Positions 1 through 57,042 of a stretch of 57,042 nucleotides of DNA are shown here, in pieces; position 1 is the stretch's first letter; the number at the start of each line of letters is the position of its first letter. A model generated the notes under the pieces. It made no database searches, was not told the DNA's origin, and worked only from the letters and a program-made list of their open reading frames with translations. The stretch lies in contig NZ_JADWYU010000245.1 in assembly GCF_016786325.1 (NCBI RefSeq), positions 1 through 57,042 of the forward strand, written 5' to 3'. Source of the stretch: Frankia nepalensis. Lineage in GTDB: Bacteria; Actinomycetota; Actinomycetes; Frankiales; Frankiaceae. A program made the position numbers and the translations under genes.

Positions 1-53
1 GGACAACCCGTCCCGCACGGCCGGCTCCCCGCGCGACCCCCGCGCGCGCCGGG

Positions 54-407
54 TCAGGCGGTCAGGGCGCGCAGGATGGCCGCGGCGATCGCCACGGCGC
101 CGATGCCGATCGGCGGCGCGAGGGCGGCGCCGAACAGACGCGCCCGCAGATGGAACGCGACGGCGCCGGCCATCACGAGCGCGACGCCGACGGCCGCGGC
201 GACGCCGAGGGGCGCCCACCAGAGCCCGGCGACGAGGCCGACCGCGGCCAGCGCCTCCGGGACACCGACGGCGGTCCACACCCTCGGCGGCACGCCGAGC
301 CGATCGCGCAGCACCAGCGAGTCCTTGTCGGGGTTGATCTTCTTGACCGCGGACTGCGCCATGGCGGCGGCGAGCAGCCCCGACAGCACAGCGGTGACAA
401 TGAACAC
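54..407 (-). CDS. DoxX-like small membrane protein
   Basis: A 117-residue protein with four hydrophobic stretches (about residues 3-20, 45-65, 67-90 and 95-115), the layout of DoxX/DoxX-like integral membrane proteins. The central motif 'GVPEALAAVGLVAGLWWAPLG' region is typical of the family. GTG start at 407 with AAAGG about 8 bases upstream. It is divergent from the TetR gene at 450, and the 40-base gap holds a dyad, so control by that regulator is likely (inference). Such TetR/DoxX pairs are common in actinobacteria. The substrate is unknown; some DoxX proteins act in redox or thiol stress complexes, but nothing here shows that directly. Confidence 0.85.
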   Translation of the reverse strand: MFIVTAVLSGLLAAAMAQSAVKKINPDKDSLVLRDRLGVPPRVWTAVGVPEALAAVGLVAGLWWAPLGVAAAVGVALVMAGAVAFHLRARLFGAALAPPIGIGAVAIAAAILRALTA

Positions 408-417
408 CGGGACGACC

Positions 418-437
418 TTTCACTACAGTGATACTGA
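418..437. promoter_or_regulatory. Candidate TetR operator in divergent promoter
   Basis: TTCACTACAGTGATACTGAA is an imperfect dyad (TTCAnTA...TAnTGAA, about 14 of 20 positions symmetric). It sits between the divergent DoxX and TetR genes and just upstream of the TetR ribosome binding site, where an autoregulatory operator would be expected. It is also the most AT-rich stretch of the gap, so it probably overlaps promoter elements. Assignment to this TetR protein is inferred from position. Confidence 0.5.
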
Positions 438-449
438 ATTGAGGTGAGC

Positions 450-1112
450 ATGACTGTAGCCAAAGAAGCGCGCCGCTACCATGCCCCGCGACGGGCGGAG
501 CAGGCGGCGGCCACCCGTGACGCGATCATCTCCGCCGCGTCGACGCTGTTCGCCGAACGCGGCTACGCCGCCACGACCATGGCGGCGATCGCGAAAGAGG
601 CACGCGTCACGCCGAAGTCCGTCTACGCGGTGGCCGAGAAGCCGCAGCTCCTGCTCCTCGCCGTCGACCGGGCGATCGTCGGGGACGACGAGCCGGTCCC
701 GCTGCTGGACCGCCCGGAGATGCGCGCGCTGCTCGCCGCCCGCGACCCCCGCGCGCAGGCCCGGCTCGCCGCCCGCATGGGCGCGCCCACGCTGCTGCGG
801 CTCTACCCCCTCTACCGCGCCTTCGAGCAGGCCGCCGCGACCGACCCGGCCCTACGCGAGGCGTGGAGCGACTACCAGCGCCGGCGACACACCGACACCC
901 GGCGGGTGATCCGGGCCGTGGCCGACGCCGGCGGCCTGCGGCCAGGCCTGTCCGCCGACCGCGCGACCGACACCCTGTGGGCCCTGGTCGGCTGGCACCC
1001 CGTGGCGCTGCTCGTCGAGGAGCGGGGCTGGAGCCAGACCCAGCTCACCCGCTGGCTGGAGGACGTCTTCGTGTCCCTGCTCGGCCCGGCGCCAGGCAAC
1101 GACGACCGCTAG
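450..1112 (+). CDS. TetR/AcrR family transcriptional regulator
   Basis: A 220-residue DNA-binding repressor. The N-terminal TetR helix-turn-helix is clear at about residues 18-65 ('AIISAASTLFAERGYAATT' then 'MAAIAKEARVTPKSVY'). The C-terminal ligand domain is unclassified and helical. I chose ATG 450 over GTG 444 because GAGGTGAG (441-448) is then a well placed ribosome binding site; GTG 444 would lie inside it. Divergent from the DoxX gene, its most likely target together with itself. The ligand is unknown. Confidence 0.9.
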   Translation: MTVAKEARRYHAPRRAEQAAATRDAIISAASTLFAERGYAATTMAAIAKEARVTPKSVYAVAEKPQLLLLAVDRAIVGDDEPVPLLDRPEMRALLAARDPRAQARLAARMGAPTLLRLYPLYRAFEQAAATDPALREAWSDYQRRRHTDTRRVIRAVADAGGLRPGLSADRATDTLWALVGWHPVALLVEERGWSQTQLTRWLEDVFVSLLGPAPGNDDR

Positions 1113-1326
1113 GGGATGCCTGAAGGTCTGGCGGTCCGGGCCCGGCTCGGGTGGTCCCGCCGCCCAGGCACTGACACCGCTGGTGAGCTGTCGCGCGCCC
1201 GTGGTCGGGCTGCCGCCAGACGGCCAGGGCGGCCAGTCCGGGCACCGTTCGCGCCTCGACCACAATAAAAACGATGTCTGTCGTGTAAACTTGGCGCGGA
1301 GATGGTCGTCGTTCGAAGGGCGCGCC

Positions 1327-1668
1327 GTGACATATGTGATCGCTGAACCGTGCATCGATGTCCTGGATCGGGCGTGCGTCGACGAGTGCCCCGTCGACTG
1401 CATCTATGAGGGTGGGCGCGCGCTCTACATCCAGCCCGACGAGTGCGTCGACTGTGGGGCGTGCGAGCCGGTGTGCCCGGTCGAGGCGATCGCCTACGAG
1501 GACGATGTCCCGGAGGCGCTGCGGCCGTTCATCGCCGACAACGCCCAGTTCTTCGCCGAGCCGTTGCCCGGCCGGGACACCGCGCTGGGCTCGCCTGGTG
1601 GAGCGGGCAAGGTCGGCCCGGTCGGCGCCGACACACCTCTGGTCGCCGGCTACCCGCCGCGGGTATGA
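1327..1668 (+). CDS. fdxA: 7Fe ferredoxin ([3Fe-4S][4Fe-4S])
   Basis: A 113-residue soluble electron carrier of the 7Fe type. The N-terminus shows C9-x7-C17-x3-C21-P, which with a Cys of the second motif ligates a [3Fe-4S] cluster. The second motif CVDCGACEPVCP (residues 40-51) ligates [4Fe-4S]. Length and the C-terminal extension match the FdxA/FdxC group of actinobacteria. GTG 1327 was chosen over upstream GTG codons because the domain begins there and GAAGGG lies at 1315-1320. The stop overlaps the next start (ATGA at 1665), so it heads an operon with the HTH regulator, a membrane protein, truncated globin and zinc ribbon. An AT-rich stretch around 1261-1295 is the likely promoter. Confidence 0.93.
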   Translation: MTYVIAEPCIDVLDRACVDECPVDCIYEGGRALYIQPDECVDCGACEPVCPVEAIAYEDDVPEALRPFIADNAQFFAEPLPGRDTALGSPGGAGKVGPVGADTPLVAGYPPRV

Positions 1669-2477
1669 CCGGCGGCCCCGGCCCTGCCGCCCCCGGCAGG
1701 CGCCCCGGGCCGAGCGGGGGCGGGCAGCGCGTCGCCGCGGCCAGCGGCCCGGCGGCCGACCGGGGCCGCCGCCACGGCGCGCTGGCTGTGGCCAGCCGCC
1801 TGGACCTGCTCCGCCTCCTGCGAGCGGCCCCGGGCCCGCTCGACGCCCGCCAGCTCGCCCAGGAAAGTGGCCTGGCCGTGTCGACGGTCCGCTTCCACCT
1901 GGACCGGCTGGCCGCCGCCGGGCTCGTGGTCACCGGGTCGCGGCCGCGTTCGACACCCGGTCGGCCGCGGGTCACCTACACGCCCACCAGCCCCGGCGAC
2001 GACCGAGACGGCTACGAACAGCTTGCCGCCGCGCTCGCGGCGAACCTGGCGGACAGTGCCGCCGAGAAGGCCGCGCGGGCGGAACAGGCTGGCCGAGCCT
2101 GGGCCGAGGAACGCTTCCCGACCCGGTCACCGGACGCCACCACGAACGTCGCCGAGCCACCGGTCCCCGAGTTAAGAGCGCTCGGCGACATCATGCGACA
2201 GGTCATGGCGTTGTTCACCGAAATGGGCTTCGACCCCGAACTCGCCGACGAATCCGGCGGCCAGCGCATTCTGCTGCATGCCTGCCCGTTCATCGGCGTC
2301 GCCAGGGCTCACCCCGAGGTGGTCTGCACCCTGCACCTCGGGCTCCTGCGCGGAGCGCTGGAACACCTCGCGGCACCGCCACTCGACACCCGCCTCGTGC
2401 CCTTCGCCGAGCCCGGCCTGTGCGTGGCGCACCTGACCACCCCGGCCGGACCGGCCCCCGGGAGATCCCGTGCGTGA
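1665..2477 (+). CDS. Winged-HTH regulator with C-terminal Cys motif, possible Fe-S sensor
   Basis: A 270-residue regulator. After a Gly/Pro-rich N-terminus, a winged HTH lies at about residues 40-105 ('LDARQLAQESGLAVSTVRFH', then a basic wing 'RPRSTPGRPRVTY'). The C-terminal half has 'LLHACPF', a second Cys 13 residues on in 'PEVVCTLHLG', and a third in 'PGLCVAHL'. This resembles the SufR-like layout, where a Cys set holds an Fe-S cluster. I see three such Cys, not four, so cluster binding is an inference. ATGA overlap with the ferredoxin and an 8-base overlap with the next gene put it firmly in the operon, which it probably controls in response to iron-sulfur, redox or NO status. Confidence 0.75.
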   Translation: MTGGPGPAAPGRRPGPSGGGQRVAAASGPAADRGRRHGALAVASRLDLLRLLRAAPGPLDARQLAQESGLAVSTVRFHLDRLAAAGLVVTGSRPRSTPGRPRVTYTPTSPGDDRDGYEQLAAALAANLADSAAEKAARAEQAGRAWAEERFPTRSPDATTNVAEPPVPELRALGDIMRQVMALFTEMGFDPELADESGGQRILLHACPFIGVARAHPEVVCTLHLGLLRGALEHLAAPPLDTRLVPFAEPGLCVAHLTTPAGPAPGRSRA

Positions 2478-2907
2478 CGCCGCCGCGATCCTTCAGGTAG
2501 CCATCCCGTTCACCTGGCTCGGGCTCGTCGCCGGGATCTCGTTTCTCGAGGCGCCGCTGAAGTTCCGCGCGCCCGGGATCACGATCCCGTTGGGCCTGGG
2601 CATCGGCCGGCTGGTGTTCCGCGCGGTCAACCGGCTGGAGGCCGTCCTGGCGGCAGTCCTTCTGGTCGCCTTGGCCCTTCGCTCACCAGCTGCCCCGGAA
2701 TGGGGGGTAGCCGCCGCGGTTCTCATCATTCTCACCGGCCAGCTGGCGGCCCTGCGCCCCGCCCTCGACCGGCGGGCCGAACAGGTGATCGCGGGAAGCC
2801 CTCCGCCGCCTTCCCATCTCCACGTCGCCTACATCCTCCTGGAGACCGTCAAAGTGATCCTGCTACCGACTCTCGGGGTCCTGCTCGCTCAGGATCTCCT
2901 CGCGTGA
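2470..2907 (+). CDS. Four-helix integral membrane protein of the globin operon
   Basis: A 145-residue protein with about four membrane helices (around residues 8-25, 37-52, 57-100 as two segments, and 118-142). I do not recognise a named family with certainty. It overlaps the upstream regulator gene by 8 bases and its stop overlaps the globin start by the GTGA arrangement, so translation is probably coupled. Neighbouring ferredoxin and truncated globin suggest a role in membrane redox chemistry or NO/O2 handling (inference only). The charged loop 'FLEAPLKFRAPGITIPLGLG' between helices 1 and 2 is its most distinctive segment. Confidence 0.8.
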   Translation: MRDAAAILQVAIPFTWLGLVAGISFLEAPLKFRAPGITIPLGLGIGRLVFRAVNRLEAVLAAVLLVALALRSPAAPEWGVAAAVLIILTGQLAALRPALDRRAEQVIAGSPPPPSHLHVAYILLETVKVILLPTLGVLLAQDLLA

Positions 2908-3356
2908 CCGCCGGCCCGGGATGCGCGCCGGTCCGCGACATCGCGAGCCGGGAGGACATCGCCGCGCTCGTCACCGCGTTCTACGGCAGGGCGTTCGCCG
3001 ACCCGCTGCTCGGCCCGATCTTCGTCGACGTGGCGCGCCTCGACCTTGCCGCACACCTGCCGATCATGTGCGACTTCTGGGAGACCGTCCTCTTCCGGGC
3101 CGGCACCTACCATCGCAACGCGCTGCGCGCCCACGCCGCTCTCCATGCGCGGTCCCCGCTGACCCCCCCGCATTTCGCCCGCTGGCTCGAGCTGTGGGCC
3201 GGCACGATCGACGACCTCTACCAGGGCGAACTCGCCGAACGCGCCAAGCTCCAGGCCACCCGCATAGCGGGTTCGCTGCGCCGACGCCTCGCCGGCGAAC
3301 CGGCCAGCGAACTCGTCACCATCTCGCGCCGTCACCACCCGGCCGAGCACTCGTGA
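2904..3356 (+). CDS. Group III (P) truncated haemoglobin
   Basis: A 150-residue cytoplasmic globin. Group III hallmarks are visible: 'FYGRAFADPLLGPIF' in the B/C region, 'HLPIMCDFWETVLF' around the E helix, 'YHRNALRAHAALH' containing the likely proximal His, then 'LTPPHFARWLELWAGTIDDLY'. These match trHbP proteins of actinobacteria and proteobacteria. GTG 2904 overlaps the TGA of the membrane gene. Family members bind haem and are linked to NO or peroxide chemistry; group III functions remain poorly defined. The operon with a 7Fe ferredoxin and a Cys-bearing regulator suggests that the ferredoxin might reduce the globin (inference). Confidence 0.93.
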   Translation: MTAGPGCAPVRDIASREDIAALVTAFYGRAFADPLLGPIFVDVARLDLAAHLPIMCDFWETVLFRAGTYHRNALRAHAALHARSPLTPPHFARWLELWAGTIDDLYQGELAERAKLQATRIAGSLRRRLAGEPASELVTISRRHHPAEHS

Positions 3357-3544
3357 CCGACACCGCAGGGTTGGACGGCGCCGATTCTCTGGACGACGCC
3401 GAGTCTTTGGACGACGACGGCCCGCGCGAAGGTGGTGACCCCGCCTGCTGGCTGGCTCGGGTCTGCCCGGAGTGTGGCCTGTTCGCCGAGCAGGAACCGC
3501 CGACGGCGTGCGTGCGCTGCGGCGCCGTCCTGGCGGGGCCGTAG
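3353..3544 (+). CDS. Small zinc-ribbon protein, last gene of globin operon
   Basis: A 63-residue protein with an acidic N-terminal half (many Asp/Glu, residues 1-27) and a C-terminal zinc ribbon formed by CPEC (about residues 39-42) and CVRC (53-56). GTG 3353 overlaps the globin stop codon, so it is translationally coupled to it. The function is unknown. Small CxxC-CxxC proteins of this kind may bind zinc or iron and could serve as a rubredoxin-like redox partner, but the spacing is more like a structural ribbon. Reality of the gene is supported by the overlap and the paired CxxC motifs. Confidence 0.75.
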   Translation: MTDTAGLDGADSLDDAESLDDDGPREGGDPACWLARVCPECGLFAEQEPPTACVRCGAVLAGP

Positions 3545-3545
3545 C

Positions 3546-3567
3546 CACGTTGAATCATGTAAACGTG
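3546..3567. promoter_or_regulatory. Inverted repeat after the globin operon
   Basis: Perfect 6-bp arms CACGTT and AACGTG flank a 10-base AT-rich centre, directly after the stop of the zinc-ribbon gene. It could be an operator or a weak terminator; it lacks the long GC stem expected of a strong terminator. No gene starts within 100 bases on the plus strand, so its role is unclear. Confidence 0.3.
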
Positions 3568-3665
3568 CTGGTCAGGCTCCCGCGAGAGGATCGACAGCGC
3601 TGCTTGCCGCGGCTGGGACAGTGACCCGCGGGAACTCCGGCCGCCTGTTCAGCGGTGGTTCACCA

Positions 3666-4523
3666 TCAGACGGCCTTCAGGACACCGCCGTCGGCGATGT
3701 AGTCGGCACCGGTGAGATTTCCGGCCCGTGGTTAGGCCAGAAAGGCCACCAGCGCGGCCGTCTCCGCCGGCTCCGTGAGCCGGCCGGTCGTGATGCCCAT
3801 CCGCGCCGGCACCTCGGCGAGAAACTCGTCCAGCGTCGCTCCGTTCGCCCTGGCCAGTTGGCCGGCATACCCGTCCTCATCCGCCCAGTTGCGGGTTCGG
3901 GTCGGGCCTAGGCTGACCGTCAGTGCTCGCAGCCCTCGGGCACCGAACTCCTCGGCAAGCGCCTTGCTCAGGTTCGTCAACGCTGCCTTGGCTGTGCCGT
4001 AGTCGACCGGCTGGAACGCGGCTCGGGCGCCGATCGACGAGATCGTGATGACGACTCCTCGCCGTTCCAGGAGTCCCGGCAGGAGCGCCCGGGTGACCCG
4101 GACGGCGCTGAAGAGGTTGAGCTCGAACGTCCGCTGCCAGGACTCGTCCGGTATCGCGAGGAAACCCTGGGAACGCATGCTGTCGTCGGTCACGCCTCCC
4201 AGGTTGTTGACGAGGATGTCCGTCGGGCCAGCCTGGGCGGCGAGGAGGTCGGCCCCGGCTGGCGTGGTGAGATCCACGGCCACCTGGGTCACGGCGTCAC
4301 CGAGCTCGGCGAGCCGCGGGGTGACCTTGCGCGCGGCCGCGGTCACCCGCGCCCCCTCGGCGACCAGCGCGCGCACGACGCTGAGAGCCAAAGTCCAGGC
4401 ACTGCCGGTGTCCGACCAGATCGCCCAAGCGGTCGACAGGCTCCCGTGCGATCGATCCTCGCGGCGCGGACCGGCTATCGCGGTCGCTGACGGCCCGCCT
4501 GCCGGGCGCGCCGCTCCTCCCAC
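3666..4523 (-). pseudogene. Short-chain dehydrogenase/reductase, inactivated
   Basis: Clear SDR family oxidoreductase body: 'DILVNNLGG' (NNAG-type motif), 'VITISSIGA' (catalytic Ser), and YGTAK (Tyr-x-x-x-Lys). Two lesions are visible. First, an in-frame TAA at 3732-3734 ends the protein at 'ALVAFLA', yet the same frame continues with 'PRAGNLTGADYIADGG' to a proper TGA at 3666-3668, the normal C-terminus of this SDR group. Changing TAA to TCA (one base) would restore it. Second, the N-terminal cofactor motif TGxxxGIG is not readable: the region before 'LSVVRALVAEGARV' has 'TGSAWTLA' instead. The gene is therefore very likely dead. The small gene at 4475-4681 overlaps its 5' end. Confidence 0.8.
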
Positions 4524-4681
4524 TGGCGCTGGGCCCGCGCCCGCTTGAGCGCCGGGTCGTACCTCGTGCCGGCCAACGGGCCGTTCTCGCCCAGCTCCGG
4601 TGGGCCAAAGGCCTTGAGCAGCATGGCGTGGAAGAAGTTGATGTGCCGGAAGCCCTCGTCCTCGGCCTTGCGCTTCGCCAC
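4475..4681 (-). CDS. Small conserved-looking hypothetical protein
   Basis: A 68-residue basic protein with no recognised domain. The first half contains 'GFRHINFFHAMLLKAFGPPE', the second half is rich in Arg and Gln ('ALKRARAQRQWEERRARQAG') and is probably helical. GTG 4681 has a very good ribosome binding site (GAGGAG with about 6 bases spacing), and the wobble bases are typical of coding DNA, so I consider it real. It lies divergent from the MarR gene and upstream of the SDR pseudogene. The function is unknown. Confidence 0.65.
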   Translation of the reverse strand: MAKRKAEDEGFRHINFFHAMLLKAFGPPELGENGPLAGTRYDPALKRARAQRQWEERRARQAGRQRPR

Positions 4682-4788
4682 GGCCCGCTCCTCACCTGGT
4701 CGACTCGTTCCCGGCTCCCGCGCGGGTCATCGACCCGCGGGGCCGGTGGACGACGCCGCGACGAGGACTCGCCACGACGCCGCCCTGT

Positions 4789-4805
4789 GCACCAACGATT
4801 GGTGC
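4789..4805. promoter_or_regulatory. Palindromic operator upstream of MarR/OhrR-like gene
   Basis: GCACCAACGATTGGTGC is a perfect dyad with 7-bp arms and a 3-base centre. It is followed at once by a second half-like GCACCAAC and an AT-rich patch (4810-4825) that could hold a promoter. It lies about 60 bases upstream of the MarR start and between divergent genes. MarR/OhrR proteins bind such dyads, so autoregulation is the simplest reading (inference). Confidence 0.6.
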
Positions 4806-4864
4806 ACCAACTGTTTGTATCATCTTGGTCTGTGGACGAACGATCCAGCGGACGGGGCGGGCCT

Positions 4865-5350
4865 GTGAGTGAGATCTCGGCGGCGGAACCGGCGGTCGAG
4901 GACCCCCTGGCCCTGCAGAACCAGACGTGTTTCGCGCTCGTGGTCGCGTCACGCAGCGTGCTCGCGCTCTACCGGCCCATCCTGGAGCCGCTCGAGCTCA
5001 CGCACCCGCAGTACCTGGTCATGCTCGCGCTCTGGCAGCACGCGCCCCTGTCAGTCAAGGAACTCAGCGCCCTGCTGCAGCTGGACCCGGGAACGCTGTC
5101 TCCCCTGCTCAAGCGGCTCGAGGCCGCCGACCTGGTGCGCCGCGAACGCAACACCACCGACGAGCGGCAGCTGGCCGTCAGCCTCACCCAGGCGGGCCGG
5201 GACCTCCGCGCCCGCGCCGAACAGGTCCCCCATCAGGTCGTCGCTCGCCTCGGCCTCGACCTCGAGGAGCTGCGGCAGCTCAACGTCGCCCTCAACCAGA
5301 TCATCTACGCGGCGAACAGCGCGATGTCCTCCGCGCCTGGGCCGGCCTGA
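4865..5350 (+). CDS. MarR-family regulator, OhrR-like
   Basis: A 161-residue winged-helix dimeric regulator. The order is N-terminal helix with a Cys in 'QNQTCFALVVASR', dimerisation helix 'LALYRPILEPLELTHPQYLV', recognition helix region 'LSALLQLDPGTLSPLLKRLE', and wing 'RRERNTTDERQLAVSLT'. The N-terminal Cys aligns with the peroxidatic Cys of OhrR organic-hydroperoxide sensors, so redox sensing is likely. GTG 4865 was chosen as the start closest to the domain; GTG 4832 is possible but lacks a ribosome binding site. No ohr gene is adjacent. The palindrome at 4789-4805 is its probable operator. Confidence 0.88.
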   Translation: MSEISAAEPAVEDPLALQNQTCFALVVASRSVLALYRPILEPLELTHPQYLVMLALWQHAPLSVKELSALLQLDPGTLSPLLKRLEAADLVRRERNTTDERQLAVSLTQAGRDLRARAEQVPHQVVARLGLDLEELRQLNVALNQIIYAANSAMSSAPGPA

Positions 5351-5547
5351 GGCCAGCGACCAACCGCCACGCGACACCGGGGATCGAGGCTGGCGGAGTC
5401 GCGTTTCCGACTGACGCCCGCGCCCCGCGGTGGGCCCGGTCGGCGCGTCGCGCGGTTGCCACTGTCGCGCGCGCCCGGCAAGATCGACGTGACGGCCGCG
5501 CCCCACCGGCAACCGATCGGCGGCGTTCGGGCATGCATGGAGGTCGG

Positions 5548-6366
5548 ATGCGCATCGAGGGCGACGGCCGGGTCGCGGACCGCCATGGGCCGCGGGTCGC
5601 GCGCGCCATCCGCCGACGGCGCTGGCGGTCTGCCGGCATCGTCGCCGTGGCGGCCCTCGCCCTGGCGGCGTGCGGCGACCCTGGCGACGGGGGCGCGGCG
5701 ACCGTACCGGCCGGGTCGGCCAGCCCTGGCGGACCCCCGCCCGTCGCGCTCCCCACCGGCCCAGCGGGCGAGCCGGTCACGCTTCGCTTCGTCGAGACCC
5801 GGCGGCTGCTCGACCTCGACGCCGACGCTCAGGCAGCGGTCGTCCACCGCTGCGTCCCAGGGAACAACGGCCGCCCGGCGCCACCGGACGGCGACGGCCG
5901 GCTGCTCGTCGCGGTCGACGGCCCCCTCGTGCTCGTCCAGAACAGCCAGGGCCTGGCCGCCTGCCTGGTCGAACTGGTCAGCCGCGACGGCCCGCCGGAC
6001 TTCTCCTGGTCCGACAAACCCATGCTCCAGTGGTGGACCTCGGACCGCACCCCCGACTTCTCCCTGCCACCACAGACACCGATCGACGTGTTCAACACGA
6101 GCACCACGGAGGATGGCGTGGTCGACTGGGAGCGCCCGACCTGGTTCTGGCAGGCCTTCGGGCGGGTGTCCCCGCAGGTGAAGGAACTGTTCGCCTTCAT
6201 CCCGAACGGGGAGGCGATCAACATCCCCATCGGTGCCACGGGCGCGTTCGCCCTCTACTGGAACAGGGCGATCGACCCGTCTGAGCAGACGCAGACCAGG
6301 CCGCCGCTGTCGCTGTTCGCCCGCGACGGCACCGGCCAGATGCTGCACTCGGTGACCCTCTCCTGA
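5548..6366 (+). CDS. Secreted lipoprotein, unknown function
   Basis: A 272-residue protein. An Arg-rich N-terminus (residues 1-30) leads to a hydrophobic helix and the lipobox LAAC at about residues 45-48, so it should be lipid-anchored outside the membrane. A Gly/Ala/Pro linker follows, then a domain of about 190 residues with 'TLRFVETRRLLDLDADAQAA', 'DFSWSDKPMLQWWTSD' and several Trp. I do not recognise the family. ATG 5548 has GGAGG at 5539-5543. No operon partner is evident; the downstream CDF gene is 270 bases away. Confidence 0.8.
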   Translation: MRIEGDGRVADRHGPRVARAIRRRRWRSAGIVAVAALALAACGDPGDGGAATVPAGSASPGGPPPVALPTGPAGEPVTLRFVETRRLLDLDADAQAAVVHRCVPGNNGRPAPPDGDGRLLVAVDGPLVLVQNSQGLAACLVELVSRDGPPDFSWSDKPMLQWWTSDRTPDFSLPPQTPIDVFNTSTTEDGVVDWERPTWFWQAFGRVSPQVKELFAFIPNGEAINIPIGATGAFALYWNRAIDPSEQTQTRPPLSLFARDGTGQMLHSVTLS

Positions 6367-6560
6367 TCCCGGCCCTGGGGGGCGAGACAAAGGATGAAGC
6401 GCGCGGAGGCGAACGCGAGGCCCCAGCGGCTGGCGCACACGCCCGCCGGCCCGCAGATCCTGGACAGATCAGCCGACGCCGGTCGAGCGAGGAGGAGCGC
6501 TCCAGAACGCCGGTTGAACGTGTGTCGGGTTGCGGCAACAGGTGAATGCACAGAATTCCG

Positions 6561-6581
6561 AGCTGCGAGGTTTTCGCAGCT
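6561..6581. promoter_or_regulatory. 8-bp inverted repeat upstream of CDF transporter
   Basis: AGCTGCGA and TCGCAGCT form perfect 8-bp arms around a 5-base loop, about 60 bases upstream of the metal-transporter start. It could be a metalloregulator operator or an RNA hairpin in the leader. No regulator gene is adjacent. The remaining sequence between 6367 and 6639 shows no other gene. Confidence 0.4.
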
Positions 6582-6639
6582 GCGCAGATAGCCGTTGTGC
6601 GCCGTCGCCGCATTGATTGTTCTATGGCACGGTGGGCGC

Positions 6640-7806
6640 ATGGCAGATCCGACCTCGGCGACTCCCACCTCGGGCGCTCAGGATGGAGCGCGCGATCGGC
6701 ACGGCGACAACGGGCACAGTCACGGCGGTCGTCATCACCACAACGATGCCCACGGCCATGGTCACCCGCACGGAGATCCCGCTCACCACGGGCATTCTCA
6801 CGGTGAAGGTGTCGGCCACGCGCGGGGCGTGGTCGGTTGGCTGAAGCATCTGGTGAAGCCGCATTCGCATGACGCGGCGGATCGGATCGACTCGGCGGTG
6901 ACGTCGTCGGCGGCCGGGATGCGGGCGTTGTGGATCTCGCTGGTGGTCCTTGGTGTGACGGCCGTCTTCCAACTGGTGATCGTGGTGCTGAGCGGGTCGG
7001 TGGCGCTGCTGTCGGACGCGATCCACAACGCGGGTGACGCGCTGACGGCGGTTCCGCTGGGGGTGGCGTTCCTGCTGGGCCGGCGTCCGGCGACTCGCCG
7101 CTTCACCTACGGCTACGGCCGGGCGGAGGACCTCGCGGGGATCGTCGTGGTGCTGGTGATCGCGTCGTCGGCCGGGCTGGCCGCCTACGAGGCGGTCGAC
7201 CGGCTCGTGCACCCGCGCGCCATGACGCATGTATGGGCGGTCGGTGTGGCTGGGGTGGTGGGCTTCGTCGGTAACGAGTGGGTGGCCCGGTACCGGATCG
7301 GCGTGGGCCGGCGGATCGGTTCGGCCGCGCTGGTCGCCGACGGGCTGCATGCCCGCACCGACGGGTTCACGTCGCTGGCGGTGGTACTCGGCGCGGTGGG
7401 GGTGGCACTCGGCTGGCGGCTGGCGGATCCGTTGGCGGGTCTGCTCATCACGGTGGCGATCCTGGCGGTGCTGCGGGACGCGGCGCGGGAGATCTGCCGG
7501 CGGCTGATGGACTCCGTCGACCCGACGCTGGTCGACGCCGCCGAGTCGGCGCTCGCCGGGACCGCGGGGGTGCGGGAGGTGGGCGCGATACGGCTGCGTT
7601 GGATCGGCCACCAGCTGCGCGCGGAGGCCGACATCGTGGTGGCCGGGCACCTGACGGTCGTCGAGGCGCACGCGATCGCGGTCGAGGCGGAGCATGCCCT
7701 GATCCACGGCGTCCCACGGCTGACCGGCGCCACGGTGCACACCGACCACGCCGCCGGCGCGCAGACCGGCTCCGGGCACGCGGTCCTGACGCACCACGCC
7801 AGCTGA
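6640..7806 (+). CDS. Cation diffusion facilitator (Zn/Cd/Co efflux), His-rich N-terminus
   Basis: A 388-residue inner-membrane metal/H+ antiporter. Residues about 20-60 are a His-rich arm with many HxH steps, followed by six membrane helices between about residues 90 and 290 and a cytoplasmic C-terminal domain. Transport-site motifs are present: 'SDAIHNAGDA' in helix 2 and 'DGLHARTDGF' in helix 5, the paired HxxxD signature of zinc-transporting CDF proteins. ATG 6640 follows GGTGGG. Alternative upstream starts would add only a few non-family residues. The His-rich arm points to zinc, but Cd, Co or Ni cannot be excluded. Confidence 0.93.
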   Translation: MADPTSATPTSGAQDGARDRHGDNGHSHGGRHHHNDAHGHGHPHGDPAHHGHSHGEGVGHARGVVGWLKHLVKPHSHDAADRIDSAVTSSAAGMRALWISLVVLGVTAVFQLVIVVLSGSVALLSDAIHNAGDALTAVPLGVAFLLGRRPATRRFTYGYGRAEDLAGIVVVLVIASSAGLAAYEAVDRLVHPRAMTHVWAVGVAGVVGFVGNEWVARYRIGVGRRIGSAALVADGLHARTDGFTSLAVVLGAVGVALGWRLADPLAGLLITVAILAVLRDAAREICRRLMDSVDPTLVDAAESALAGTAGVREVGAIRLRWIGHQLRAEADIVVAGHLTVVEAHAIAVEAEHALIHGVPRLTGATVHTDHAAGAQTGSGHAVLTHHAS

Positions 7807-8201
7807 CCCGCCGCTCGGTCAGCTGACCCGCGGCTCGCCATGCCGGGGTGGTGGCGCTCGTCACCCGTCCGTGACCGCCGCGTCCACAGGCGCTGTGGCG
7901 GAGCCGGCCGCTTCGGTCGCGCTCGTGCCCGCGGCGGACGCGCTGAAGAGCGTTGCCGCGCCGTCGTCGTTGGTCGCGGACCGTGTCTCCTGCCGCCGCC
8001 CGCCGGCCACGATTCTAAAATCCGGGCCGCGGTCGCGGCACGGTATTCATCGCCCTATCCTCGGCGACCAAGACTCAAGAGAAGCCGAGGAAACCAGGTG
8101 TGAGTGTCACATCCTGGTCAGTTGGAGGGCGTTTGAGGCGTGATCGTGGAGGTACCACCTAGTCCGGCATCATCACCGACGTTTCGGACAATGGAGACGC
8201 T
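7807..8201. other. Intergenic region, no convincing gene
   Basis: Starts with a 20-base-period direct repeat containing 'CAGCTGACCCGC' twice (about 7799-7832). An open frame at 7871-8143 (+) has no family match and no good ribosome binding site. The AT-richer stretch around 8010-8110 probably carries the promoter of the GlsB-like gene. Confidence 0.5.
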
Positions 8202-8477
8202 GTGATCTGGACCATCGTGAGCTGGATCGTGCTGGGTCTCGTCGCGGGCGCGCTCGCCCGGCTGCTCGTGCCCGGCCCCGACCCGATGAGCATTCTCAGC
8301 ACCGTGCTGCTCGGGGTAGCTGGTTCCTTCGTCGGAGGGTTCCTCGGGTACGCCCTGTTCGACAAGGACCTGGGCGAGGGGGCACTGCAGCCCTCCGGCA
8401 TTGTCGGCTCGATCCTCGGCGCGATCGTGCTCGTCCTCCTCCGGCGGGTGTTCACCCGTCGCTCAGTTCGTTCCTGA
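8202..8477 (+). CDS. GlsB/YeaQ/YmgE-type stress membrane protein
   Basis: A 91-residue protein with three hydrophobic segments (about residues 3-20, 30-52, 65-83) and Gly-rich helices, matching the transglycosylase-associated/GlsB family ('GLVAGALARLLVPGPDP', 'GVAGSFVGGFLGYALF'). GTG 8202 has GGAGA about 9 bases upstream. These proteins are induced by envelope or general stress; the molecular role is unclear. It is monocistronic, closed by a very strong terminator 9 bases after the stop codon. Confidence 0.92.
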   Translation: MIWTIVSWIVLGLVAGALARLLVPGPDPMSILSTVLLGVAGSFVGGFLGYALFDKDLGEGALQPSGIVGSILGAIVLVLLRRVFTRRSVRS

Positions 8478-8485
8478 CCGATCTG

Positions 8486-8532
8486 GCCTGCCGGTGGCTG
8501 GCCCTGCCGGGCAGGGCCAGCCACCGGCAGGC
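8486..8532. terminator. 23-bp perfect hairpin terminator
   Basis: A 47-base sequence in which 23 bases (starting GCCTGCCGGTGG) are exactly complementary to the last 23, with one central base. It lies just after the GlsB stop codon. There is no U-tract, which is common for actinobacterial terminators. It can act on both strands. Confidence 0.85.
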
Positions 8533-9068
8533 GCTCCGCTTCGGGCAACGGTCCCGCCGCTCGGCCCGCCGCTGTCCGCCGCCCGGACATGGTGACCTGC
8601 GCGTCGGTATGGTGGCCTGGACGAGCCGGGGCGCGCAGCTGTGCCGCCGACCGGCGGTTCGGCTTCCGGAACGAGTAGGTGGAGCACGTCCGTTGGAGAC
8701 GGTGTCAGCGTGGTGCTGACAGTGGCCACCATGCGGTCGCCTCGGGATCCCGGAGTGGCCGGCGTGCACGGCGATGACAGCCGGCATGCGGCCGCACGCC
8801 GGCGTGGAGCGACGCGCGGCGAGTTCCTGAGTCTCCGGGACGCACGGCGGGACCTGTGCCGTCCCGCTTCGGATGCTCACGGGGTCGGCGGCTGGCGGCG
8901 AGCCCGTCGTTCCCGCCTGGTTTTGGCGCCTGTGGCCGCCCTGGATATCTCGTGGGCCGGCTCGGCGCGTGGAGAGTCATCTCGCGGCACACGGCCCGCG
9001 ATGCGTGGAAGGTGGCGAATGGCGGGGGCGGCTGAGCCGCACAGACCCGGGCAGCGGGCGCGGCGCGG
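8533..9068. other. Intergenic leader of the CNNM/HlyC pair, no gene
   Basis: About 540 bases without a convincing reading frame. An imperfect hairpin lies at about 8837-8865 (CGGGACG... /...CGTCCCG with a bulge). I looked for a magnesium riboswitch pattern because CNNM proteins are Mg-related and found none that I can support. Confidence 0.4.
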
Positions 9069-10439
9069 ATGGTGACCGCGCTGTCGCTGCTGCTCGGTCT
9101 TCTGGTGGTGCTGCTCATCACCCTGGCGACCGGCTACTTCGTCGCCCAGGAGTTCGCCTACATGGCGGTGGACCGATCCCGGTTGAAAGTGATGGCCGAG
9201 GCCGGGGACACCGCGGCGCGACGCGCGCTGAAGGTGACCAGACGCACCTCGTTCATGCTCTCGGGCGCTCAGCTCGGCATCACGGTGACCGGCCTGCTGG
9301 TCGGGTACGTCGCCGAACCGCTGATCGGCAGCGCGCTGGGCGACGTCGCCTCGGGCGTGGGGCTGTCGACGGCCGTCGGCGTCGCGCTCGGCACCGTGCT
9401 GGCCCTGATGGTGTCCACCTTCATTCAGATGATCTTCGGCGAGCTGTTCCCGAAGAACCTCGCGATCGCGCGGCCGGAGCCGATCGCGCGCAGGCTCGCG
9501 TGGTCGACCCTCCTTTACCTGAGGATCTTCGGCTGGCTGGTCTGGGTGTTCGACCAGGCGTCCACCATGCTGCTGCGCCTGCTCGGCATCCAACCGGTGC
9601 ATGACCTCGAGCACGCCGCCTCGGCGCGCGACCTGGAACACATCGTCGCCGAGTCGCGGGAGCGGGGCGACCTGCCCGTGGACCTCTCGCTGATGTTGGA
9701 CCGCATCCTGGACTTCCCGCGCCGCGACGTCGAGCACGCGATGATCCCGCGCTCGCAGGTGGACGTCGTCGAGCGGGACCTCCCGGTCGGGGAGGTCAGG
9801 ATCCTGATGAGCGCCGGGCACTCGCGCTACCCGGTGGTCGACGACGACGGGCAGGTGGCCGGTGTCATCCACCTCGCCGACGTGCTGGACGCGCCTGCCC
9901 CGGACATCCCGGCCCGTGAGCTCGCGCGGCCGGCGCTCGTGATTTCGACGCTGATGCGGCTTCCGGCCGCCCTCGCGGAGATGACGGGCAAGAAGGAACA
10001 ACTTGCCTGTGTCGTGGACGAGTTCGGCGGCTTCGCCGGAATCATGACCATTGAGGACCTCGCGGAGGAGTTCGTCGGGGAGATCACCGACGAGCACGAC
10101 GCCGCGGCGGCGTTCGAGGGAGTCAACCCGATCGGCGACGGCGCCTGGCTGGTGCCGGGCGGTTTCCACGTCGACGAGGTCGAACGGACGCTCGGGCATC
10201 AGCTGCCGCCGGGTGACTACGAGACGATCGCCGGTCTGGTGATCTCCGTTCACGGGGCGCTTCCCAGGGCGGGGACCGTCGTCGACGTCACGCTGCCGCC
10301 GGACCCGGGGGAGCTGGCGCTGCGCGACGAGGCGCCGCGGCGGGTGCTGCGCGCCATCGTGATGGAGGTCGACAACCACGTGCCGGCGGCGATCCGGCTG
10401 GAGCTGCGCGACGAGCCCGCCCACGATCAGGAGGGCTGA
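9069..10439 (+). CDS. CNNM/HlyC-CorC family membrane protein (full length)
   Basis: A 456-residue protein with the family order: DUF21 transmembrane domain (about residues 1-195, including 'FGELFPKNLAIARPE'), a CBS domain pair (about 215-340, with 'HSRYPVVDDDGQVAGVI' and 'GIMTIEDLAEEFVGEI'), and the C-terminal CorC_HlyC domain (about 355-440, 'GFHVDEVERTLG', 'DYETIAGLVISV'). Members are linked to Mg2+/Co2+ or Na+/Mg2+ transport and are often mislabelled haemolysin. One base separates it from the next paralogous gene, so the two form an operon and perhaps a heteromer. Confidence 0.93.
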   Translation: MVTALSLLLGLLVVLLITLATGYFVAQEFAYMAVDRSRLKVMAEAGDTAARRALKVTRRTSFMLSGAQLGITVTGLLVGYVAEPLIGSALGDVASGVGLSTAVGVALGTVLALMVSTFIQMIFGELFPKNLAIARPEPIARRLAWSTLLYLRIFGWLVWVFDQASTMLLRLLGIQPVHDLEHAASARDLEHIVAESRERGDLPVDLSLMLDRILDFPRRDVEHAMIPRSQVDVVERDLPVGEVRILMSAGHSRYPVVDDDGQVAGVIHLADVLDAPAPDIPARELARPALVISTLMRLPAALAEMTGKKEQLACVVDEFGGFAGIMTIEDLAEEFVGEITDEHDAAAAFEGVNPIGDGAWLVPGGFHVDEVERTLGHQLPPGDYETIAGLVISVHGALPRAGTVVDVTLPPDPGELALRDEAPRRVLRAIVMEVDNHVPAAIRLELRDEPAHDQEG

Positions 10440-10440
10440 C

Positions 10441-11457
10441 GTGGAGAACCCCTGGGTCGTCGCCGTCTGCACCTTCGCGATCATCGGGCTGAGCGCCTTC
10501 TTCGTGGCGGTCGAGTTCGCGCTGCTCGCCGCGAAGCGACACCGGTTCGAGGACGCGGCCGGCCGCAGCCGCGCGGCCCGCGCCGCGCTGCGCAGCTCCG
10601 GCGAGCTGACGGTGCTGCTGGCCGGGGCGCAGCTGGGAATCACGGTCTGCACGCTCGCGCTCGGCGCGATCACCAAGCCGGCCGTGCACCACTGGCTCAA
10701 ACCGGCGCTCGCCGACCTCGGCGGCCCCTCGTGGTTCGCCGACGCCGGCAGCTTCGTGCTCGCCCTGGTGGTGGTCACGTTCCTGCACCTCGTCGTGGGC
10801 GAGATGGCCCCGAAGTCGTGGGCGATCGCGCATCCGGAGCGCTCGGCGATGCTGCTCGCGTTGCCGATGCGGGGTTTCATGTGGGTGACGAGGCCGGCGC
10901 TGCGCGCCCTGAACAGCGTGGCGAACTGGTGCCTGCACCGCGTCGGCGTCGAGGCCACCGACCATGTCGTCACCCGCCAGGACCCCGCGGCGCTGCGCCA
11001 CCTCGTCGAGCACTCCGCGAACGTCGGCGCGCTCGAGGCCGGCTACGCCGCGCCGCTCACCGGCGCGCTCGACCTGCGCGACCTGCGGGTGCGCGATCTG
11101 GTCACCCCGAGGCGGGAACTGGCGGCCGTCGAACGGGACGCGACCGTCGGCGACGTGCAGGCCGCCAGCCGCGCCTCCGGTCACCTGCGGATCCTGGTCC
11201 GGCAGGGAGAAGCCGACTGGGGCGTCGTGCATGTGCGCGACACCCTCACCCGGGACGTCGCCGAGCCGATCCGTGACCTGACCAGGCAGGCGTTGCGGCT
11301 GGACGGGCAGACGCCGCTGCACACGGCGCTCGCCCAGATGCGCGAGACGCGCAACCAGCTCGCCGTCGTCCTCGACGGGACCGCCACCCTGGGCGTGATC
11401 ACCCTCGACGACGTGCTGCGCCGGCTGCTGCCCCTCGACACCGCGACACCGGCCTGA
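10441..11457 (+). CDS. CNNM family membrane protein, short paralogue
   Basis: A 338-residue paralogue of the preceding protein. It has the DUF21 membrane domain (about residues 1-185, with 'VVGEMAPKSWAIAHPERS') and a CBS pair (about 205-330), but no CorC_HlyC domain after it. Full-length plus short DUF21 pairs are a recurrent actinobacterial arrangement. GTG 10441 follows the upstream stop by one base with GGAGGG just before it, so the genes are co-translated. It probably acts with the long partner in divalent-cation homeostasis (inference). Confidence 0.92.
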   Translation: MENPWVVAVCTFAIIGLSAFFVAVEFALLAAKRHRFEDAAGRSRAARAALRSSGELTVLLAGAQLGITVCTLALGAITKPAVHHWLKPALADLGGPSWFADAGSFVLALVVVTFLHLVVGEMAPKSWAIAHPERSAMLLALPMRGFMWVTRPALRALNSVANWCLHRVGVEATDHVVTRQDPAALRHLVEHSANVGALEAGYAAPLTGALDLRDLRVRDLVTPRRELAAVERDATVGDVQAASRASGHLRILVRQGEADWGVVHVRDTLTRDVAEPIRDLTRQALRLDGQTPLHTALAQMRETRNQLAVVLDGTATLGVITLDDVLRRLLPLDTATPA

Positions 11458-12156
11458 TCCACCCACGCATCTCCGGCGACACACGCGGGGCGTGGCCGCC
11501 AGGACGCGCAGAGGGACACACGATCGACGGGCTCGCCCACACAGCCGTTGGATCATCGCCACCGCCAACGGCTGTACTGATCCTCCTCGACCCCGAAACC
11601 GCTGGAAAAAATTAACAGCCGCCGATCGTCAAGACCCGCTTGGTTAAATTTCGCGCGACCGGACGACGACAAATACCGTCGGCGGCCGGCGGGGTTCTCC
11701 GAAGGCGACCCGCGCCGCGCGCAAGGGCGGTCTCGTGACCGTCGCCATCCCGGTCGACGGACCTCGGCTGAATGCGGCATACCCTCGGGGCGGCGAGGCC
11801 GTTCAACACGCAAATGAAACCGGCATCACACGGATCGTCGCCGGACGGGCAGGGCCCAAGGGGCCCGCGTGGACCGACGCGACAGCCACCCCTTTCGGTC
11901 GAGGGCCGCCGAACGCGGGTGGACGGGTGGCGGGAACGGCCTCGGCGGGATCAGTGTGCGGGCGGTCACCCCACGCGGCCGCGCGGAAAAGTTCAGCGAG
12001 AAAGATGAGAGGATTCCCCCGGGAACCCGAGCGCATTCGCCTACGCTGAAAGACCCACGGCGAGCCCCGACGTGGCTCTCTCTCGCCAGCCGCCCTACCG
12101 GCGCCGGCTCTCCATTCCTCGCCATTCAGCCGAACGGACGCCCTCGAGGAGCCAGC
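11458..12156. other. Intergenic region upstream of ribonucleotide reductase
   Basis: About 700 bases with no convincing gene. The part 11590-11660 is unusually AT-rich for this genome and may contain a promoter. I looked for a cobalamin riboswitch and for paired NrdR boxes ahead of the B12-dependent reductase and could not identify either. A ribosome binding site GAGGAG is at about 12146-12151. Confidence 0.4.
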
Positions 12157-14364
12157 ATGTCCGAAACCGCCGCGGCCGGGCTGTCCGGTGTCGGCGACCT
12201 TCCCCGGCAGACCAGGCGGACCGCGCAGGACCCGCCGGTCTCCGGCCCGGGACCCCGGCCGGGCGCCGACCGCGGGATGCGGGTAGGCCGGCGCCACACC
12301 ACCCCCGGCGTCCATCCCTATGACGAGACGACCTGGGAACGGCGGGACGTGGTCCTGACGGGCCGGGACGGCGTGGCGTACTTCGTCGAGCGCGGGGTGG
12401 AGTTCCCGGACTTCTGGTCGAGCCACGCGTCCGACATCGTGACCAGCAGGTACTTCCGCGGCGACCCAGGCGACCCGGGTGACCCGGGTGACCCGGGCGC
12501 CGCCGGCCGGGAGCGGTCGCTGCGCGACCTCGTCGACCGGGTCGTCGGCGCCTACACGGCGGCGGGCCGGTCGGCCGGCTACTTCGCCGCCGAACAGGAC
12601 ACGCTCGCGTTCGAGCACGAGCTGACCTGGATGCTGCTGCGCCAGGTCTTCAGCTTCAACAGCCCGGTGTGGTTCAACGTCGGCACGTCGGCGCCCCAGC
12701 AGGTGGCGTCCTGCTTCATCCTCGCCGTGGACGACTCCCTCGAATCGATCATGGACTGGTACCGGGCGGAGACGCTGCTGTTCCGCGGCGGCGCCGGGGT
12801 CGGGGTCAACGTGTCCCGGCTGCGGTCGTCCCGGGAGCCGCTGTCCTCGGGCCGCCCGGCGGCGGGCCCGGTGAGCTTCATGCGCGGAGCGGACGCCACC
12901 GCCGGCGCCATCCGGACCGGCAGCGCCACCCGGCCCGCCGCGAAGATGGTCCTCTTGGACGTCGACCATCCCGACATCGTCGACTTCGTCGCTTGCAAGG
13001 CCCGCGAGGAGGCCAAGATCCGGGTGCTGCGGGACGCCGGGTTCGACATGGGCGTCGGCGGGCGCGACCTCGACTCGGTCCAGTTCCAGAACGCCAACAA
13101 CTCGGTACGGGTCAGCGACGCGTTCATGCGCGCGGTCACCGAGGACGCGCCCTTCGCGCTGCGGACGCGCCGCGACGGCCGGACCGTCGAGACGGTGCGC
13201 GCCCGCGAGCTGTTCCGCGCGATCGCGCGGGCGGCCTGGGAGTGCGCCGACCCCGGCCTGCACTACGCCGACACGATCGACGGCTGGCATACCTGCCCGG
13301 CCTCGGGGCCGATCTCGGCGAGCAACTCGTGCAGCGAGTACCTGCATCTGGACGACTCCGCCGCGACGCTCGCGTCGCTGAACCTTCTGCGCTTCCTGCG
13401 CGACGACGGGGGTTTCGACGTCGAGGGGTTCGTCGCCGCCGTCGAGCTCGTCATGCTGGCCCTGGACGTCTCGGTCAGCTTCGGCGAGCTGCCGACGCCG
13501 CGGATCACCCAGGTGACCCGGGACCACCGGCAGGTGGGCATCGGGTACGCGAACCTGGGCGCGCTGCTCATGGCGATGGGGCATGCCTACGACTCGCCGC
13601 GGGGCCGGGCGATCGCGGCGGCCGTCACGTCGCTGATGACCGCGGTCGCCTACCGGCGTTCGGCCGAGCTCGCCGCCGCGCTCGGGCCGTACGAGGGCTT
13701 CGCCCGCAACGCGGCGGCGCACCGCCGCGTCGTCGACCGCCACGCCGAGGCGAGCGCCGCGGTCCGTTCCGTGGGTCCGACCGACGCCGCGATCCTCGCG
13801 GCGGCGGCCGGCGAGTGGGAGCGGGCGCGGACGCTCGGCGAGCGCCACGGCTGGCGCAACGCCCATGTCAGCCTCCTCGCGCCCACCGGGACGATCGGCC
13901 TGGTGATGGACTGCGACACGATGGGGATCGAACCCGACCTAGCCCTGGTCAAGACGAAGCACAGCGCCACCGGCTCCGTCATGCGCATCGTCAACCGGAC
14001 CGTGCCCAGGGCGTTGCGGGCCCTCGGCTACGACGACGCGGCGGCCGGCGCGATCGTCGCCCACGTCGCCGAGCACGGCCACGTCGTCGGCGCCCCGGGG
14101 CTCGCGCCTGAGCACCTGGCGGTGTTCGACTGCGCGATGGGCGAGCGTTCGATCGCCCCACTGGGCCATGTGCGGATGATGGCGGCCGTCCAGCCGTTCC
14201 TGTCCGGGGCGATCTCGAAGACGGTGAACCTGCCGGCCTCGGCGACCGAGGCCGACATCGAGCAGATCTTCCTGGAGGGCTGGCGGCTGGGGTTGAAGGC
14301 GCTCGCGGTCTACCGGGACGGCTGCAAGGTCGGCCAGCCGTTGTCGGCCGGGACGCCGGCGTGA
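12157..14364 (+). CDS. nrdJ: Class II (adenosylcobalamin-dependent) ribonucleotide reductase, short form
   Basis: A 735-residue enzyme that reduces ribonucleotides to deoxyribonucleotides using a B12-generated thiyl radical. Visible residues are Cys186 in 'QQVASCFIL', the active-site N-x-C-x-E in 'SNSCSEYLH' (Cys392), and a Cys at about 659 in 'VFDCAMGE'. 'SFNSPVWFNVG' and 'LLAPTGTIG' are family hallmarks. It is shorter than the usual actinobacterial enzyme (over 900 residues): it stops soon after 'ALAVYRDGCKVGQP' and lacks the C-terminal zinc-ribbon/redox Cys tail that normally re-reduces the active site. A (GDP)4-type collagen-like insert lies at about residues 102-114. ATG 12157 follows GAGGAG. 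Bacteria of this group usually also have a class I enzyme. Confidence 0.9.
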   Translation: MSETAAAGLSGVGDLPRQTRRTAQDPPVSGPGPRPGADRGMRVGRRHTTPGVHPYDETTWERRDVVLTGRDGVAYFVERGVEFPDFWSSHASDIVTSRYFRGDPGDPGDPGDPGAAGRERSLRDLVDRVVGAYTAAGRSAGYFAAEQDTLAFEHELTWMLLRQVFSFNSPVWFNVGTSAPQQVASCFILAVDDSLESIMDWYRAETLLFRGGAGVGVNVSRLRSSREPLSSGRPAAGPVSFMRGADATAGAIRTGSATRPAAKMVLLDVDHPDIVDFVACKAREEAKIRVLRDAGFDMGVGGRDLDSVQFQNANNSVRVSDAFMRAVTEDAPFALRTRRDGRTVETVRARELFRAIARAAWECADPGLHYADTIDGWHTCPASGPISASNSCSEYLHLDDSAATLASLNLLRFLRDDGGFDVEGFVAAVELVMLALDVSVSFGELPTPRITQVTRDHRQVGIGYANLGALLMAMGHAYDSPRGRAIAAAVTSLMTAVAYRRSAELAAALGPYEGFARNAAAHRRVVDRHAEASAAVRSVGPTDAAILAAAAGEWERARTLGERHGWRNAHVSLLAPTGTIGLVMDCDTMGIEPDLALVKTKHSATGSVMRIVNRTVPRALRALGYDDAAAGAIVAHVAEHGHVVGAPGLAPEHLAVFDCAMGERSIAPLGHVRMMAAVQPFLSGAISKTVNLPASATEADIEQIFLEGWRLGLKALAVYRDGCKVGQPLSAGTPA

Positions 14365-14413
14365 CGGCAAGCGCGTCGACGTGGCCGCTGGCGGCCGGAC
14401 CGTCCGGTCTGCC

Positions 14414-14525
14414 GGGCGGCTCACCGCCGGCGGGCGGATCACCGCCGGCAGGCGGGTCACCGCCGGCGGGCGGATCACCGCCGGCAGGCGGATCACCGCC
14501 GGCAGGCGGGTCACCGCCGGCGGGG
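14414..14525. repeat. 18-bp tandem repeat, about six copies
   Basis: Repeated unit of the type GGCGGRTCACCGCCGGCR between the 3' end of the reductase gene and the convergent Nudix gene. The units contain CCGCCGGCGGG-like self-complementary segments, so the block can form hairpins and may end transcription from both sides. A frame through it would encode repeated Gly-Ser-Pro-Pro-Ala-Gly, which I do not accept as a gene. Confidence 0.8.
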
Positions 14526-14527
14526 CG

Positions 14528-15004
14528 TCAGCGCAGGACGGCGGGCGCGGCGGCTAGGTAGTCGCGGATGCGGACGCGGTGGCTCTCGTGCACGTCGAGG
14601 CGCTCGATCTCGTCGGTGGTGAAGAAGGCGACGGCGGTCGACTCGTCGCTGACCGCGGGCGCGCCACCGACGATCCGGCCCGCCAGGCAGATGGAGAACT
14701 GCTGGCGGATCTCGCCGTTGTCATAGGCGAAGACGTGGCCGGGGTCGGAGTAGACGCCGACAATCCGCTCGATGATGATGTCGAACCCGGTCTCCTCCCG
14801 GACCTCGCGGATGACGCAGCCGGCGAGCGTCTCGCCGATGTCCATCCCGCCTCCGGGCAACGCCCACTCGCCGTTGTCGGCCCGCCGCTGCAGCAGGATC
14901 CGCCCGTCGCCGTCGGGCACGACGGCGCACCCGCCCACCACCAGCGCGTTCGCCGCCGGCGCGTTCGGATCATGGTAGTAGTCGATGCGCCCCATACCGA
15001 CCAT
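14528..15004 (-). CDS. Nudix hydrolase
   Basis: A 158-residue pyrophosphohydrolase. The Nudix box G-x5-E-x7-REUxEExGU is complete: 'GGGMDIGETLAGCVI' followed by 'REVREETGF' (about residues 51-74). 'LLQRRADNGEWALPGGG' and 'YSDPGHVFAYDNGE' are typical of the ADP-ribose/MutT-like group. ATG 15004 was kept because GGAGG lies six bases upstream; ATG 14995 is an in-frame alternative. The substrate cannot be told from sequence alone. It is convergent with the reductase gene and divergent from the methyltransferase. Confidence 0.92.
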   Translation of the reverse strand: MVGMGRIDYYHDPNAPAANALVVGGCAVVPDGDGRILLQRRADNGEWALPGGGMDIGETLAGCVIREVREETGFDIIIERIVGVYSDPGHVFAYDNGEIRQQFSICLAGRIVGGAPAVSDESTAVAFFTTDEIERLDVHESHRVRIRDYLAAAPAVLR

Positions 15005-15099
15005 CCTGCCCTCCGCGCGGTCCAGCCCTTCGCCGGACTGGCCGGCCAGGCGCCGGAAACTCGGGTGCGCTCCCGGCGGCCTCCGGATACGGTCCGCCG

Positions 15100-15849
15100 G
15101 TGATCGACGAGGACGGGTACTTTCCCGAGGCGGTCGCGGCTGACTACGACGCGATGTCGCCCGAGCGGTTCAGCGCGGCGGCGGTCGACCCGGTGGTCGA
15201 GGTCCTGGCCAGGCTGGCCGGCACCGGTCGGGCGCTGGGGTTCGGCGTGGGTACGGGGCGGATCGCGCTGCCGCTGGCCCGGCGGGGCGTCGCGGTGCAC
15301 GGTGTCGACCTGTCGCGGGCGATGGTCGCGCGGCTGCGGTCGAAGCCCGGCGCCGAGACGGTCGACGTGACCATCGGCGACTTCGCCACGACCACCGTCG
15401 ACGGGGCCTTCGCCGTCGTGTACCTGGTCTTCAACACGATCATGAACGTGACCACCCAGCAGGGGCAGGTCGACTGCTTCCGCAACGCCGCCGCGCATCT
15501 CGAACCCGGCGGATGTTTCGTCGTCGAGGTCAACGTGCCCGCGCTGCGCGGGCTGCCGCCCGGTCAGAACGTCGTCCCATTCCAGGTGAGCCCGACCGGC
15601 TGGGCCTACGACGTCTACGACGTCGCCACCCAGCGGATGAGCTCCAACTACGTCGACGTCGTCGACGGCCGCGGCTCGTTCTGGTCGATGCCGTTCCGGT
15701 ATGTGTGGCCGGCGGAGCTCGACCTGATGGCGCAGCTCGCCGGCCTGCGCCTGCGTGACCGGTGGGAGGACTGGACCAGCCGCCCGTTCACTGGTGAAAG
15801 CCCGCACCACGTCTCGATCTGGGAGAAGCCCGCCGCCCCCGCGGGCTAA
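15100..15849 (+). CDS. Class I SAM-dependent methyltransferase
   Basis: A 249-residue Rossmann-fold methyltransferase. Motif I is 'ALGFGVGTGRIALPLA' (about residues 45-60) followed by an acidic residue in 'VHGVDLSRAMV'; motif II-III lies around 'VDVTIGDFA'. The C-terminal 'FRYVWPAELDLMAQLAGLRL' segment is typical of the small-molecule methyltransferase group (methyltransf_25-like). GTG start at 15100. The substrate is unknown. It is divergent from the Nudix gene and is followed by a nested hairpin. Confidence 0.9.
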   Translation: MIDEDGYFPEAVAADYDAMSPERFSAAAVDPVVEVLARLAGTGRALGFGVGTGRIALPLARRGVAVHGVDLSRAMVARLRSKPGAETVDVTIGDFATTTVDGAFAVVYLVFNTIMNVTTQQGQVDCFRNAAAHLEPGGCFVVEVNVPALRGLPPGQNVVPFQVSPTGWAYDVYDVATQRMSSNYVDVVDGRGSFWSMPFRYVWPAELDLMAQLAGLRLRDRWEDWTSRPFTGESPHHVSIWEKPAAPAG

Positions 15850-15885
15850 TGCCGGCCTGCCAAGGTTCGCTCTGTCGCGACGCCG

Positions 15886-15968
15886 GACATGATCGCCGTT
15901 TCTGCCCTGGAGAGGTTGCGACCTGCCCTTGTCCGCGACCTCCCCAGGGCACTATCGGCGATCATGTC
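15886..15968. ncRNA. Nested inverted repeat, structured RNA or terminator
   Basis: Three stacked complementary segments: 13-bp perfect outer arms (GACATGATCGCCG / CGGCGATCATGTC), 8-bp middle arms (TGCCCTGG / CCAGGGCA) and a 9-bp inner arm with one mismatch (GAGGTTGCG / CGCGACCTC). The result is an 83-base rod lying 36 bases after the methyltransferase. It is more elaborate than a simple terminator and may be a small RNA, a mobile-repeat unit or a bidirectional terminator. Confidence 0.45.
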
Positions 15969-16101
15969 GCAGGCCAACGTTGGCGGTCGCGGCACTGGAA
16001 GCCGCTTGGCCGGGCGGCCGGCGACACCGGAGCGGCGGCCGCCAGCCTCCCGCTGCCACCCGCGTTGACCCAGGAATCTGAGTGAACGCATACTCCGTGG
16101 A

Positions 16102-17202
16102 ATGGCTACAGGTGAGGCGAACACGACGACGGAACCGGCCCCGTTACGGGTACCCGCCGACTGGGCGGACGTGACGCCCCAGTGGATGACCGCGGCCCTC
16201 GCCGACCACCACCCGGACGCCGAGGTCCGCGACGCCACCCTGGTCACCCGGGATGACGGCACCAACCGGCGGGCGCGGTTCGAACTCACCTATGCGGCCG
16301 GTTCCGGCCCGGCCAGGGTGTTCCTGAAGGCCGAGGGCATTCACCGGGAGGTGCACGCCCGCAACGGCAACCTGTTCAACGAGTCGGAGCTGTACGCCTC
16401 CCGCGAGCCCCTCCCCCTCGACCACCCGCTGTGCTACCGGGCCGTCATCGACCGCCCGGGGCTCGACTACGTCCTGGTGATGGAGGACGTGACGGACCGG
16501 GGCGGCGACCCGCGGGACTCCACCCGGCCGCTGACCGTCGACCAGGTCGCGAACGGCCTGCGGGGCCTCGCCCGGCTGCACAGCCGGTACTGGGAGTTCA
16601 CCGCGGCGACCCGCCCGAAGCTCGCCTGGGTCCAGACCTGGGCGCCCACCGAGGGTTTCCAGATCGGGCTGCGCAGGTTCACGCCACGCGGGCTCGAACG
16701 CGGCGCGCACAGCCTGCCGGCCGAGGTGACGAAGTACGACGGCGACGGGATCGTCGACCTGTGGGCGTCCTACGTCGCCACCCTCGACCGCGGGCCGCTC
16801 ACGCTGCTGCACGCCGACGCCCACATCGGCAACACCTACGTCCTGCCCGGGGACGACGTCGGTTTCCTCGACTGGCAGGTCGTGCGCCGGGGCGCCTGGC
16901 CGCAGGACGTCGCCTACTTCCTGGTCGGCGCGCTCACCGTCGAAGACCGGCGCCGCGCGGAGCGCGACCTGCTCGGCGAGTACCTGGCCGCGCTCGACGT
17001 GCCGGCGCGGACCCGCCCGTCCGCCGACGACGCCTGGCTGCACTACCGCGCCTGCGCCGCCTACGGGCTCGCGATCTGGCTCTCGACGCTCGGCACCGAC
17101 GGCTACCAGAGCCAGGAAATCTCCCTGCTCCTCGCCGAACGCTACGCCGCCGCCTTCGTCGACCTCGAAACCGAACCGGCGCTCGCCCGCCTCCAGGCCT
17201 GA
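16102..17202 (+). CDS. Phosphotransferase/kinase-like protein (APH/EcKinase fold)
   Basis: A 366-residue protein kinase-like phosphotransferase. The catalytic loop is 'LLHADAHIGNTYV' (H-x-D-x4-N) followed by the metal-binding 'GFLDWQVVRRG' (D of DFG type), at about residues 235-262. An N-lobe Lys is in 'VFLKAEG'. This resembles the ecdysteroid-kinase-like/DUF1679 and APH families of actinobacteria, often encoded with lipid or steroid degradation genes. The following gene is a ketosteroid-dehydrogenase-like FAD enzyme, which fits that context weakly. The substrate is unknown; the ribosome binding site is poor. Confidence 0.85.
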   Translation: MATGEANTTTEPAPLRVPADWADVTPQWMTAALADHHPDAEVRDATLVTRDDGTNRRARFELTYAAGSGPARVFLKAEGIHREVHARNGNLFNESELYASREPLPLDHPLCYRAVIDRPGLDYVLVMEDVTDRGGDPRDSTRPLTVDQVANGLRGLARLHSRYWEFTAATRPKLAWVQTWAPTEGFQIGLRRFTPRGLERGAHSLPAEVTKYDGDGIVDLWASYVATLDRGPLTLLHADAHIGNTYVLPGDDVGFLDWQVVRRGAWPQDVAYFLVGALTVEDRRRAERDLLGEYLAALDVPARTRPSADDAWLHYRACAAYGLAIWLSTLGTDGYQSQEISLLLAERYAAAFVDLETEPALARLQA

Positions 17203-17234
17203 CCGCACCCGCCCTGGGCCGGCCGCGATCCCGA

Positions 17235-17390
17235 ACCTGCTCGTCGAAACGCGGTCCATACATCGCGAGATCAGCGGACAGGTCGACGGCGCGACCCGGG
17301 CTCGGCCCTGGCTGTCCCAGATCGCCACCGCTGCGGACCTGTCCGTCGAAACGCGGTCCACGACTCGCGGATCAGCCGACAGGTCGGCGG
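17235..17390. repeat. Pair of about 55-bp direct repeats
   Basis: 17235-17289 and 17337-17390 share 'CGTCGAAACGCGGTCCA', 'GATCAGC' and 'GACAGGTCG' with a few differences. The second copy has terminal complementary ends (GACCTGTC at 17336 and GACAGGTC at 17378), so each unit can fold. The spacing of about 102 bases and the position between two plus-strand genes suggest a REP-like or regulatory repeat. No function can be assigned. Confidence 0.6.
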
Positions 17391-17614
17391 TCCCCACAGG
17401 CCTGACCGGTCCTGGAGTTCCACCTGGTCCGAGTGGGCGCCAGAGGTACCGAATGGGCCGGTCGAGCCCCGAGAAGGTCCGGTTGACGGGCGGATGTTCG
17501 TGGGCGGAAGGTAGCCGGGGCGTGGGAAACGGGGCCGCCCGGGCCGGCGGGAGCCGCCGGCCTGCCGGTGGGCCGCCGGTCCACCCGCGGAGGTCCCCAG
17601 GAACGGGAGTGGGC

Positions 17615-19315
17615 GTGGCTGACGGCCGACATGACGACGCGGACGTGATCGTCGTTGGGGCGGGGCTCGCCGGGCTGGTGGCGACGGCGGAGCTCGCCGA
17701 CGCCGGGCGGCGGGTCATCCTCGTCGAGCAGGAGAACGAGGCGAACCTGGGTGGGCAGGCGTTCTGGTCGCTCGGTGGTCTGTTCCTGGTCAACTCCCCC
17801 GAGCAGCGCCGGATGGGTGTGCGCGACTCGTTCGAGCTGGCCTGGCAGGACTGGCTGGGCACCGCCGGCTTCGACCGGGAGCGCGCGGACCACTGGCCGC
17901 GGCAGTGGGCCCGGGCCTACGTCGAATGGGCGGCCGGCGAGAAGCGGGCCTGGCTGCACGCGATGGGTGTTCGCTGGTTCCCGATCGTCGGATGGGCGGA
18001 ACGCGGCGGCTACGGCGCCGACGGCCCGGGCAACTCGGTGCCACGGTTCCACCTGACCTGGGGCACCGGGCCGGCGGTGGTCGCGCCGTTCGAGCGACGG
18101 GTGCGGGCCGCCGTCGACCAGGGGCTGGTCACGATCCGCTACCGCCACCAGGTCGACGCGCTGACGCTCACCGGCGGGACGGTCGACGGCGTGCGCGGCA
18201 TGGTGCTGGAGCCGAGCACGACGCCGCGCGGCGTCGCCTCGTCCCGCGCGGGCACCGGCGAGTTCGAGCTGCGCGCCCAGGCGGTGATCGTCACGTCCGG
18301 GGGGATCGGCGGCAACCATGAACTCGTCCGGGCGAACTGGCCGGAACGGCTCGGCGAGCCGCCGAAGCACATGATCACCGGGGTGCCGGCGCACGTCGAC
18401 GGCCGGATGCTCGCCATCAGCGAGGCCGCCGGCGCGAGCCTGATCAACCGCGACCGGATGTGGCACTACACCGAGGGCATCACCAACTGGGACCCGATCT
18501 GGCCGAACCACGGCATCCGGATCCTGCCCGGCCCCTCATCGCTGTGGTTCGACGCGACCGGCCGGCTGCTGCCGCCGCCGCTGTTTCCCGGTTTCGACAC
18601 CCTCGGGACGCTCGCTCACATCCAGCGCACCGGCCACGACCACACCTGGTTCATCCTCACCCAGAAGATCATCGAGAAGGAGTTCGCCCTCTCCGGCTCC
18701 GAGCAGAACCCGGACGTCACCGGCAAGGACATCCGGCTGCTGCTGCGGCGCCGATTCGGCGAGGGCGCGCCCGGGCCCATCGAGGCGTTCAAGAAGCATG
18801 GCGTCGACTTCGTCGTCCGCGACGACCTGCGTGCGCTCGTCGACGGGATGAACGAGCTCACGCCCGCCCCGCTGCTGCGTTTCGAGGACATCGAACGCCA
18901 GGTGCTCGCCCGCGACCGCGAGATGGCGAACCCGTACACCAAGGACCTGCAGATCGCCGCCCTGCGCGGCGCGCGCCTCTACCGGGGCGACAAGCTCATC
19001 CGGGTCGCCACGCCGCACCGGTTCCTGGACCCGAAGGCCGGCCCGCTCATCGGCGTGAAGCTGCACCTGCTGACCCGCAAGACCCTTGGCGGACTGGAGA
19101 CCGACCTCGACGGCCGGGTGCTGCGCCCCGACGGCCGGGTGCTGCGCCCCGACGGCCGTGAGCCGCTGCCCGGCCTGTACGCCGCGGGCGAGGTCGCCGG
19201 GTTCGGCGGCGGCGGCGTCCACGGCTACCGCTCCCTGGAGGGCACCTTCCTCGGCGGCTGCCTGTTCTCCGGCCGCGCCGCCGGCCGCGCGGCCGCGGCG
19301 GCGACCGCCGGCTGA
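17615..19315 (+). CDS. FAD-binding dehydrogenase, 3-ketosteroid-1-dehydrogenase-like
   Basis: A 566-residue flavoprotein of the FAD_binding_2 (fumarate reductase/succinate dehydrogenase flavoprotein) superfamily. The dinucleotide motif 'VIVVGAGLAGLVATAELA' is at about residues 10-27 and the C-terminal FAD motif 'GLYAAGEVAGFGGGGVHG' at about 515-532. 'QAFWSLGGLFLVNSPEQRR' and 'LGGCLFSGRAAGR' are typical of actinobacterial FAD-binding dehydrogenases. GTG 17615 follows GGGAG; GTG 17609 is an alternative. A duplication of 'GRVLRPD' occurs near residue 500. A decayed copy of its 3' end lies at 20366-20535. The substrate is unknown. Confidence 0.9.
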   Translation: MADGRHDDADVIVVGAGLAGLVATAELADAGRRVILVEQENEANLGGQAFWSLGGLFLVNSPEQRRMGVRDSFELAWQDWLGTAGFDRERADHWPRQWARAYVEWAAGEKRAWLHAMGVRWFPIVGWAERGGYGADGPGNSVPRFHLTWGTGPAVVAPFERRVRAAVDQGLVTIRYRHQVDALTLTGGTVDGVRGMVLEPSTTPRGVASSRAGTGEFELRAQAVIVTSGGIGGNHELVRANWPERLGEPPKHMITGVPAHVDGRMLAISEAAGASLINRDRMWHYTEGITNWDPIWPNHGIRILPGPSSLWFDATGRLLPPPLFPGFDTLGTLAHIQRTGHDHTWFILTQKIIEKEFALSGSEQNPDVTGKDIRLLLRRRFGEGAPGPIEAFKKHGVDFVVRDDLRALVDGMNELTPAPLLRFEDIERQVLARDREMANPYTKDLQIAALRGARLYRGDKLIRVATPHRFLDPKAGPLIGVKLHLLTRKTLGGLETDLDGRVLRPDGRVLRPDGREPLPGLYAAGEVAGFGGGGVHGYRSLEGTFLGGCLFSGRAAGRAAAAATAG

Positions 19316-19491
19316 CCGGCTGGCCGGCTGGCCCGCCGCCCCGCCCCGCCCCGCCCCGGCGCGGCCATGCCGTCCGCCGGCGCCGGGCCCGCCACTGCCA
19401 CGCGGCCGGCCGGCCGGCCGGCGCAGCGTCGGATCCGCGGGCGCGAGGATGCACCGCCCGCGGCGCCGACTGGCTCTGGCGGCGCCGCGCG

Positions 19492-20213
19492 TCAGGGCCT
19501 GGCGGACCAGTCGTGGCCCTGAAAACCGCCGCCCGGGTGGCCGCCGGTCGTGTCCCCGTATGGCCCGCCGGTCGGGTAGTCTCCGGTCGTGCCGCCCGGC
19601 GGCAGGGCGGGCCTGGCCGGCGGCGGAACTGGCGGCGTCCTGCGCAGGTGTGGCGGGATCTCAACCCGGATGATCTCGCCGTAGGCGAGGAATCGCAGCA
19701 GCACGAAGAACCAGTGCGGTGGCCAGACCTCCAGCCGCATGGGCGCCTGGTTGCTGAGCATGAGGATGATCCCGGTGCCATCGACGCCGGAGGACCGAAT
19801 CTGCCGGAAGTCGATGTCCCACCAGCCGGACGACAGCGACAGCCCGATGCGGTGGTTCGTCAGGAACAGATGCCCCTGCGCGGTCAGCCGCCACTGCTCG
19901 GCGGCCATCGCGGCGGCCTTCTGCCGCTGGTGACTGTTGTACAGCGCGCTGCCCAGGAGCGACGCGCCGAGCGTCAGGGGGCTGCCGAACGAGACGAACC
20001 AGCCCTGGTTGTAGGTGACGTCGGCGCCGGAATACTGCCAGAGCCGCACCGGCCCCTGCGCGAGCAGCGCCTCGCCGCGCCCGAGCGCGAGCGTCGGCGG
20101 CTGGGGCGGTGGCCGCCACCCGGACGCGAGCGCCTCCCCCAGCTCGGCCCGGCGAGATAGCTCTCCTCATAGGCCGACCGAGGCGCCGCCGGCATCACCG
20201 AGTAGTCAGACAT
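19492..20213 (-). CDS. Unknown protein with apparent 1-base frameshift
   Basis: The main readable part (from GTG 20049 down to 19492, 185 residues) has 'FLTNHRIGLSLSSGWWDIDF' and 'LMLSNQAPMRLEVWPPHWFF', suggesting a PH/GRAM-like beta domain, and a Gly/Pro/Tyr-rich tail. Upstream, a good N-terminus starting at ATG 20213 ('MSDYSVMPAAPRSAYEES') is in another frame. The two frames join if one base is added near 20148-20150, giving '...YLAG' followed by 'ELGEALASGWRPPPQPPT'. So the gene carries a real or sequencing frameshift. Function unknown, possibly membrane-associated. Confidence 0.6.
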
Positions 20214-20365
20214 GCCACGCCATCCCCGCGCCATCCCCCGCGTCCGGTTAACACATAGTGTCACCATTCGCCCACGCTGTCGACGGCGGGCCGCCGGCCG
20301 CGTGGGGCGATGATCGAGGTAACCTGCCGACCGGCGGTTCCGCAGCCGGACCCTCATTGGTCGGC

Positions 20366-20535
20366 CGGTTTTGGAGACCGACCTCGAAGGCGGGTGCTGT
20401 GCCCGGACGGCTACGAACCGCCGCCCGGCCTGTACGTCGCGGGGCGAGGTCGCCGGGTTCGGCGGCGGCGTCCACGGCTACCGCTCCTTGGAGGGCACCT
20501 TCCTCGGCGGCCGCCTGTTCTCCAGCCGCGGCAGC
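20366..20535 (+). pseudogene. Decayed copy of FAD-dehydrogenase C-terminus
   Basis: This stretch matches the last part of the FAD dehydrogenase gene (about 19090-19280) base for base over long runs. Readable pieces are 'METDLEG', 'GEVAGFGGGVHGYRSLEG' and 'TFLGGRLFS', but the reading frame shifts at least once between them (the piece around 'PPPGLYVAG' is in another frame). There is no N-terminal part. It is a duplication remnant, either from recombination or from loss of a paralogous gene. Confidence 0.8.
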
Positions 20536-20569
20536 GAGTTGAGCTCAGCGCATCGGACCGCTCGTCTCT

Positions 20570-20609
20570 ACCCTGCCAGACGGCTGGCAGGCCGGCCGTC
20601 TGGCAGGGT
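20570..20609. terminator. Hairpin terminator of the TIR/STAND operon
   Basis: 15-bp perfect arms (ACCCTGCCAGACGGC and its complement) around a 10-base loop. It lies 31 bases beyond the stop codon of the minus-strand trypsin-STAND gene, so it ends that operon and insulates it from the plus-strand debris on the left. Confidence 0.8.
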
Positions 20610-20640
20610 CGCCGGCAGACCAACAGCGGCGGGCATGCAC

Positions 20641-23600
20641 CTATCGCCGGTCGAGGTCAGGCTCGGTATCCAGCGCGTAGAGGCGCTGTTCTGCTTCGGT
20701 CAGCCTCCGGATCGCACGGGCCCGCAGTTCGTCGGCAATCGCCGTCGGGTCGACGAGCCAACGGCGCGCACCCTTGTCCTCGCTCCCGGTTACGACATAC
20801 CGCCCGTCGGGCGAGAACGCCACCGAACGCACGGCCTCCTCATGGTCGAGACGAGCGACCTCCAGCCCGCGTTCCGCGTCGAGCACCCGTGCGCTGCCGT
20901 CCTCACTTCCAGTCACGATGTATCGTCCATCCACCGAGAACGCCACAGCGCGCACTGGGCCTTCATGCTCGACCCGGATGACCTCCGCCCTCGTTGCGCC
21001 CACAATCACGAACATCCGCGCGCTGTTGTCGTCGCTTCCAGTCGCGACGTGCCGGCCCGTGGGCGAGAACGCCACCGTCCGCACGGCATCCTGATGCTCG
21101 AAGCGGGCGACCTCCACGCGCGTCGCCAGCTCGAAGACCCGCGCGGTCCGGTCGGCGCTGCCGGTCGCGATGTGGCGGCCGTCCGGCGAAAACGCCACCG
21201 ACCACACCGCCTCCTTGTGTGGGAAGTTCATCATCTCGGCGCCGCCTATCGCCTCGCTGACCCTGACGGTGCCTTCGTCGCCACCCGTTGCGACATATCG
21301 GCCGTCTGTCGGCGAGAACGCCACGCAAAAGACCGGCCCGTCATGGCGGACTTGGCCAACCTCGGCGCCCCCGACCGCCTCGAACACCATCGCGAGGCCG
21401 TCGTTGCCGCCGCTGGCAACCCACCGGCCATCCGGCGAGAAGGCCACCGAAAGTACAGGGCCGTCGTGCCGCACGCGAGCGGCCTCGGCGCCCCCGACCG
21501 CCTCGAACACGACAGCGTCGAACACCGCGGCGTCAGGGTCGTCGCCGCCGGCGGCGACATACTGGCCATCCGGCGAGAAGGCGACCGAGCGGATCACACC
21601 CCCGTGCCGCAGGGAGCCCACGCTGGTCCTGTCGGCCGTGCTGAAGACGTGCACGCCGCCATCGCCGCCGGCGGCGATGTAGTGGCCATTCGGCGAAAAG
21701 GCGACCGACGACACCCAGTGATCCTCGCCAAGGTGCACCGCGTCCGCGCCGTTCAGCGCGCCGAAGACCCTGGCCTCGCCGTCGTCGCTGCCAGCCGCGA
21801 GGAACCGGCCGTCCGGGGAGAACTCCATCGAGTGCAACAACCGGGCGTCAAACGCCAACCGGCAGGTCTCGGCCCAGGTCACCGTGTCGAAGACCCGCAC
21901 ATGGTTGATGGAGGTCCCCATCGCAAGGAGCCCGCCGTCCGGCGAGAACGCCTGCACGGTCCCGGCGCCTTCGAACTCGGCGACCAGCGACCAAGTATCC
22001 GAGGAGAACACTCGCATTCCACCGTCGTTGCCGAGCACGGCGACTACTAGCCCGGTCGGCGAACAGGCCACCGACCGGACATCGGCCCTCACGTGGCGAT
22101 GCACGATCTCGCTACCACTGGCGACGTCAATGACGCGCACGCCGCCGTCACCCCAGCCGGTCACAAGTTGCCGACCGTCCGGCAAGAACGCGGTGGCAGT
22201 GGCCGCGAAGTCACGCTCGATGCTGATGGTTGGTGTACCACCAGTCACCGCGAACAACATCACAGCATGGCGCCGATTGCCCGAGCTCCGCGTAGCAACG
22301 ATGCGGCCGTCGGGCGAGAAGCGTGCCTCGGCAACGAAGCCGTCCTCGTCAATGTGGGCTGTCGGTGTCCAGCCGGCCGTCTCGAACACACTGGCGCCGC
22401 CGACGCCTGCGGTCGAGAGATACCCGCCATCCCGCGAGAACGCCACCGCTCCGACGATGTCGGCCCGGGATCTGAGCTGGCAGACATTCTCACCGGTGGT
22501 GGCGTCGGACACTCGGGCGCCGTCGCCACGGCCAGCCGTAACGATCCATCTTCCGTCCGGCGAGAACACGACGCTCGTCACATGGTCGCTGTGGTTGACG
22601 CGAACGGCCTCCAAACCCGTGGCTAGGTCGAACATCCGGACGGTGTGGTCGTAGCTGGCCGTCGCCACGGCTCGTCCCTCGGGGGAGAACACGACGGAGG
22701 CCACCCCGCTACGGTGGTACAGCCCGTGGATAAGGCGGGGAGGCAGACGCAGCACCCGACGGGCCACACGGTCGCCGTGCACTGTCCGGACACGCCGAAG
22801 GGATTCGGCTGCCAGGATTCCCGGAATGGCCGGCGCGACGGCGCGCCGACTGAGTGCCAGCTCCGCCTCTGCGGCCAAGCGCAGGGCGTCGCTGCGCAGT
22901 GCCAGATCGCGTAGCCGCTCGACGGTACGCGCGTGCGCCGCCGCACTGCGCTCCACTAGGTCACGGATGGCGACGGGGATATCGTCAGGTCGATCGGCGA
23001 GCCAGCGCTGCGCCTCGGCGAGCCAGCTCTCAGGCAGAAGGTCGTCCGGGCCATGTCCGAACTCGTCGAGGCGGGTACGCCAGCGGACAAGATCTGCTTC
23101 CTGGCTGACGAGCTGAGCCAGCCACACCCAACTGTCGAGCAATGCCTCGTGCGCGAGTTCCGCCGTGGGGGTGCCACCACCGCCACGATCGAGAACGACC
23201 AGGCGCGCCCTGGCCAGCACACGCATGACCGACCAGTCGCCTACATCGTCGCGGCGGACGATACGCCGCATCGCCGGAGTGCCATCGGCGCCCGAGCGGA
23301 ACAGCGCTAGTAGCGCGCGGCGCAGCCTCGGCTCATCGACGACGCCCGAGCGCAGGATATCCTCAACCACACTTTCGGCGTACCGGCCGAGGGCGCCGGA
23401 CACCGCGTCGAGATGCTGGTACGCCTTGTGTTCGATGCGGCCGCCACGTTGGGCCTCCCACAGCTGTCCCAGCGCGAACTCCAGCAGCGGCAGTCGGCCG
23501 GTGCCCTTCCCCGCATCGCGGATCAGCTGGTCGACCAGGCTGGGATCGTACTCCACCCCCCGTTGCCTGGCCGGCTCAACGACCGCTCGACGCAGCGCCT

Positions 23601-24930
23601 CGGGCTGCATCGCTTGGACACTCACGACCCGATCTACCAGGCTGGCCCGGACCTCAGGATGGACCTGCAGTTCGCCAAACCGGTCGGAGCGCAACGCGAC
23701 CAGCACCCGCACGGAGCCCACGGCGGCCGGCGGTTCGGTGAGAAGCGCCCGCACGACCGCTGCCGCGTCCCGGCGCGCCCGCTCATCGGGCCCGTCCACG
23801 GCGAGACATTCCTCGAACTGGTCGGCGAGGATCAACATCCGTCCATCCCGGGTCGACGCGAGGCGGGCGGCGCGGGCGAAGATCCCTTCTCGGCGGATCT
23901 CGTCCTCCAGCGCGGGCAGCAGGTCGAGGGGCACCTGATCGGGCGACGAGAGATTCTTCTCAGCCTGCAGCAACGCGGCGGCGAGCCTGGTCAGCGGGGA
24001 GGCGCCCGGCCGATAACGCATGACCGTCCAACCGCCAGCGGCCACCAGCCGCGGTACGAGGCCCGCGTGCAGGAGCGACGACTTACCCACCCCGGATGGA
24101 CCGATCACGCAGGTCAGGCCGTCCCGCTCCACCTTGTCGACAAGGTGGTCGGCCTCAATCTCCCGGCCAACGAACACGTCGGCGTCCGCAGGCTCGAAGG
24201 CGGCAAGCCCGCGGTAGGGCGACGGCCGCCGAACGCGACAAATCTCGGGCCAGAACTCCTCGAGCCGGGCTGCCGGAATCGCATAGCTGTCCGAAGGCTG
24301 GCCGGCGGGCGCGTCCTCGTCCGGCTCGGGTGCCGCGCAGAACAACCCGACCACGCGGTGTGCCTCGTCGAACACAGGCCCGCCGCTGTATCCCGGCTGC
24401 GGGGCGAGCGCCGCGTTTGGGTGCCTGTCCAACTGGAGGAGGCCGTTTTCCACCCGGCCCTTCACCGTGCCGTCGCTCCAGCCCCCGCCGGGACGCGGCG
24501 GTTCGCCCGGATATCCGAACATCGCCACCTTCGTGCCCGGGACCTCGCCGCCGGGCACGAGGGTGGCGACCGCGGCCGCCGGGAGGCGCTTGCCGCGGAT
24601 CTCCAGGCCGGCGAGGTCGCCGGGGGCCACGCCTGTCCTTGGCGGCGGCTCCCAGCGCACCACTTCCGCCTCGTATACGCCAAGGCCGTCCAGTAGCGGG
24701 AAGTCGACAAGCACCTTCCGAGTGAGCTTGCTTGCCTGATCTCGTTTGTCGCGCAGCCCCAAGGCCGTGTTGACCACATGAGCGCAGGTGACGACGTACC
24801 GCTCGCCTACCAGCACGCCCACCCCGGCCGCCGTCTCGGACAGGCCGGTCCGGAACTTGATGACCGACACGACGTGTCCGTCGTCAGGCGCCGGCATTTC
24901 CCGTGCCGCCCGCCGAGGCGTTCGCGCCAC
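20641..24930 (-). CDS. Trypsin-like protease / nSTAND NTPase / WD40 conflict protein
   Basis: A 1429-residue multidomain protein. (1) Trypsin-like serine protease, about residues 18-200, with an intact triad: His51 in 'VVTCAHVV', Asp105 in 'GDLAGLEI', Ser182 in 'GYSGGPVF'. (2) nSTAND1-type AAA+ NTPase, introduced by 'SPYRGLAAFEPADADVFVGR', Walker A 'GPSGVGKSS' (277-285), Walker B 'LILADQFEE' (366-374). (3) About 16 WD40-like repeats from about residue 735 to 1390 (motif 'SVAFSPDGRYVATGS'), enough for two propellers. This is the STAND signalling plan: sensor repeats, switch ATPase, protease effector. The start is either GTG 24930 or ATG 24897; both overlap the upstream Trypco1 gene. It is the last gene of the operon. 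Target and trigger are unknown; phage defence is the likely role (inference from family). Confidence 0.88.
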   Translation of the reverse strand: MARTPRRAAREMPAPDDGHVVSVIKFRTGLSETAAGVGVLVGERYVVTCAHVVNTALGLRDKRDQASKLTRKVLVDFPLLDGLGVYEAEVVRWEPPPRTGVAPGDLAGLEIRGKRLPAAAVATLVPGGEVPGTKVAMFGYPGEPPRPGGGWSDGTVKGRVENGLLQLDRHPNAALAPQPGYSGGPVFDEAHRVVGLFCAAPEPDEDAPAGQPSDSYAIPAARLEEFWPEICRVRRPSPYRGLAAFEPADADVFVGREIEADHLVDKVERDGLTCVIGPSGVGKSSLLHAGLVPRLVAAGGWTVMRYRPGASPLTRLAAALLQAEKNLSSPDQVPLDLLPALEDEIRREGIFARAARLASTRDGRMLILADQFEECLAVDGPDERARRDAAAVVRALLTEPPAAVGSVRVLVALRSDRFGELQVHPEVRASLVDRVVSVQAMQPEALRRAVVEPARQRGVEYDPSLVDQLIRDAGKGTGRLPLLEFALGQLWEAQRGGRIEHKAYQHLDAVSGALGRYAESVVEDILRSGVVDEPRLRRALLALFRSGADGTPAMRRIVRRDDVGDWSVMRVLARARLVVLDRGGGGTPTAELAHEALLDSWVWLAQLVSQEADLVRWRTRLDEFGHGPDDLLPESWLAEAQRWLADRPDDIPVAIRDLVERSAAAHARTVERLRDLALRSDALRLAAEAELALSRRAVAPAIPGILAAESLRRVRTVHGDRVARRVLRLPPRLIHGLYHRSGVASVVFSPEGRAVATASYDHTVRMFDLATGLEAVRVNHSDHVTSVVFSPDGRWIVTAGRGDGARVSDATTGENVCQLRSRADIVGAVAFSRDGGYLSTAGVGGASVFETAGWTPTAHIDEDGFVAEARFSPDGRIVATRSSGNRRHAVMLFAVTGGTPTISIERDFAATATAFLPDGRQLVTGWGDGGVRVIDVASGSEIVHRHVRADVRSVACSPTGLVVAVLGNDGGMRVFSSDTWSLVAEFEGAGTVQAFSPDGGLLAMGTSINHVRVFDTVTWAETCRLAFDARLLHSMEFSPDGRFLAAGSDDGEARVFGALNGADAVHLGEDHWVSSVAFSPNGHYIAAGGDGGVHVFSTADRTSVGSLRHGGVIRSVAFSPDGQYVAAGGDDPDAAVFDAVVFEAVGGAEAARVRHDGPVLSVAFSPDGRWVASGGNDGLAMVFEAVGGAEVGQVRHDGPVFCVAFSPTDGRYVATGGDEGTVRVSEAIGGAEMMNFPHKEAVWSVAFSPDGRHIATGSADRTARVFELATRVEVARFEHQDAVRTVAFSPTGRHVATGSDDNSARMFVIVGATRAEVIRVEHEGPVRAVAFSVDGRYIVTGSEDGSARVLDAERGLEVARLDHEEAVRSVAFSPDGRYVVTGSEDKGARRWLVDPTAIADELRARAIRRLTEAEQRLYALDTEPDLDRR

Positions 24931-25285
24931 TAGTTCCCGCGCCGGCCGGCGACCCGTTGGCGCTCGGCACCTCGGCGAGATGCCAAGTCATCGTGACCTT
25001 GAAGTTCACCTCGGCGGTGCCCTTCGCGAACACCAACCCGGTCTCGCCGCCAACAGTCAGACCGAACTCAACCGTCGTCTCATGCGGGGCGACGGCCACG
25101 AGTCCGTCGCGCACCGCGCGCACGACTGGGAGAACATGCGCCAACGACTCCTGCAAAGTGCGCTGGGCCCGCGCAGTCACCGAGCCGGGGCCGCCAGACG
25201 CAAGCACCAACTCGCCAGGCACGTTGGTCTTGGCGACCTCGACGACCATGACACCGCCGCCCTCAAGCGGCACCTCCATCAACAT
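24884..25285 (-). CDS. Trypco1 (CU044_2847-type) trypsin-co-occurring protein
   Basis: A 133-residue protein. Residues 1-100 match the trypsin-co-occurring domain 1: 'MEVPLEGGGVMVVEVAK', a helix 'TLQESLAHVLPVVRAVRDGL', then 'EVEFGL'-type strand seen as 'TTVEFGLTVGGETGLVFAKG' and 'VNFKVTMTW'. The tail (105-133) is Gly/Ala/Ser-rich. ATG 25285 has GGGGGATC six bases upstream; longer frames upstream overlap the TIR gene and are rejected. It overlaps the start of the trypsin-STAND gene by 14-47 bases. By family knowledge, Trypco1 proteins sit beside trypsin or STAND effectors as adaptor or regulator. Confidence 0.8.
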   Translation of the reverse strand: MLMEVPLEGGGVMVVEVAKTNVPGELVLASGGPGSVTARAQRTLQESLAHVLPVVRAVRDGLVAVAPHETTVEFGLTVGGETGLVFAKGTAEVNFKVTMTWHLAEVPSANGSPAGAGTSGANASAGGTGNAGA

Positions 25286-25316
25286 GACGATCCCCCGTCT
25301 CGTGGCGGCGCGCCGC

Positions 25317-26780
25317 TCAGCGGCGCTTTCCCGGGTACGGCGGTGGCGTGGTGGGCCGGTAGCGTCCCTCCACGGACCGCCGAATCTGTTGCTTGAAAAT
25401 CTCCTTCGCGTCGACATCGTCGAGTCCGACGAGGTCGACGTAGCGGATACCGCTCAGCAGCCCCGCCGGCTCGCAGTCTTCGACCCGGACGGGGATCAGC
25501 GTGCGCTGTAGGCCGTTCGGGTCGCGTTTCCAGGCGTGCTGCCAGGCGGCGCGGACCTTGCTCGACTCCAGGTACGCGGGTGAGAGCACGACGATAGTCC
25601 GCGTCGAGAACCGCACCGCGTCGTCGAGCACCTCGACGTCGAAGTTGCCTGCCTGGACATCCCACGTCTCCAGGTGGATGCGGTAGCCCTCCTCCTCCAG
25701 ATACCAGGCGACCCAGGAGCCCCAGTCCTTGTCCTCCTCGGCGGCCGAGACGAAAAAGTCCCACTTGGCGACGTCCGAGCGAACGTCGGTGACAGTTACG
25801 CTGGTCTGGCCACTAGGCCGAGTAGGTTGGAAACCGGTACCGTCCGCCGCCACCCCGGCCATGCGGCCGGGCAGCGTCAGCCACGCGTTGCCGCGGAACT
25901 TCTCTGTGTGCACCTCGACCTCGCGGAACAGGCCCGGGTCGAGGCCGCGCAGCCGCTCGTGGACCGTCGCGTCGAACAACTCGGAAGAAACAATGAGCGC
26001 CAGGTCCATGTCCGGGGCGTCGGCGAGCGCGTCGCGCACTTGCTGTGCGTCGACCAGCCGGGCGCCAACAACGACCGCGTCGCCCGCCCAGCCGGTTCCG
26101 TCGCGCAGCACGTCACCCTGATGCAGTGCGAGCCGCAGCCGGATCCGGCCGAGATCGCCGCGGGGCCGATTGTAGGCGCGCAGCGCGATCTCCAGCTCCC
26201 GGACGAGGTCGGCGACGATCACGGCCTTGGGAACGGCGGCGGAGACGATCGCGAGGTAACCGTCGCCTCGGTCCTGATCCTCCACCGCGTCCTGCGGAAT
26301 CCCGGCCCGCGCGAGTGCCGTAGCGACGATCTCGCGCAGGCCGTCACGGACCGCTAGTTGGACCAGCATGCCGCGCCTGCTGTAGCCCACAGCATCAAGG
26401 GCCAGCACGGTCACGTGTACTGGCAGATCGAACCAACCCTCCGCGGGGGGCACGACGGACTCTCGCTCCAGGTGACGCTCGCCGGACCGTCCACGCGCCG
26501 CAGCGGCCACCCGGCCGGCCGCGAGCCCCGCGTTGAACACGGTGTTGGCCGGATACTGGTCGCGCGCGCATTGGAGTATCCGACCACGCAGGTCGGGGTC
26601 CCGACTCGCCTCCAGGTACTCGTTGACCGCCTGCCAGTACCCCTCTGACGTGTAGGACCCCGCGATCTGCGGCTGCCGCCGATAGTCCAGGCCCGCGCGC
26701 TGCAGCAGTTGGGACACGCTGATCTGCTGCCAATACACCCGTGCCAGCTCGTGCAGCTCGACATCGCTGAGAAGGTTCAC
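25317..26780 (-). CDS. EAD1 - nucleotidyl cyclase-like - TIR fusion protein
   Basis: A 487-residue, first gene of the operon. (1) Residues 1-90 match the effector-associated domain EAD1: 'LLQRAGLDYRRQP', 'GYWQAVNEYLE', 'YPANTVF'. (2) Residues about 118-305 resemble a class III nucleotidyl cyclase: metal-type Asp129 in 'LALDAVGYSRR' and GDG (Asp173) in 'DRGDGYLAIV', then 'GDAVVVGARL'. (3) Residues 338-470 are a TIR domain: 'WDFFVSAAEEDKDWGSWVAW', 'TRTIVVLSPAYLES'. Six residues after the Ser in 'AYLES', where NAD-cleaving TIRs have Glu ahead of Trp, the residue is Ala412. So NADase activity is doubtful. GTG 26780 follows GGGGGCGG. Cyclase activity is unproven. Probable role: sensing or signalling arm of a conflict system with the two following genes. 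Confidence 0.85.
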   Translation of the reverse strand: MNLLSDVELHELARVYWQQISVSQLLQRAGLDYRRQPQIAGSYTSEGYWQAVNEYLEASRDPDLRGRILQCARDQYPANTVFNAGLAAGRVAAAARGRSGERHLERESVVPPAEGWFDLPVHVTVLALDAVGYSRRGMLVQLAVRDGLREIVATALARAGIPQDAVEDQDRGDGYLAIVSAAVPKAVIVADLVRELEIALRAYNRPRGDLGRIRLRLALHQGDVLRDGTGWAGDAVVVGARLVDAQQVRDALADAPDMDLALIVSSELFDATVHERLRGLDPGLFREVEVHTEKFRGNAWLTLPGRMAGVAADGTGFQPTRPSGQTSVTVTDVRSDVAKWDFFVSAAEEDKDWGSWVAWYLEEEGYRIHLETWDVQAGNFDVEVLDDAVRFSTRTIVVLSPAYLESSKVRAAWQHAWKRDPNGLQRTLIPVRVEDCEPAGLLSGIRYVDLVGLDDVDAKEIFKQQIRRSVEGRYRPTTPPPYPGKRR

Positions 26781-27239
26781 CGTTCCGCCCCCGTGTGCCG
26801 CCAGCCAGCGACGCCATGTTCACCGCAGACACGTTGTTACCGCACGCCACGCCGGAACACTGCCGCCCTCGGGCCGGATGCCTGTATCCACGCCCTACAG
26901 CACAGATCCTACTTGGCAGTCACGCTGGCCCAGCTTACGCGGGTAGGGCGGTTCAGGACCGCCGCCATGGCGCTGCCGGCCACCAACAGAGGCGCTACGC
27001 GGACCGGGCCGCGCCACGTCGGCCAGCGGGTCCGTGACCACGTCGACATGGGCGGGCCTTCCTCGTGACGGCTGCCTTGAGGGCTGCCTTCAGGCGACGA
27101 ACGGGCGCCGCCACCCCCGCCTCGGGCGGCAAACGGTACGCGATGAGCGTGCCGAGCGAATCTCGACAAGAACCGTCCTTGTCGACAATCTGGGGGAATC
27201 ATCGAGCACGATGGCATTGCTCAGGAAAGACGAGGGCTC
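26781..27239. other. Divergent promoter region, conflict operon / aldehyde dehydrogenase
   Basis: About 460 bases without a gene. It must contain the promoter of the TIR operon (leftward, probably 26800-26950) and that of the aldehyde dehydrogenase (rightward). The only clear element is the inverted repeat at 27163-27185 listed separately. Confidence 0.5.
27163..27185. promoter_or_regulatory. Operator-like inverted repeat before aldehyde dehydrogenase
   Basis: Perfect 8-bp arms TCGACAAG and CTTGTCGA separated by 7 bases, about 55 bases upstream of the aldehyde dehydrogenase start. The symmetry and position fit a repressor site. No regulator gene is adjacent, so the cognate protein is not known. 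Confidence 0.55.
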
Positions 27240-28700
27240 ATGGCCGTGAAGACGTTCGAAGCGCAGTCCTGCCACGTCAACGGCAAGGTGTGGGACGCGG
27301 GCGCGCGCCCGCGACGCGCGCTCGTCGACCCGGCCGACGGCCATGTGCTGACCAGCGTTCCGGACAGCGCCGCCGAGGACGTCGACGCGGCGGTCGACGC
27401 GGCGCGGGCTGCATTCGACAACGGTCCGTGGCCGCGGATGAGCGGCCGGGAGCGCTCACGGGTGCTGCTGCGGATCAGCCAGCTGATCCAGGAGCACGCC
27501 GACGAGCTGGCCGAGCTGGAGAGCTACAACGTCGGCAAGCCGATCACCCTGGCCCGGGTCGTCGACGTCTCCACCGCGGTCGAGCAGTACGAGTACTGGG
27601 CCGCGCTCGCGCAGACGCTCGACGGCGCGACCCGGGGCCTACCGATCCCAGCGTTCGCCTACACGGTGCGTGAGCCGGTGGGCGTCGTCGGCGCGATCAC
27701 GCCGTTCAACTTCCCGCTCATCCTTTCGAGCAGCAAGATCGGCCCGGCGCTGGCGGCCGGGAACACCATCGTGCACAAGCCGTCGGACGAGACGCCGCTG
27801 TCCGCGCTGTTCATGGCCCGGCTGTTCACCGAGGCCGGCGTGCCCGACGGCGTGGTCAACGTGGTCACCGGCACCGGGCCGGTCGTCGGCGAGGCGATGC
27901 TGCGCCACCCCGGCATCGACAAGATCGCCTTCACCGGCTCGTCGAAGGTCGGCCGGCACGTCGGCGCCGTGGCCGGTCAGCATCTCAAGCCGGTGACGCT
28001 GGAGCTTGGCGGCAACGGGGCGCACCTCGTCTTCAAGGACGCCGATCTCGACGCCGCGATCGGCGCCGTCATCAAGGCGTTCGTCTTCAACACCGGCCAG
28101 TTCTGCATGGCCGGGCCGCGCCTGCTGGTCGAGCGGCCGCTGTACGAGACGGTGGTCGCCATCCTCGCCCAGGCGGTGCCCGGCGTCCCCGTCGGCGACC
28201 CGCGCGACCCGGGCACCGTCGTCGGCCCGATGGCCGGCGAGCGGCACCTGGCCAAGGTCGAGGAGTACCTGGCCCTGGCGCGGGCCGAGGGCAAGATCGT
28301 GGCCGGCGGCGCGCGCCGGCCCGGTGCCGGCTACTTCGTCGAGCCGACGGTCGTCACCGACCTGCCCGCGACGAGCCGGGTGCTCCACGAGGAGGTCTTC
28401 GGCCCGGTCCTGACGGTGCAGCCGTTCGACGACGAGGACGAGGCGGTCCGGATCGCGAACTCCACCCCGTACGGGCTGTCCGCCGGCCTGCAGACCTCCG
28501 ACCTGGCTCGCGCCCACCGGGTGGCCTCCCGCCTGCACGCCGGCATCGTCTGGGTCAACGACTGGTCGATGCTCGACCCGGCGATGCCCTTCGGCGGCGT
28601 CAAGGGCTCCGGCCACGGCCGCGAGAACGGCCCCGAGGTCCTCGAGGGCTACACAAGGACCAAGTCCGTCCTCATCGCGATGCCCCCCGCCCAGGGCTGA
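27240..28700 (+). CDS. NAD(P)-dependent aldehyde dehydrogenase (aminobutyraldehyde/betaine type)
   Basis: A 486-residue ALDH superfamily enzyme oxidising an aldehyde to the acid. Catalytic Cys289 in 'NTGQFCMAGPR', general-base Glu255 in 'VTLELGGNG', and 'ITPFNFPLILSSSKIGPALA' and 'FTGSSKVGRHVG' of the cofactor fold are all present. Length is normal. The C-terminus 'MPFGGVKGSGHGRENG' is typical of gamma-aminobutyraldehyde, betaine-aldehyde and phenylacetaldehyde dehydrogenases; the exact substrate cannot be fixed. ATG 27240 follows AGGAAAGACGAGGG. The aminotransferase and alanine dehydrogenase 7-10 kb away could belong to the same amine degradation route, but they are not linked in an operon. 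Confidence 0.93.
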   Translation: MAVKTFEAQSCHVNGKVWDAGARPRRALVDPADGHVLTSVPDSAAEDVDAAVDAARAAFDNGPWPRMSGRERSRVLLRISQLIQEHADELAELESYNVGKPITLARVVDVSTAVEQYEYWAALAQTLDGATRGLPIPAFAYTVREPVGVVGAITPFNFPLILSSSKIGPALAAGNTIVHKPSDETPLSALFMARLFTEAGVPDGVVNVVTGTGPVVGEAMLRHPGIDKIAFTGSSKVGRHVGAVAGQHLKPVTLELGGNGAHLVFKDADLDAAIGAVIKAFVFNTGQFCMAGPRLLVERPLYETVVAILAQAVPGVPVGDPRDPGTVVGPMAGERHLAKVEEYLALARAEGKIVAGGARRPGAGYFVEPTVVTDLPATSRVLHEEVFGPVLTVQPFDDEDEAVRIANSTPYGLSAGLQTSDLARAHRVASRLHAGIVWVNDWSMLDPAMPFGGVKGSGHGRENGPEVLEGYTRTKSVLIAMPPAQG

Positions 28701-28790
28701 CAACTCGCGTCTTCCTCCGCCCCCCTGCCCCCGCGCCGGCCGGCCAGGAGCCATCCCGTGCCCTTGGCGCAGGCTCCTTCCTCGGCGCCG

Positions 28791-28844
28791 TGTCATACGT
28801 CGTGGTCGCGAATTCGGCCGACCATGCGACCACGGCGTATGACA
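28791..28844. terminator. 19-bp hairpin downstream of aldehyde dehydrogenase
   Basis: Arms of 19 bases (TGTCATACGTCGTGGTCGC and its complement, one mismatch) flank a 16-base loop containing GAATTC. It lies 90 bases past the aldehyde dehydrogenase stop. It is a plausible terminator, although the arms are less GC-rich than usual and the element could also be a mobile repeat. Confidence 0.55.
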
Positions 28845-28959
28845 GGGCCGCGGGACGGTCGAGGTGTCCGCCCATGAGGAGAAGGCCGCGGGCTCACTCG
28901 GACCTTGTGCCCGGTCCACCCAAGGCCCTCCCGTGGATCTTGCTGGCGCTGCTCGACCA

Positions 28960-29145
28960 CCGATCCGCGCACACATCCGATGATCACTGGTCCGCGGGAG
29001 GCCTGGCGACTCCCTCAATCGCCAGAAGTGTGCGCCATGCGGCGATTCCCGTCCGCTTTGTCCCTGAACTTCGCGCAGACCTGACGATCTACCAGGCAGA
29101 CGGAGGCGGGGCGGAACGAAGATCGCCGATAGTGTGCGCGGATCG
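28960..29145. repeat. Element bounded by 15-bp inverted repeats
   Basis: CCGATCCGCGCACAC at 28960-28974 is the exact complement of 29131-29145, with further imperfect pairing inward (GATGATC against GATCGCC-type bases). The 186-base unit has no coding potential and contains smaller self-complementary pieces (for example around 29003-29045). It could be a MITE-like element or a large leader hairpin before the DGPF gene. Confidence 0.45.
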
Positions 29146-29378
29146 GCGGTCCGGGACCGCGGAGCGCGACCCACGGGAAGCCTCGCGGACCCCACAGGTG
29201 TCGGCATGTGATCCACGGCACATCCTTGCGGCGATGTAGAGAGCGGCGCCTCGGCTCCGACCAGAAGGTGCCGGCGCCGAGAAGCGGCGCCGGGGCCAGG
29301 ACCGGTGGTGCGCGAGGATGTTGTTCGCAGCGCCCTGACGGCCCATGGATCACGAACGGATCACAGAGGGAGAGCGCG

Positions 29379-29744
29379 ATGAAGTACCTGGTGACGATCT
29401 ACGGCTCCGACGAGACCTGGACGTCGATGCCGGCGGAGGAGTGGCCGGCCGCCATCGCCGCGCAGGAGGCGTTCAACAAGAAGTACTTCGACACCGGCGA
29501 GCTGATCGGCGCCTACGGGTCGGGCACGTCCGCGCAGGTGAAGGTCATCCGGGTGCGCGACGGGGCGGCCGCGGTGACGGACGGGCCTTACCTGGAGACG
29601 AAGGAGTTCATGGGCTCGTTCTACATCCTCGACGTCGCCGACGAGGCCCGGGCGATCGAGATCGCCGCGGACGTGCCGTGGGCGTCGAAGGAGGCCGTCG
29701 AGCTGGTCCCGCTCCCCCACGAGTCGCCGGCCCCCCAGCGGTGA
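29379..29744 (+). CDS. YCII-related DGPF-domain protein
   Basis: A 121-residue dimeric ferredoxin-like protein. 'MKYLVTIYGSDETW', the DGPF-type motif 'VTDGPYLETKEFMGSFYILD' (here DGPY) and 'EARAIEIAADVPWA' match the family. ATG 29379 follows GAGGGAGAG. Its neighbour 40 bases on is an ECF42 sigma factor; this pairing defines the ECF42 group, in which DGPF proteins are usual regulon members. Biochemical role unknown. Confidence 0.92.
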   Translation: MKYLVTIYGSDETWTSMPAEEWPAAIAAQEAFNKKYFDTGELIGAYGSGTSAQVKVIRVRDGAAAVTDGPYLETKEFMGSFYILDVADEARAIEIAADVPWASKEAVELVPLPHESPAPQR

Positions 29745-29784
29745 GGGCCGCGACGGGCGGCGCCAGCCGGAACCAGGCGGTGGC

Positions 29785-31431
29785 GTGACCGAGCCGCCCG
29801 CCTCCTCCGGCGCGGACGGCCCGCGGGACACCCCGCGGGCCGTCCGGCCGGACAACCAGCCCGCCAGCCCACCGGACAGCCCGCGAGCCGGCCCGCCTGA
29901 CAGTCAGCTCCCCCGCCCCGGGAACAGCCAGCCCGCCAGTCCGCGAGCCAACCCGCCTGACAGCCAACTCCCCCGCCCGGGGAACAGCCAGCCCGCCAGC
30001 CCACCGGACAGCCCGCGAGCCAACCCGCCGGACGGCCAGCTCCCCGGCCCGCCGGACGGCCAGCTCCCCGGCCCGCCGGACGGCCAGCTCCCCGGCCCGC
30101 CGGGCAGCGGGCCCTCCGGCCCGCGGGGTGGTCGGCCGGCTGGACGGCTGGACGGCCAGGCCGTCGAGGACCTGCTGCGCGCGCTCGCGCCGCCGGTCCT
30201 CGGTGGGCTGTTGCGCCGCTACCCGACGCAGTTCGACCTGTGCGAGGACGCCGTCCAGGAGGCGCTGCTGGCGGCGGCGACCGACTGGCCGGTGGACGGC
30301 GTGCCGGACAACCCGCGCGGGTGGCTGGTCGCCGTCGCCACCCGGCGGATGATCGACGCGATCCGGTCCGAGGCGGCCCGGCGGCGGCGTGAGGAGGGGC
30401 TCGTCGTCGCCACCCCGGCCAGCGAGCTGGTCGCCGGGGCCGCGGACGCCGAGCGGGCCGCCGACCGGGACGACTCGCTGCGACTGCTTTTCCTGTGCTG
30501 CCATCCGGCGCTGTCGGCGCCGAGCCAGGTGGCGCTGACGCTGCGCGCCGTCGGAGGGTTGACGACCGCGCAGGTCGCCGCCGCGTTCTTCGTCCCGGAG
30601 GCGACGATGGCGCAGCGGATCAGCCGCGCCAAGCAGGCGGTGCGCACCGCGGGTGCCGAGTTCCGCCTGCCGGCGGCGGGCGCGGAGTACGACGAGCGGC
30701 TGCGCGCCGTCCTGCACGTCCTCTACCTGATCTTCAACGAGGGTTACACGGCCACCACGGGCACGGACCTGACCAGGCCGGACCTCTCGGACGAGGCGGT
30801 CCGGCTGACCCGCTGGCTGGCGCGGCTGCTGCCGGACGACGCCGGCGCGCACTCGGAGGTCCTGGGCCTGCTCGCGCTGATGCTGCTCACCGACGCCCGC
30901 CGCCCGGCGCGCACCGGCGCCGACGGCCGGCTGGTGCCGCTCACCGAGCAGGACCGGTCGCGCTGGGACCAGGAGCTGATCGCCGAGGGGATCGCGCTGG
31001 TGGAGCGGGCGCTGCCGGTGGGGCCGGTCGGGGTGTACCAGGTGCAGGCGGCGATCGCCGCGGTGCACGCGGAGGCTCGAGAGGTGGCGAGCACCGACTG
31101 GCCGCAGATCCTCGGCCTCTACGACGTGCTGGTGCGTCTCGCGCCGAACCCGATGGCGGCGCTGTCCCGGGCCGTCGCGCTCGCCCAGGTCACCGGCCCG
31201 GCGGCGGCGCTCGCCGCGGTCGACGAGCTGGCCGGCGCGGACCGGCGGATGGCGACGCACCACCGGCTGCTCGCCGTGCGGGCCCACCTGCACGAGATGG
31301 CCGGCGACCACGCGGCGGCCGGCGCCGGCTTCCGCGCGGCGGCCGACCGCACCGCCAGCGAACCGGAGCGGCGCTACCTGTTGGAGAAGGCGGCCCGTCA
31401 GGCGTCACGCCCGCGGCCGGCGAAGCCATGA
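29785..31431 (+). CDS. ECF42-type RNA polymerase sigma factor with long Pro-rich N-terminus
   Basis: A 548-residue sigma factor. Residues 1-115 are low-complexity Pro/Gln/Ser repeats (units like 'PPDSQLPRPGNSQPASP' and 'PPDGQLPG'). Sigma region 2 starts at about 125 ('FDLCEDAVQEALLAAATDWP', 'NPRGWLVAVATRRMIDAIRS'), region 4 at about 250-290 ('LTTAQVAAAFFVPEATMAQR'). The C-terminal DUF6596/TPR-like domain (300-545) with 'YLIFNEGYTATTG' and 'NPMAALSRAVAL' is specific to ECF42. The natural protein may begin later than GTG 29785, because the sigma core starts only at about residue 120; no better start is evident. It probably controls the DGPF gene and others; the C-terminal domain replaces an anti-sigma factor in this group. 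Confidence 0.9.
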   Translation: MTEPPASSGADGPRDTPRAVRPDNQPASPPDSPRAGPPDSQLPRPGNSQPASPRANPPDSQLPRPGNSQPASPPDSPRANPPDGQLPGPPDGQLPGPPDGQLPGPPGSGPSGPRGGRPAGRLDGQAVEDLLRALAPPVLGGLLRRYPTQFDLCEDAVQEALLAAATDWPVDGVPDNPRGWLVAVATRRMIDAIRSEAARRRREEGLVVATPASELVAGAADAERAADRDDSLRLLFLCCHPALSAPSQVALTLRAVGGLTTAQVAAAFFVPEATMAQRISRAKQAVRTAGAEFRLPAAGAEYDERLRAVLHVLYLIFNEGYTATTGTDLTRPDLSDEAVRLTRWLARLLPDDAGAHSEVLGLLALMLLTDARRPARTGADGRLVPLTEQDRSRWDQELIAEGIALVERALPVGPVGVYQVQAAIAAVHAEAREVASTDWPQILGLYDVLVRLAPNPMAALSRAVALAQVTGPAAALAAVDELAGADRRMATHHRLLAVRAHLHEMAGDHAAAGAGFRAAADRTASEPERRYLLEKAARQASRPRPAKP

Positions 31432-31455
31432 CCGGCCGGCGGGCCGGCGGCGGGC

Positions 31456-32290
31456 TCAGACCCGCCGGAGCAGGATGGTGCGGGTCTCGCCGGGGCGGAC
31501 GGTGACCGACGCGCGGGCAAGGGTGCCGTCGGCGTCCACCAGCTGGATCCGGATGGCGCCGGACCTGGTGAGCTCGGCGCCGGCCAGCCAGTAGTACGAC
31601 GGGGCGGGCAGCAGGGTGCAGCCGCCCGGGTCCTGCCCGGCCGGTATGTAGGCGTCGAGTACCAGCTGCTCGGACGGGCCGGGTGGTGAGGGGCCGTTCG
31701 CCCGGTCGGGCGGGGCGAAGGCCGTGCCGCGGTACCGGACGGGGCAGGCGGGCGAGGTCTCGGTGGCGGTGAAGCGTTCCCCGCCGAGCGAGGGCCCGGC
31801 GTCGACGACGTCCAGGCCGAAGCCGGGCAGCGGCGAGTCGGGCTCGGCCTCCCAGGTCCCGACCCAGGGCCAGGCCGGGATCTGCCCGCCGGCCGGTGGG
31901 CTGTGGCTCGGCGTGGCGTCCGGGAGCCGGGCGCGCCCCGGCGTGGCGGAGCCTCCCCGCTCCGTCGACCCGCGCTGGTGTTCCCGGACGGCGCCGACCA
32001 CGGTGAACACCATCAGCACCGCGCCCAGCAGGATGAGCCCGGCGGCGGCCAGCCGCCGCGTCCAGCGGCGGGCCAGCGATCGCCTCGCCGGCGGTTGGGC
32101 CGCCCTTCGCGGGCGCGCGGGCCCTGGCGGGCGCCCGGTCCCGGAGTGCCTCGTCCCGGAGTTCCTTGTACCGGAGGGTCTCGTCCCGGAGGGCCGCGCC
32201 GCCGCGCGGGCCCTGGTGGTCAGGGGATCGCGGCCCGGCGCTCGTAGGTCCGGCGCCGTCGGCAGGGCCGACGGGGTGAACGGCCGTGCC
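31456..32290 (-). CDS. Membrane anchor and extracellular part of kinase-like protein (after frameshift)
   Basis: In the frame ending at TGA 31456-31458, the readable protein runs back through a membrane helix ('RRLAAAGLILLGAVLMVFTV', about 32060-32000), a basic and low-complexity linker with 'SGTRPSGTRNSGTRHSGTG', and 'FTPSALPTAPDL' up to the C-rich tract at 32289-32323. The part after the helix (about 180 residues, 'WPWVGTWEAEPDSPLPGFG', 'GCTLLPAPSYYWLAGAEL') looks extracellular and beta-rich. It has no start codon with a good ribosome binding site near 32019-32290. I read it as the C-terminal half of the kinase gene upstream, split by a slip in the homopolymer tract. Some annotators would call it a separate 187-residue protein from 32019. 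Confidence 0.6.
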
Positions 32291-32323
32291 CCCCGCCCCC
32301 CCCGCCCCCCCCGCCCCGCCCCC
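32289..32323. repeat. Homopolymer-rich C tracts inside the kinase gene
   Basis: C6, C8, C8, C4 and C5 runs separated by single G. On the coding strand these are poly-G runs encoding Gly. The reading frame before and after the tract differs, so this is the likely slip site, whether biological (phase variation) or a sequencing error. Confidence 0.8.
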
Positions 32324-33478
32324 GGGGGCGGGTGGCGCGGGGGCGGGCGGCGGGCCCGCGGGGGTCCCGGGCGGGCCCGGGGGCGCCCACGGCCCGCCGG
32401 GCGCGGCCGGTTCCGTTCCCGGCCGGCCCGGCAGGTCGTCCAGCGCGCACCACGGGCAGGAGTCCAGGCCGGAGCGGAAGTGATGGGTGGGCGAGGCCGG
32501 GCAGGAGCGCAGGTCCTCGGCGAGCGCGCCCAGCGCGTCGCGCCACCGCGCCGCCGTCGGCCGCCGCGGCGCGCCGTCGGGGGCGGGGCCGAAGGCGTGG
32601 TCGAACATCACCCGCAGCTCCGCCGGCAGGACGTCCGGGGACGGCAGGCCGGCCGGCGGGGCGAGCTTCTCGTCGCCGGCGAGGGCGTAGCTGCCCCGGC
32701 GGGCCAGCTCCAGCGCGGAGGGCCGCTCCCCGCCGCCCCGCCAGGTGCCCGCGTAGGGCCGGTGCCCGCCCAGCAGGAACGCGAAGCAGTGGACCGCCAG
32801 CGCGTAGTCGTCCACCGCCGACGTCATCGGCCGGCCCCGCTGGGCCAGCAGCTCGACGGGGGTGAACTCTGGCCGGCCGACCGGGGACAGGTGGGCCTTC
32901 CCGTCCACGACGACCTGGATCGTGTCGCAGTCGACGAGGGCGACCTGCCCGCCGGATGTCACCCGGACGTTGGTGTCGTTCAGGTCCCCGACGACGTATC
33001 CACGTTCGTGCAGCGCGGCGACGGTCGCGGCGAGGTCGCGCGCCGTCGCCACCAGCAGCCGCCAGTCGTCGAACCGGGCGACCCAGCCTGGCGCGCCCCG
33101 GCCGGCGTACGCCCGCCGCGCCGGGCTCATGACCTGGCGTAGCTCGACGGTCTCGGGTGGCGCCGGCATGGTGTAGCCGGCGAGCGCGCCGGCGCGGTCG
33201 ACCACCAGCTCCCGCGGCCACGCGACGCGGTGATGCTCGCCGACGGTCGCCGGGCCAGCCGGTGGATGATCGATCATCCAGGTCAGCCTGGCCCGCAGGT
33301 CCGGCGCCGCGCGGAACAGGTAGGCGGGGGTGAACAGCTTGACGGCCATCCCCGGCGCACCGACCCGGGTGTAGCGCTGGCCCTGGCTCGCGGCACCCAG
33401 CAGCCTGCCGACCTGGATGCGCTCGCCGTCCAGACCGAACAAGTCGGCCAGATCAACCGAGTCCCGCCCGTCGCCCAT
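32291..33478 (-). CDS. Protein kinase-like domain protein (COG4248-type), 5' part
   Basis: ATG 33478 with GGAGAGG upstream. Kinase-fold features: 'GMAVKLFTPAYL' (N-lobe Lys), 'HERGYVVGDLNDTNVRV' (catalytic loop, GD in place of HRD) and 'VALVDCDTIQV' (DCD in place of DFG), then 'GRPEFTPVELL' and 'VDDYALAVHCFAFLLGGHRPY'. These are typical of the COG4248 helix-hairpin-helix/kinase group. 'SGLDSCPWCALDDLPG' is a small Cys-pair motif after the kinase domain. A Pro/Gly linker follows into a G-rich tract, after which this frame loses sense and only stops at 31190, inside another gene. See the companion entry for the shifted frame. Such kinases are often encoded with vWA and PP2C genes, which are absent here. 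Confidence 0.75.
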
Positions 33479-33637
33479 CGAGTCCTCTCCAGCGCGCGAG
33501 ATCAGCATCCCACAGGTGACGCGAACGTGGCGGACAAGAGCGGAATCCGACGACTACCGCGAGTTCGCGCCGCTCTGACGCGGTCGCGGCCGCCCGGCTT
33601 CCCGGCCCGCCGGCTCACTGTCGGCAGCCTTTCGGTC

Positions 33638-33690
33638 GGCCGGCTCACGGGCGGCCGGCTCACGGGCGGCCGGCTCACGGGCGGCCGGGT
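33638..33690. repeat. 15-bp tandem repeat, about 3.5 copies
   Basis: Unit GGCCGGCTCACGGGC repeated in the short gap between the kinase gene and the 3' end of the FkbM gene. It has partly self-complementary CCGG cores and no coding role. It may act as a weak terminator. Confidence 0.75.
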
Positions 33691-33736
33691 TCGTGGACGG
33701 CGGCGGGGAGCGGGCATGGCGGCGGCTGGCGGGTCG

Positions 33737-34489
33737 TCAGAAGCGGTAGGCGTAGTCGTCGTCGCCGGCGGGGAAGAGCGTGTAGCCCGCGGCCTCCAGC
33801 ATCCGGTGCGCCTCGGCCAGCGACTCGCCCAGGTGCCTGGCCTCGTAGATCAGGTGCCAGGGCGCCCAGGTCCTGGAGAAGTCGATCTGCTTGAGGATCT
33901 CGAAGTCGAAGCCCTCGGCGTCGATCTGCAGCAGGTCGATGTGGTTGATCCCGTGCTTGGTCAGCAGCGTCTCCAGCCGCATGACCGGCACCTCGACCTC
34001 CTCGATCCGGTCGATGATGTCCGGGATCAGCTGCGCGGCGTCCTCGATGATCTCGCGGCGCAGCGAGCTCAGGCCGATGGCCCACAGCGGGTCGCCCGGC
34101 CGCCAGGCCGCGGTGTACATCGTGGCCGTGCCGTCCCGGTCGCCGATCGCGGCGCGCTCGCACACGATGCCCGGCGCGTCCCGGTAGCTGGTGCGCAGCG
34201 CGGCGAACAGGTGCGGCATCGGTTCGACGAGCACTCCGCGCCAGCCGTAGTCGACGATGACCTCGTGTAGCGGGTCGCCCATCTCGCCGTCGTTCGCGCC
34301 GATCTGGACCACGGTCAGCGGGTGGCCGGCCTGGTCGGCGATCCGCTTCACGAGGGAGATCGCGTCGATCCCCGGGCCGCCGGCGCCACCCCACAGGCTC
34401 GCCCATGCCTTCAGGGGCATGCGCGCGTTGGCCGCCGGGACGCGGCGCACCACGTTGCGGGCGACCCAGCGAGGGTTGGCCTTAGACAT
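33737..34489 (-). CDS. FkbM family SAM-dependent methyltransferase
   Basis: A 250-residue methyltransferase. SAM-binding motif 'VVQIGANDGEMGDPLHEVI' (about residues 60-78), acidic 'GVLVEPMPHLFAAL', and the FkbM signature 'IDLLQIDAEGFDFEILKQID' (about 185-204). FkbM proteins O-methylate sugars or polyketides. ATG 34489. It is a single gene with no glycosyl or polyketide genes around it, so the substrate is open. Confidence 0.92.
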   Translation of the reverse strand: MSKANPRWVARNVVRRVPAANARMPLKAWASLWGGAGGPGIDAISLVKRIADQAGHPLTVVQIGANDGEMGDPLHEVIVDYGWRGVLVEPMPHLFAALRTSYRDAPGIVCERAAIGDRDGTATMYTAAWRPGDPLWAIGLSSLRREIIEDAAQLIPDIIDRIEEVEVPVMRLETLLTKHGINHIDLLQIDAEGFDFEILKQIDFSRTWAPWHLIYEARHLGESLAEAHRMLEAAGYTLFPAGDDDYAYRF

Positions 34490-34663
34490 GTTCGCACGAT
34501 AGGACGGTTGTCCGGATCATCCGCGAACGGGTGACCCACCTCCACCCGATGAGTCCACGTTCCGCTACGCTACGCGATGTTGATCGCGCACGATCGGCCT
34601 CGGCACCCGGGCTGACCTGGGAGGACGCGCGGGCCGCGGCGGACCGTCGGGCCACGGCTACGG

Positions 34664-35614
34664 CTACGGCACCGCGACGCCGCGTTTGATCGGGATGGCC
34701 CGCGGCGCGGGCTCCGACATCTCCACCGGGCGGACCGGGCGCAGGCAGCGGCTCAGGAACGTCGCGGCGACGGTCGACAGCGGCCGGTCGACGCTGGCGG
34801 CGACCGCCACCTGGTAACGCGGCGGCCGTGGCTCGACCGGCACGAAACGCAGGTCGGCGGCCGCTTCCGCGAGCGAACCGGGGACGAACGCGACGCCGAG
34901 GCGGTAGCGGACCAGCTCGAGGATCGTCGCGACGTCGTTCAGCTCGAGCCGGGCCGGGCGCCGGGCGATCCCGGCGGTCGCGTACGCGCGGTCGACGGCC
35001 GCCCGCGCCCCCCAGCCCGGCGTGAGCTCGAGGAGCTCGAGCGTGCCGGCCTCGGCGAGCGTGACCGCCTCCCGCGCCGCGACCGGGTGGTCGCCGGCGC
35101 AGGCGAGCACCATGGTCTCCGTCCGCAGCGGGTAGAGGCGCAGGCCCGGCAGGGGGCCGGTCGTCGCGACGACGGCCAGGTCGAGCTCGCCGTCGCGCAG
35201 CTGCTCGGCGTGCCCCGGCGAGCCGGCCTGGCCGGGCGGGGCCAGGCGGACCTGGACCAGCGGGTGGTCGGCGCGGAAACTGGCGAGCGCGGCGAGCACC
35301 GTGCGCGGGGTCAGGCTGTGCGGGATCCCGACCGACAGCGTGCCCCGCGCGCCGTCGCGCACCTCGGTGACCACCTGGCGGGCCTGGCGGACCGCGCCGA
35401 GCACCCGTCGGGCCTCGGGGACCAGCGCCCGGCCGGCCTCGGTCAGCGCGACGTGCTGGGTCGTCCGCTCGAACAGCTCGACGCCCAGCTCCCGCTCCAG
35501 CGACCGGATGGACGCGGACACGCCGGACTGCACCATGTGCAGCCGGGCGGCTGCCCGAGTGAAGCCGCCTTCCTCGGCGACGGCGAGGAAATGCTCCAGC
35601 CTGCGTGGTTCCAC
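34664..35614 (-). CDS. LysR family transcriptional regulator
   Basis: A 316-residue regulator. N-terminal winged HTH (residues 1-60, 'HFLAVAEEGGFTRAAARLHM', 'QSGVSASIRSLERELG') and a two-lobe effector domain (90-300) with 'LSVGIPHSLTPRTVLAALAS'. GTG 35614 lies seven bases after the likely stop codon of the aminotransferase on the same strand, so the genes form an operon in the order aminotransferase, regulator. It probably senses a substrate or product of that pathway (inference). Confidence 0.92.
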   Translation of the reverse strand: MEPRRLEHFLAVAEEGGFTRAAARLHMVQSGVSASIRSLERELGVELFERTTQHVALTEAGRALVPEARRVLGAVRQARQVVTEVRDGARGTLSVGIPHSLTPRTVLAALASFRADHPLVQVRLAPPGQAGSPGHAEQLRDGELDLAVVATTGPLPGLRLYPLRTETMVLACAGDHPVAAREAVTLAEAGTLELLELTPGWGARAAVDRAYATAGIARRPARLELNDVATILELVRYRLGVAFVPGSLAEAAADLRFVPVEPRPPRYQVAVAASVDRPLSTVAATFLSRCLRPVRPVEMSEPAPRAIPIKRGVAVP

Positions 35615-35620
35615 GCCCCG

Positions 35621-37076
35621 TCAGACGTCGCCCCCGCCGCCGTCGTTGCGCGGCGGCCGACGTGATCTGTCCGGTCGGGGCGTTCCCGGCCCAGGCCTCG
35701 GTGAGGACGGAGCGCAGGATGGACTCGATCTCGTCGAAGTGGGTCTGGTCGCAGATCAGCGGCGGGGACAGCTGGATGACCGGGTCGCCGCGGTCGTCGG
35801 CCCGGCAGTACAGGCCGGCGTCGTAGAGCGCGCCCGACAGGAACCCGCGCAGCAGCCGCTCCGACTCCGCCGCGGTGAAGCTCTCCTTGGTCGTCTTGTC
35901 CTTGACCAGCTCGATGCCGTAGAAGTAGCCGTCCCCGCGTACGTCACCGACGATCGGCAGGTCGAGCAGCCGTTCCAGGGTGGCGCGGAACGCGGGCGCG
36001 TTGCGGGCGACGTGGCCGACGAGGTCCTCGCGCGCGAAGATGTCCAGGTTCGCCAGGCCCACGGCCGCCGATACCGGGTGGCCGCCGAAGGTGTAGCCGT
36101 GCGCGAACATGGTCGTGTCGCGCAGGAACGGCTCGACGAGCCGGTCGCTCACGATCATCGCGCCGAGCGGCGCGTAGCCGGATGTCAGCCCCTTCGCGCA
36201 GGTGATGATGTCGGGCTGGTAGCCGTAGCGCTGCGCGCCGAACATCGCGCCGGTGCGCCCGAAGCCACAGATGACCTCGTCCGAGACCAGCAGCACGTCG
36301 TAGGCGTCACAGATCTCCCGGACCCGCTGGAAGTAGCCGGGCGGCGGCGGGAAGCAGCCGCCGGCGTTCTGCACCGGCTCCAGGAAGACGGCGGCGACGG
36401 TGTCCGGCCCCTCGGCCTCGATCGCGACCGCGATCTGGTCGGCCGCCCAGCGGCCGAAGGCCACCGGGTCGTCGCCATGCTCCGGCGCCCGGTAGATGTT
36501 CGTGTTGGGGACGCGGAACGCGCCCGGCACCAGCGGCTCGAACATCTGCTTGAGCGCCGGGATGCCGGTGATCGCGAGTGCCCCCTGCGTGGTGCCGTGG
36601 TAGGCGATGGACCGGCTGATCACCTTGTGCTTGAGCGGCTTGCCGACGAGCTTGTAGTACTGCTTGGCGAGCTTCCACGCCGACTCGACCGCCTCGCCGC
36701 CGCCCGAGGTGAAGAACACCCGGTCGAGGTCGCCGGGCGTGAGGTTCGCGAGCCGCTCGGCGAGCTCGATCGCCGCCGGGTGGGCGTGCGCCCAGACAGG
36801 GAAGAAGGCGAGCTGCTCGGCCTGCTTGGCGGCCGCCTCGGCGAGTTCTCCGCGGCCATGGCCGGCCTGGACGACGAACAGGCCGGCCAGCCCGTCGAGG
36901 ACCTTGTGGCCACGCGCGTCCCAGACGTACGCGCCCTCGCCGCGAACGATGACCGGAAGCTCCCCGGCGACGACCGAGGACAGCCGGCTGAAGTGCGGCC
37001 AGAGGTGGGCAGCGGCCGACCGGCGGAGCGCGTCGGCGTCGGTGGTGAGATCGGTCGCGGTCGAAAGGGTCGTCAC
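35621..37076 (-). CDS. Class III omega-amino acid aminotransferase, 3' end frameshifted
   Basis: PLP-dependent transaminase of the beta-alanine/omega-amino acid:pyruvate type. 'GKVLDGLAGLFVVQAGHGR' (seen as GHKVLDGL), 'FFTSGGGEAVESAWKLAKQY', 'DEVICGFGRTG' and PLP Lys295 in 'TCAKGLTSGYAPLG' are all present. GTG 37076 follows GAAGGGAAG. In the current frame there is no stop after 'SVLTEAWAGNAPTG'; translation would run on over the LysR gene to 34482. One base lost or gained near 35630-35660 would end it at TGA 35621-35623 with a short Gly/Asp tail, right before the LysR start. I therefore give 35621 as the intended end. Alanine dehydrogenase is encoded divergently 550 bases away and can recycle the alanine formed. 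Confidence 0.82.
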
Positions 37077-37625
37077 GGCCCACTTCCCTTCAGCGGTTAC
37101 TGCCTCGCGGCAGCGGTTACTGCCTCGCGGCGCCTTCGCGGACGGCCCCGCGGCGCGCGGACGCGGCGCGAGCACCCGCCCCGCGCCGGCGCGCCCCGGC
37201 GTGGGCGCGGCCGGGCGGATGTCGAGCAATCCGTCGCCAGGTCGCAATCATCATACGGTTATCGCGGATCCTCGCTCACTCAACGAGCGTTTCCGAAGGG
37301 TATGATCTTTTCGACAACGGTTACCGTGTTGCGGCGCGATGTCGGGAGCGTCGCGCGGCGTGACCGCGGGACGGCCACGTGACGACCCGGAACGACCCCG
37401 TAACCCCGGGCCGCACGAATGTCGGGTTGCGCCACCACAGCCGGGCATAGACGGCGAATGGCCGCTTCCTCGCGAACGGGCTTCGGGGGCGGGTGGTCCC
37501 GGCGCCACCAGCCCGGGCGCGTCCGGACAGCGAGCCGCCCCGACCCGGGTACCGCCGGCCCGCGGACTCGGGCCTCACCCGCGGACCCGCGCCGCGGGCC
37601 AGACGTCGACGATGGAGCGCAGAAC
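37077..37625. promoter_or_regulatory. Divergent control region, aminotransferase / alanine dehydrogenase
   Basis: About 550 bases without a gene. Right after the aminotransferase start is a perfect 20-bp tandem duplication at 37091-37110 and 37111-37130. An AT-rich core at 37240-37330 holds the hairpin-like CGCTC...GAGCG (37273-37290 region) and CAACGGTTACCGTGTTG, and is the probable promoter and LysR-binding area. Binding by the nearby LysR protein is inferred from gene order. Confidence 0.5.
37091..37130. repeat. Perfect 20-bp tandem duplication
   Basis: CAGCGGTTACTGCCTCGCGG occurs twice back to back in the 5' leader of the aminotransferase gene. It is either a recent slip duplication or a doubled regulator half-site. 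Confidence 0.9.
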
Positions 37626-38762
37626 GTGAAGATCGCGATTCCCCGCGAGGTGAAGAACCACGAGTACCGGGTGGCGGCCACCCCGGCGGGCGTGCACGAG
37701 CTGACCACGCACGGCCACGACGTGTTCGTCCAGGCCGGCGCCGGGACCGGCTCGATGATCCCGGACACCGAGTACACCGCCGCCGGCGCGAAGATCGTCG
37801 ACGGCGCGGACGCCACCTGGGCGGCCGGCGACCTGGTCCTCAAGGTCAAGGAGCCCGTCGAGGAGGAGTACCACCGGCTGCGCCCCGGGCTCGTCCTGTT
37901 CACCTACCTGCACCTGGCCGCGTCGCTACCGTGCACCCGGGCGCTGCTGGACGCGCGGGTGACCGCGATCGGCTACGAGACCGTCGAGCTCGCGGACCGG
38001 TCGCTGCCGCTGCTCGCGCCGATGTCGGAGGTCGCGGGCCGGCTCGCCCCGCAGGTGGGCGCGCAGGCGCTGCTGGCCGCGGCGGGCGGGCGGGGGGTGC
38101 TGCTCGGCGGGGTGCCCGGCGTCGACCCGGCCAGGGTCGTCGTCCTCGGCGCGGGCGTCGCGGGGCTCGGCGCCGCGTCGATCGCCGTCGGCATGCGCGC
38201 CGAGGTGACCCTGCTCGACCGCGACCTCGGCAGGCTGCGGGCCGCCGACGCCCGGTTCGAGGGCCGGGTGCGCACGGTCGCCTCCAGCGCCTACGCGATC
38301 GAGCAGGCCGTGCTCGGCGCGGACCTGGTGATCGGGGCGGTGCTCGTCCCGGGTGGCAGGGCGCCGAAGCTGGTCAGCAACGCGCTGGTGGCCCGGATGC
38401 GGCCGGGCGCGGTGCTCGTGGACATCTCGGTCGACCAGGGCGGCTGTTTCGAGGACACCCGGCCGACGACGCACGCCGACCCGACCTTCCGCGTGCACGA
38501 CGCGGTGTTCTACTGCGTCGCGAACATGCCCGGCGCGGTGCCGCGCACCTCCACCCACGCGTTGACGAACGCGACCCTGCCGTACGCGCTGACGCTGGCC
38601 GACCACGGCTGGCGCGAGGCGCTGCGCCGCGACCCGGCCCTCGCCCGCGGCCTGAACACCCAGGCCGGCGAGGTCACCTGCGCCCCCGTCGCCGAGGCCC
38701 ACGGCCTGCCCAGCACCCCGGTCGCGGCGGTGCTGGACGCGCCACCCGCCGCGGGCGACTGA
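37626..38762 (+). CDS. ald: Alanine dehydrogenase
   Basis: A 378-residue NAD-dependent enzyme converting L-alanine to pyruvate and ammonium. Conserved residues are in place: Arg15 in 'NHEYRVAATPAG', Lys in 'LVLKVKEP', His in 'FTYLHLAA', the NAD motif 'VVLGAGVAGLGAAS', and Asp in 'VDISVDQGGCFE'. GTG 37626 follows GGAGCG. Length is normal. Divergent from the omega-aminotransferase, whose alanine product it can deaminate, which regenerates pyruvate as the amino acceptor. Confidence 0.96.
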   Translation: MKIAIPREVKNHEYRVAATPAGVHELTTHGHDVFVQAGAGTGSMIPDTEYTAAGAKIVDGADATWAAGDLVLKVKEPVEEEYHRLRPGLVLFTYLHLAASLPCTRALLDARVTAIGYETVELADRSLPLLAPMSEVAGRLAPQVGAQALLAAAGGRGVLLGGVPGVDPARVVVLGAGVAGLGAASIAVGMRAEVTLLDRDLGRLRAADARFEGRVRTVASSAYAIEQAVLGADLVIGAVLVPGGRAPKLVSNALVARMRPGAVLVDISVDQGGCFEDTRPTTHADPTFRVHDAVFYCVANMPGAVPRTSTHALTNATLPYALTLADHGWREALRRDPALARGLNTQAGEVTCAPVAEAHGLPSTPVAAVLDAPPAAGD

Positions 38763-38861
38763 AACCAGCGGTAGTACCCGGGTACCGCTCCTGGTACTGT
38801 TCGGGCCGGCCGGGCGCCTCCTCGCGCCCGCGCGGGCAGGACTCCGGGAGGGGTGGTCGCC

Positions 38862-40013
38862 GTGCCGGTCGAGCGTCTGTTGCCGTCCGACGAAGCGCGC
38901 GAACTGGTCGCGCTCGCCGCGGACATCTGCGCCAAGGAACTGGAACCGCGCATCGCGCGGGACGAGGCCGAGGCGCGCTTCCCCCGCGAGGTGTTCCGCG
39001 TACTCGGGCAGGCCGGGCTGCTGAGCCTGCCGTACCCGGAACGGTTCGGCGGCGGCGCGCAGCCGTTCGAGGTCTACCTGCAGGTGCTAGAAGAGATCGC
39101 CTACCGGTCGGCCTCGGTCGCCGTCGGGGTCAGCGTGCACGCGCTGTCCTGCTACCCGCTGGCGAACTTCGGCACCGAAGCCCAGCGCGAGCAGCACCTG
39201 CCGAAGCTGCTGTCCGGCGACCTGCTCGGCGCCTACTGCCTGTCCGAGCCACACGCCGGCTCCGACCCCGCCGCGCTGAAGACCACCGCCACCCCGCCGG
39301 TCGAGAGCGGCGGCGACTACGTCCTGTCCGGGACCAAGGCCTGGGTCACCCACGGCGGCGCCGCCGACTTCTACACCGTGTTCGCCCGCACCGGCGCGGG
39401 CCGCGGCGGGATCTCCTGCTTCCTGGTCGACGCCGGCACGCCCGGCCTGACCGCGCACCCGCCCGAGCGCAAGATGGGCCTCACCGCCTCCCCGACCACC
39501 CAGATCGGGTTCGAGAACGCCGCCGTCCCGGCGAGCCGGCTCGTCGGGACCGAGGGCCAGGGACTCACGATCGCGCTGTCGGCGCTCGACTCCGGCCGGC
39601 TCGGGATCGCCGCCGCGGCCACGGGGCTCGCCCAGCGGGCGCTCGACGACGCCGTGGCCTACGCCAAGGAACGCGAGGCGTTCGGCCGGCCGATCATCGA
39701 CCACCAGGGCCTGGGCTTCCTGCTCGCCGACATGGCCGCCGCCGTCGAGTCGGCCCGCGCGACCACGCTGTCCGCGGCCCGGCTGCGCGACGCCGGCCTG
39801 CCCTTCGCCAAGGCCGCGAGCATCGCCAAGCTCGTCGCCACCGACGCCGCGATGAAGGTCACCGAGGACGCCGTCCAGGTCTTCGGGGGCGCCGGTTACA
39901 CCAAGGACTACCCGGTCGAGCGCTACATGCGCGAGGCCAAGGTCATGCAAATCTTCGAAGGCACCAACCAGATCCAGCGCCTGGTGATCAGCCGCCACCT
40001 CGCGAAGGCCTGA
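38862..40013 (+). CDS. Acyl-CoA dehydrogenase
   Basis: A 383-residue FAD enzyme of fatty-acid or amino-acid acyl-CoA oxidation. N-terminal helical domain, 'YCLSEPHAGSDPAALKTTA' (FAD/substrate loop), 'KAWVTHGGAADFYTVFA' and C-terminal 'VQVFGGAGYTKDYPVERYMR' with the catalytic Glu in 'IFEGTNQIQ'. The order and spacing are those of short-/medium-chain enzymes. GTG 38862 was chosen because GGGAGGGG ends eight bases before it; GTG 38853 is inside that site. The acyl substrate is unknown. It lies directly left of the integrase-bounded island. Confidence 0.95.
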   Translation: MPVERLLPSDEARELVALAADICAKELEPRIARDEAEARFPREVFRVLGQAGLLSLPYPERFGGGAQPFEVYLQVLEEIAYRSASVAVGVSVHALSCYPLANFGTEAQREQHLPKLLSGDLLGAYCLSEPHAGSDPAALKTTATPPVESGGDYVLSGTKAWVTHGGAADFYTVFARTGAGRGGISCFLVDAGTPGLTAHPPERKMGLTASPTTQIGFENAAVPASRLVGTEGQGLTIALSALDSGRLGIAAAATGLAQRALDDAVAYAKEREAFGRPIIDHQGLGFLLADMAAAVESARATTLSAARLRDAGLPFAKAASIAKLVATDAAMKVTEDAVQVFGGAGYTKDYPVERYMREAKVMQIFEGTNQIQRLVISRHLAKA

Positions 40014-40148
40014 TCACACCTGTGTTTGCGCAGGTCAGCGGTACTGCGCGGCACGACAAACCTCGCCGCGAAAGATCGACGAGGTGTCCGGTCGCGGCCG
40101 GTCCGGAGCGGCTGTATCCGGCTGTCTGTGGACAGGGCGTGGACACGA

Positions 40149-41720
40149 TCATGGCCCGTCGAGTCCCGGCCCGGGGTCCTTGAGCGCCTGTCCGGGGTCC
40201 TCGAGGGTCTGTCCGGCGTCCGGGAGGTCGGCCTCCAGGGTTTCGTCCTGGGGCGCCTCGGCGGCGAAGGAGGCGTCGATGAGGCCAAGCGCGCGCTGTT
40301 CCTGGCCGACAATGCAGCGGGCGTAGACCATGAGCAGGACCCGAACGCTGTGGCCGGCCCACTCGGCGATCTGGGTGGGCGGCACGCCGGCGTTCAGCCA
40401 ACGTGACACGGCGGCGTGGCGCAGGTCGTAGGGCCGCCTGGCCAGCGGGCTGGCGGCCTCGGCGGCGGTCAGCGCCCGCTGGCGGGCAGCCTGCCACACC
40501 TCGACGTAGCGGGCCGTCTTGACGGGCCCACCGGTGGCCGAGCGGAACAGCCGGCCATCCGGCGCCGTCCCGAACCGTTCGAGGTGCCGGCGCAGGAGGG
40601 TCACCAGTTCGGGGTGCAGCGGGACGGGGCGGACCTCACCCTTCTCCCGGTGCTTGAGCTGCTCGCGGGCCTGTCGCGGCCTGTCGGGCGCGTCGGACCA
40701 GCGGGGCGAGATCTCCGGATTGCTCCGCTCGAGCGCGACCTCGCCCCAACCCCGCCTGGGCAGCCGAAGCTGGCTGATGTTCAACTCCTGGACCTCCCCC
40801 GGCCTGATCGCCGCGTAGTAGACACACGCGAAGAACGCCTCCAGGTCAGGGGCGATCTGCGCGACCACGGCCAACAGCCGCAGCGCCCGGCGGTGATCGA
40901 CGACGACCCGCCGATCGACGACCACGACCTTGCGCGGCGGTGTCCACTGCGCGCTGGGAATCGGGTTGGCCTCCAGGTCGCCACGCGCCACCGCGAACTT
41001 CACGACCTGGCCGAAGACCAGCCGCCGCCGGGTGATCGTGTTCGGCGCCGCTGGCTTGCCGTCCAGACGGTGCGACAGCGCCACCAGCGCGGCGCGAGTG
41101 ACCTCGACGTCCGCCAGATCGCCCACCGGTCGGCTGTGCCGCTCCATCCAGGCCAGCACCTCCACCCAGCCCTCGGGTGGCGGGTTCTCGACCCGGCGGC
41201 CGTCGGCCCGCAGCCGCGTGCGCTCCCCGGTGAGGAACACCCAACCCGCCAACGCCTCACGCACCAGGCCGGCGAGCGCGGCCGGCGGCTGCTCGTCGAA
41301 CAATGCGACCGTGACCGGACCCAGCGCCTCGGCGATGGAGCGCCGGGTGCCGGGCGCCTGGTGCTCGGCCCACTTCGCGTCGACAAAGTCGCGGGCGACC
41401 ATGAGCCAGGTACGCACCGGGGGCGGCTCGGGCTCCGGCTGGGGCAGGGCGCGCCACTCCGATATCGGCAGGCCGGACTCGACATCGAACGCCTCACCCT
41501 TCCGCACCGCGGTGAGAATCTCCGCCCGGCGAGACTCCGCGGCCCCCTTCGACTGGAAGCTGCGGGTATTCGGGCTCGGCCGACCGGCAACCTGCCAGCG
41601 CACCTGCCAACTGGTCGCGTTCTTCAGCCGGCGCTCGCGGACGGCCCAGACCCGGACATCGAAGGTAATCCGCCGTTCCTCCCCCTCCGAGGAAGGTCCA
41701 CCGGCCTGAGCGGGACTCAT
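40149..41720 (-). CDS. int: Tyrosine recombinase (site-specific integrase)
   Basis: A 523-residue phage/ICE-type integrase. The catalytic domain has Arg306 in 'YYAAIRPGEVQEL', 'RPYDLRHAAVSRWLNAG' (H-x-x-R), 'WAGHSVRVLL' and the nucleophile Tyr466 in 'LLMVYARC'. A SAM-like N-terminal domain and an arm-binding region precede it. The tail has short repeats (LEDPGQALKDPG) and no catalytic part. It overlaps the upstream excisionase by ATGA, so the two are co-expressed. It is the likely mobilising gene of the accessory island on its right. No tRNA att site was found next to it; the attachment site is not identified. Confidence 0.92.
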   Translation of the reverse strand: MSPAQAGGPSSEGEERRITFDVRVWAVRERRLKNATSWQVRWQVAGRPSPNTRSFQSKGAAESRRAEILTAVRKGEAFDVESGLPISEWRALPQPEPEPPPVRTWLMVARDFVDAKWAEHQAPGTRRSIAEALGPVTVALFDEQPPAALAGLVREALAGWVFLTGERTRLRADGRRVENPPPEGWVEVLAWMERHSRPVGDLADVEVTRAALVALSHRLDGKPAAPNTITRRRLVFGQVVKFAVARGDLEANPIPSAQWTPPRKVVVVDRRVVVDHRRALRLLAVVAQIAPDLEAFFACVYYAAIRPGEVQELNISQLRLPRRGWGEVALERSNPEISPRWSDAPDRPRQAREQLKHREKGEVRPVPLHPELVTLLRRHLERFGTAPDGRLFRSATGGPVKTARYVEVWQAARQRALTAAEAASPLARRPYDLRHAAVSRWLNAGVPPTQIAEWAGHSVRVLLMVYARCIVGQEQRALGLIDASFAAEAPQDETLEADLPDAGQTLEDPGQALKDPGPGLDGP

Positions 41721-41983
41721 GACGCCGCCGGGTCAGACGTCAGGCCGTCCAGCCAGCCGTTCAGATCGTCGCGGGCGACCCGAACCTGCCCATTCGGCAG
41801 CCTGATGACCTTCGGCCCTCTGCCCTTGCGCTGCCAGTCATGCCAGGTCGACCGCGGCAACGGACCGGCGGGACCACCCAACTCCGCGAGCACCTGTTCG
41901 AGGGTCAGCAGCACCCGCTGATCGGTCCGCGGCGCCGGCGTCCTCGCCTGGGTGGGCCTCACCGGCCGGCCTATCGTCGTCAT
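41717..41983 (-). CDS. xis: Excisionase-like MerR/HTH_17 DNA-binding protein
   Basis: An 88-residue protein with a winged helix-turn-helix of the AlpA/Xis type: 'LTLEQVLAELG', 'LPRSTWHDWQRKGRGPKVIR' and the wing 'GQVRVARDDLNGWL'. It is placed directly before the integrase with a 4-base overlap, the usual xis-int order in actinobacterial integrative elements. It probably directs excision and may bind the att region or the promoter (inference). Confidence 0.85.
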   Translation of the reverse strand: MTTIGRPVRPTQARTPAPRTDQRVLLTLEQVLAELGGPAGPLPRSTWHDWQRKGRGPKVIRLPNGQVRVARDDLNGWLDGLTSDPAAS

Positions 41984-42685
41984 GGCACCGCACGATCCGA
42001 ACCGATGTCATCGCCACCCACACCGCGAAGGCCATCGCCCCGGACATCGCCGCGCATTCCGACATCCGGCGGGCACGCCGGTCTCACTGTCGTCTCGCGG
42101 GCCAACGGCGACCGGCCAGCCCTCCACAACAGTCTGTCGGGGCAACCCGAACAACGTCACTGTGTTGTTTGGACCCGCCCCGCGAGGCCCGCCGACCACG
42201 ACGGAATTCCGCGATGCGTGGTCGGGTGTCATGCGCGAGGGCCGACACGATGACCGGGCTGACGACAATGCCGCCTCACGACTCGACAGTCCCCAGGAAA
42301 CATTTTGATCACGTTCAAGTGAGGATGCGTCAACAGTGTTGACTATCTTGTGGGTCTCGTCGAACAGCGAGAGTCCGGCGTCGCGAATGCGTTCGACAGC
42401 CAGACGGCCTCGTACACCCACTCGTCGAGGGCATCGTCGACGGCCTCGCGAAGGACATCGCCGCCGACATCGCGGGGCGCCGCGCCCACAGCGACCCGGC
42501 TCAGAGGTTGACCGGCGGGAGGGCTCGCGCGAGGGCCGCTGCGAGGTGTGGAAATTCCAGGGTTGTGCACAGACAGCCGCCGCGGCCTGCCATCACGGGC
42601 CCGGTGATGGTGCCGTGGATTCACCGAAGACCAGACACCCCGGCAGCGGTGGGCTCTGACTGCCCGGAAGACCAAGGGAGACGCG
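41984..42685. other. Degenerate region between xis and two unknown genes
   Basis: About 700 bases with no intact gene. Coding-like fragments exist in shifting frames: around 42375-42420 a frame with 'VANAFDSQTASYTH', and around 42428-42500 another with 'VEGIVDGLAKDIAADIAG'. A related piece near 42005-42060 reads 'VIATHTAKAIAPDIAAHSDI'. The two pieces look like decayed copies of one short helical motif. The region also holds the promoter for the genes that follow. Confidence 0.5.
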
Positions 42686-43063
42686 ATGGGCTGGCATACA
42701 CGAGCAGCGGAACTGACCAACGGCGACGACGAGGCCGGGGCGCGGGCCGCGTTGATACTGCTCGAACACGCCGCGTCCGGGCTGCTGCACGCCCCGGCCC
42801 GCGAGACCCTGGCCGGGCTGACCGCACGGGCAGACGTGCACCTGGCCGTCTACGAACTCGACACCGCCGGGATCACTGTCCCCCCGGCGTTCGAGGCCGG
42901 CCCGGAGCAGGTCACCACCAGCGACGTCCGGCCACTGCTCGAAAGGGCGGCGTTCCTACTGGCCGCGACGGTCGACACCGTCGCCTATCCGGTTCCGGTC
43001 GCCTTCGCGGCGATCCACACCCGCCAGGCCCTCTCGGCGCTTTCGGCCCTGGGCCATGAGTAG
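42686..43063 (+). CDS. Hypothetical helical protein, first of an overlapping pair
   Basis: A 125-residue mostly helical protein, no family recognised. It starts with 'MGWHTRAAELTNGDDEAG' and is Ala/Leu-rich. ATG 42686 has GGAGACGCG before it. Its end overlaps the next start by 8 bases, which supports translational coupling and joint function. It lies in the island after xis; a similar pair might be sought beside other actinobacterial integrases. Confidence 0.7.
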   Translation: MGWHTRAAELTNGDDEAGARAALILLEHAASGLLHAPARETLAGLTARADVHLAVYELDTAGITVPPAFEAGPEQVTTSDVRPLLERAAFLLAATVDTVAYPVPVAFAAIHTRQALSALSALGHE

Positions 43064-44684
43064 TCCGGTCACCTACGGCCACCTCGCCGACCTGGCTGTG
43101 CACACCGCCGCTCGCGCCGCGGGCCGGCGCGCACCCCGACCCGTCGAGGCGGACATCGCCGGGCTCGTAGCCCTGGTCCGGGTCGCCGGCCGCCACGCCC
43201 GGCTATTGTCCCAGCGGTTCGGCACCTCCCACCCCGCGGCGCGCCTCGCCGACCTCACCGAGGCGGCACTCGCCACCCTCCCACCAGCTGATCCCCCACC
43301 GCGAGGCACGCAGATGGCGAGCCCCTGGCACACCGCGGCCGACCAGCTCGCGCTCGCCCACGACCTGCTCGCCCAACAGATCGGCCCCGACGGCCAGGAC
43401 CTCGGCCCCGACGCCCGCCACCTTGCCGACCGCAACGCCACCACCACGGCAACAGGCCGGGTCGCGACCCTGACAGCACTCGCCGCTGGCACCGCCCAGG
43501 AACTACTCACCGAACAACGCACCACCGCACCACCGGGCTCACCGGAACGGACACCCGTCGTCTCCAGCAGCCAACTACCCCCCGCAACGCGAACCCTGTG
43601 GCTGATCTCCGGCCTCGCCGTCCCAGCCGCCGACCTCGTCGACCAGTGCGGCGGCCCCGACCGCCCCGGCCCGCTCGACGACCTCCAACCCCTCTTCCCC
43701 AGCCAGGACATGCCCGTCCTGGACCGAAGGCTCGAACAACTCCGCCTCGCCGCGTTCGTCCTCAGCCAACCCGACGCCTCCCCCACCCACCACGCCCTGC
43801 TCGCCCTCGCCGACTTCGCCGCGATCGTCGCCGGCCAGACCAACCTCGCCCTACGCCCCTACAGCAACCCCGGCAGGAGAACCGCCTCCCCCTACGACCA
43901 GGCCAGCCAACAAGCAGTCACCACCGCCGCAGCCTGGGAACCCATCGCACGAGTCCTCACCAACACCGTCTCCCTGGGAACCGAAGGCCACATCGCCATC
44001 CGACTCGCCAACGACACCCGACACCACCTCGCCACCACCCTCGCCGCCGGCAACCCACAAGGCCTGACCCCGTTCCGCCGCGCCGCCCTGATCCTGCCCG
44101 ACCTCGCCGTCAGCGGCGCCGTCACCGTCAAGCGGCTACTCGGCAGCGACCTGCTCACCTACCGAGCCAGCAAGAACACCTACACCCACCTCGACCACCG
44201 ACGCGCCGCCCGCCTCGGCCAGGCCTACACCGACGCACTCACCGCCTCGACCACCCTCGTCGCCCGCCTCACCGAACTCCCCGGCACCCAACCCCGACCC
44301 CACCTCGCCACCCACCTCGGCGCCCAGGCCGCCAGGCCCTCCTCGACCGGCCACATTCAGCGAGCCACCGACACCCGACCACCACAACCAACCATCTCCA
44401 CCGAACCGCGATGGGCCGAAATCCACGACCGCGACCACGGCACACTGCGCTGCCCGACCTCCGACCTCACCCGCGCCCTGCGCCACACCACCGACGACCT
44501 CCGACACATCCTCGGCACGATCGCCCACCGGATAGACCTGACCGGCCAGGAACCCCACCTCACCCTCGCCGCCCTCACCGCCCTCCACCTCCCCAACAAG
44601 ATCACGCCAGCGCCTCGGGATGTCGCTGACCTGGCCATAGGTACGGCGCCACCACCGCCACCGACCGCCGAACTTGATCTCTAA
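43056..44684 (+). CDS. Hypothetical 542-residue helical protein, second of pair
   Basis: No family recognised. It is predicted mostly helical, with Thr/Ala/His-rich stretches such as 'TRHHLATTLAAGNPQGLTPF' and 'LTPFRRAALILPDLAVSGAV'. No membrane helix, nuclease or ATPase motif is visible. The 3' two thirds have extreme base bias: C is dominant at third positions and G is rare (runs like CACCACCTCGCC), unlike the metabolic genes to the left. That points to a different origin, typical of actinobacterial mobile elements. It is co-expressed with the preceding gene; the 4- to 8-base overlap is clear. The role may be transfer, maintenance or an accessory defence function, but none is shown. Confidence 0.75.
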   Translation: MSSPVTYGHLADLAVHTAARAAGRRAPRPVEADIAGLVALVRVAGRHARLLSQRFGTSHPAARLADLTEAALATLPPADPPPRGTQMASPWHTAADQLALAHDLLAQQIGPDGQDLGPDARHLADRNATTTATGRVATLTALAAGTAQELLTEQRTTAPPGSPERTPVVSSSQLPPATRTLWLISGLAVPAADLVDQCGGPDRPGPLDDLQPLFPSQDMPVLDRRLEQLRLAAFVLSQPDASPTHHALLALADFAAIVAGQTNLALRPYSNPGRRTASPYDQASQQAVTTAAAWEPIARVLTNTVSLGTEGHIAIRLANDTRHHLATTLAAGNPQGLTPFRRAALILPDLAVSGAVTVKRLLGSDLLTYRASKNTYTHLDHRRAARLGQAYTDALTASTTLVARLTELPGTQPRPHLATHLGAQAARPSSTGHIQRATDTRPPQPTISTEPRWAEIHDRDHGTLRCPTSDLTRALRHTTDDLRHILGTIAHRIDLTGQEPHLTLAALTALHLPNKITPAPRDVADLAIGTAPPPPPTAELDL

Positions 44685-45149
44685 TCCAGCCACCATCGCT
44701 GAGGACTGGAGGATTATGAGTCAGCTCCCCCGGTCTGTTCCCAGCTTCCGCGCCGTAACGCCTCCTGTCATCTCGTGCCGAGTTTGGCCGGCCCGTACGG
44801 ATTCTCGGCAAGCCGTGATCCTGCGGCATGCCTCCCGGTGCCGGCCTGTGCCGTCAGCTACGCCTCGGTTCGGCCTCGGTCCGGCCCCGGTCGCCACGCC
44901 TCCGGGGCTACGGACAGTGATCACCGGTCAAACTGAGGCGGCGCCCGCCCGCGCGGCCCGGACCCGCAACATCCCGCGACACCGTCGTGGCTACCATCAG
45001 CCGCGGCCGGATGACCGCCCACCGACGCGTCGCCGCAGGCCGCCTGGACGAGCGCGAACCCGCCAGCGAGCGGTAGGGGCGGGAACCGGAAATGAGACAT
45101 CACCAGCGAGAAGATCTTGGAGCGCGGGTTGTTGATGTAACTACGGCAA
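44685..45149. other. Gap with no intact gene
   Basis: About 460 bases between the unknown pair and the IS remnant. I see no reading frame with family features and no clear hairpin. Confidence 0.4.
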
Positions 45150-45278
45150 GACGAGGAGCTGACTGCGGACCGCGGTTCTACTCGTTCGCCAACTGGTCGG
45201 CCGCGGCCAGGACCGGGGCCGACCTGATCTGGCGAGCCCGACCGGCCTGAACCTGCGGTCGTCGGGGTCCTCAAGGAT
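45150..45278 (+). pseudogene. IS4-type transposase fragment
   Basis: The readable bits 'LTADRGFYSFANWSAAARTG' and 'ADLIWRARP' match the second catalytic-Asp region of the complete transposase at 53.2-54.4 kb (there 'LTADRGFYSFDNWTLAAGTG', 'ADLIWRAPTG'). DNA identity is high over about 100 bases. A frame break follows 'RARPA', and no start, other catalytic region or terminal repeat remains. It is a remnant of a related but older IS copy, 150 bases upstream of the NACHT gene. Confidence 0.85.
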
Positions 45279-45431
45279 GTCTTAAGTCATGACATCGGTG
45301 GGGATCCAGCCTTGGCTCTTGCGGCCAATTGGGGTCGGTTTCTCGCATGCTGGTGCTCTCCGGCCAGGGATGAGTAGCCGTTCGCCCGATGGGAGACGTC
45401 TGCTACAGTTCAGGGCGAAACACGCGATCAG

Positions 45432-48400
45432 ATGTCTAAAGCAACGGGGGATGCTGTGGCGGAGGCGTCGTCCGGAGGTGGGCATGAGAGCCTTTCCTGG
45501 GAAGACCTCGCTGCACTCGCAGACATCTTCCCGGACCTTGAGTCGGCCGCTCCGGTGCTCAGGGGCCTGGGACTCCCACGAGGGCGTTTCCCGCAAGGGG
45601 CACATGATGGGCTCTCGCTGTGGCACAGGATTAACGAGATTGTCGAACATGGTGGCGTGCACGGAGACCGTTCTGCCGTGCTGGCAGCGGCAGAACGGGT
45701 CTCCGGCGGGAGTGCCGCCCTCCGCCAAGATCTGACGAAGAATTTCACGGGCGTAGCACGGAAGCTTGCAATGTACGTTGAGCACGACATCGGTGCGCTT
45801 GTTGACTTGTTGACCCGAGGTGAAGACAGGGCCATGCCTCTGTCGTATCATTTCCGTGGCCAGCGGACCGGCTTGGACGATTCCACGCCACTGGCGGCGC
45901 GACCAGAACTGGTTGTCGACAGTGTCGACGATCTTCTTATGAGTTTTCGCGCTGGGCGCGCGAAACAGCTGTCGATCATCGGTGGTCCGGGCTGCGGAAA
46001 AACCACGACACTTGCGCTTCTTATACTCCGGTCCATGACAGAGAAGGCGGAAAAAGTCCCAGTACGCATTTCGCTTGCCGGGTGGAGTCCGAGAGTCTTC
46101 ACCATCGAGGAGTGGATCGAACGCCGGATAGTTTCTCAATACCCTGGAATGAAGAAGGATTTCGACGCGCTTCACGCCGACCATCTGCTGCGTATCTTCG
46201 TAAGAAAGTTGGTCATACCTCTTCTGGACGGTCTCGACGAGGCCGGCGGCAAGGTGATAGACGAAGCTTCCGACGCGATTTCTCATACTTTTGTCGGCGG
46301 GCGGCCGGTGATTGCCACCTGTCGCACCAGGGAGTTCATGTATCTTAGCAGGAAGCCTCTTCCTGGCGGTTCCATCGCCATCGTTCGACCGCTTCAACGT
46401 GAGGTGATGAGAACGTACCTCGTGGAGGCGGACGGACGGTGGGCCGAAGCGCTCACTGGCGCTCTGGGTGCCACGACCGCAGCGCAGGAGAGAGTGCTGT
46501 GCGCTCCGCTCATGGCCTGGCTAGCCGCCGAGCACGACGGTGACCCTCGGAGAGTCATCAACGACACCAAGGATTCCACGGGCGATCGCCTCAAAGACCG
46601 TCTTCTCGACGGACTAGTAACCTCTTTGTACAGGCGCGGTCGGGTGAGCGCCGAGCAAGGAGGTTCGCGGCAAGGAAGTGATGCGCGCGCAGCACTGCGT
46701 TGGCTGTCATTCCTCGCCGAGGGCATGCAACGGCGCCCGCTGCATGAGGTGGCTTGGTGGCAGATCACTGCTCTGGCACCCACCCAGTGGCTGGGCCTGT
46801 CCTCAGCGCTCGGAGCGGGGGCGTTGCTAGGTCTGCTCGCTCCTCGGCAGCCGGTGCTCGCGGTTGGCCTACTCTTGTCGCTGTACTTCGGCCTGGTCTG
46901 CGGGGTGTCGTTCGGGCGGGGATACTCCATGTCCCGATCCAACGATCCAGAAGAGCGACGGCGGGGGCGGACTGGCTACTCGGATCTTGAGTCGGGAAAC
47001 GATCCCGGATTCGTGGTTCACCTGCAGCGAGTTGGCGCTGGGGTCATCTATGTGCTGGCAGCCGCGGTGCTCGCCGGCTTGGTGATGCGGGTGCCCTGGT
47101 GGAGCGACCCGTCCGCCTCGGACCTTGTCTGGCCGGGTCGCAACCCGCGGCAGCTGCTGATCGGCCTGGCAGCGGGCACTTTGGCAGCCGCCTTCGCCGG
47201 GTTCGCGGCGGCGACCGTGATCGGCTTGCGTCTCCAGGCGAACCCCGACGAGGACACGGTGCTGTCTGGCGCTACGGCGATGTCGGCGAAGGAATCGTTC
47301 GTTCGCGATCTGAAGAACGCTGGGACGGGCACGGCGCTCGCCGGCGTACTTGCTGGTGCCTTCGTGGTGCCCGCGGTTCTTTGGTTCTGGATTGACGACC
47401 GGCTCGCCTTTGGGTGGATCATTCTGATAGCCGTCGCAAACGCGGTAGCCGCAGCGCCGGGTCTCGTCCTACGTCCGCCGGCGCGCACCACTGCGACAGA
47501 CAGGATGTTTGTACGAGTGCGCCGCGGACTGGCCGGCGTCCTTGCGTGCTCGCTCGGCGCGACGATAATCGCGTGGTCTTGGTGCGATGAAGTATTAGCT
47601 CCGGCCTGGATTAGTTTCTGGCCTGCGGGGATCACGTCTTGCCTGATGTTTGCGGCTTCGACGCGAAACGCGGTCGCCTGGAAATGGTTGGCCTTCCGGA
47701 AGAAGCTCCCGACGGATCTTTTTGGATCTCTTGAGGAAGCTCACGACCTTGGGGTCCTCCGACAAGCGGGAATCGCCTACGAGTTCCGCCACGACCTCCT
47801 ACGTCAAGCGCTCGTGGCGCGCGCGAAGATAAAAAGGCCAGCCTGGGTAGATGCTCCTCGGGCTGTCGACATCGTGGTGTTTGGCGCACCCGGCTCCCGA
47901 CTGGACCCGGAGGGTCGCCTGCAGATTTCCCCGGCTGCTGCGGAACGAGCCCAACTTGCAGCAGACTACTGGCACCACCACAACTCGGATAGTGACGACG
48001 ATGAATACGCCGGCCTCGACCCCGAGTGTGCACCTCGGATGCGGGTGATCTGCGTGGCAGGACGCCCAGGAAAACGGCAGATGATGGCGGACGTCGGCGA
48101 CCAAGCGGAGGCGCAGCACATCGCACGGCTCGTCGTCGAGCAAGGCGTTCCACAGGAGCTGGTCATTCCGAACCCATCCCAACCACTTGGGCGCGCCTAC
48201 GCGACTAGTACCGTCGACGAGGTCGGAATCCTCGTCGAGGAAGGGTTGACACCGATCGACAAATACTCCCGGGCATTTCCGCTCGCGGTCGTCGCACACC
48301 GCCACCATGGTCTGCGCATCCGAGATGTCTGGCGGAAGGTCGGCTTCCGGCGAGAGCAGATCCTTCCGGTACCGCCGGAAGCGCCGGACTCGCGTAAGGA

Positions 48401-48554
48401 GATCGCCCTCCGCCTGGCCTACCAGCTGTTCGTCCTCGGACTTGGCACACGGATCCGTACAACCGATCGGCTGCGTGAGCGGGAGGAGGAACTTCACCGC
48501 GTCGTCAGCCCACTCCGGCGTGCTCCGCGAGCTATGCAGCCCGCAAACTCGTAG
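45432..48554 (+). CDS. EAD1 - NACHT - multi-TM - DUF218 (YdcF-like) protein
   Basis: A 1040-residue STAND protein. (1) EAD1-type domain, about residues 21-98 ('LSWEDLAALADIFPDLESAA', 'VLRGLGLPRGRFP', 'LSLWHRINEIVEHGG'). (2) NACHT ATPase, Walker A 'GGPGCGKTTT' (184-193), Walker B 'IPLLDGLDEAGG' (around 262-273) with the NACHT small-residue signature. (3) About eight membrane helices between residues 449 and 740. (4) Residues about 745-800 end the NACHT-type C-terminal helical segment ('YEFRHDLLRQALVARA'). (5) Residues about 810-1010 resemble the DUF218/SanA-YdcF fold: 'VDIVVFGAPGSRLDPEGRL', 'MRVICVAGRPGKRQ', 'EAQHIARLVVEQGVPQELVI', 'AVVAHRHHGLRIRDVWRK'. ATG 45432 has a weak ribosome binding site. 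The likely role is membrane-linked immune signalling (inference). Base composition is less GC-biased in the wobble than in the left-hand genes. Confidence 0.82.
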   Translation: MSKATGDAVAEASSGGGHESLSWEDLAALADIFPDLESAAPVLRGLGLPRGRFPQGAHDGLSLWHRINEIVEHGGVHGDRSAVLAAAERVSGGSAALRQDLTKNFTGVARKLAMYVEHDIGALVDLLTRGEDRAMPLSYHFRGQRTGLDDSTPLAARPELVVDSVDDLLMSFRAGRAKQLSIIGGPGCGKTTTLALLILRSMTEKAEKVPVRISLAGWSPRVFTIEEWIERRIVSQYPGMKKDFDALHADHLLRIFVRKLVIPLLDGLDEAGGKVIDEASDAISHTFVGGRPVIATCRTREFMYLSRKPLPGGSIAIVRPLQREVMRTYLVEADGRWAEALTGALGATTAAQERVLCAPLMAWLAAEHDGDPRRVINDTKDSTGDRLKDRLLDGLVTSLYRRGRVSAEQGGSRQGSDARAALRWLSFLAEGMQRRPLHEVAWWQITALAPTQWLGLSSALGAGALLGLLAPRQPVLAVGLLLSLYFGLVCGVSFGRGYSMSRSNDPEERRRGRTGYSDLESGNDPGFVVHLQRVGAGVIYVLAAAVLAGLVMRVPWWSDPSASDLVWPGRNPRQLLIGLAAGTLAAAFAGFAAATVIGLRLQANPDEDTVLSGATAMSAKESFVRDLKNAGTGTALAGVLAGAFVVPAVLWFWIDDRLAFGWIILIAVANAVAAAPGLVLRPPARTTATDRMFVRVRRGLAGVLACSLGATIIAWSWCDEVLAPAWISFWPAGITSCLMFAASTRNAVAWKWLAFRKKLPTDLFGSLEEAHDLGVLRQAGIAYEFRHDLLRQALVARAKIKRPAWVDAPRAVDIVVFGAPGSRLDPEGRLQISPAAAERAQLAADYWHHHNSDSDDDEYAGLDPECAPRMRVICVAGRPGKRQMMADVGDQAEAQHIARLVVEQGVPQELVIPNPSQPLGRAYATSTVDEVGILVEEGLTPIDKYSRAFPLAVVAHRHHGLRIRDVWRKVGFRREQILPVPPEAPDSRKEIALRLAYQLFVLGLGTRIRTTDRLREREEELHRVVSPLRRAPRAMQPANS

Positions 48555-48876
48555 GACAGATGGCGCAAGTCCTGGTTGTTGCTGTTGCGCCGGCGGGAGC
48601 CGCGGCGCGACTGGGGACCCTTCTGTGTCGATCAGTGATGCACCGTGGTCCGGGTCGCCAGCAACTCGGCCGCAGCGTCCGGCTTGGTAAGGCGGGCCTA
48701 GCGAGATCGCTACCTGCACCTCTGTTCCCCCATACGAGGAGAAACGCCAAAGCGTACCGGATGATCACACTTCGTTCACAGCGCCGCCAGCGCGCAGGCG
48801 ATGCTCCCTTGCACGCGGGCGCGGTTGCGCCGGAGGACGACGCAGCCGCCCTCGACCCGCGCGGGACGATAGGGGT
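48555..48876. other. Gap between the two STAND genes
   Basis: About 320 bases without a gene of its own. It should hold the NB-ARC gene promoter unless both STAND genes share a transcript. I see no strong hairpin. Confidence 0.4.
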
Positions 48877-51800
48877 GTGGGTCCCGATGCGCGGTTGGCG
48901 GCAGACGAGGTGGCGGCGCTGGCGAGCGCCTTCTGCAACGAGGCAGCAGCTCGACAACTGCTCGTCGAAGCTGGTATGTCACGCGCGCGACAGCCCGGGT
49001 GGGGTTCGGGGTCGGCACTCGGGTTCTGGCACGAGGTCGCCCAGCTCGTCGAGCACGGGGCAGTGGTCGATGGGCGGCGCCAATTGTTGGCGAAGGCATC
49101 GGTCTGGTATCCAGGCAATAGTGTGTTCCGTGGCGCGGTCCGAACCTCGGACGACTCGACAGCGTTTCGACTATGCCCCTCTCTCGGGTTGCTGCCAGCG
49201 CTACCAGCTCGGTTTGTAGGCCGTGATGATGACGTCGCGGCCGTGCGGGGCCTGCTCACGAAGACGGTCGGTCAGGTCGTGGGCGTGGTCGGTATGGGGG
49301 GTGCCGGCAAGTCGACGTTGGCACGTGCCGTAGTCCATGACCCGGCGGTGCGCGAGGCGTTTCCCGGCGGCCTGCTGTGGGTCGAGGTCAACCCCGCCCC
49401 CGACCTGACGGCCATAGTGGCCCAGATACTGCGCGCGTTTGGGGACCGTGCACCAGTGCTAGACCTCGGCGACGGGTCCGAACGTCTCCGGCGGCTCCTC
49501 GACGGCGCGGCCTGCCTGGTTGTCCTGGACAACGTGTGGCAGGTCGACGTTCTCCGCGCCCTTCCAGTCACCGGTGCCAGTCGGTTACTGGTAACGACCC
49601 GCAGCCGTGACGCGCTATTTACCGACAGCCAGGTCCACCCGCTCGGCCAGGTCGACGCGGACCTGTCCCAGCGGCTGCTGGCCAGCTACGCAGGTTTGCC
49701 GGTCGCGTCGTTGCCGCCCGAAGCCGAGACGGTCGCGGCTCGCTGCGGCGGGCTGGTTCTCGCGCTCGCCTTGGCCGGCGGGATGATCGCCGAAGGCAGG
49801 CCGTGGGCCAATGTGGCGGAACGGCTGCAGCGAACCGATCGGACACGCCTGTCAGGTCGGTTCGCCGACTACCCTCACCTGAATCTGCTTGCGGCTCTGG
49901 ACGTCTCTGTCTCGGCCCTCGACACCGAGACGGCCGACCGTTTCCGGGAACTCGCCGTCTTCGAAGGCCGTGGGCAGGTGCCTTCAGCGGTCGCGGTCCT
50001 GCTGTGGCAGGCTACAGCCGGCCTGGACGACCTCGACGCTGACGAACTGCTGCGCATGCTGGCGCGGCGCAGCCTGGTCCAGCTCGATCCACACAGCGAC
50101 ACCTTCACTATCCACGACCTGCTGCTGGACCATGCTCGCTCCGGCCTGCCTTCCGGACAACTCGCCCAGCTCCACCTGACGCTGTGCCAAGCATTCCTCG
50201 AACGGTGGGGTCGACTCGACCGGGCGCTGCCCGCACTGCGTGCAGTCGACGGCCTCGCCGTCGCGGACCGGTACGGTGCAGCCCACCTGGTCGCGCACCT
50301 GCTCGACGCCGACCGGGCTGACGTGCTTGACGCGGTGCTGTGCGCGGAATGGCCAGCGGCGCCGGGGCGAGCCGATAACGCCTGGTTCACAGTCCACGAA
50401 AACCTTGGCACTACCGCCGTTTGCCTCGCAAACTTCCGGGCGGCGCTGAGCCACGCGCAGAAGGCTGATCTCGTCGTCTACGGTGAGAACAACGACACCA
50501 CCGGTCGGATGATCCACTATGCGTTGAGGCTCGGTTCAGTCGCGAGCATCGCGGAAAACATCCCTCCCGCACTCCTTGTCCGCGCTGTCGAGGAACAATT
50601 GTGGGAACCTCGGCGGGCCTTGGCCTACGCCGAAAGCGTCCCCGCTGCGACAGCTCGCGCGGAAGCACTGGCCGCGCTGTCGCCCTACCTGTCTGCGGAC
50701 CAACATGAGCAGGTCCAGGCAGAGGCGACGGCATCGGTGAGGGCGGCAGCCGCTACCGAGTCGCATGTGCTTGCCTCGGCCTTGGCACGGTTGGTGCCGC
50801 ACCTGCCGGTGGATTTGCTTCCGGCTGCCGTGGCCGCGGGCAGATCGGTCGTCAACGCCGCTCACCGGTCGGCGGTCTTGAGGGAGTTGGCGGCGCACGT
50901 GCCGCCGGACGGACGCCAGCAGGTAGTCGAGGAGGCGTTGACTGCCGCGTCCGCGGTCGACAACCCGCACCTGCGGGCGCGGGCGTTGGCGCAGGTGGCA
51001 CCGCTTCTGCCGGCAGAAAGGCGGGGACAGGTGCTGGAGCAGGCGCTTGCCGCCGCGACCGCCGTCAGCGAAACGCGTTTCCGAGCTGAGGCGTTGGCGG
51101 AGTTGGCACCTCACCTGCCCCCGGACCTGATCGTCGAGGCTGTAGCCGCCGTCGACCTGTTCGACGATGGTTTCTCCCGCGCGCTTGCGTGGGCCGGGCT
51201 TGCTCCACACCTGCCCGAGGACATCCCCGGCCCGAGCCTGGCGGAGGCACTGACCGCTTGCATGAATCTCGACGATCCGCCCTTCCAGGCGCGGGCGCTA
51301 GCCTGGTTGGCCCCGTACCTCCCCGCGGACCTGCTCTCGGACGCGCTGGCCACAGGAATCGCCTTCGATCAGTCGTACGCCGTCGGATGGGCGGTGGCGG
51401 GCCTCACGCCCTATCTACCTCCGGACCGGCTCCGCGAGGCTGTCGCGGCTGTGCTCGCCATCGACGACCACCTTGTGCAGGGCCAGACGTTGGCGAAAGT
51501 GGCGCCTTACCTGCCACCGGATCTGCTCACGGACGCGCTAGACGCGGCGATAGCCATGGAAGATCCGTTTATCCGGACACTGACTTTGCAAGGACTCTCA
51601 CCGTGCCTGCCTGCGGACTTGGTCGCCGTTGCGCTGGCCGCAGCGGTACGAGTCACATCCCCCTCTTCCCGAGCGAAGGCGCTGACAGCCCTGGCGCTAC
51701 ACCTCCCGGCCGAATACGGCACACGGACTCTGGCCGAGGCCCAGTCCGCTGCTCTCGCGGTCCACTCGCCCACCGCCCGTGCGCACGGCCTCGCGGCACT

Positions 51801-52659
51801 CGCACCACACCTTCCAGAAGACGTCCTTACCGACGCCCTTTCGCTCGCCCTTGCCGAACGGACGTTCTTCGGGCAAGGAGCCCTTGCTGCCCTAGCGCCT
51901 CACTTGCCGGACCACCTCCTCCGTCACGGGTTCGCCGTCGTAACAGCCATCGACAATCCGCACCGACGGGGAGCCCTGCTGGCCCAGCTCGCGCCGTGCC
52001 TGCCCGCTGACCTGGTTTCCCAGGCGATGACCGCCGTCACCACCATCGACAACCTCGCGCTCCGGATGAGGGTGCTGGCAGATTTGGGGCAGCCCCCGAC
52101 CGCGCATGACCTCAAGCAGGCGCTCGATGAGGCCGCAGCCGATGACGACGTGTACTTCCGCGCGCAGACGCTAAAGCACCTGGCGCCGCTTCTACCGCCA
52201 GACTTGCTCGCCGACGCGCTGACCGTCGCTGTCGCTCCCGCCGACAACCCGTCGTGGCGAGCGTATGCGTTCGTCCAGCTCGCACCGCACCTGCCTCCCG
52301 CGCTTCTCACCAAGGCGCTCGCTGCCACATTGTCCACTGATGACGAACCAAGCCGTGTGATGATGTTGAAAGCGATTGTGCCCCACCTACCATCGAACCT
52401 ACTCGCCAACGCTCTCACTGCAAGATTCGAAGATCCGAGTAGTCGCGCAGCGGTGCTGGTCGCGGCCTCCACTCGTGGTAAAAGCGTCGACGGCCTGACA
52501 AGTATCGAGATCTGGCACTCGGCACTGCAAGCCGCCGCGCAATCTGGGCGCGATCTCGTACTCACCTGCATTCTCGGCCGCATCGCACACGCGGAGGATA
52601 CGCTGCTTGCGATGCAGACACGCGATTCACTTAAAGCGGTAGAACGTTGGTGGCCATGA
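48877..52659 (+). CDS. EAD1 - NB-ARC - ALAPHLP-repeat STAND protein
   Basis: A 1260-residue protein. (1) N-terminal EAD1-type domain, about residues 8-88 ('LLVEAGMSRARQP', 'LGFWHEVAQLVEHG', 'YPGNSVF'). (2) NB-ARC ATPase, about 110-380: P-loop 'GVVGMGGAGKSTLARAV' (139-147 core), Walker B 'CLVVLDNVWQ', sensor-like 'RLLVTTRSRDALF', and 'GGLVLALALAGG' (GLPL-type motif). (3) Helical linker with 'FTIHDLLLDHARSGLP'. (4) About 18 repeats of 30-36 residues from about residue 590 to 1200, each with L-A-P-H-L-P-(A/P)-D-L (for example 'AALAPHLPEDVLTDAL'), probably a superhelical sensor. GTG 48877 is the earliest start before the domain; other GTG/TTG codons follow closely. It forms an apparent pair with the preceding NACHT gene on the same strand. 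Probable role is pathogen sensing and oligomerising like other bacterial NLRs (inference). Confidence 0.85.
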   Translation: MGPDARLAADEVAALASAFCNEAAARQLLVEAGMSRARQPGWGSGSALGFWHEVAQLVEHGAVVDGRRQLLAKASVWYPGNSVFRGAVRTSDDSTAFRLCPSLGLLPALPARFVGRDDDVAAVRGLLTKTVGQVVGVVGMGGAGKSTLARAVVHDPAVREAFPGGLLWVEVNPAPDLTAIVAQILRAFGDRAPVLDLGDGSERLRRLLDGAACLVVLDNVWQVDVLRALPVTGASRLLVTTRSRDALFTDSQVHPLGQVDADLSQRLLASYAGLPVASLPPEAETVAARCGGLVLALALAGGMIAEGRPWANVAERLQRTDRTRLSGRFADYPHLNLLAALDVSVSALDTETADRFRELAVFEGRGQVPSAVAVLLWQATAGLDDLDADELLRMLARRSLVQLDPHSDTFTIHDLLLDHARSGLPSGQLAQLHLTLCQAFLERWGRLDRALPALRAVDGLAVADRYGAAHLVAHLLDADRADVLDAVLCAEWPAAPGRADNAWFTVHENLGTTAVCLANFRAALSHAQKADLVVYGENNDTTGRMIHYALRLGSVASIAENIPPALLVRAVEEQLWEPRRALAYAESVPAATARAEALAALSPYLSADQHEQVQAEATASVRAAAATESHVLASALARLVPHLPVDLLPAAVAAGRSVVNAAHRSAVLRELAAHVPPDGRQQVVEEALTAASAVDNPHLRARALAQVAPLLPAERRGQVLEQALAAATAVSETRFRAEALAELAPHLPPDLIVEAVAAVDLFDDGFSRALAWAGLAPHLPEDIPGPSLAEALTACMNLDDPPFQARALAWLAPYLPADLLSDALATGIAFDQSYAVGWAVAGLTPYLPPDRLREAVAAVLAIDDHLVQGQTLAKVAPYLPPDLLTDALDAAIAMEDPFIRTLTLQGLSPCLPADLVAVALAAAVRVTSPSSRAKALTALALHLPAEYGTRTLAEAQSAALAVHSPTARAHGLAALAPHLPEDVLTDALSLALAERTFFGQGALAALAPHLPDHLLRHGFAVVTAIDNPHRRGALLAQLAPCLPADLVSQAMTAVTTIDNLALRMRVLADLGQPPTAHDLKQALDEAAADDDVYFRAQTLKHLAPLLPPDLLADALTVAVAPADNPSWRAYAFVQLAPHLPPALLTKALAATLSTDDEPSRVMMLKAIVPHLPSNLLANALTARFEDPSSRAAVLVAASTRGKSVDGLTSIEIWHSALQAAAQSGRDLVLTCILGRIAHAEDTLLAMQTRDSLKAVERWWP

Positions 52660-53047
52660 AGCGCTGCGGCTTCGCCTCGAATACGCCACCCTCGGCTGGA
52701 ACATCGCCGGGATCGTTGTCTTGGTCGTCACCGCACGCTCGGTCGCCCTAGCAGGGGTCGGCCTCGACAGCCTCACCGAGACCGGCGTCCGCAAACGCGC
52801 GAACCGCTCGCTACTCGCCGCCCGGACCACCCATCCGAAGTCGTTCCACTGGACCACTGGAGCCCTGGTGGTTGCGCTGGCATTCATCGTCCACACCGTG
52901 ACAGGGCGGGTACTTGTCCCTCTCGTTCTCGGCGCCTTTTCGGTGATCGCCTGGAAGACTTCGTCGGCGAGGTGCGTGCGCTGCTCGCGAACCGTTCCGC
53001 CGAAGGGATCTTCTGGGACTGTCCAGGCGATACCGAGGTGGTCATGG
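52655..53047 (+). pseudogene. Chimeric gene debris between NB-ARC and IS element
   Basis: Immediately after the NB-ARC stop (it overlaps the stop codon by frame) a frame reads 'LRLEYATLGWNIAGIVVLVV' and 'LAGVGLDSLTE', which resembles the first helices of cation-efflux-type membrane proteins, then changes character to 'FHWTTGALVVALAFIVHTVT'. It has no plausible start and no C-terminal part. From about 52942 another frame carries the truncated gene end that is completed beyond the IS (see interrupted gene tail). Confidence 0.55.
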
Positions 53048-54639
53048 CCCAATGCCGTGAAGCTTAAGTCGATCTTGAATCGTTGATCTCTGGTTCGGGG
53101 GCTGCTCTGGGTTGGTGCGGCGTGGCGGCGTGGCATCGGTGCTGGTGGGTGGTTTGGTCACGGTTCGTGGCTTCGATGGTGTCTGCGGATCAGGTGTCGG
53201 TCGGGGTGTTGGTGACGGCGGTGCCGCGCGACGCGGTGGACGAGGCGGTCGCGGTCTGCGGGGTGGGCGCGCGGCGCGGGGGTGGGAAGCTTCCGCCGCA
53301 TGTGACGTCGTATCTGACGTTGGGGATGTGCCTGTTCCCGGACGACGACTACGCCGAGGTCGCGGCGAAGGTGACCGGGTCGCTGGACCGGTTCGGCTGC
53401 TGGGACGCGGCGTGGGCGCCGCCGTCCGCGTCCGGGATCACGCAGGCGCGTAAGCGGCTGGGCCGGGCGGTGTTGGGCGAGGTGTTCGAGCGGGTCGCGG
53501 GACAGGTCGCGACCATGTCGACGCGGGGGGCGTGGCTGCGGGGCCGGCTGCTGCTCGCGGTCGACGGGTTCGACGTCGACGTGCCCGACACCGAACAGAA
53601 CGCCGCCGAGTTCGGCTACGCCGGGACGGGTGAGAAACGGTCGGCGTTCCCGAAGCTGCGGGTCGTCGCGTTGGCGGAGTGCGGCACGCACGCGTTCCGC
53701 GCCGCCGAGATCGGCGGGTACTCGGCCGGGGAGAAGACCCTGGCCCGCGGGCTGCTGATGCGGCTTCGCCGTGACGAGGTCCTGACCGCGGATCGCGGGT
53801 TCTACTCGTTCGACAACTGGACGCTGGCGGCCGGCACCGGCGCGGACCTGATCTGGCGGGCCCCGACCGGGCTGGGCCTGCCGGTCGTGAAGGTCCTCGC
53901 CGACGGCACGTTCCTCACCGTGCTGATCAACCCGCGGGTCAGCGGCGGCCGGCGGCGCGCCGCGCTGCTGGCCGCCGCGGCCGCCGGCGACGACCTCGAC
54001 CCGGACGAGGCGCACCTGGCGCGGGTCGTCGAGTACGACATCCCCGACCGGGCCGGCAGCGGCGAACTGGTCGTCGTGCTCACCACCATCCTCGACCCGG
54101 CCGACGCCCGCGCCGACGAGATCGCCGCCGGCTACAACGAGCGCTGGGAGGAAGAGACCGCGAACGACCAGCTCAAGACCCATCTGCGCGGCCCGGGCCG
54201 GGTGTTGCGTTCCCGGCTGCCCGATCTGGTGGTCCAGGAAATGTGGTCCTGGCTGATCGTCCAGTACGCGCTGACCGCCCTGATCGCCCAGGCCGCCCAC
54301 GCCGCCGACGTCGACCCGGACAGGGTCGGTTTCGCCCGGACGCTGCGCCTGGTCCGCCGTTCCGCCACCGGGACGGCGGACATTTCCCCCTGACGACTGG
54401 CACACCCAGCTACCCCGGATCCACACCGAGATCACCCGCCGGCTCAACCCGCCCCGGCGCCACCGCACCTGCCCACGAGTCATCAAACGCGCCCGCCACA
54501 ACAGCTACCGCGTCAAGAAACCCGGCGACCCAGGCTCGGTCCGCCACCCAGGCCCGCCGACGATCCGACTCCACCCACTCAACCCGCGCGCAGCATGACC
54601 AAATTCCAGCAAGATCCACTTAGGCTTCACGGCATTGGG
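53048..54639. mobile_element. IS4-family insertion sequence with terminal repeats and 6-bp target duplication
   Basis: About 1592 bp. The left end starts CCCAATGCCGTGAAGCTTAA and the right end, read inward on the other strand, starts CCCAATGCCGTGAAGCCTAA; the arms agree at about 28 of 30 positions. TCATGG flanks both ends (53042-53047 and 54640-54645). It encodes one transposase in the plus direction. The completed host gene tail across the junction supports this end assignment. A diverged relative is present at 45150-45278. Confidence 0.88.
53176..54393 (+). CDS. IS4-family DDE transposase, C-terminus shortened by frameshift
   Basis: 405 residues from ATG 53176. 'MVSADQVSVGVLVTAVP' is the usual N-terminus of this actinobacterial group. 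Catalytic residues: Asp in 'LLLAVDGFDVDVPDT', Asp in 'VLTADRGFYSFDNW', Glu in 'YNERWEEETANDQLK' (Y-x2-R-x3-E-x6-K). The frame ends at TGA 54391-54393 after 'GTADISP'. One base fewer in the TTTCCCCC run just before it would continue with 'PPDDWHTQLPRIHTEITRRL' to a TGA at 54596-54598, the normal tail. So either a slip mutation, a programmed shift or a sequencing error has cut the last 65-70 residues. The catalytic core is complete. Confidence 0.9.
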   Translation: MVSADQVSVGVLVTAVPRDAVDEAVAVCGVGARRGGGKLPPHVTSYLTLGMCLFPDDDYAEVAAKVTGSLDRFGCWDAAWAPPSASGITQARKRLGRAVLGEVFERVAGQVATMSTRGAWLRGRLLLAVDGFDVDVPDTEQNAAEFGYAGTGEKRSAFPKLRVVALAECGTHAFRAAEIGGYSAGEKTLARGLLMRLRRDEVLTADRGFYSFDNWTLAAGTGADLIWRAPTGLGLPVVKVLADGTFLTVLINPRVSGGRRRAALLAAAAAGDDLDPDEAHLARVVEYDIPDRAGSGELVVVLTTILDPADARADEIAAGYNERWEEETANDQLKTHLRGPGRVLRSRLPDLVVQEMWSWLIVQYALTALIAQAAHAADVDPDRVGFARTLRLVRRSATGTADISP

Positions 54640-54719
54640 TCATGGCCCGCAAGCTCGTCTGAACGACGAGTCCGTGATCGATCAAGTTCTAGTCCGGAGA
54701 AGAGTCTGATCACGGTCGC

Positions 54720-54983
54720 AGCCGGCTGCCGGGTGTAGCCAGCGGCACCAACAGCGCCGGGGCCGCAGGTCCCATGCAGTTTCTCGCCCCGACGTTCATC
54801 GAGGTCGTCACCCGCCACCCACTACCAGCCGGCGGCGCGAGCCCGCCGTCGCGCTACAACCCCCACGACGCGATCTACGCCGCCGCGTTCTACCTGTGCG
54901 ACAACCACGCAGATCCACCCGGACCTCACCCGAACTCCAGGTCCGCCGCGGCCGCTCGGCATGCAGGAGCCGGCCGTAGCTGA
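54720..54983 (+). pseudogene. Lytic transglycosylase (SLT) fragment
   Basis: A frame reads 'GVASGTNSAGAAGPMQFLAP' followed by 'TFIEVV...' and 'SRYNPHDAIYAAAFYLCDN'. 'GPMQFLxxTF' and 'YNPxDAIxAAAxYLC' are hallmarks of SLT domains used by phages and conjugative elements to open peptidoglycan. The catalytic Glu region upstream is missing and the frame ends in unrelated residues at 54983, so this is a remnant. Confidence 0.6.
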
Positions 54984-55139
54984 CCGGCTCGCCGCCACCG
55001 ACCCGGACCCGGCTCGCCCGCCACGGCCGGCAATCCACCCGCTCCACCCACGCCCCCGCCGGCCACGCCTCCACAGCCAGACCCGCCGGACTATGCGCCC
55101 GCCGACCATCAGGCACGTGGCCAGGCGGGGCGGGCGGGA

Positions 55140-55263
55140 ACGTCGTCAGCAGCCGCTGCACCCGCAGCGGCTCCGCCCAACCAACCAACTCCTCCACCCG
55201 CCACAGCCAGTACGCCGTCTCCAGATTCAGCCGCCGCTTACGCCCTCGCCGCCCCATCCACAC
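55140..55263 (-). pseudogene. IS30-like transposase N-terminal fragment
   Basis: 'MGRRGRKRRLNLETAYW' at the start of a minus-strand frame (ATG at about 55257) resembles the N-terminus of actinobacterial IS30-type transposases. The next residues diverge and no catalytic part follows. The call rests on this short match only. Confidence 0.35.
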
Positions 55264-55476
55264 GCCCCTGATCTAGCAGGCGTTGCGACGAGCCTTTGAG
55301 CCCACCGACCCACACGGGGTCAAGATTCAGAAACCGTTGACACAAGCCAGCGGGCCCTCCCGTAAGCCGTGTCGAATGGGTACAGTCTCGCTCCCAGAAG
55401 GGGGTCCGGTCGCGCAGCGGGCGCTGGTCGGAGCGATGATGTCTACCCGATTCTGCGCGTGGCTGGGAGGGTGCTC

Positions 55477-57042
55477 GTGCGAGGCGAGGAGCCCAACGGG
55501 TCTGCGGCTGCCCGTCCAGATGAGGATCGTGCTGATGGCGTGGGGCTCCACTTCCTGGTCACGCATCTGTTCGCGCCCGTGAGCGGACCTGGCGCCGACC
55601 GAGCCTTCGGTCACCTACTCGATGTGTGGGATGCCTGCCGCCACGAGCTTGGGATGGACTGTCCAGTCGACGGCGTCGGCTTGCCGACCTCACCTCCGCG
55701 GGCCTTGAACCTGCTGCCCGACGCCGGCACGGATCCGGTACTTCTCGCCGCCATTGGGCGACCCGCGGACGAGCGCCTCTTCCAGGCTGTCTTCGGCAGG
55801 CACCACGATGTGGTGACGCTGTCTGCGGCCTTGGCGCCGGCCCAGGGCACGGGAGCCGACGGCTGGCGTGCTCTCGACCAGGCGTGGTCTCGCGTGGTCG
55901 GTACGACCGCGCCGGCGGAGCTCATCGGAGCGGTTCGGCTGTACATCGGACTCTTGGCCGGCGATGTCACCAGCACCGACGACGCACGAGTGCAAGTGTG
56001 CCGCGCCCTCGCGCAGCAGGTGGGCGAGGATCTGGGCGGGTCGTTCACCGCCGATGCGTGGTTGGGAACCTCGACTGCGGTATCAGGATTCGTGGTCTGG
56101 GAAATCCTGTCTGCGCCGGATGACCGCGCCGAGCGTCGGATCGCGCTCGTGGCGCCATCCGCTGTGAGGGAGCAGGTGAGCATGTGGGCGTGGTCTCGTG
56201 GTGTGCCCGAGGTCGCTCCATTCACGCGCTACCTGGTCCACGCCGCGAAGATCCGCTATCAGCTGCGGGTCTGGGACGGCGGGAGAGACGTGGCGCGACT
56301 GCGCCAGCGGGCCGAAAGCTTGTCGGCTTCGGTCGCCCGATCGCTTTCCAACCGGACGACCGGTACCGGCTCGACGCTCCCGGTCGCGGACGACCGCCTC
56401 GACGCTCTCATCGGCGTCGAAGGCACCGTGATCCAGATGTCGGCTGCGCTAGAGCGGATGCACAAGGCGGTCGAGGTCGCTCGGGCGAACATGACTGCGG
56501 CCCTGGGCGCGAGCATCGAGAGCGGTTTGTTCGCCGATGACCGCGCTCTGAGCGAGTGGTTCCGCGATGTGCTGACCGATGCCCTCGACCTGGTTCAGGT
56601 GGTCCGCACGCAGGTATCTCAGACCCGGCAGCTTGTAGCGCAACTCGACCGTGACGGCGTCAGGTCCGAGCCACGAACGAGGCCCCGGAGCCCGGATGCG
56701 ACATCCCCTGACTGGCCGTTGACCCCTGATGAACGCGAAGAGTTGATCATCGAACTCGCGGCCCTGTTCGGGGAGCCCACCACCGGCTCCATGATCTTGG
56801 ACGTTGTGGGGCTGCTCCCCGCGCATCGGAGGTTCGGTCTGGGCACGCCGGCCTCCGCCTGGCGGGAGATGGTCAGAGACATGTGCGCAGGGCGAGTCGA
56901 GGCGCCGCTTCGCAGGCTCGTCGAAGCGGCACTGCGCGAGTACGAGTTCAACGACGTTTTTACGCGTTTGAAGACGAAGTACGGCCCGAGCACGGGGTCT
57001 TGGCTGGCTGCGCGTAGACTTCCCACAGAAGACGACAGGGGT
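55477..57042 (+). CDS. CATRA-like conflict-system protein with C-terminal EAD, partial
   Basis: Open from GTG 55477 (GGGAGG six bases before) to the window edge, 522 codons with no stop; the 3' end is outside. N-terminal half: 'LHFLVTHLFAPVSGPGADRA', 'HLLDVWDACRHELGM', 'HHDVVTLSAALAPAQG', 'WRALDQAWSRVVG' match the CATRA (caspase and TPR-repeat-associated) N-domain; the middle part (about residues 170-330, 'SMWAWSRGVPEVAPFTRYLV', 'AAKIRYQLRVWDGG') matches the CATRA C-domain, with a long helical coiled region 'LSASVARSLSNRTTG...'. Residues about 420-500 ('LTPDEREELIIELAALFG', 'ASAWREMVRDMCAG', 'RLVEAALREYEFND') look like an effector-associated helical domain of the EAD2 type. In known loci such proteins accompany caspase-like or STAND effectors, so a partner is expected just right of the window. 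Confidence 0.72.
   Translation, partial: MRGEEPNGSAAARPDEDRADGVGLHFLVTHLFAPVSGPGADRAFGHLLDVWDACRHELGMDCPVDGVGLPTSPPRALNLLPDAGTDPVLLAAIGRPADERLFQAVFGRHHDVVTLSAALAPAQGTGADGWRALDQAWSRVVGTTAPAELIGAVRLYIGLLAGDVTSTDDARVQVCRALAQQVGEDLGGSFTADAWLGTSTAVSGFVVWEILSAPDDRAERRIALVAPSAVREQVSMWAWSRGVPEVAPFTRYLVHAAKIRYQLRVWDGGRDVARLRQRAESLSASVARSLSNRTTGTGSTLPVADDRLDALIGVEGTVIQMSAALERMHKAVEVARANMTAALGASIESGLFADDRALSEWFRDVLTDALDLVQVVRTQVSQTRQLVAQLDRDGVRSEPRTRPRSPDATSPDWPLTPDEREELIIELAALFGEPTTGSMILDVVGLLPAHRRFGLGTPASAWREMVRDMCAGRVEAPLRRLVEAALREYEFNDVFTRLKTKYGPSTGSWLAARRLPTEDDRG

Follow-up and report, generated by a model that had tools for sequence, protein, structure and literature searches.

A Trypco1 and trypsin-nSTAND1-WD40 gene pair behind an EAD1-cyclase-TIR gene in Frankia nepalensis: probably two conflict modules in tandem

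The three-gene row and its flanks

The window (the whole stretch of 57,042 nucleotides that was analysed, contig NZ_JADWYU010000245.1 of Frankia nepalensis) contains a row of three genes and, on its far side, a hairpin, a copied gene tail and a gene for an oxidoreductase (Table 1).

Table 1. Features of the locus, in positions of the window
Feature	Coordinates	Strand	Remarks
Gene 1: EAD1 - class III cyclase-like - TIR protein	25317..26780	-	487 aa, GTG start; assigned by Pfam, fold, synteny and residues
Gene 2: Trypco1 (CU044_2847 family) small protein	24884..25285	-	ATG at 25285, stop at 24884; Pfam, NCBIfam
Gene 3: trypsin-like protease - nSTAND1 NTPase - WD40 propellers	20641..24930	-	1429 aa from GTG at 24930; Pfam
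Hairpin 3' of gene 3	20570..20609	-	main stem of 15 bp; T-run absent
Frameshifted copy of the 3' tail of the FAD oxidoreductase gene	20382..20530	+	just past the outer end of the pair (genes 2 and 3), which is read as inserted
FAD-dependent oxidoreductase gene flanking the block	17453..19315	+	FAD name from our own reading of the sequence, without family search

A preliminary description had reported three genes on one strand, about 30 bases apart and then overlapping. Indeed, 31 bp lie between the stop of the TIR gene (25317) and the ATG of Trypco1 (25285), and gene 3 overlaps Trypco1 by 47 bp when read from its GTG or by 14 bp when read from an alternative ATG at 24897. The 31-bp spacing suggests a single transcript. 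The strong hairpin said to close the row is real: the 106 nt that include its 15-bp main stem fold with -59 kcal/mol (z -3.3), and 2 of 200 shuffled sequences were equally stable. It is not a textbook terminator, however: the T-run is missing, and the terminator scan of the region did not list it. Scanning the window for Rfam families and for tRNAs gave no matches.

A search of the region for sigma-70-type promoters found none (0.3 expected), and the 31 bp upstream of Trypco1 leave little space for a promoter of its own. Both observations would suit a recent functional merger, in which the inserted pair uses the promoter of the TIR gene and the TIR/EAD1 protein links the protease with the EAD1 network of the genome, for example as its substrate; further EAD1 genes are present in the same window. 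Nevertheless, we consider such a merger improbable, as the arrangement was seen in one genome only and actinobacterial promoters are poorly predicted by the sigma-70 consensus.

Domains and catalytic residues of the three proteins

The domain order previously given for gene 1 was confirmed. Pfam matched EAD1 at residues 4-85 (45.5 bits) and TIR_2 at residues 342-456 (98 bits) and reported no cyclase family at E<=0.01; the cyclase-like domain was recognized by its fold. The AlphaFold2 model (mean pLDDT 77.9, pTM 0.45) is usable for single domains, though not for their arrangement. When it was compared with the PDB by Foldseek, the cyclase-like domain matched Ma1120 (4wp8, E 6.9e-9, target TM 0.69), and further class III cyclases, including Cya2 and Rv1900c, matched the model with TM values up to 0.76.

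The TIR position expected to be Glu is Ala412 in the window protein. In the TIR structure 7uxr, the residue aligned with it is a Glu, which we take to be the catalytic one. A Glu at this position was found in 8 of 29 aligned rows with a TIR domain (window included) and was missing from the window protein and all six genes at the FAD-gene site described below. In the cyclase-like domain, Asp129, Asp173 and Arg241 are kept, and the Asn of the NxxxR motif is Val237; this Asn was present in one of 30 aligned rows. We assume that class III cyclases need the two metal Asp as well as the Asn and Arg of NxxxR. Thus, the window TIR domain lacks the Glu characteristic of the NADases of Thoeris and other TIR systems (Ala412), and the residue set of Pycsar-like or class III cyclases is incomplete (Val237), although the fold agrees.

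Judged from sequence and predicted fold, the TIR domain is probably catalytically dead, and the cyclase-like domain appears to have lost its activity as well. The TIR protein as an active signal maker, one of the two roles first proposed for it, was rejected on the basis of Ala412 and Val237. The two missing residues suggest instead that gene 1 probably encodes a non-enzymatic adaptor acting within the genome's own EAD1 network. The genome has 32 EAD1 matches; among the three proteins of the row, the EAD1 profile matched only the TIR protein. For gene 1, PADLOC gave no more than partial matches, to the TIR part (up to 25.5 bits).

Gene 2 is a clear member of the Trypco1 family (80 bits against a Pfam cut-off of 24.6; NF041216 of NCBIfam, 66.4 bits). 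Its model has the order beta-beta-alpha-beta-beta. Deducing a mechanism from this fold was dropped, since the model is only fair (pLDDT 69.6) and nothing in the PDB matched it at E<=0.001.

Gene 3 carries Trypsin_2 at residues 36-196 (67.6 bits), directly followed, among the best 25 of 52 Pfam families, by nSTAND1 at residues 238-623 (290 bits) and then by WD40. The intact trypsin triad and the STAND ATPase noted before are both there (H51/D105/S182; Walker K283, with the motifs GPSGVGKSS and LADQFEE). They are also conserved, as the triad was intact in 29/29 aligned sequences and the Walker A Lys was present in 22/22 aligned nSTAND sequences, the window included in both. The 16 WD40 repeats counted earlier are 11 stretches according to Pfam; units spaced about 42 residues apart between residue 746 and about 1410 would be compatible with 16 blades. 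A STAND NTPase with Walker A and B motifs, a peptidase and a repeat sensor are fused here, as in peptidase-STAND NTPases. No CARD-like Pfam match was found in genes 1 and 2, in gene 3 (best 25 of 52 families) or in the trypsin part alone. PADLOC matches to gene 3 were partial only: HEAT-ARM_XIII (92.3 bits) within the WD40 region and RT-Protease (18.8 bits) on the trypsin domain.

The FAD-gene site in relatives and the gene pair in other genomes

The site was compared in eight genomes of the genus, our own included. The FAD oxidoreductase gene was present in six of them; the other two had no match at E<=1e-100. In all five other genomes with the FAD gene, an EAD1-cyclase-TIR gene is convergent with it. 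The distance between the two genes is 12, 51, 59 and 96 bp in four relatives, and a second cyclase-TIR gene lies between them in L041. Neither Trypco1 nor trypsin-STAND was found at the site in any of the five. In the window, the gap measures 6,001 bp and holds the pair and the duplicated FAD-gene tail, which has bases in common with the window's own FAD gene that are absent in the five relatives. The gene order of the window was matched on both sides of the site in two of the five (L041, L043) and on the FAD side only in L035; in L036 and in L042, whose contig measures 9.6 kb, the match was limited to the FAD gene. A misassembled contig is unlikely, since the gene order on both sides of the three-gene block is that of L041 and L043.

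With a TIR gene lacking the pair at this site in the relatives, and the pair lying in a 6.0-kb gap by the FAD-tail duplicate, the TIR gene looks like the resident and the pair like the newcomer. The window TIR domain is nearest to those of four genes at this site (70, 64, 64 and 61%). For the fifth gene, that of L043, the likeness of the TIR domain to that of the window is only 45%; the gene groups elsewhere in the tree, and its genome is a poorer fit to the resident-gene reading than the four other relatives. The window cyclase domain is nearest to that of a gene at another location (L034, 64%). Foreign base composition was unusable as proof of transfer, because the relatives' TIR genes at the site are equally low in GC3 (0.81-0.85, compared with 0.88-0.93 for their FAD genes).

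Alternatively, a whole TIR-Trypco1-protease block from a donor strain could have recombined over the resident TIR gene. The FAD-tail duplicate indicates a rearrangement at this place, the domains of the TIR gene differ in their closest relatives, and the L043 gene at the site is quite different, all of which would agree with a replacement. Such an event is nevertheless doubtful, as the window TIR domain is closest to four same-site genes, the duplicated tail has bases of the window FAD gene that the five relatives lack, and no donor carrying the three genes in this order turned up.

The surroundings of the gene families were examined in other genomes as well. Among 20 regions around EAD1-cyclase-TIR homologues, taken with wide flanks from a larger number of matches and in some cases cut by contig ends, none had Trypco1, trypsin or STAND nearby. 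A WD40 match, without trypsin or STAND, was seen in the flanks of four of these regions (L038, L041, L045, L047).

For Trypco1, a pattern scan of genome contigs gave 84 candidates and 34 confirmed loci; the patterns were built from five close Trypco1 sequences and favour close relatives, several loci stop at contig ends, and L084 and L087 are apparently the same contigs as L054 and L055. Trypsin lay downstream on the same strand in 23 of these 34 actinobacterial loci (including L113, with a trypsin ORF starting about 0.9 kb downstream), and nSTAND was found in 20. EAD1 was absent from all 34, with a second EAD1 profile as well, and no flank contained an EAD1-cyclase-TIR gene. TIR occurred once, as a decayed TIR-NB-ARC gene upstream of Trypco1 in one Frankia (L054/L084), and a cyclase domain once, about 7 kb off. 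MoxR was matched in 0/34 loci and in 3/3 positive controls.

A class sample of 27 Trypco1 loci, which overlaps the set of 34, showed a trypsin match in 18 and TIR, EAD1 or cyclase in none (1.5-kb flanks). On plasmids, 26 records matched; the four loci opened all had the Trypco1-trypsin pair, with no TIR, EAD1 or cyclase. Within the family, Trypco1 was detected by profile search in 6 of 35 genomes (7 matches), compared with 3 of 35 by single-protein search. The four extra matches are all divergent, and the regions fetched around them contained no EAD1, cyclase or TIR; one match lies in the genus member G028, on another contig. Trypco1 and trypsin-nSTAND1-WD40 are therefore a conserved two-gene module that is also plasmid-borne.

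The row had been put forward as a candidate three-part immune system, in which WD40 would sense the trigger, STAND would switch, trypsin would cut and the TIR/cyclase protein would make or relay a nucleotide signal. This is in line with the common strand, the 31-bp gap followed by an overlap, the single hairpin at the end and the fact that all families are known from conflict systems. Published DGR/ternary loci of other bacteria, as far as the available part of the source describes them, also combine Trypco1, trypsin-like and TIR genes (PMC10907252); however, they have MoxR/vWA cores, and MoxR is absent here. Moreover, the order occurred in no other genome examined (0/34, 0/27 and 0/20 loci), five relatives have the TIR gene at this site but not the pair, the catalytic TIR Glu and the cyclase Asn are missing, and protease and Trypco1 have no EAD1 with which to bind the TIR protein. 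We consider a three-part system very unlikely. The preliminary description had proposed to search the neighbours of TIR homologues for the same order; these neighbours, and those of Trypco1, showed that the genes rarely occur together in the loci examined (0/20 and 0/34), which is the outcome that it had named as refuting its model. Its remark that it knew of no described system with this arrangement agrees with the available portions of the non-preprint literature, in which we found no description of this three-gene order, nor of a Trypco1/trypsin-nSTAND1-WD40 pair without MoxR-vWA.

Two modules in tandem and their known counterparts

Our preferred reading, to which we assign a probability of roughly 80%, is that the locus consists of two independent conflict modules in tandem, the pair (A) having inserted downstream of the resident EAD1-cyclase-TIR gene (B). 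Defence genes of two known kinds seem to have become neighbours by chance here, and the locus does not look like a new three-part immune system; co-transcription of A and B is likely but incidental. According to the best reading of the synteny, the pair would have entered downstream of the TIR gene in this genome's lineage. By its anatomy, it may be a suicide protease switch that resembles NLRs and belongs to a known kind. The WD40 propellers would restrain the NTPase and sense the trigger, ATP-driven oligomerisation would unite the trypsin domains, and the activated protease would cut cell proteins, leading to growth stop or death of the infected cell. Trypco1 would be a dedicated partner (chaperone, inhibitor or substrate) produced just before the protease. 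The TIR protein, with its dead TIR and pseudo-cyclase, would be a largely non-enzymatic adaptor or scaffold that joins other EAD1 proteins of this EAD1-rich genome, such as CATRA-EAD1 and EAD1-NB-ARC proteins, via EAD1 self-association. These functions are predictions for all three genes. Of the earlier picture of an ATPase-switched protease with a Trypco1 partner, the pairing proved to be conserved, and the switching is part of the proposed model.

Trypco1 and trypsin neighbours are known beside VMAP (MoxR-vWA) ternary systems (Kaur et al. 2020, PMC7159879). As far as the accessible part of that source goes, these share with our locus a Trypco1 gene by a trypsin-like domain, the same families and an occurrence in multicellular actinobacteria; there, Trypco1 stands beside VMAP proteins, whereas here the NTPase is an nSTAND1 fused to trypsin with WD40. 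The genome has 13 AAA_3 matches, none on the window's contig, and membership in a MoxR-vWA ternary system was rejected, MoxR being absent from that contig and from the 34 loci. The DGR/ternary loci, in the part of the source available (PMC10907252), likewise bring TIR, Trypco1 and trypsin-like domains together, but there a reverse transcriptase accompanies them, along with vWA targets and a MoxR ATPase; MoxR is absent beside the pair here.

The succession of trypsin or another effector, STAND NTPase and C-terminal region is that of the peptidase-STAND NTPases (nSTAND1 clade, PMC8195603; trypsin-STAND component of the NucA-trypsin systems, PMC7159879); in the available parts of these sources they have an FGS sensor or death-like domains, in contrast to WD40 and a Trypco1 partner here. 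CARD-NLR/LypABC also combines a trypsin-like peptidase with an NLR-like ATPase, triggers lysis and is inactive in Ser and Walker mutants, according to the part of the source available (PMC13236601). In contrast to LypABC as described there, protease and ATPase are fused here, the repeats are WD40 and not TPR, and the three-gene row has no second trypsin-endonuclease gene and no CARD-like domain by Pfam (gene 3: best 25 of 52 families). The TIR protein resembles EAD1-fused effectors in its N-terminal EAD1 and in the many EAD1 copies per genome (EAD principle; PMC7159879, PMC8195603, as far as available), but its TIR and cyclase-like domains lack key catalytic residues and the neighbouring protease has no EAD1.

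We give little credence to a newborn fused immune operon, i.e. a mobile Trypco1/protease-STAND module under the promoter of the EAD1-pseudoTIR gene and tied via the EAD1 adaptor to the 30-odd EAD1 domains. If it were true, defence systems would be put together at a common hotspot where modules land next to adaptor genes. In the tandem reading, close spacing, a common strand and matching 'conflict' domains can come from one module inserted behind another. One operon on its own therefore says little in favour of a new system, and the same site in relatives is a test of such claims. What the comparison singles out as well is a unit open to testing: a two-gene protease-STAND switch that is portable, has no MoxR partner and comes with the small partner Trypco1. 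A further indication is that of an EAD1-TIR protein lineage whose two putative enzymes are both apparently dead, suggesting scaffolding and not signal synthesis.

The TIR gene and its site in related genomes of the genus

The preliminary description had proposed a three-gene TIR/Trypco1/trypsin-nSTAND-WD40 operon as a candidate immune system. The position and strand of the genes were as it described (all minus, 26780-20641), and so were their domains, namely EAD1 and TIR (Pfam) in gene 1, Trypco1 in gene 2 and trypsin-nSTAND1-WD40 in gene 3. The claimed spacing was also confirmed, with 31 bp between genes 1 and 2 and an overlap of genes 2 and 3. Of the hairpin said to close the operon, the strong hairpin itself was found 3' of gene 3, but a T-run was absent there.

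Features of the window
Feature	Position	Strand	Remark
FAD-dependent oxidoreductase (FAD gene; sequence reading)	17453-19315	+	in 6/8 genus genomes, own included
Small gene	19492-20049	-	no Pfam family
Frameshifted copy of FAD gene tail	20382-20530
Gene 3, trypsin-nSTAND1-WD40	24930-20641	-
Gene 2, Trypco1	25285-24884	-
Gene 1, EAD1 + TIR	26780-25317	-	Pfam
EAD1 matches	26526-26771; 45507-45725; 48910-49143; 56716-56982
Putative aldehyde-dehydrogenase-like gene (sequence reading)	27240-28700
Second conflict cluster	40149-57042
Phage-type integrase	40149-41720	-	second cluster
EAD1-NTPase protein	45432-48554		putative membrane-like stretches (sequence reading); EAD1 marginal
EAD1-NB-ARC protein	48877-52659		second cluster
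IS4-type transposase	53083-54393		second cluster
CATRA-EAD1 protein	55369-57042		second cluster; runs past window edge

The decisive result came from the same locus in relatives. In all five other FAD-carrying genomes of the genus, an EAD1-cyclase-TIR gene is convergent with the FAD gene, at a distance of 96 bp (locus L035), 12 bp (L036), 59 bp (L042) or 51 bp (L043); at L041 a second cyclase-TIR gene intervenes, 40 bp from the FAD gene. Further genes match those of the window on both flanks in L041 and L043 and on the FAD side only in L035; in L036 and the short contig L042 the match was seen as far as the FAD gene. In the window, 6,001 bp separate the TIR and FAD stops; Trypco1, the trypsin-STAND gene, the frameshifted FAD-tail copy and the small gene lie in this gap. 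In the simplest history, the TIR gene was resident and the two-gene module was inserted later at its 3' side. The single three-part system suggested before is not borne out, as the TIR gene stands at this site without the pair in five relatives; judged from gene order, the three-gene arrangement is probably an insertion accident, seen in no other genome examined.

About 150 bp of the FAD tail are directly duplicated (88% identical), and the two copies flank the small gene (window 19050-20560). The tail copy and the window's own FAD gene have bases in common that are absent from the five relatives, which fits local duplication. The site resembles a small insertion hotspot, because the putative aldehyde-dehydrogenase-like gene, which separates the TIR gene from a conserved gene at 29208, matched nothing next to the TIR gene of either L041 or L043. 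The window TIR domain has its nearest matches in four genes at the same site (70, 64, 64 and 61%), but the fifth gene (L043) has a TIR domain only 45% like it that groups elsewhere, and the window cyclase domain is most similar to that of a gene at another site (L034, 64%). Judged from these alignments, the gene at this site is therefore mosaic or sometimes replaced.

Homologues and catalytic residues of gene 1

Gene 1 protein matches were found in 32 of the 35 genomes of the order, which was sampled as one family (E<=1e-10, own genome included; some TIR-domain-only). The three-gene order was sought in 20 regions around homologues with all three gene-1 domains, one of them an own-genome paralogue. 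Trypco1, trypsin and STAND were absent from the flanks of all 20, and four had a WD40 match there (tblastn, E<=1e-4). Tandem cyclase-TIR genes occur in L041 and L044, an additional stand-alone EAD1 gene precedes the EAD1-cyclase-TIR gene in L036 and L042, and the own-genome paralogue (L049, 1451 aa) carries three EAD1 copies.

The middle region of gene 1 gave no cyclase family match at E<=0.01, but its AlphaFold2 model (pLDDT 77.9) folds like class III nucleotidyl cyclases, with Ma1120 as best PDB match (E 6.9e-9). The cyclase-like domain retains Asp129, Asp173 and Arg241; the Asn of the NxxxR motif is replaced by Val237 and is present in one of 30 rows. In the TIR alignment, the Glu position of the 'AEW' motif is Ala412, which faces a Glu of TIR structure 7uxr that we take to be the NADase residue. 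Of 30 aligned rows, 8 have this Glu, 21 lack it and 1 has a gap, and it is missing from all six genes at the gene-1 site in relatives. Because both the TIR Glu and the cyclase Asn are missing, the protein, previously considered a possible signal maker, probably makes none.

It is more likely an EAD1 adaptor, because its genome holds 32 EAD1 matches (31 above cut-off, four within the window) and none lies on the window's protease or Trypco1. The available text of a 2020 paper (PMC7159879) reports a record 22 EAD1 proteins for Frankia inefficax, a count of proteins not directly comparable to our domain matches.

The Trypco1-protease pair elsewhere

A single-protein search detected Trypco1 in 3 of the order's 35 genomes, a profile search in 6 of the 35. 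Among 34 loci with named organisms, each with a Trypco1 alignment, 23 have a trypsin gene downstream in the same orientation (nSTAND in 20) and six have one nearby on the opposite strand; in five none was found. Of the 34, one (from a Frankia) contains a TIR, in the form of a decayed TIR-NB-ARC fragment, one has a cyclase domain about 7 kb off, and none has EAD1, also with a second EAD1 profile. At L054/L084 (a Frankia), the decayed TIR-NB-ARC gene is just upstream of Trypco1-trypsin-STAND. In a class-wide sample with 1.5-kb flanks, trypsin was matched in 18 of 27 loci, and none of the 27 had TIR, EAD1 or cyclase there. On plasmids (26 matching records), Trypco1 is directly followed by trypsin-nSTAND in the four loci examined, split over two reading frames in one, and none of the four has gene-1 domains. 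In two Micromonospora loci (L099, L100), Trypco1 and trypsin genes are each present twice within 6 kb: one pair is arranged as usual, and the other Trypco1 faces an opposite-strand trypsin gene.

All 29 aligned sequences keep an intact trypsin triad, and all 22 with nSTAND keep the Walker A Lys, window included. The protease switch, in contrast to gene 1, thus looks like the module kept for activity.

Proposed mechanism and relation to known systems

From protein anatomy and the trypsin/NLR-like LypABC system, whose Ser and Walker residues are required for lysis according to the available text of PMC13236601, we infer that the WD40 propellers would restrain and sense, nSTAND1 would oligomerise on ATP, and the trypsin domains would then be activated and cut cell proteins. 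Trypco1 may be the dedicated partner of the protease, and the gene 1 protein more likely acts as an EAD1 adaptor; the predicted Trypco1 model had no fold match at E<=0.001.

The best argument against pure accident is a published co-occurrence of Trypco1, trypsin-like and TIR genes, described for DGR and ternary loci that have MoxR/vWA cores (PMC10907252, available text). Unlike VMAP systems, which have MoxR, the pair is without it in all 34 loci (controls 3/3 matched), and no MoxR was found on the window contig; the pair also differs in having nSTAND1-WD40. As far as the available texts of PMC7159879 and PMC8195603 go, the placing of Trypco1 next to trypsin, coupling through EAD1, and peptidase-STAND proteins have already been published, and the pair belongs to a known kind of system.
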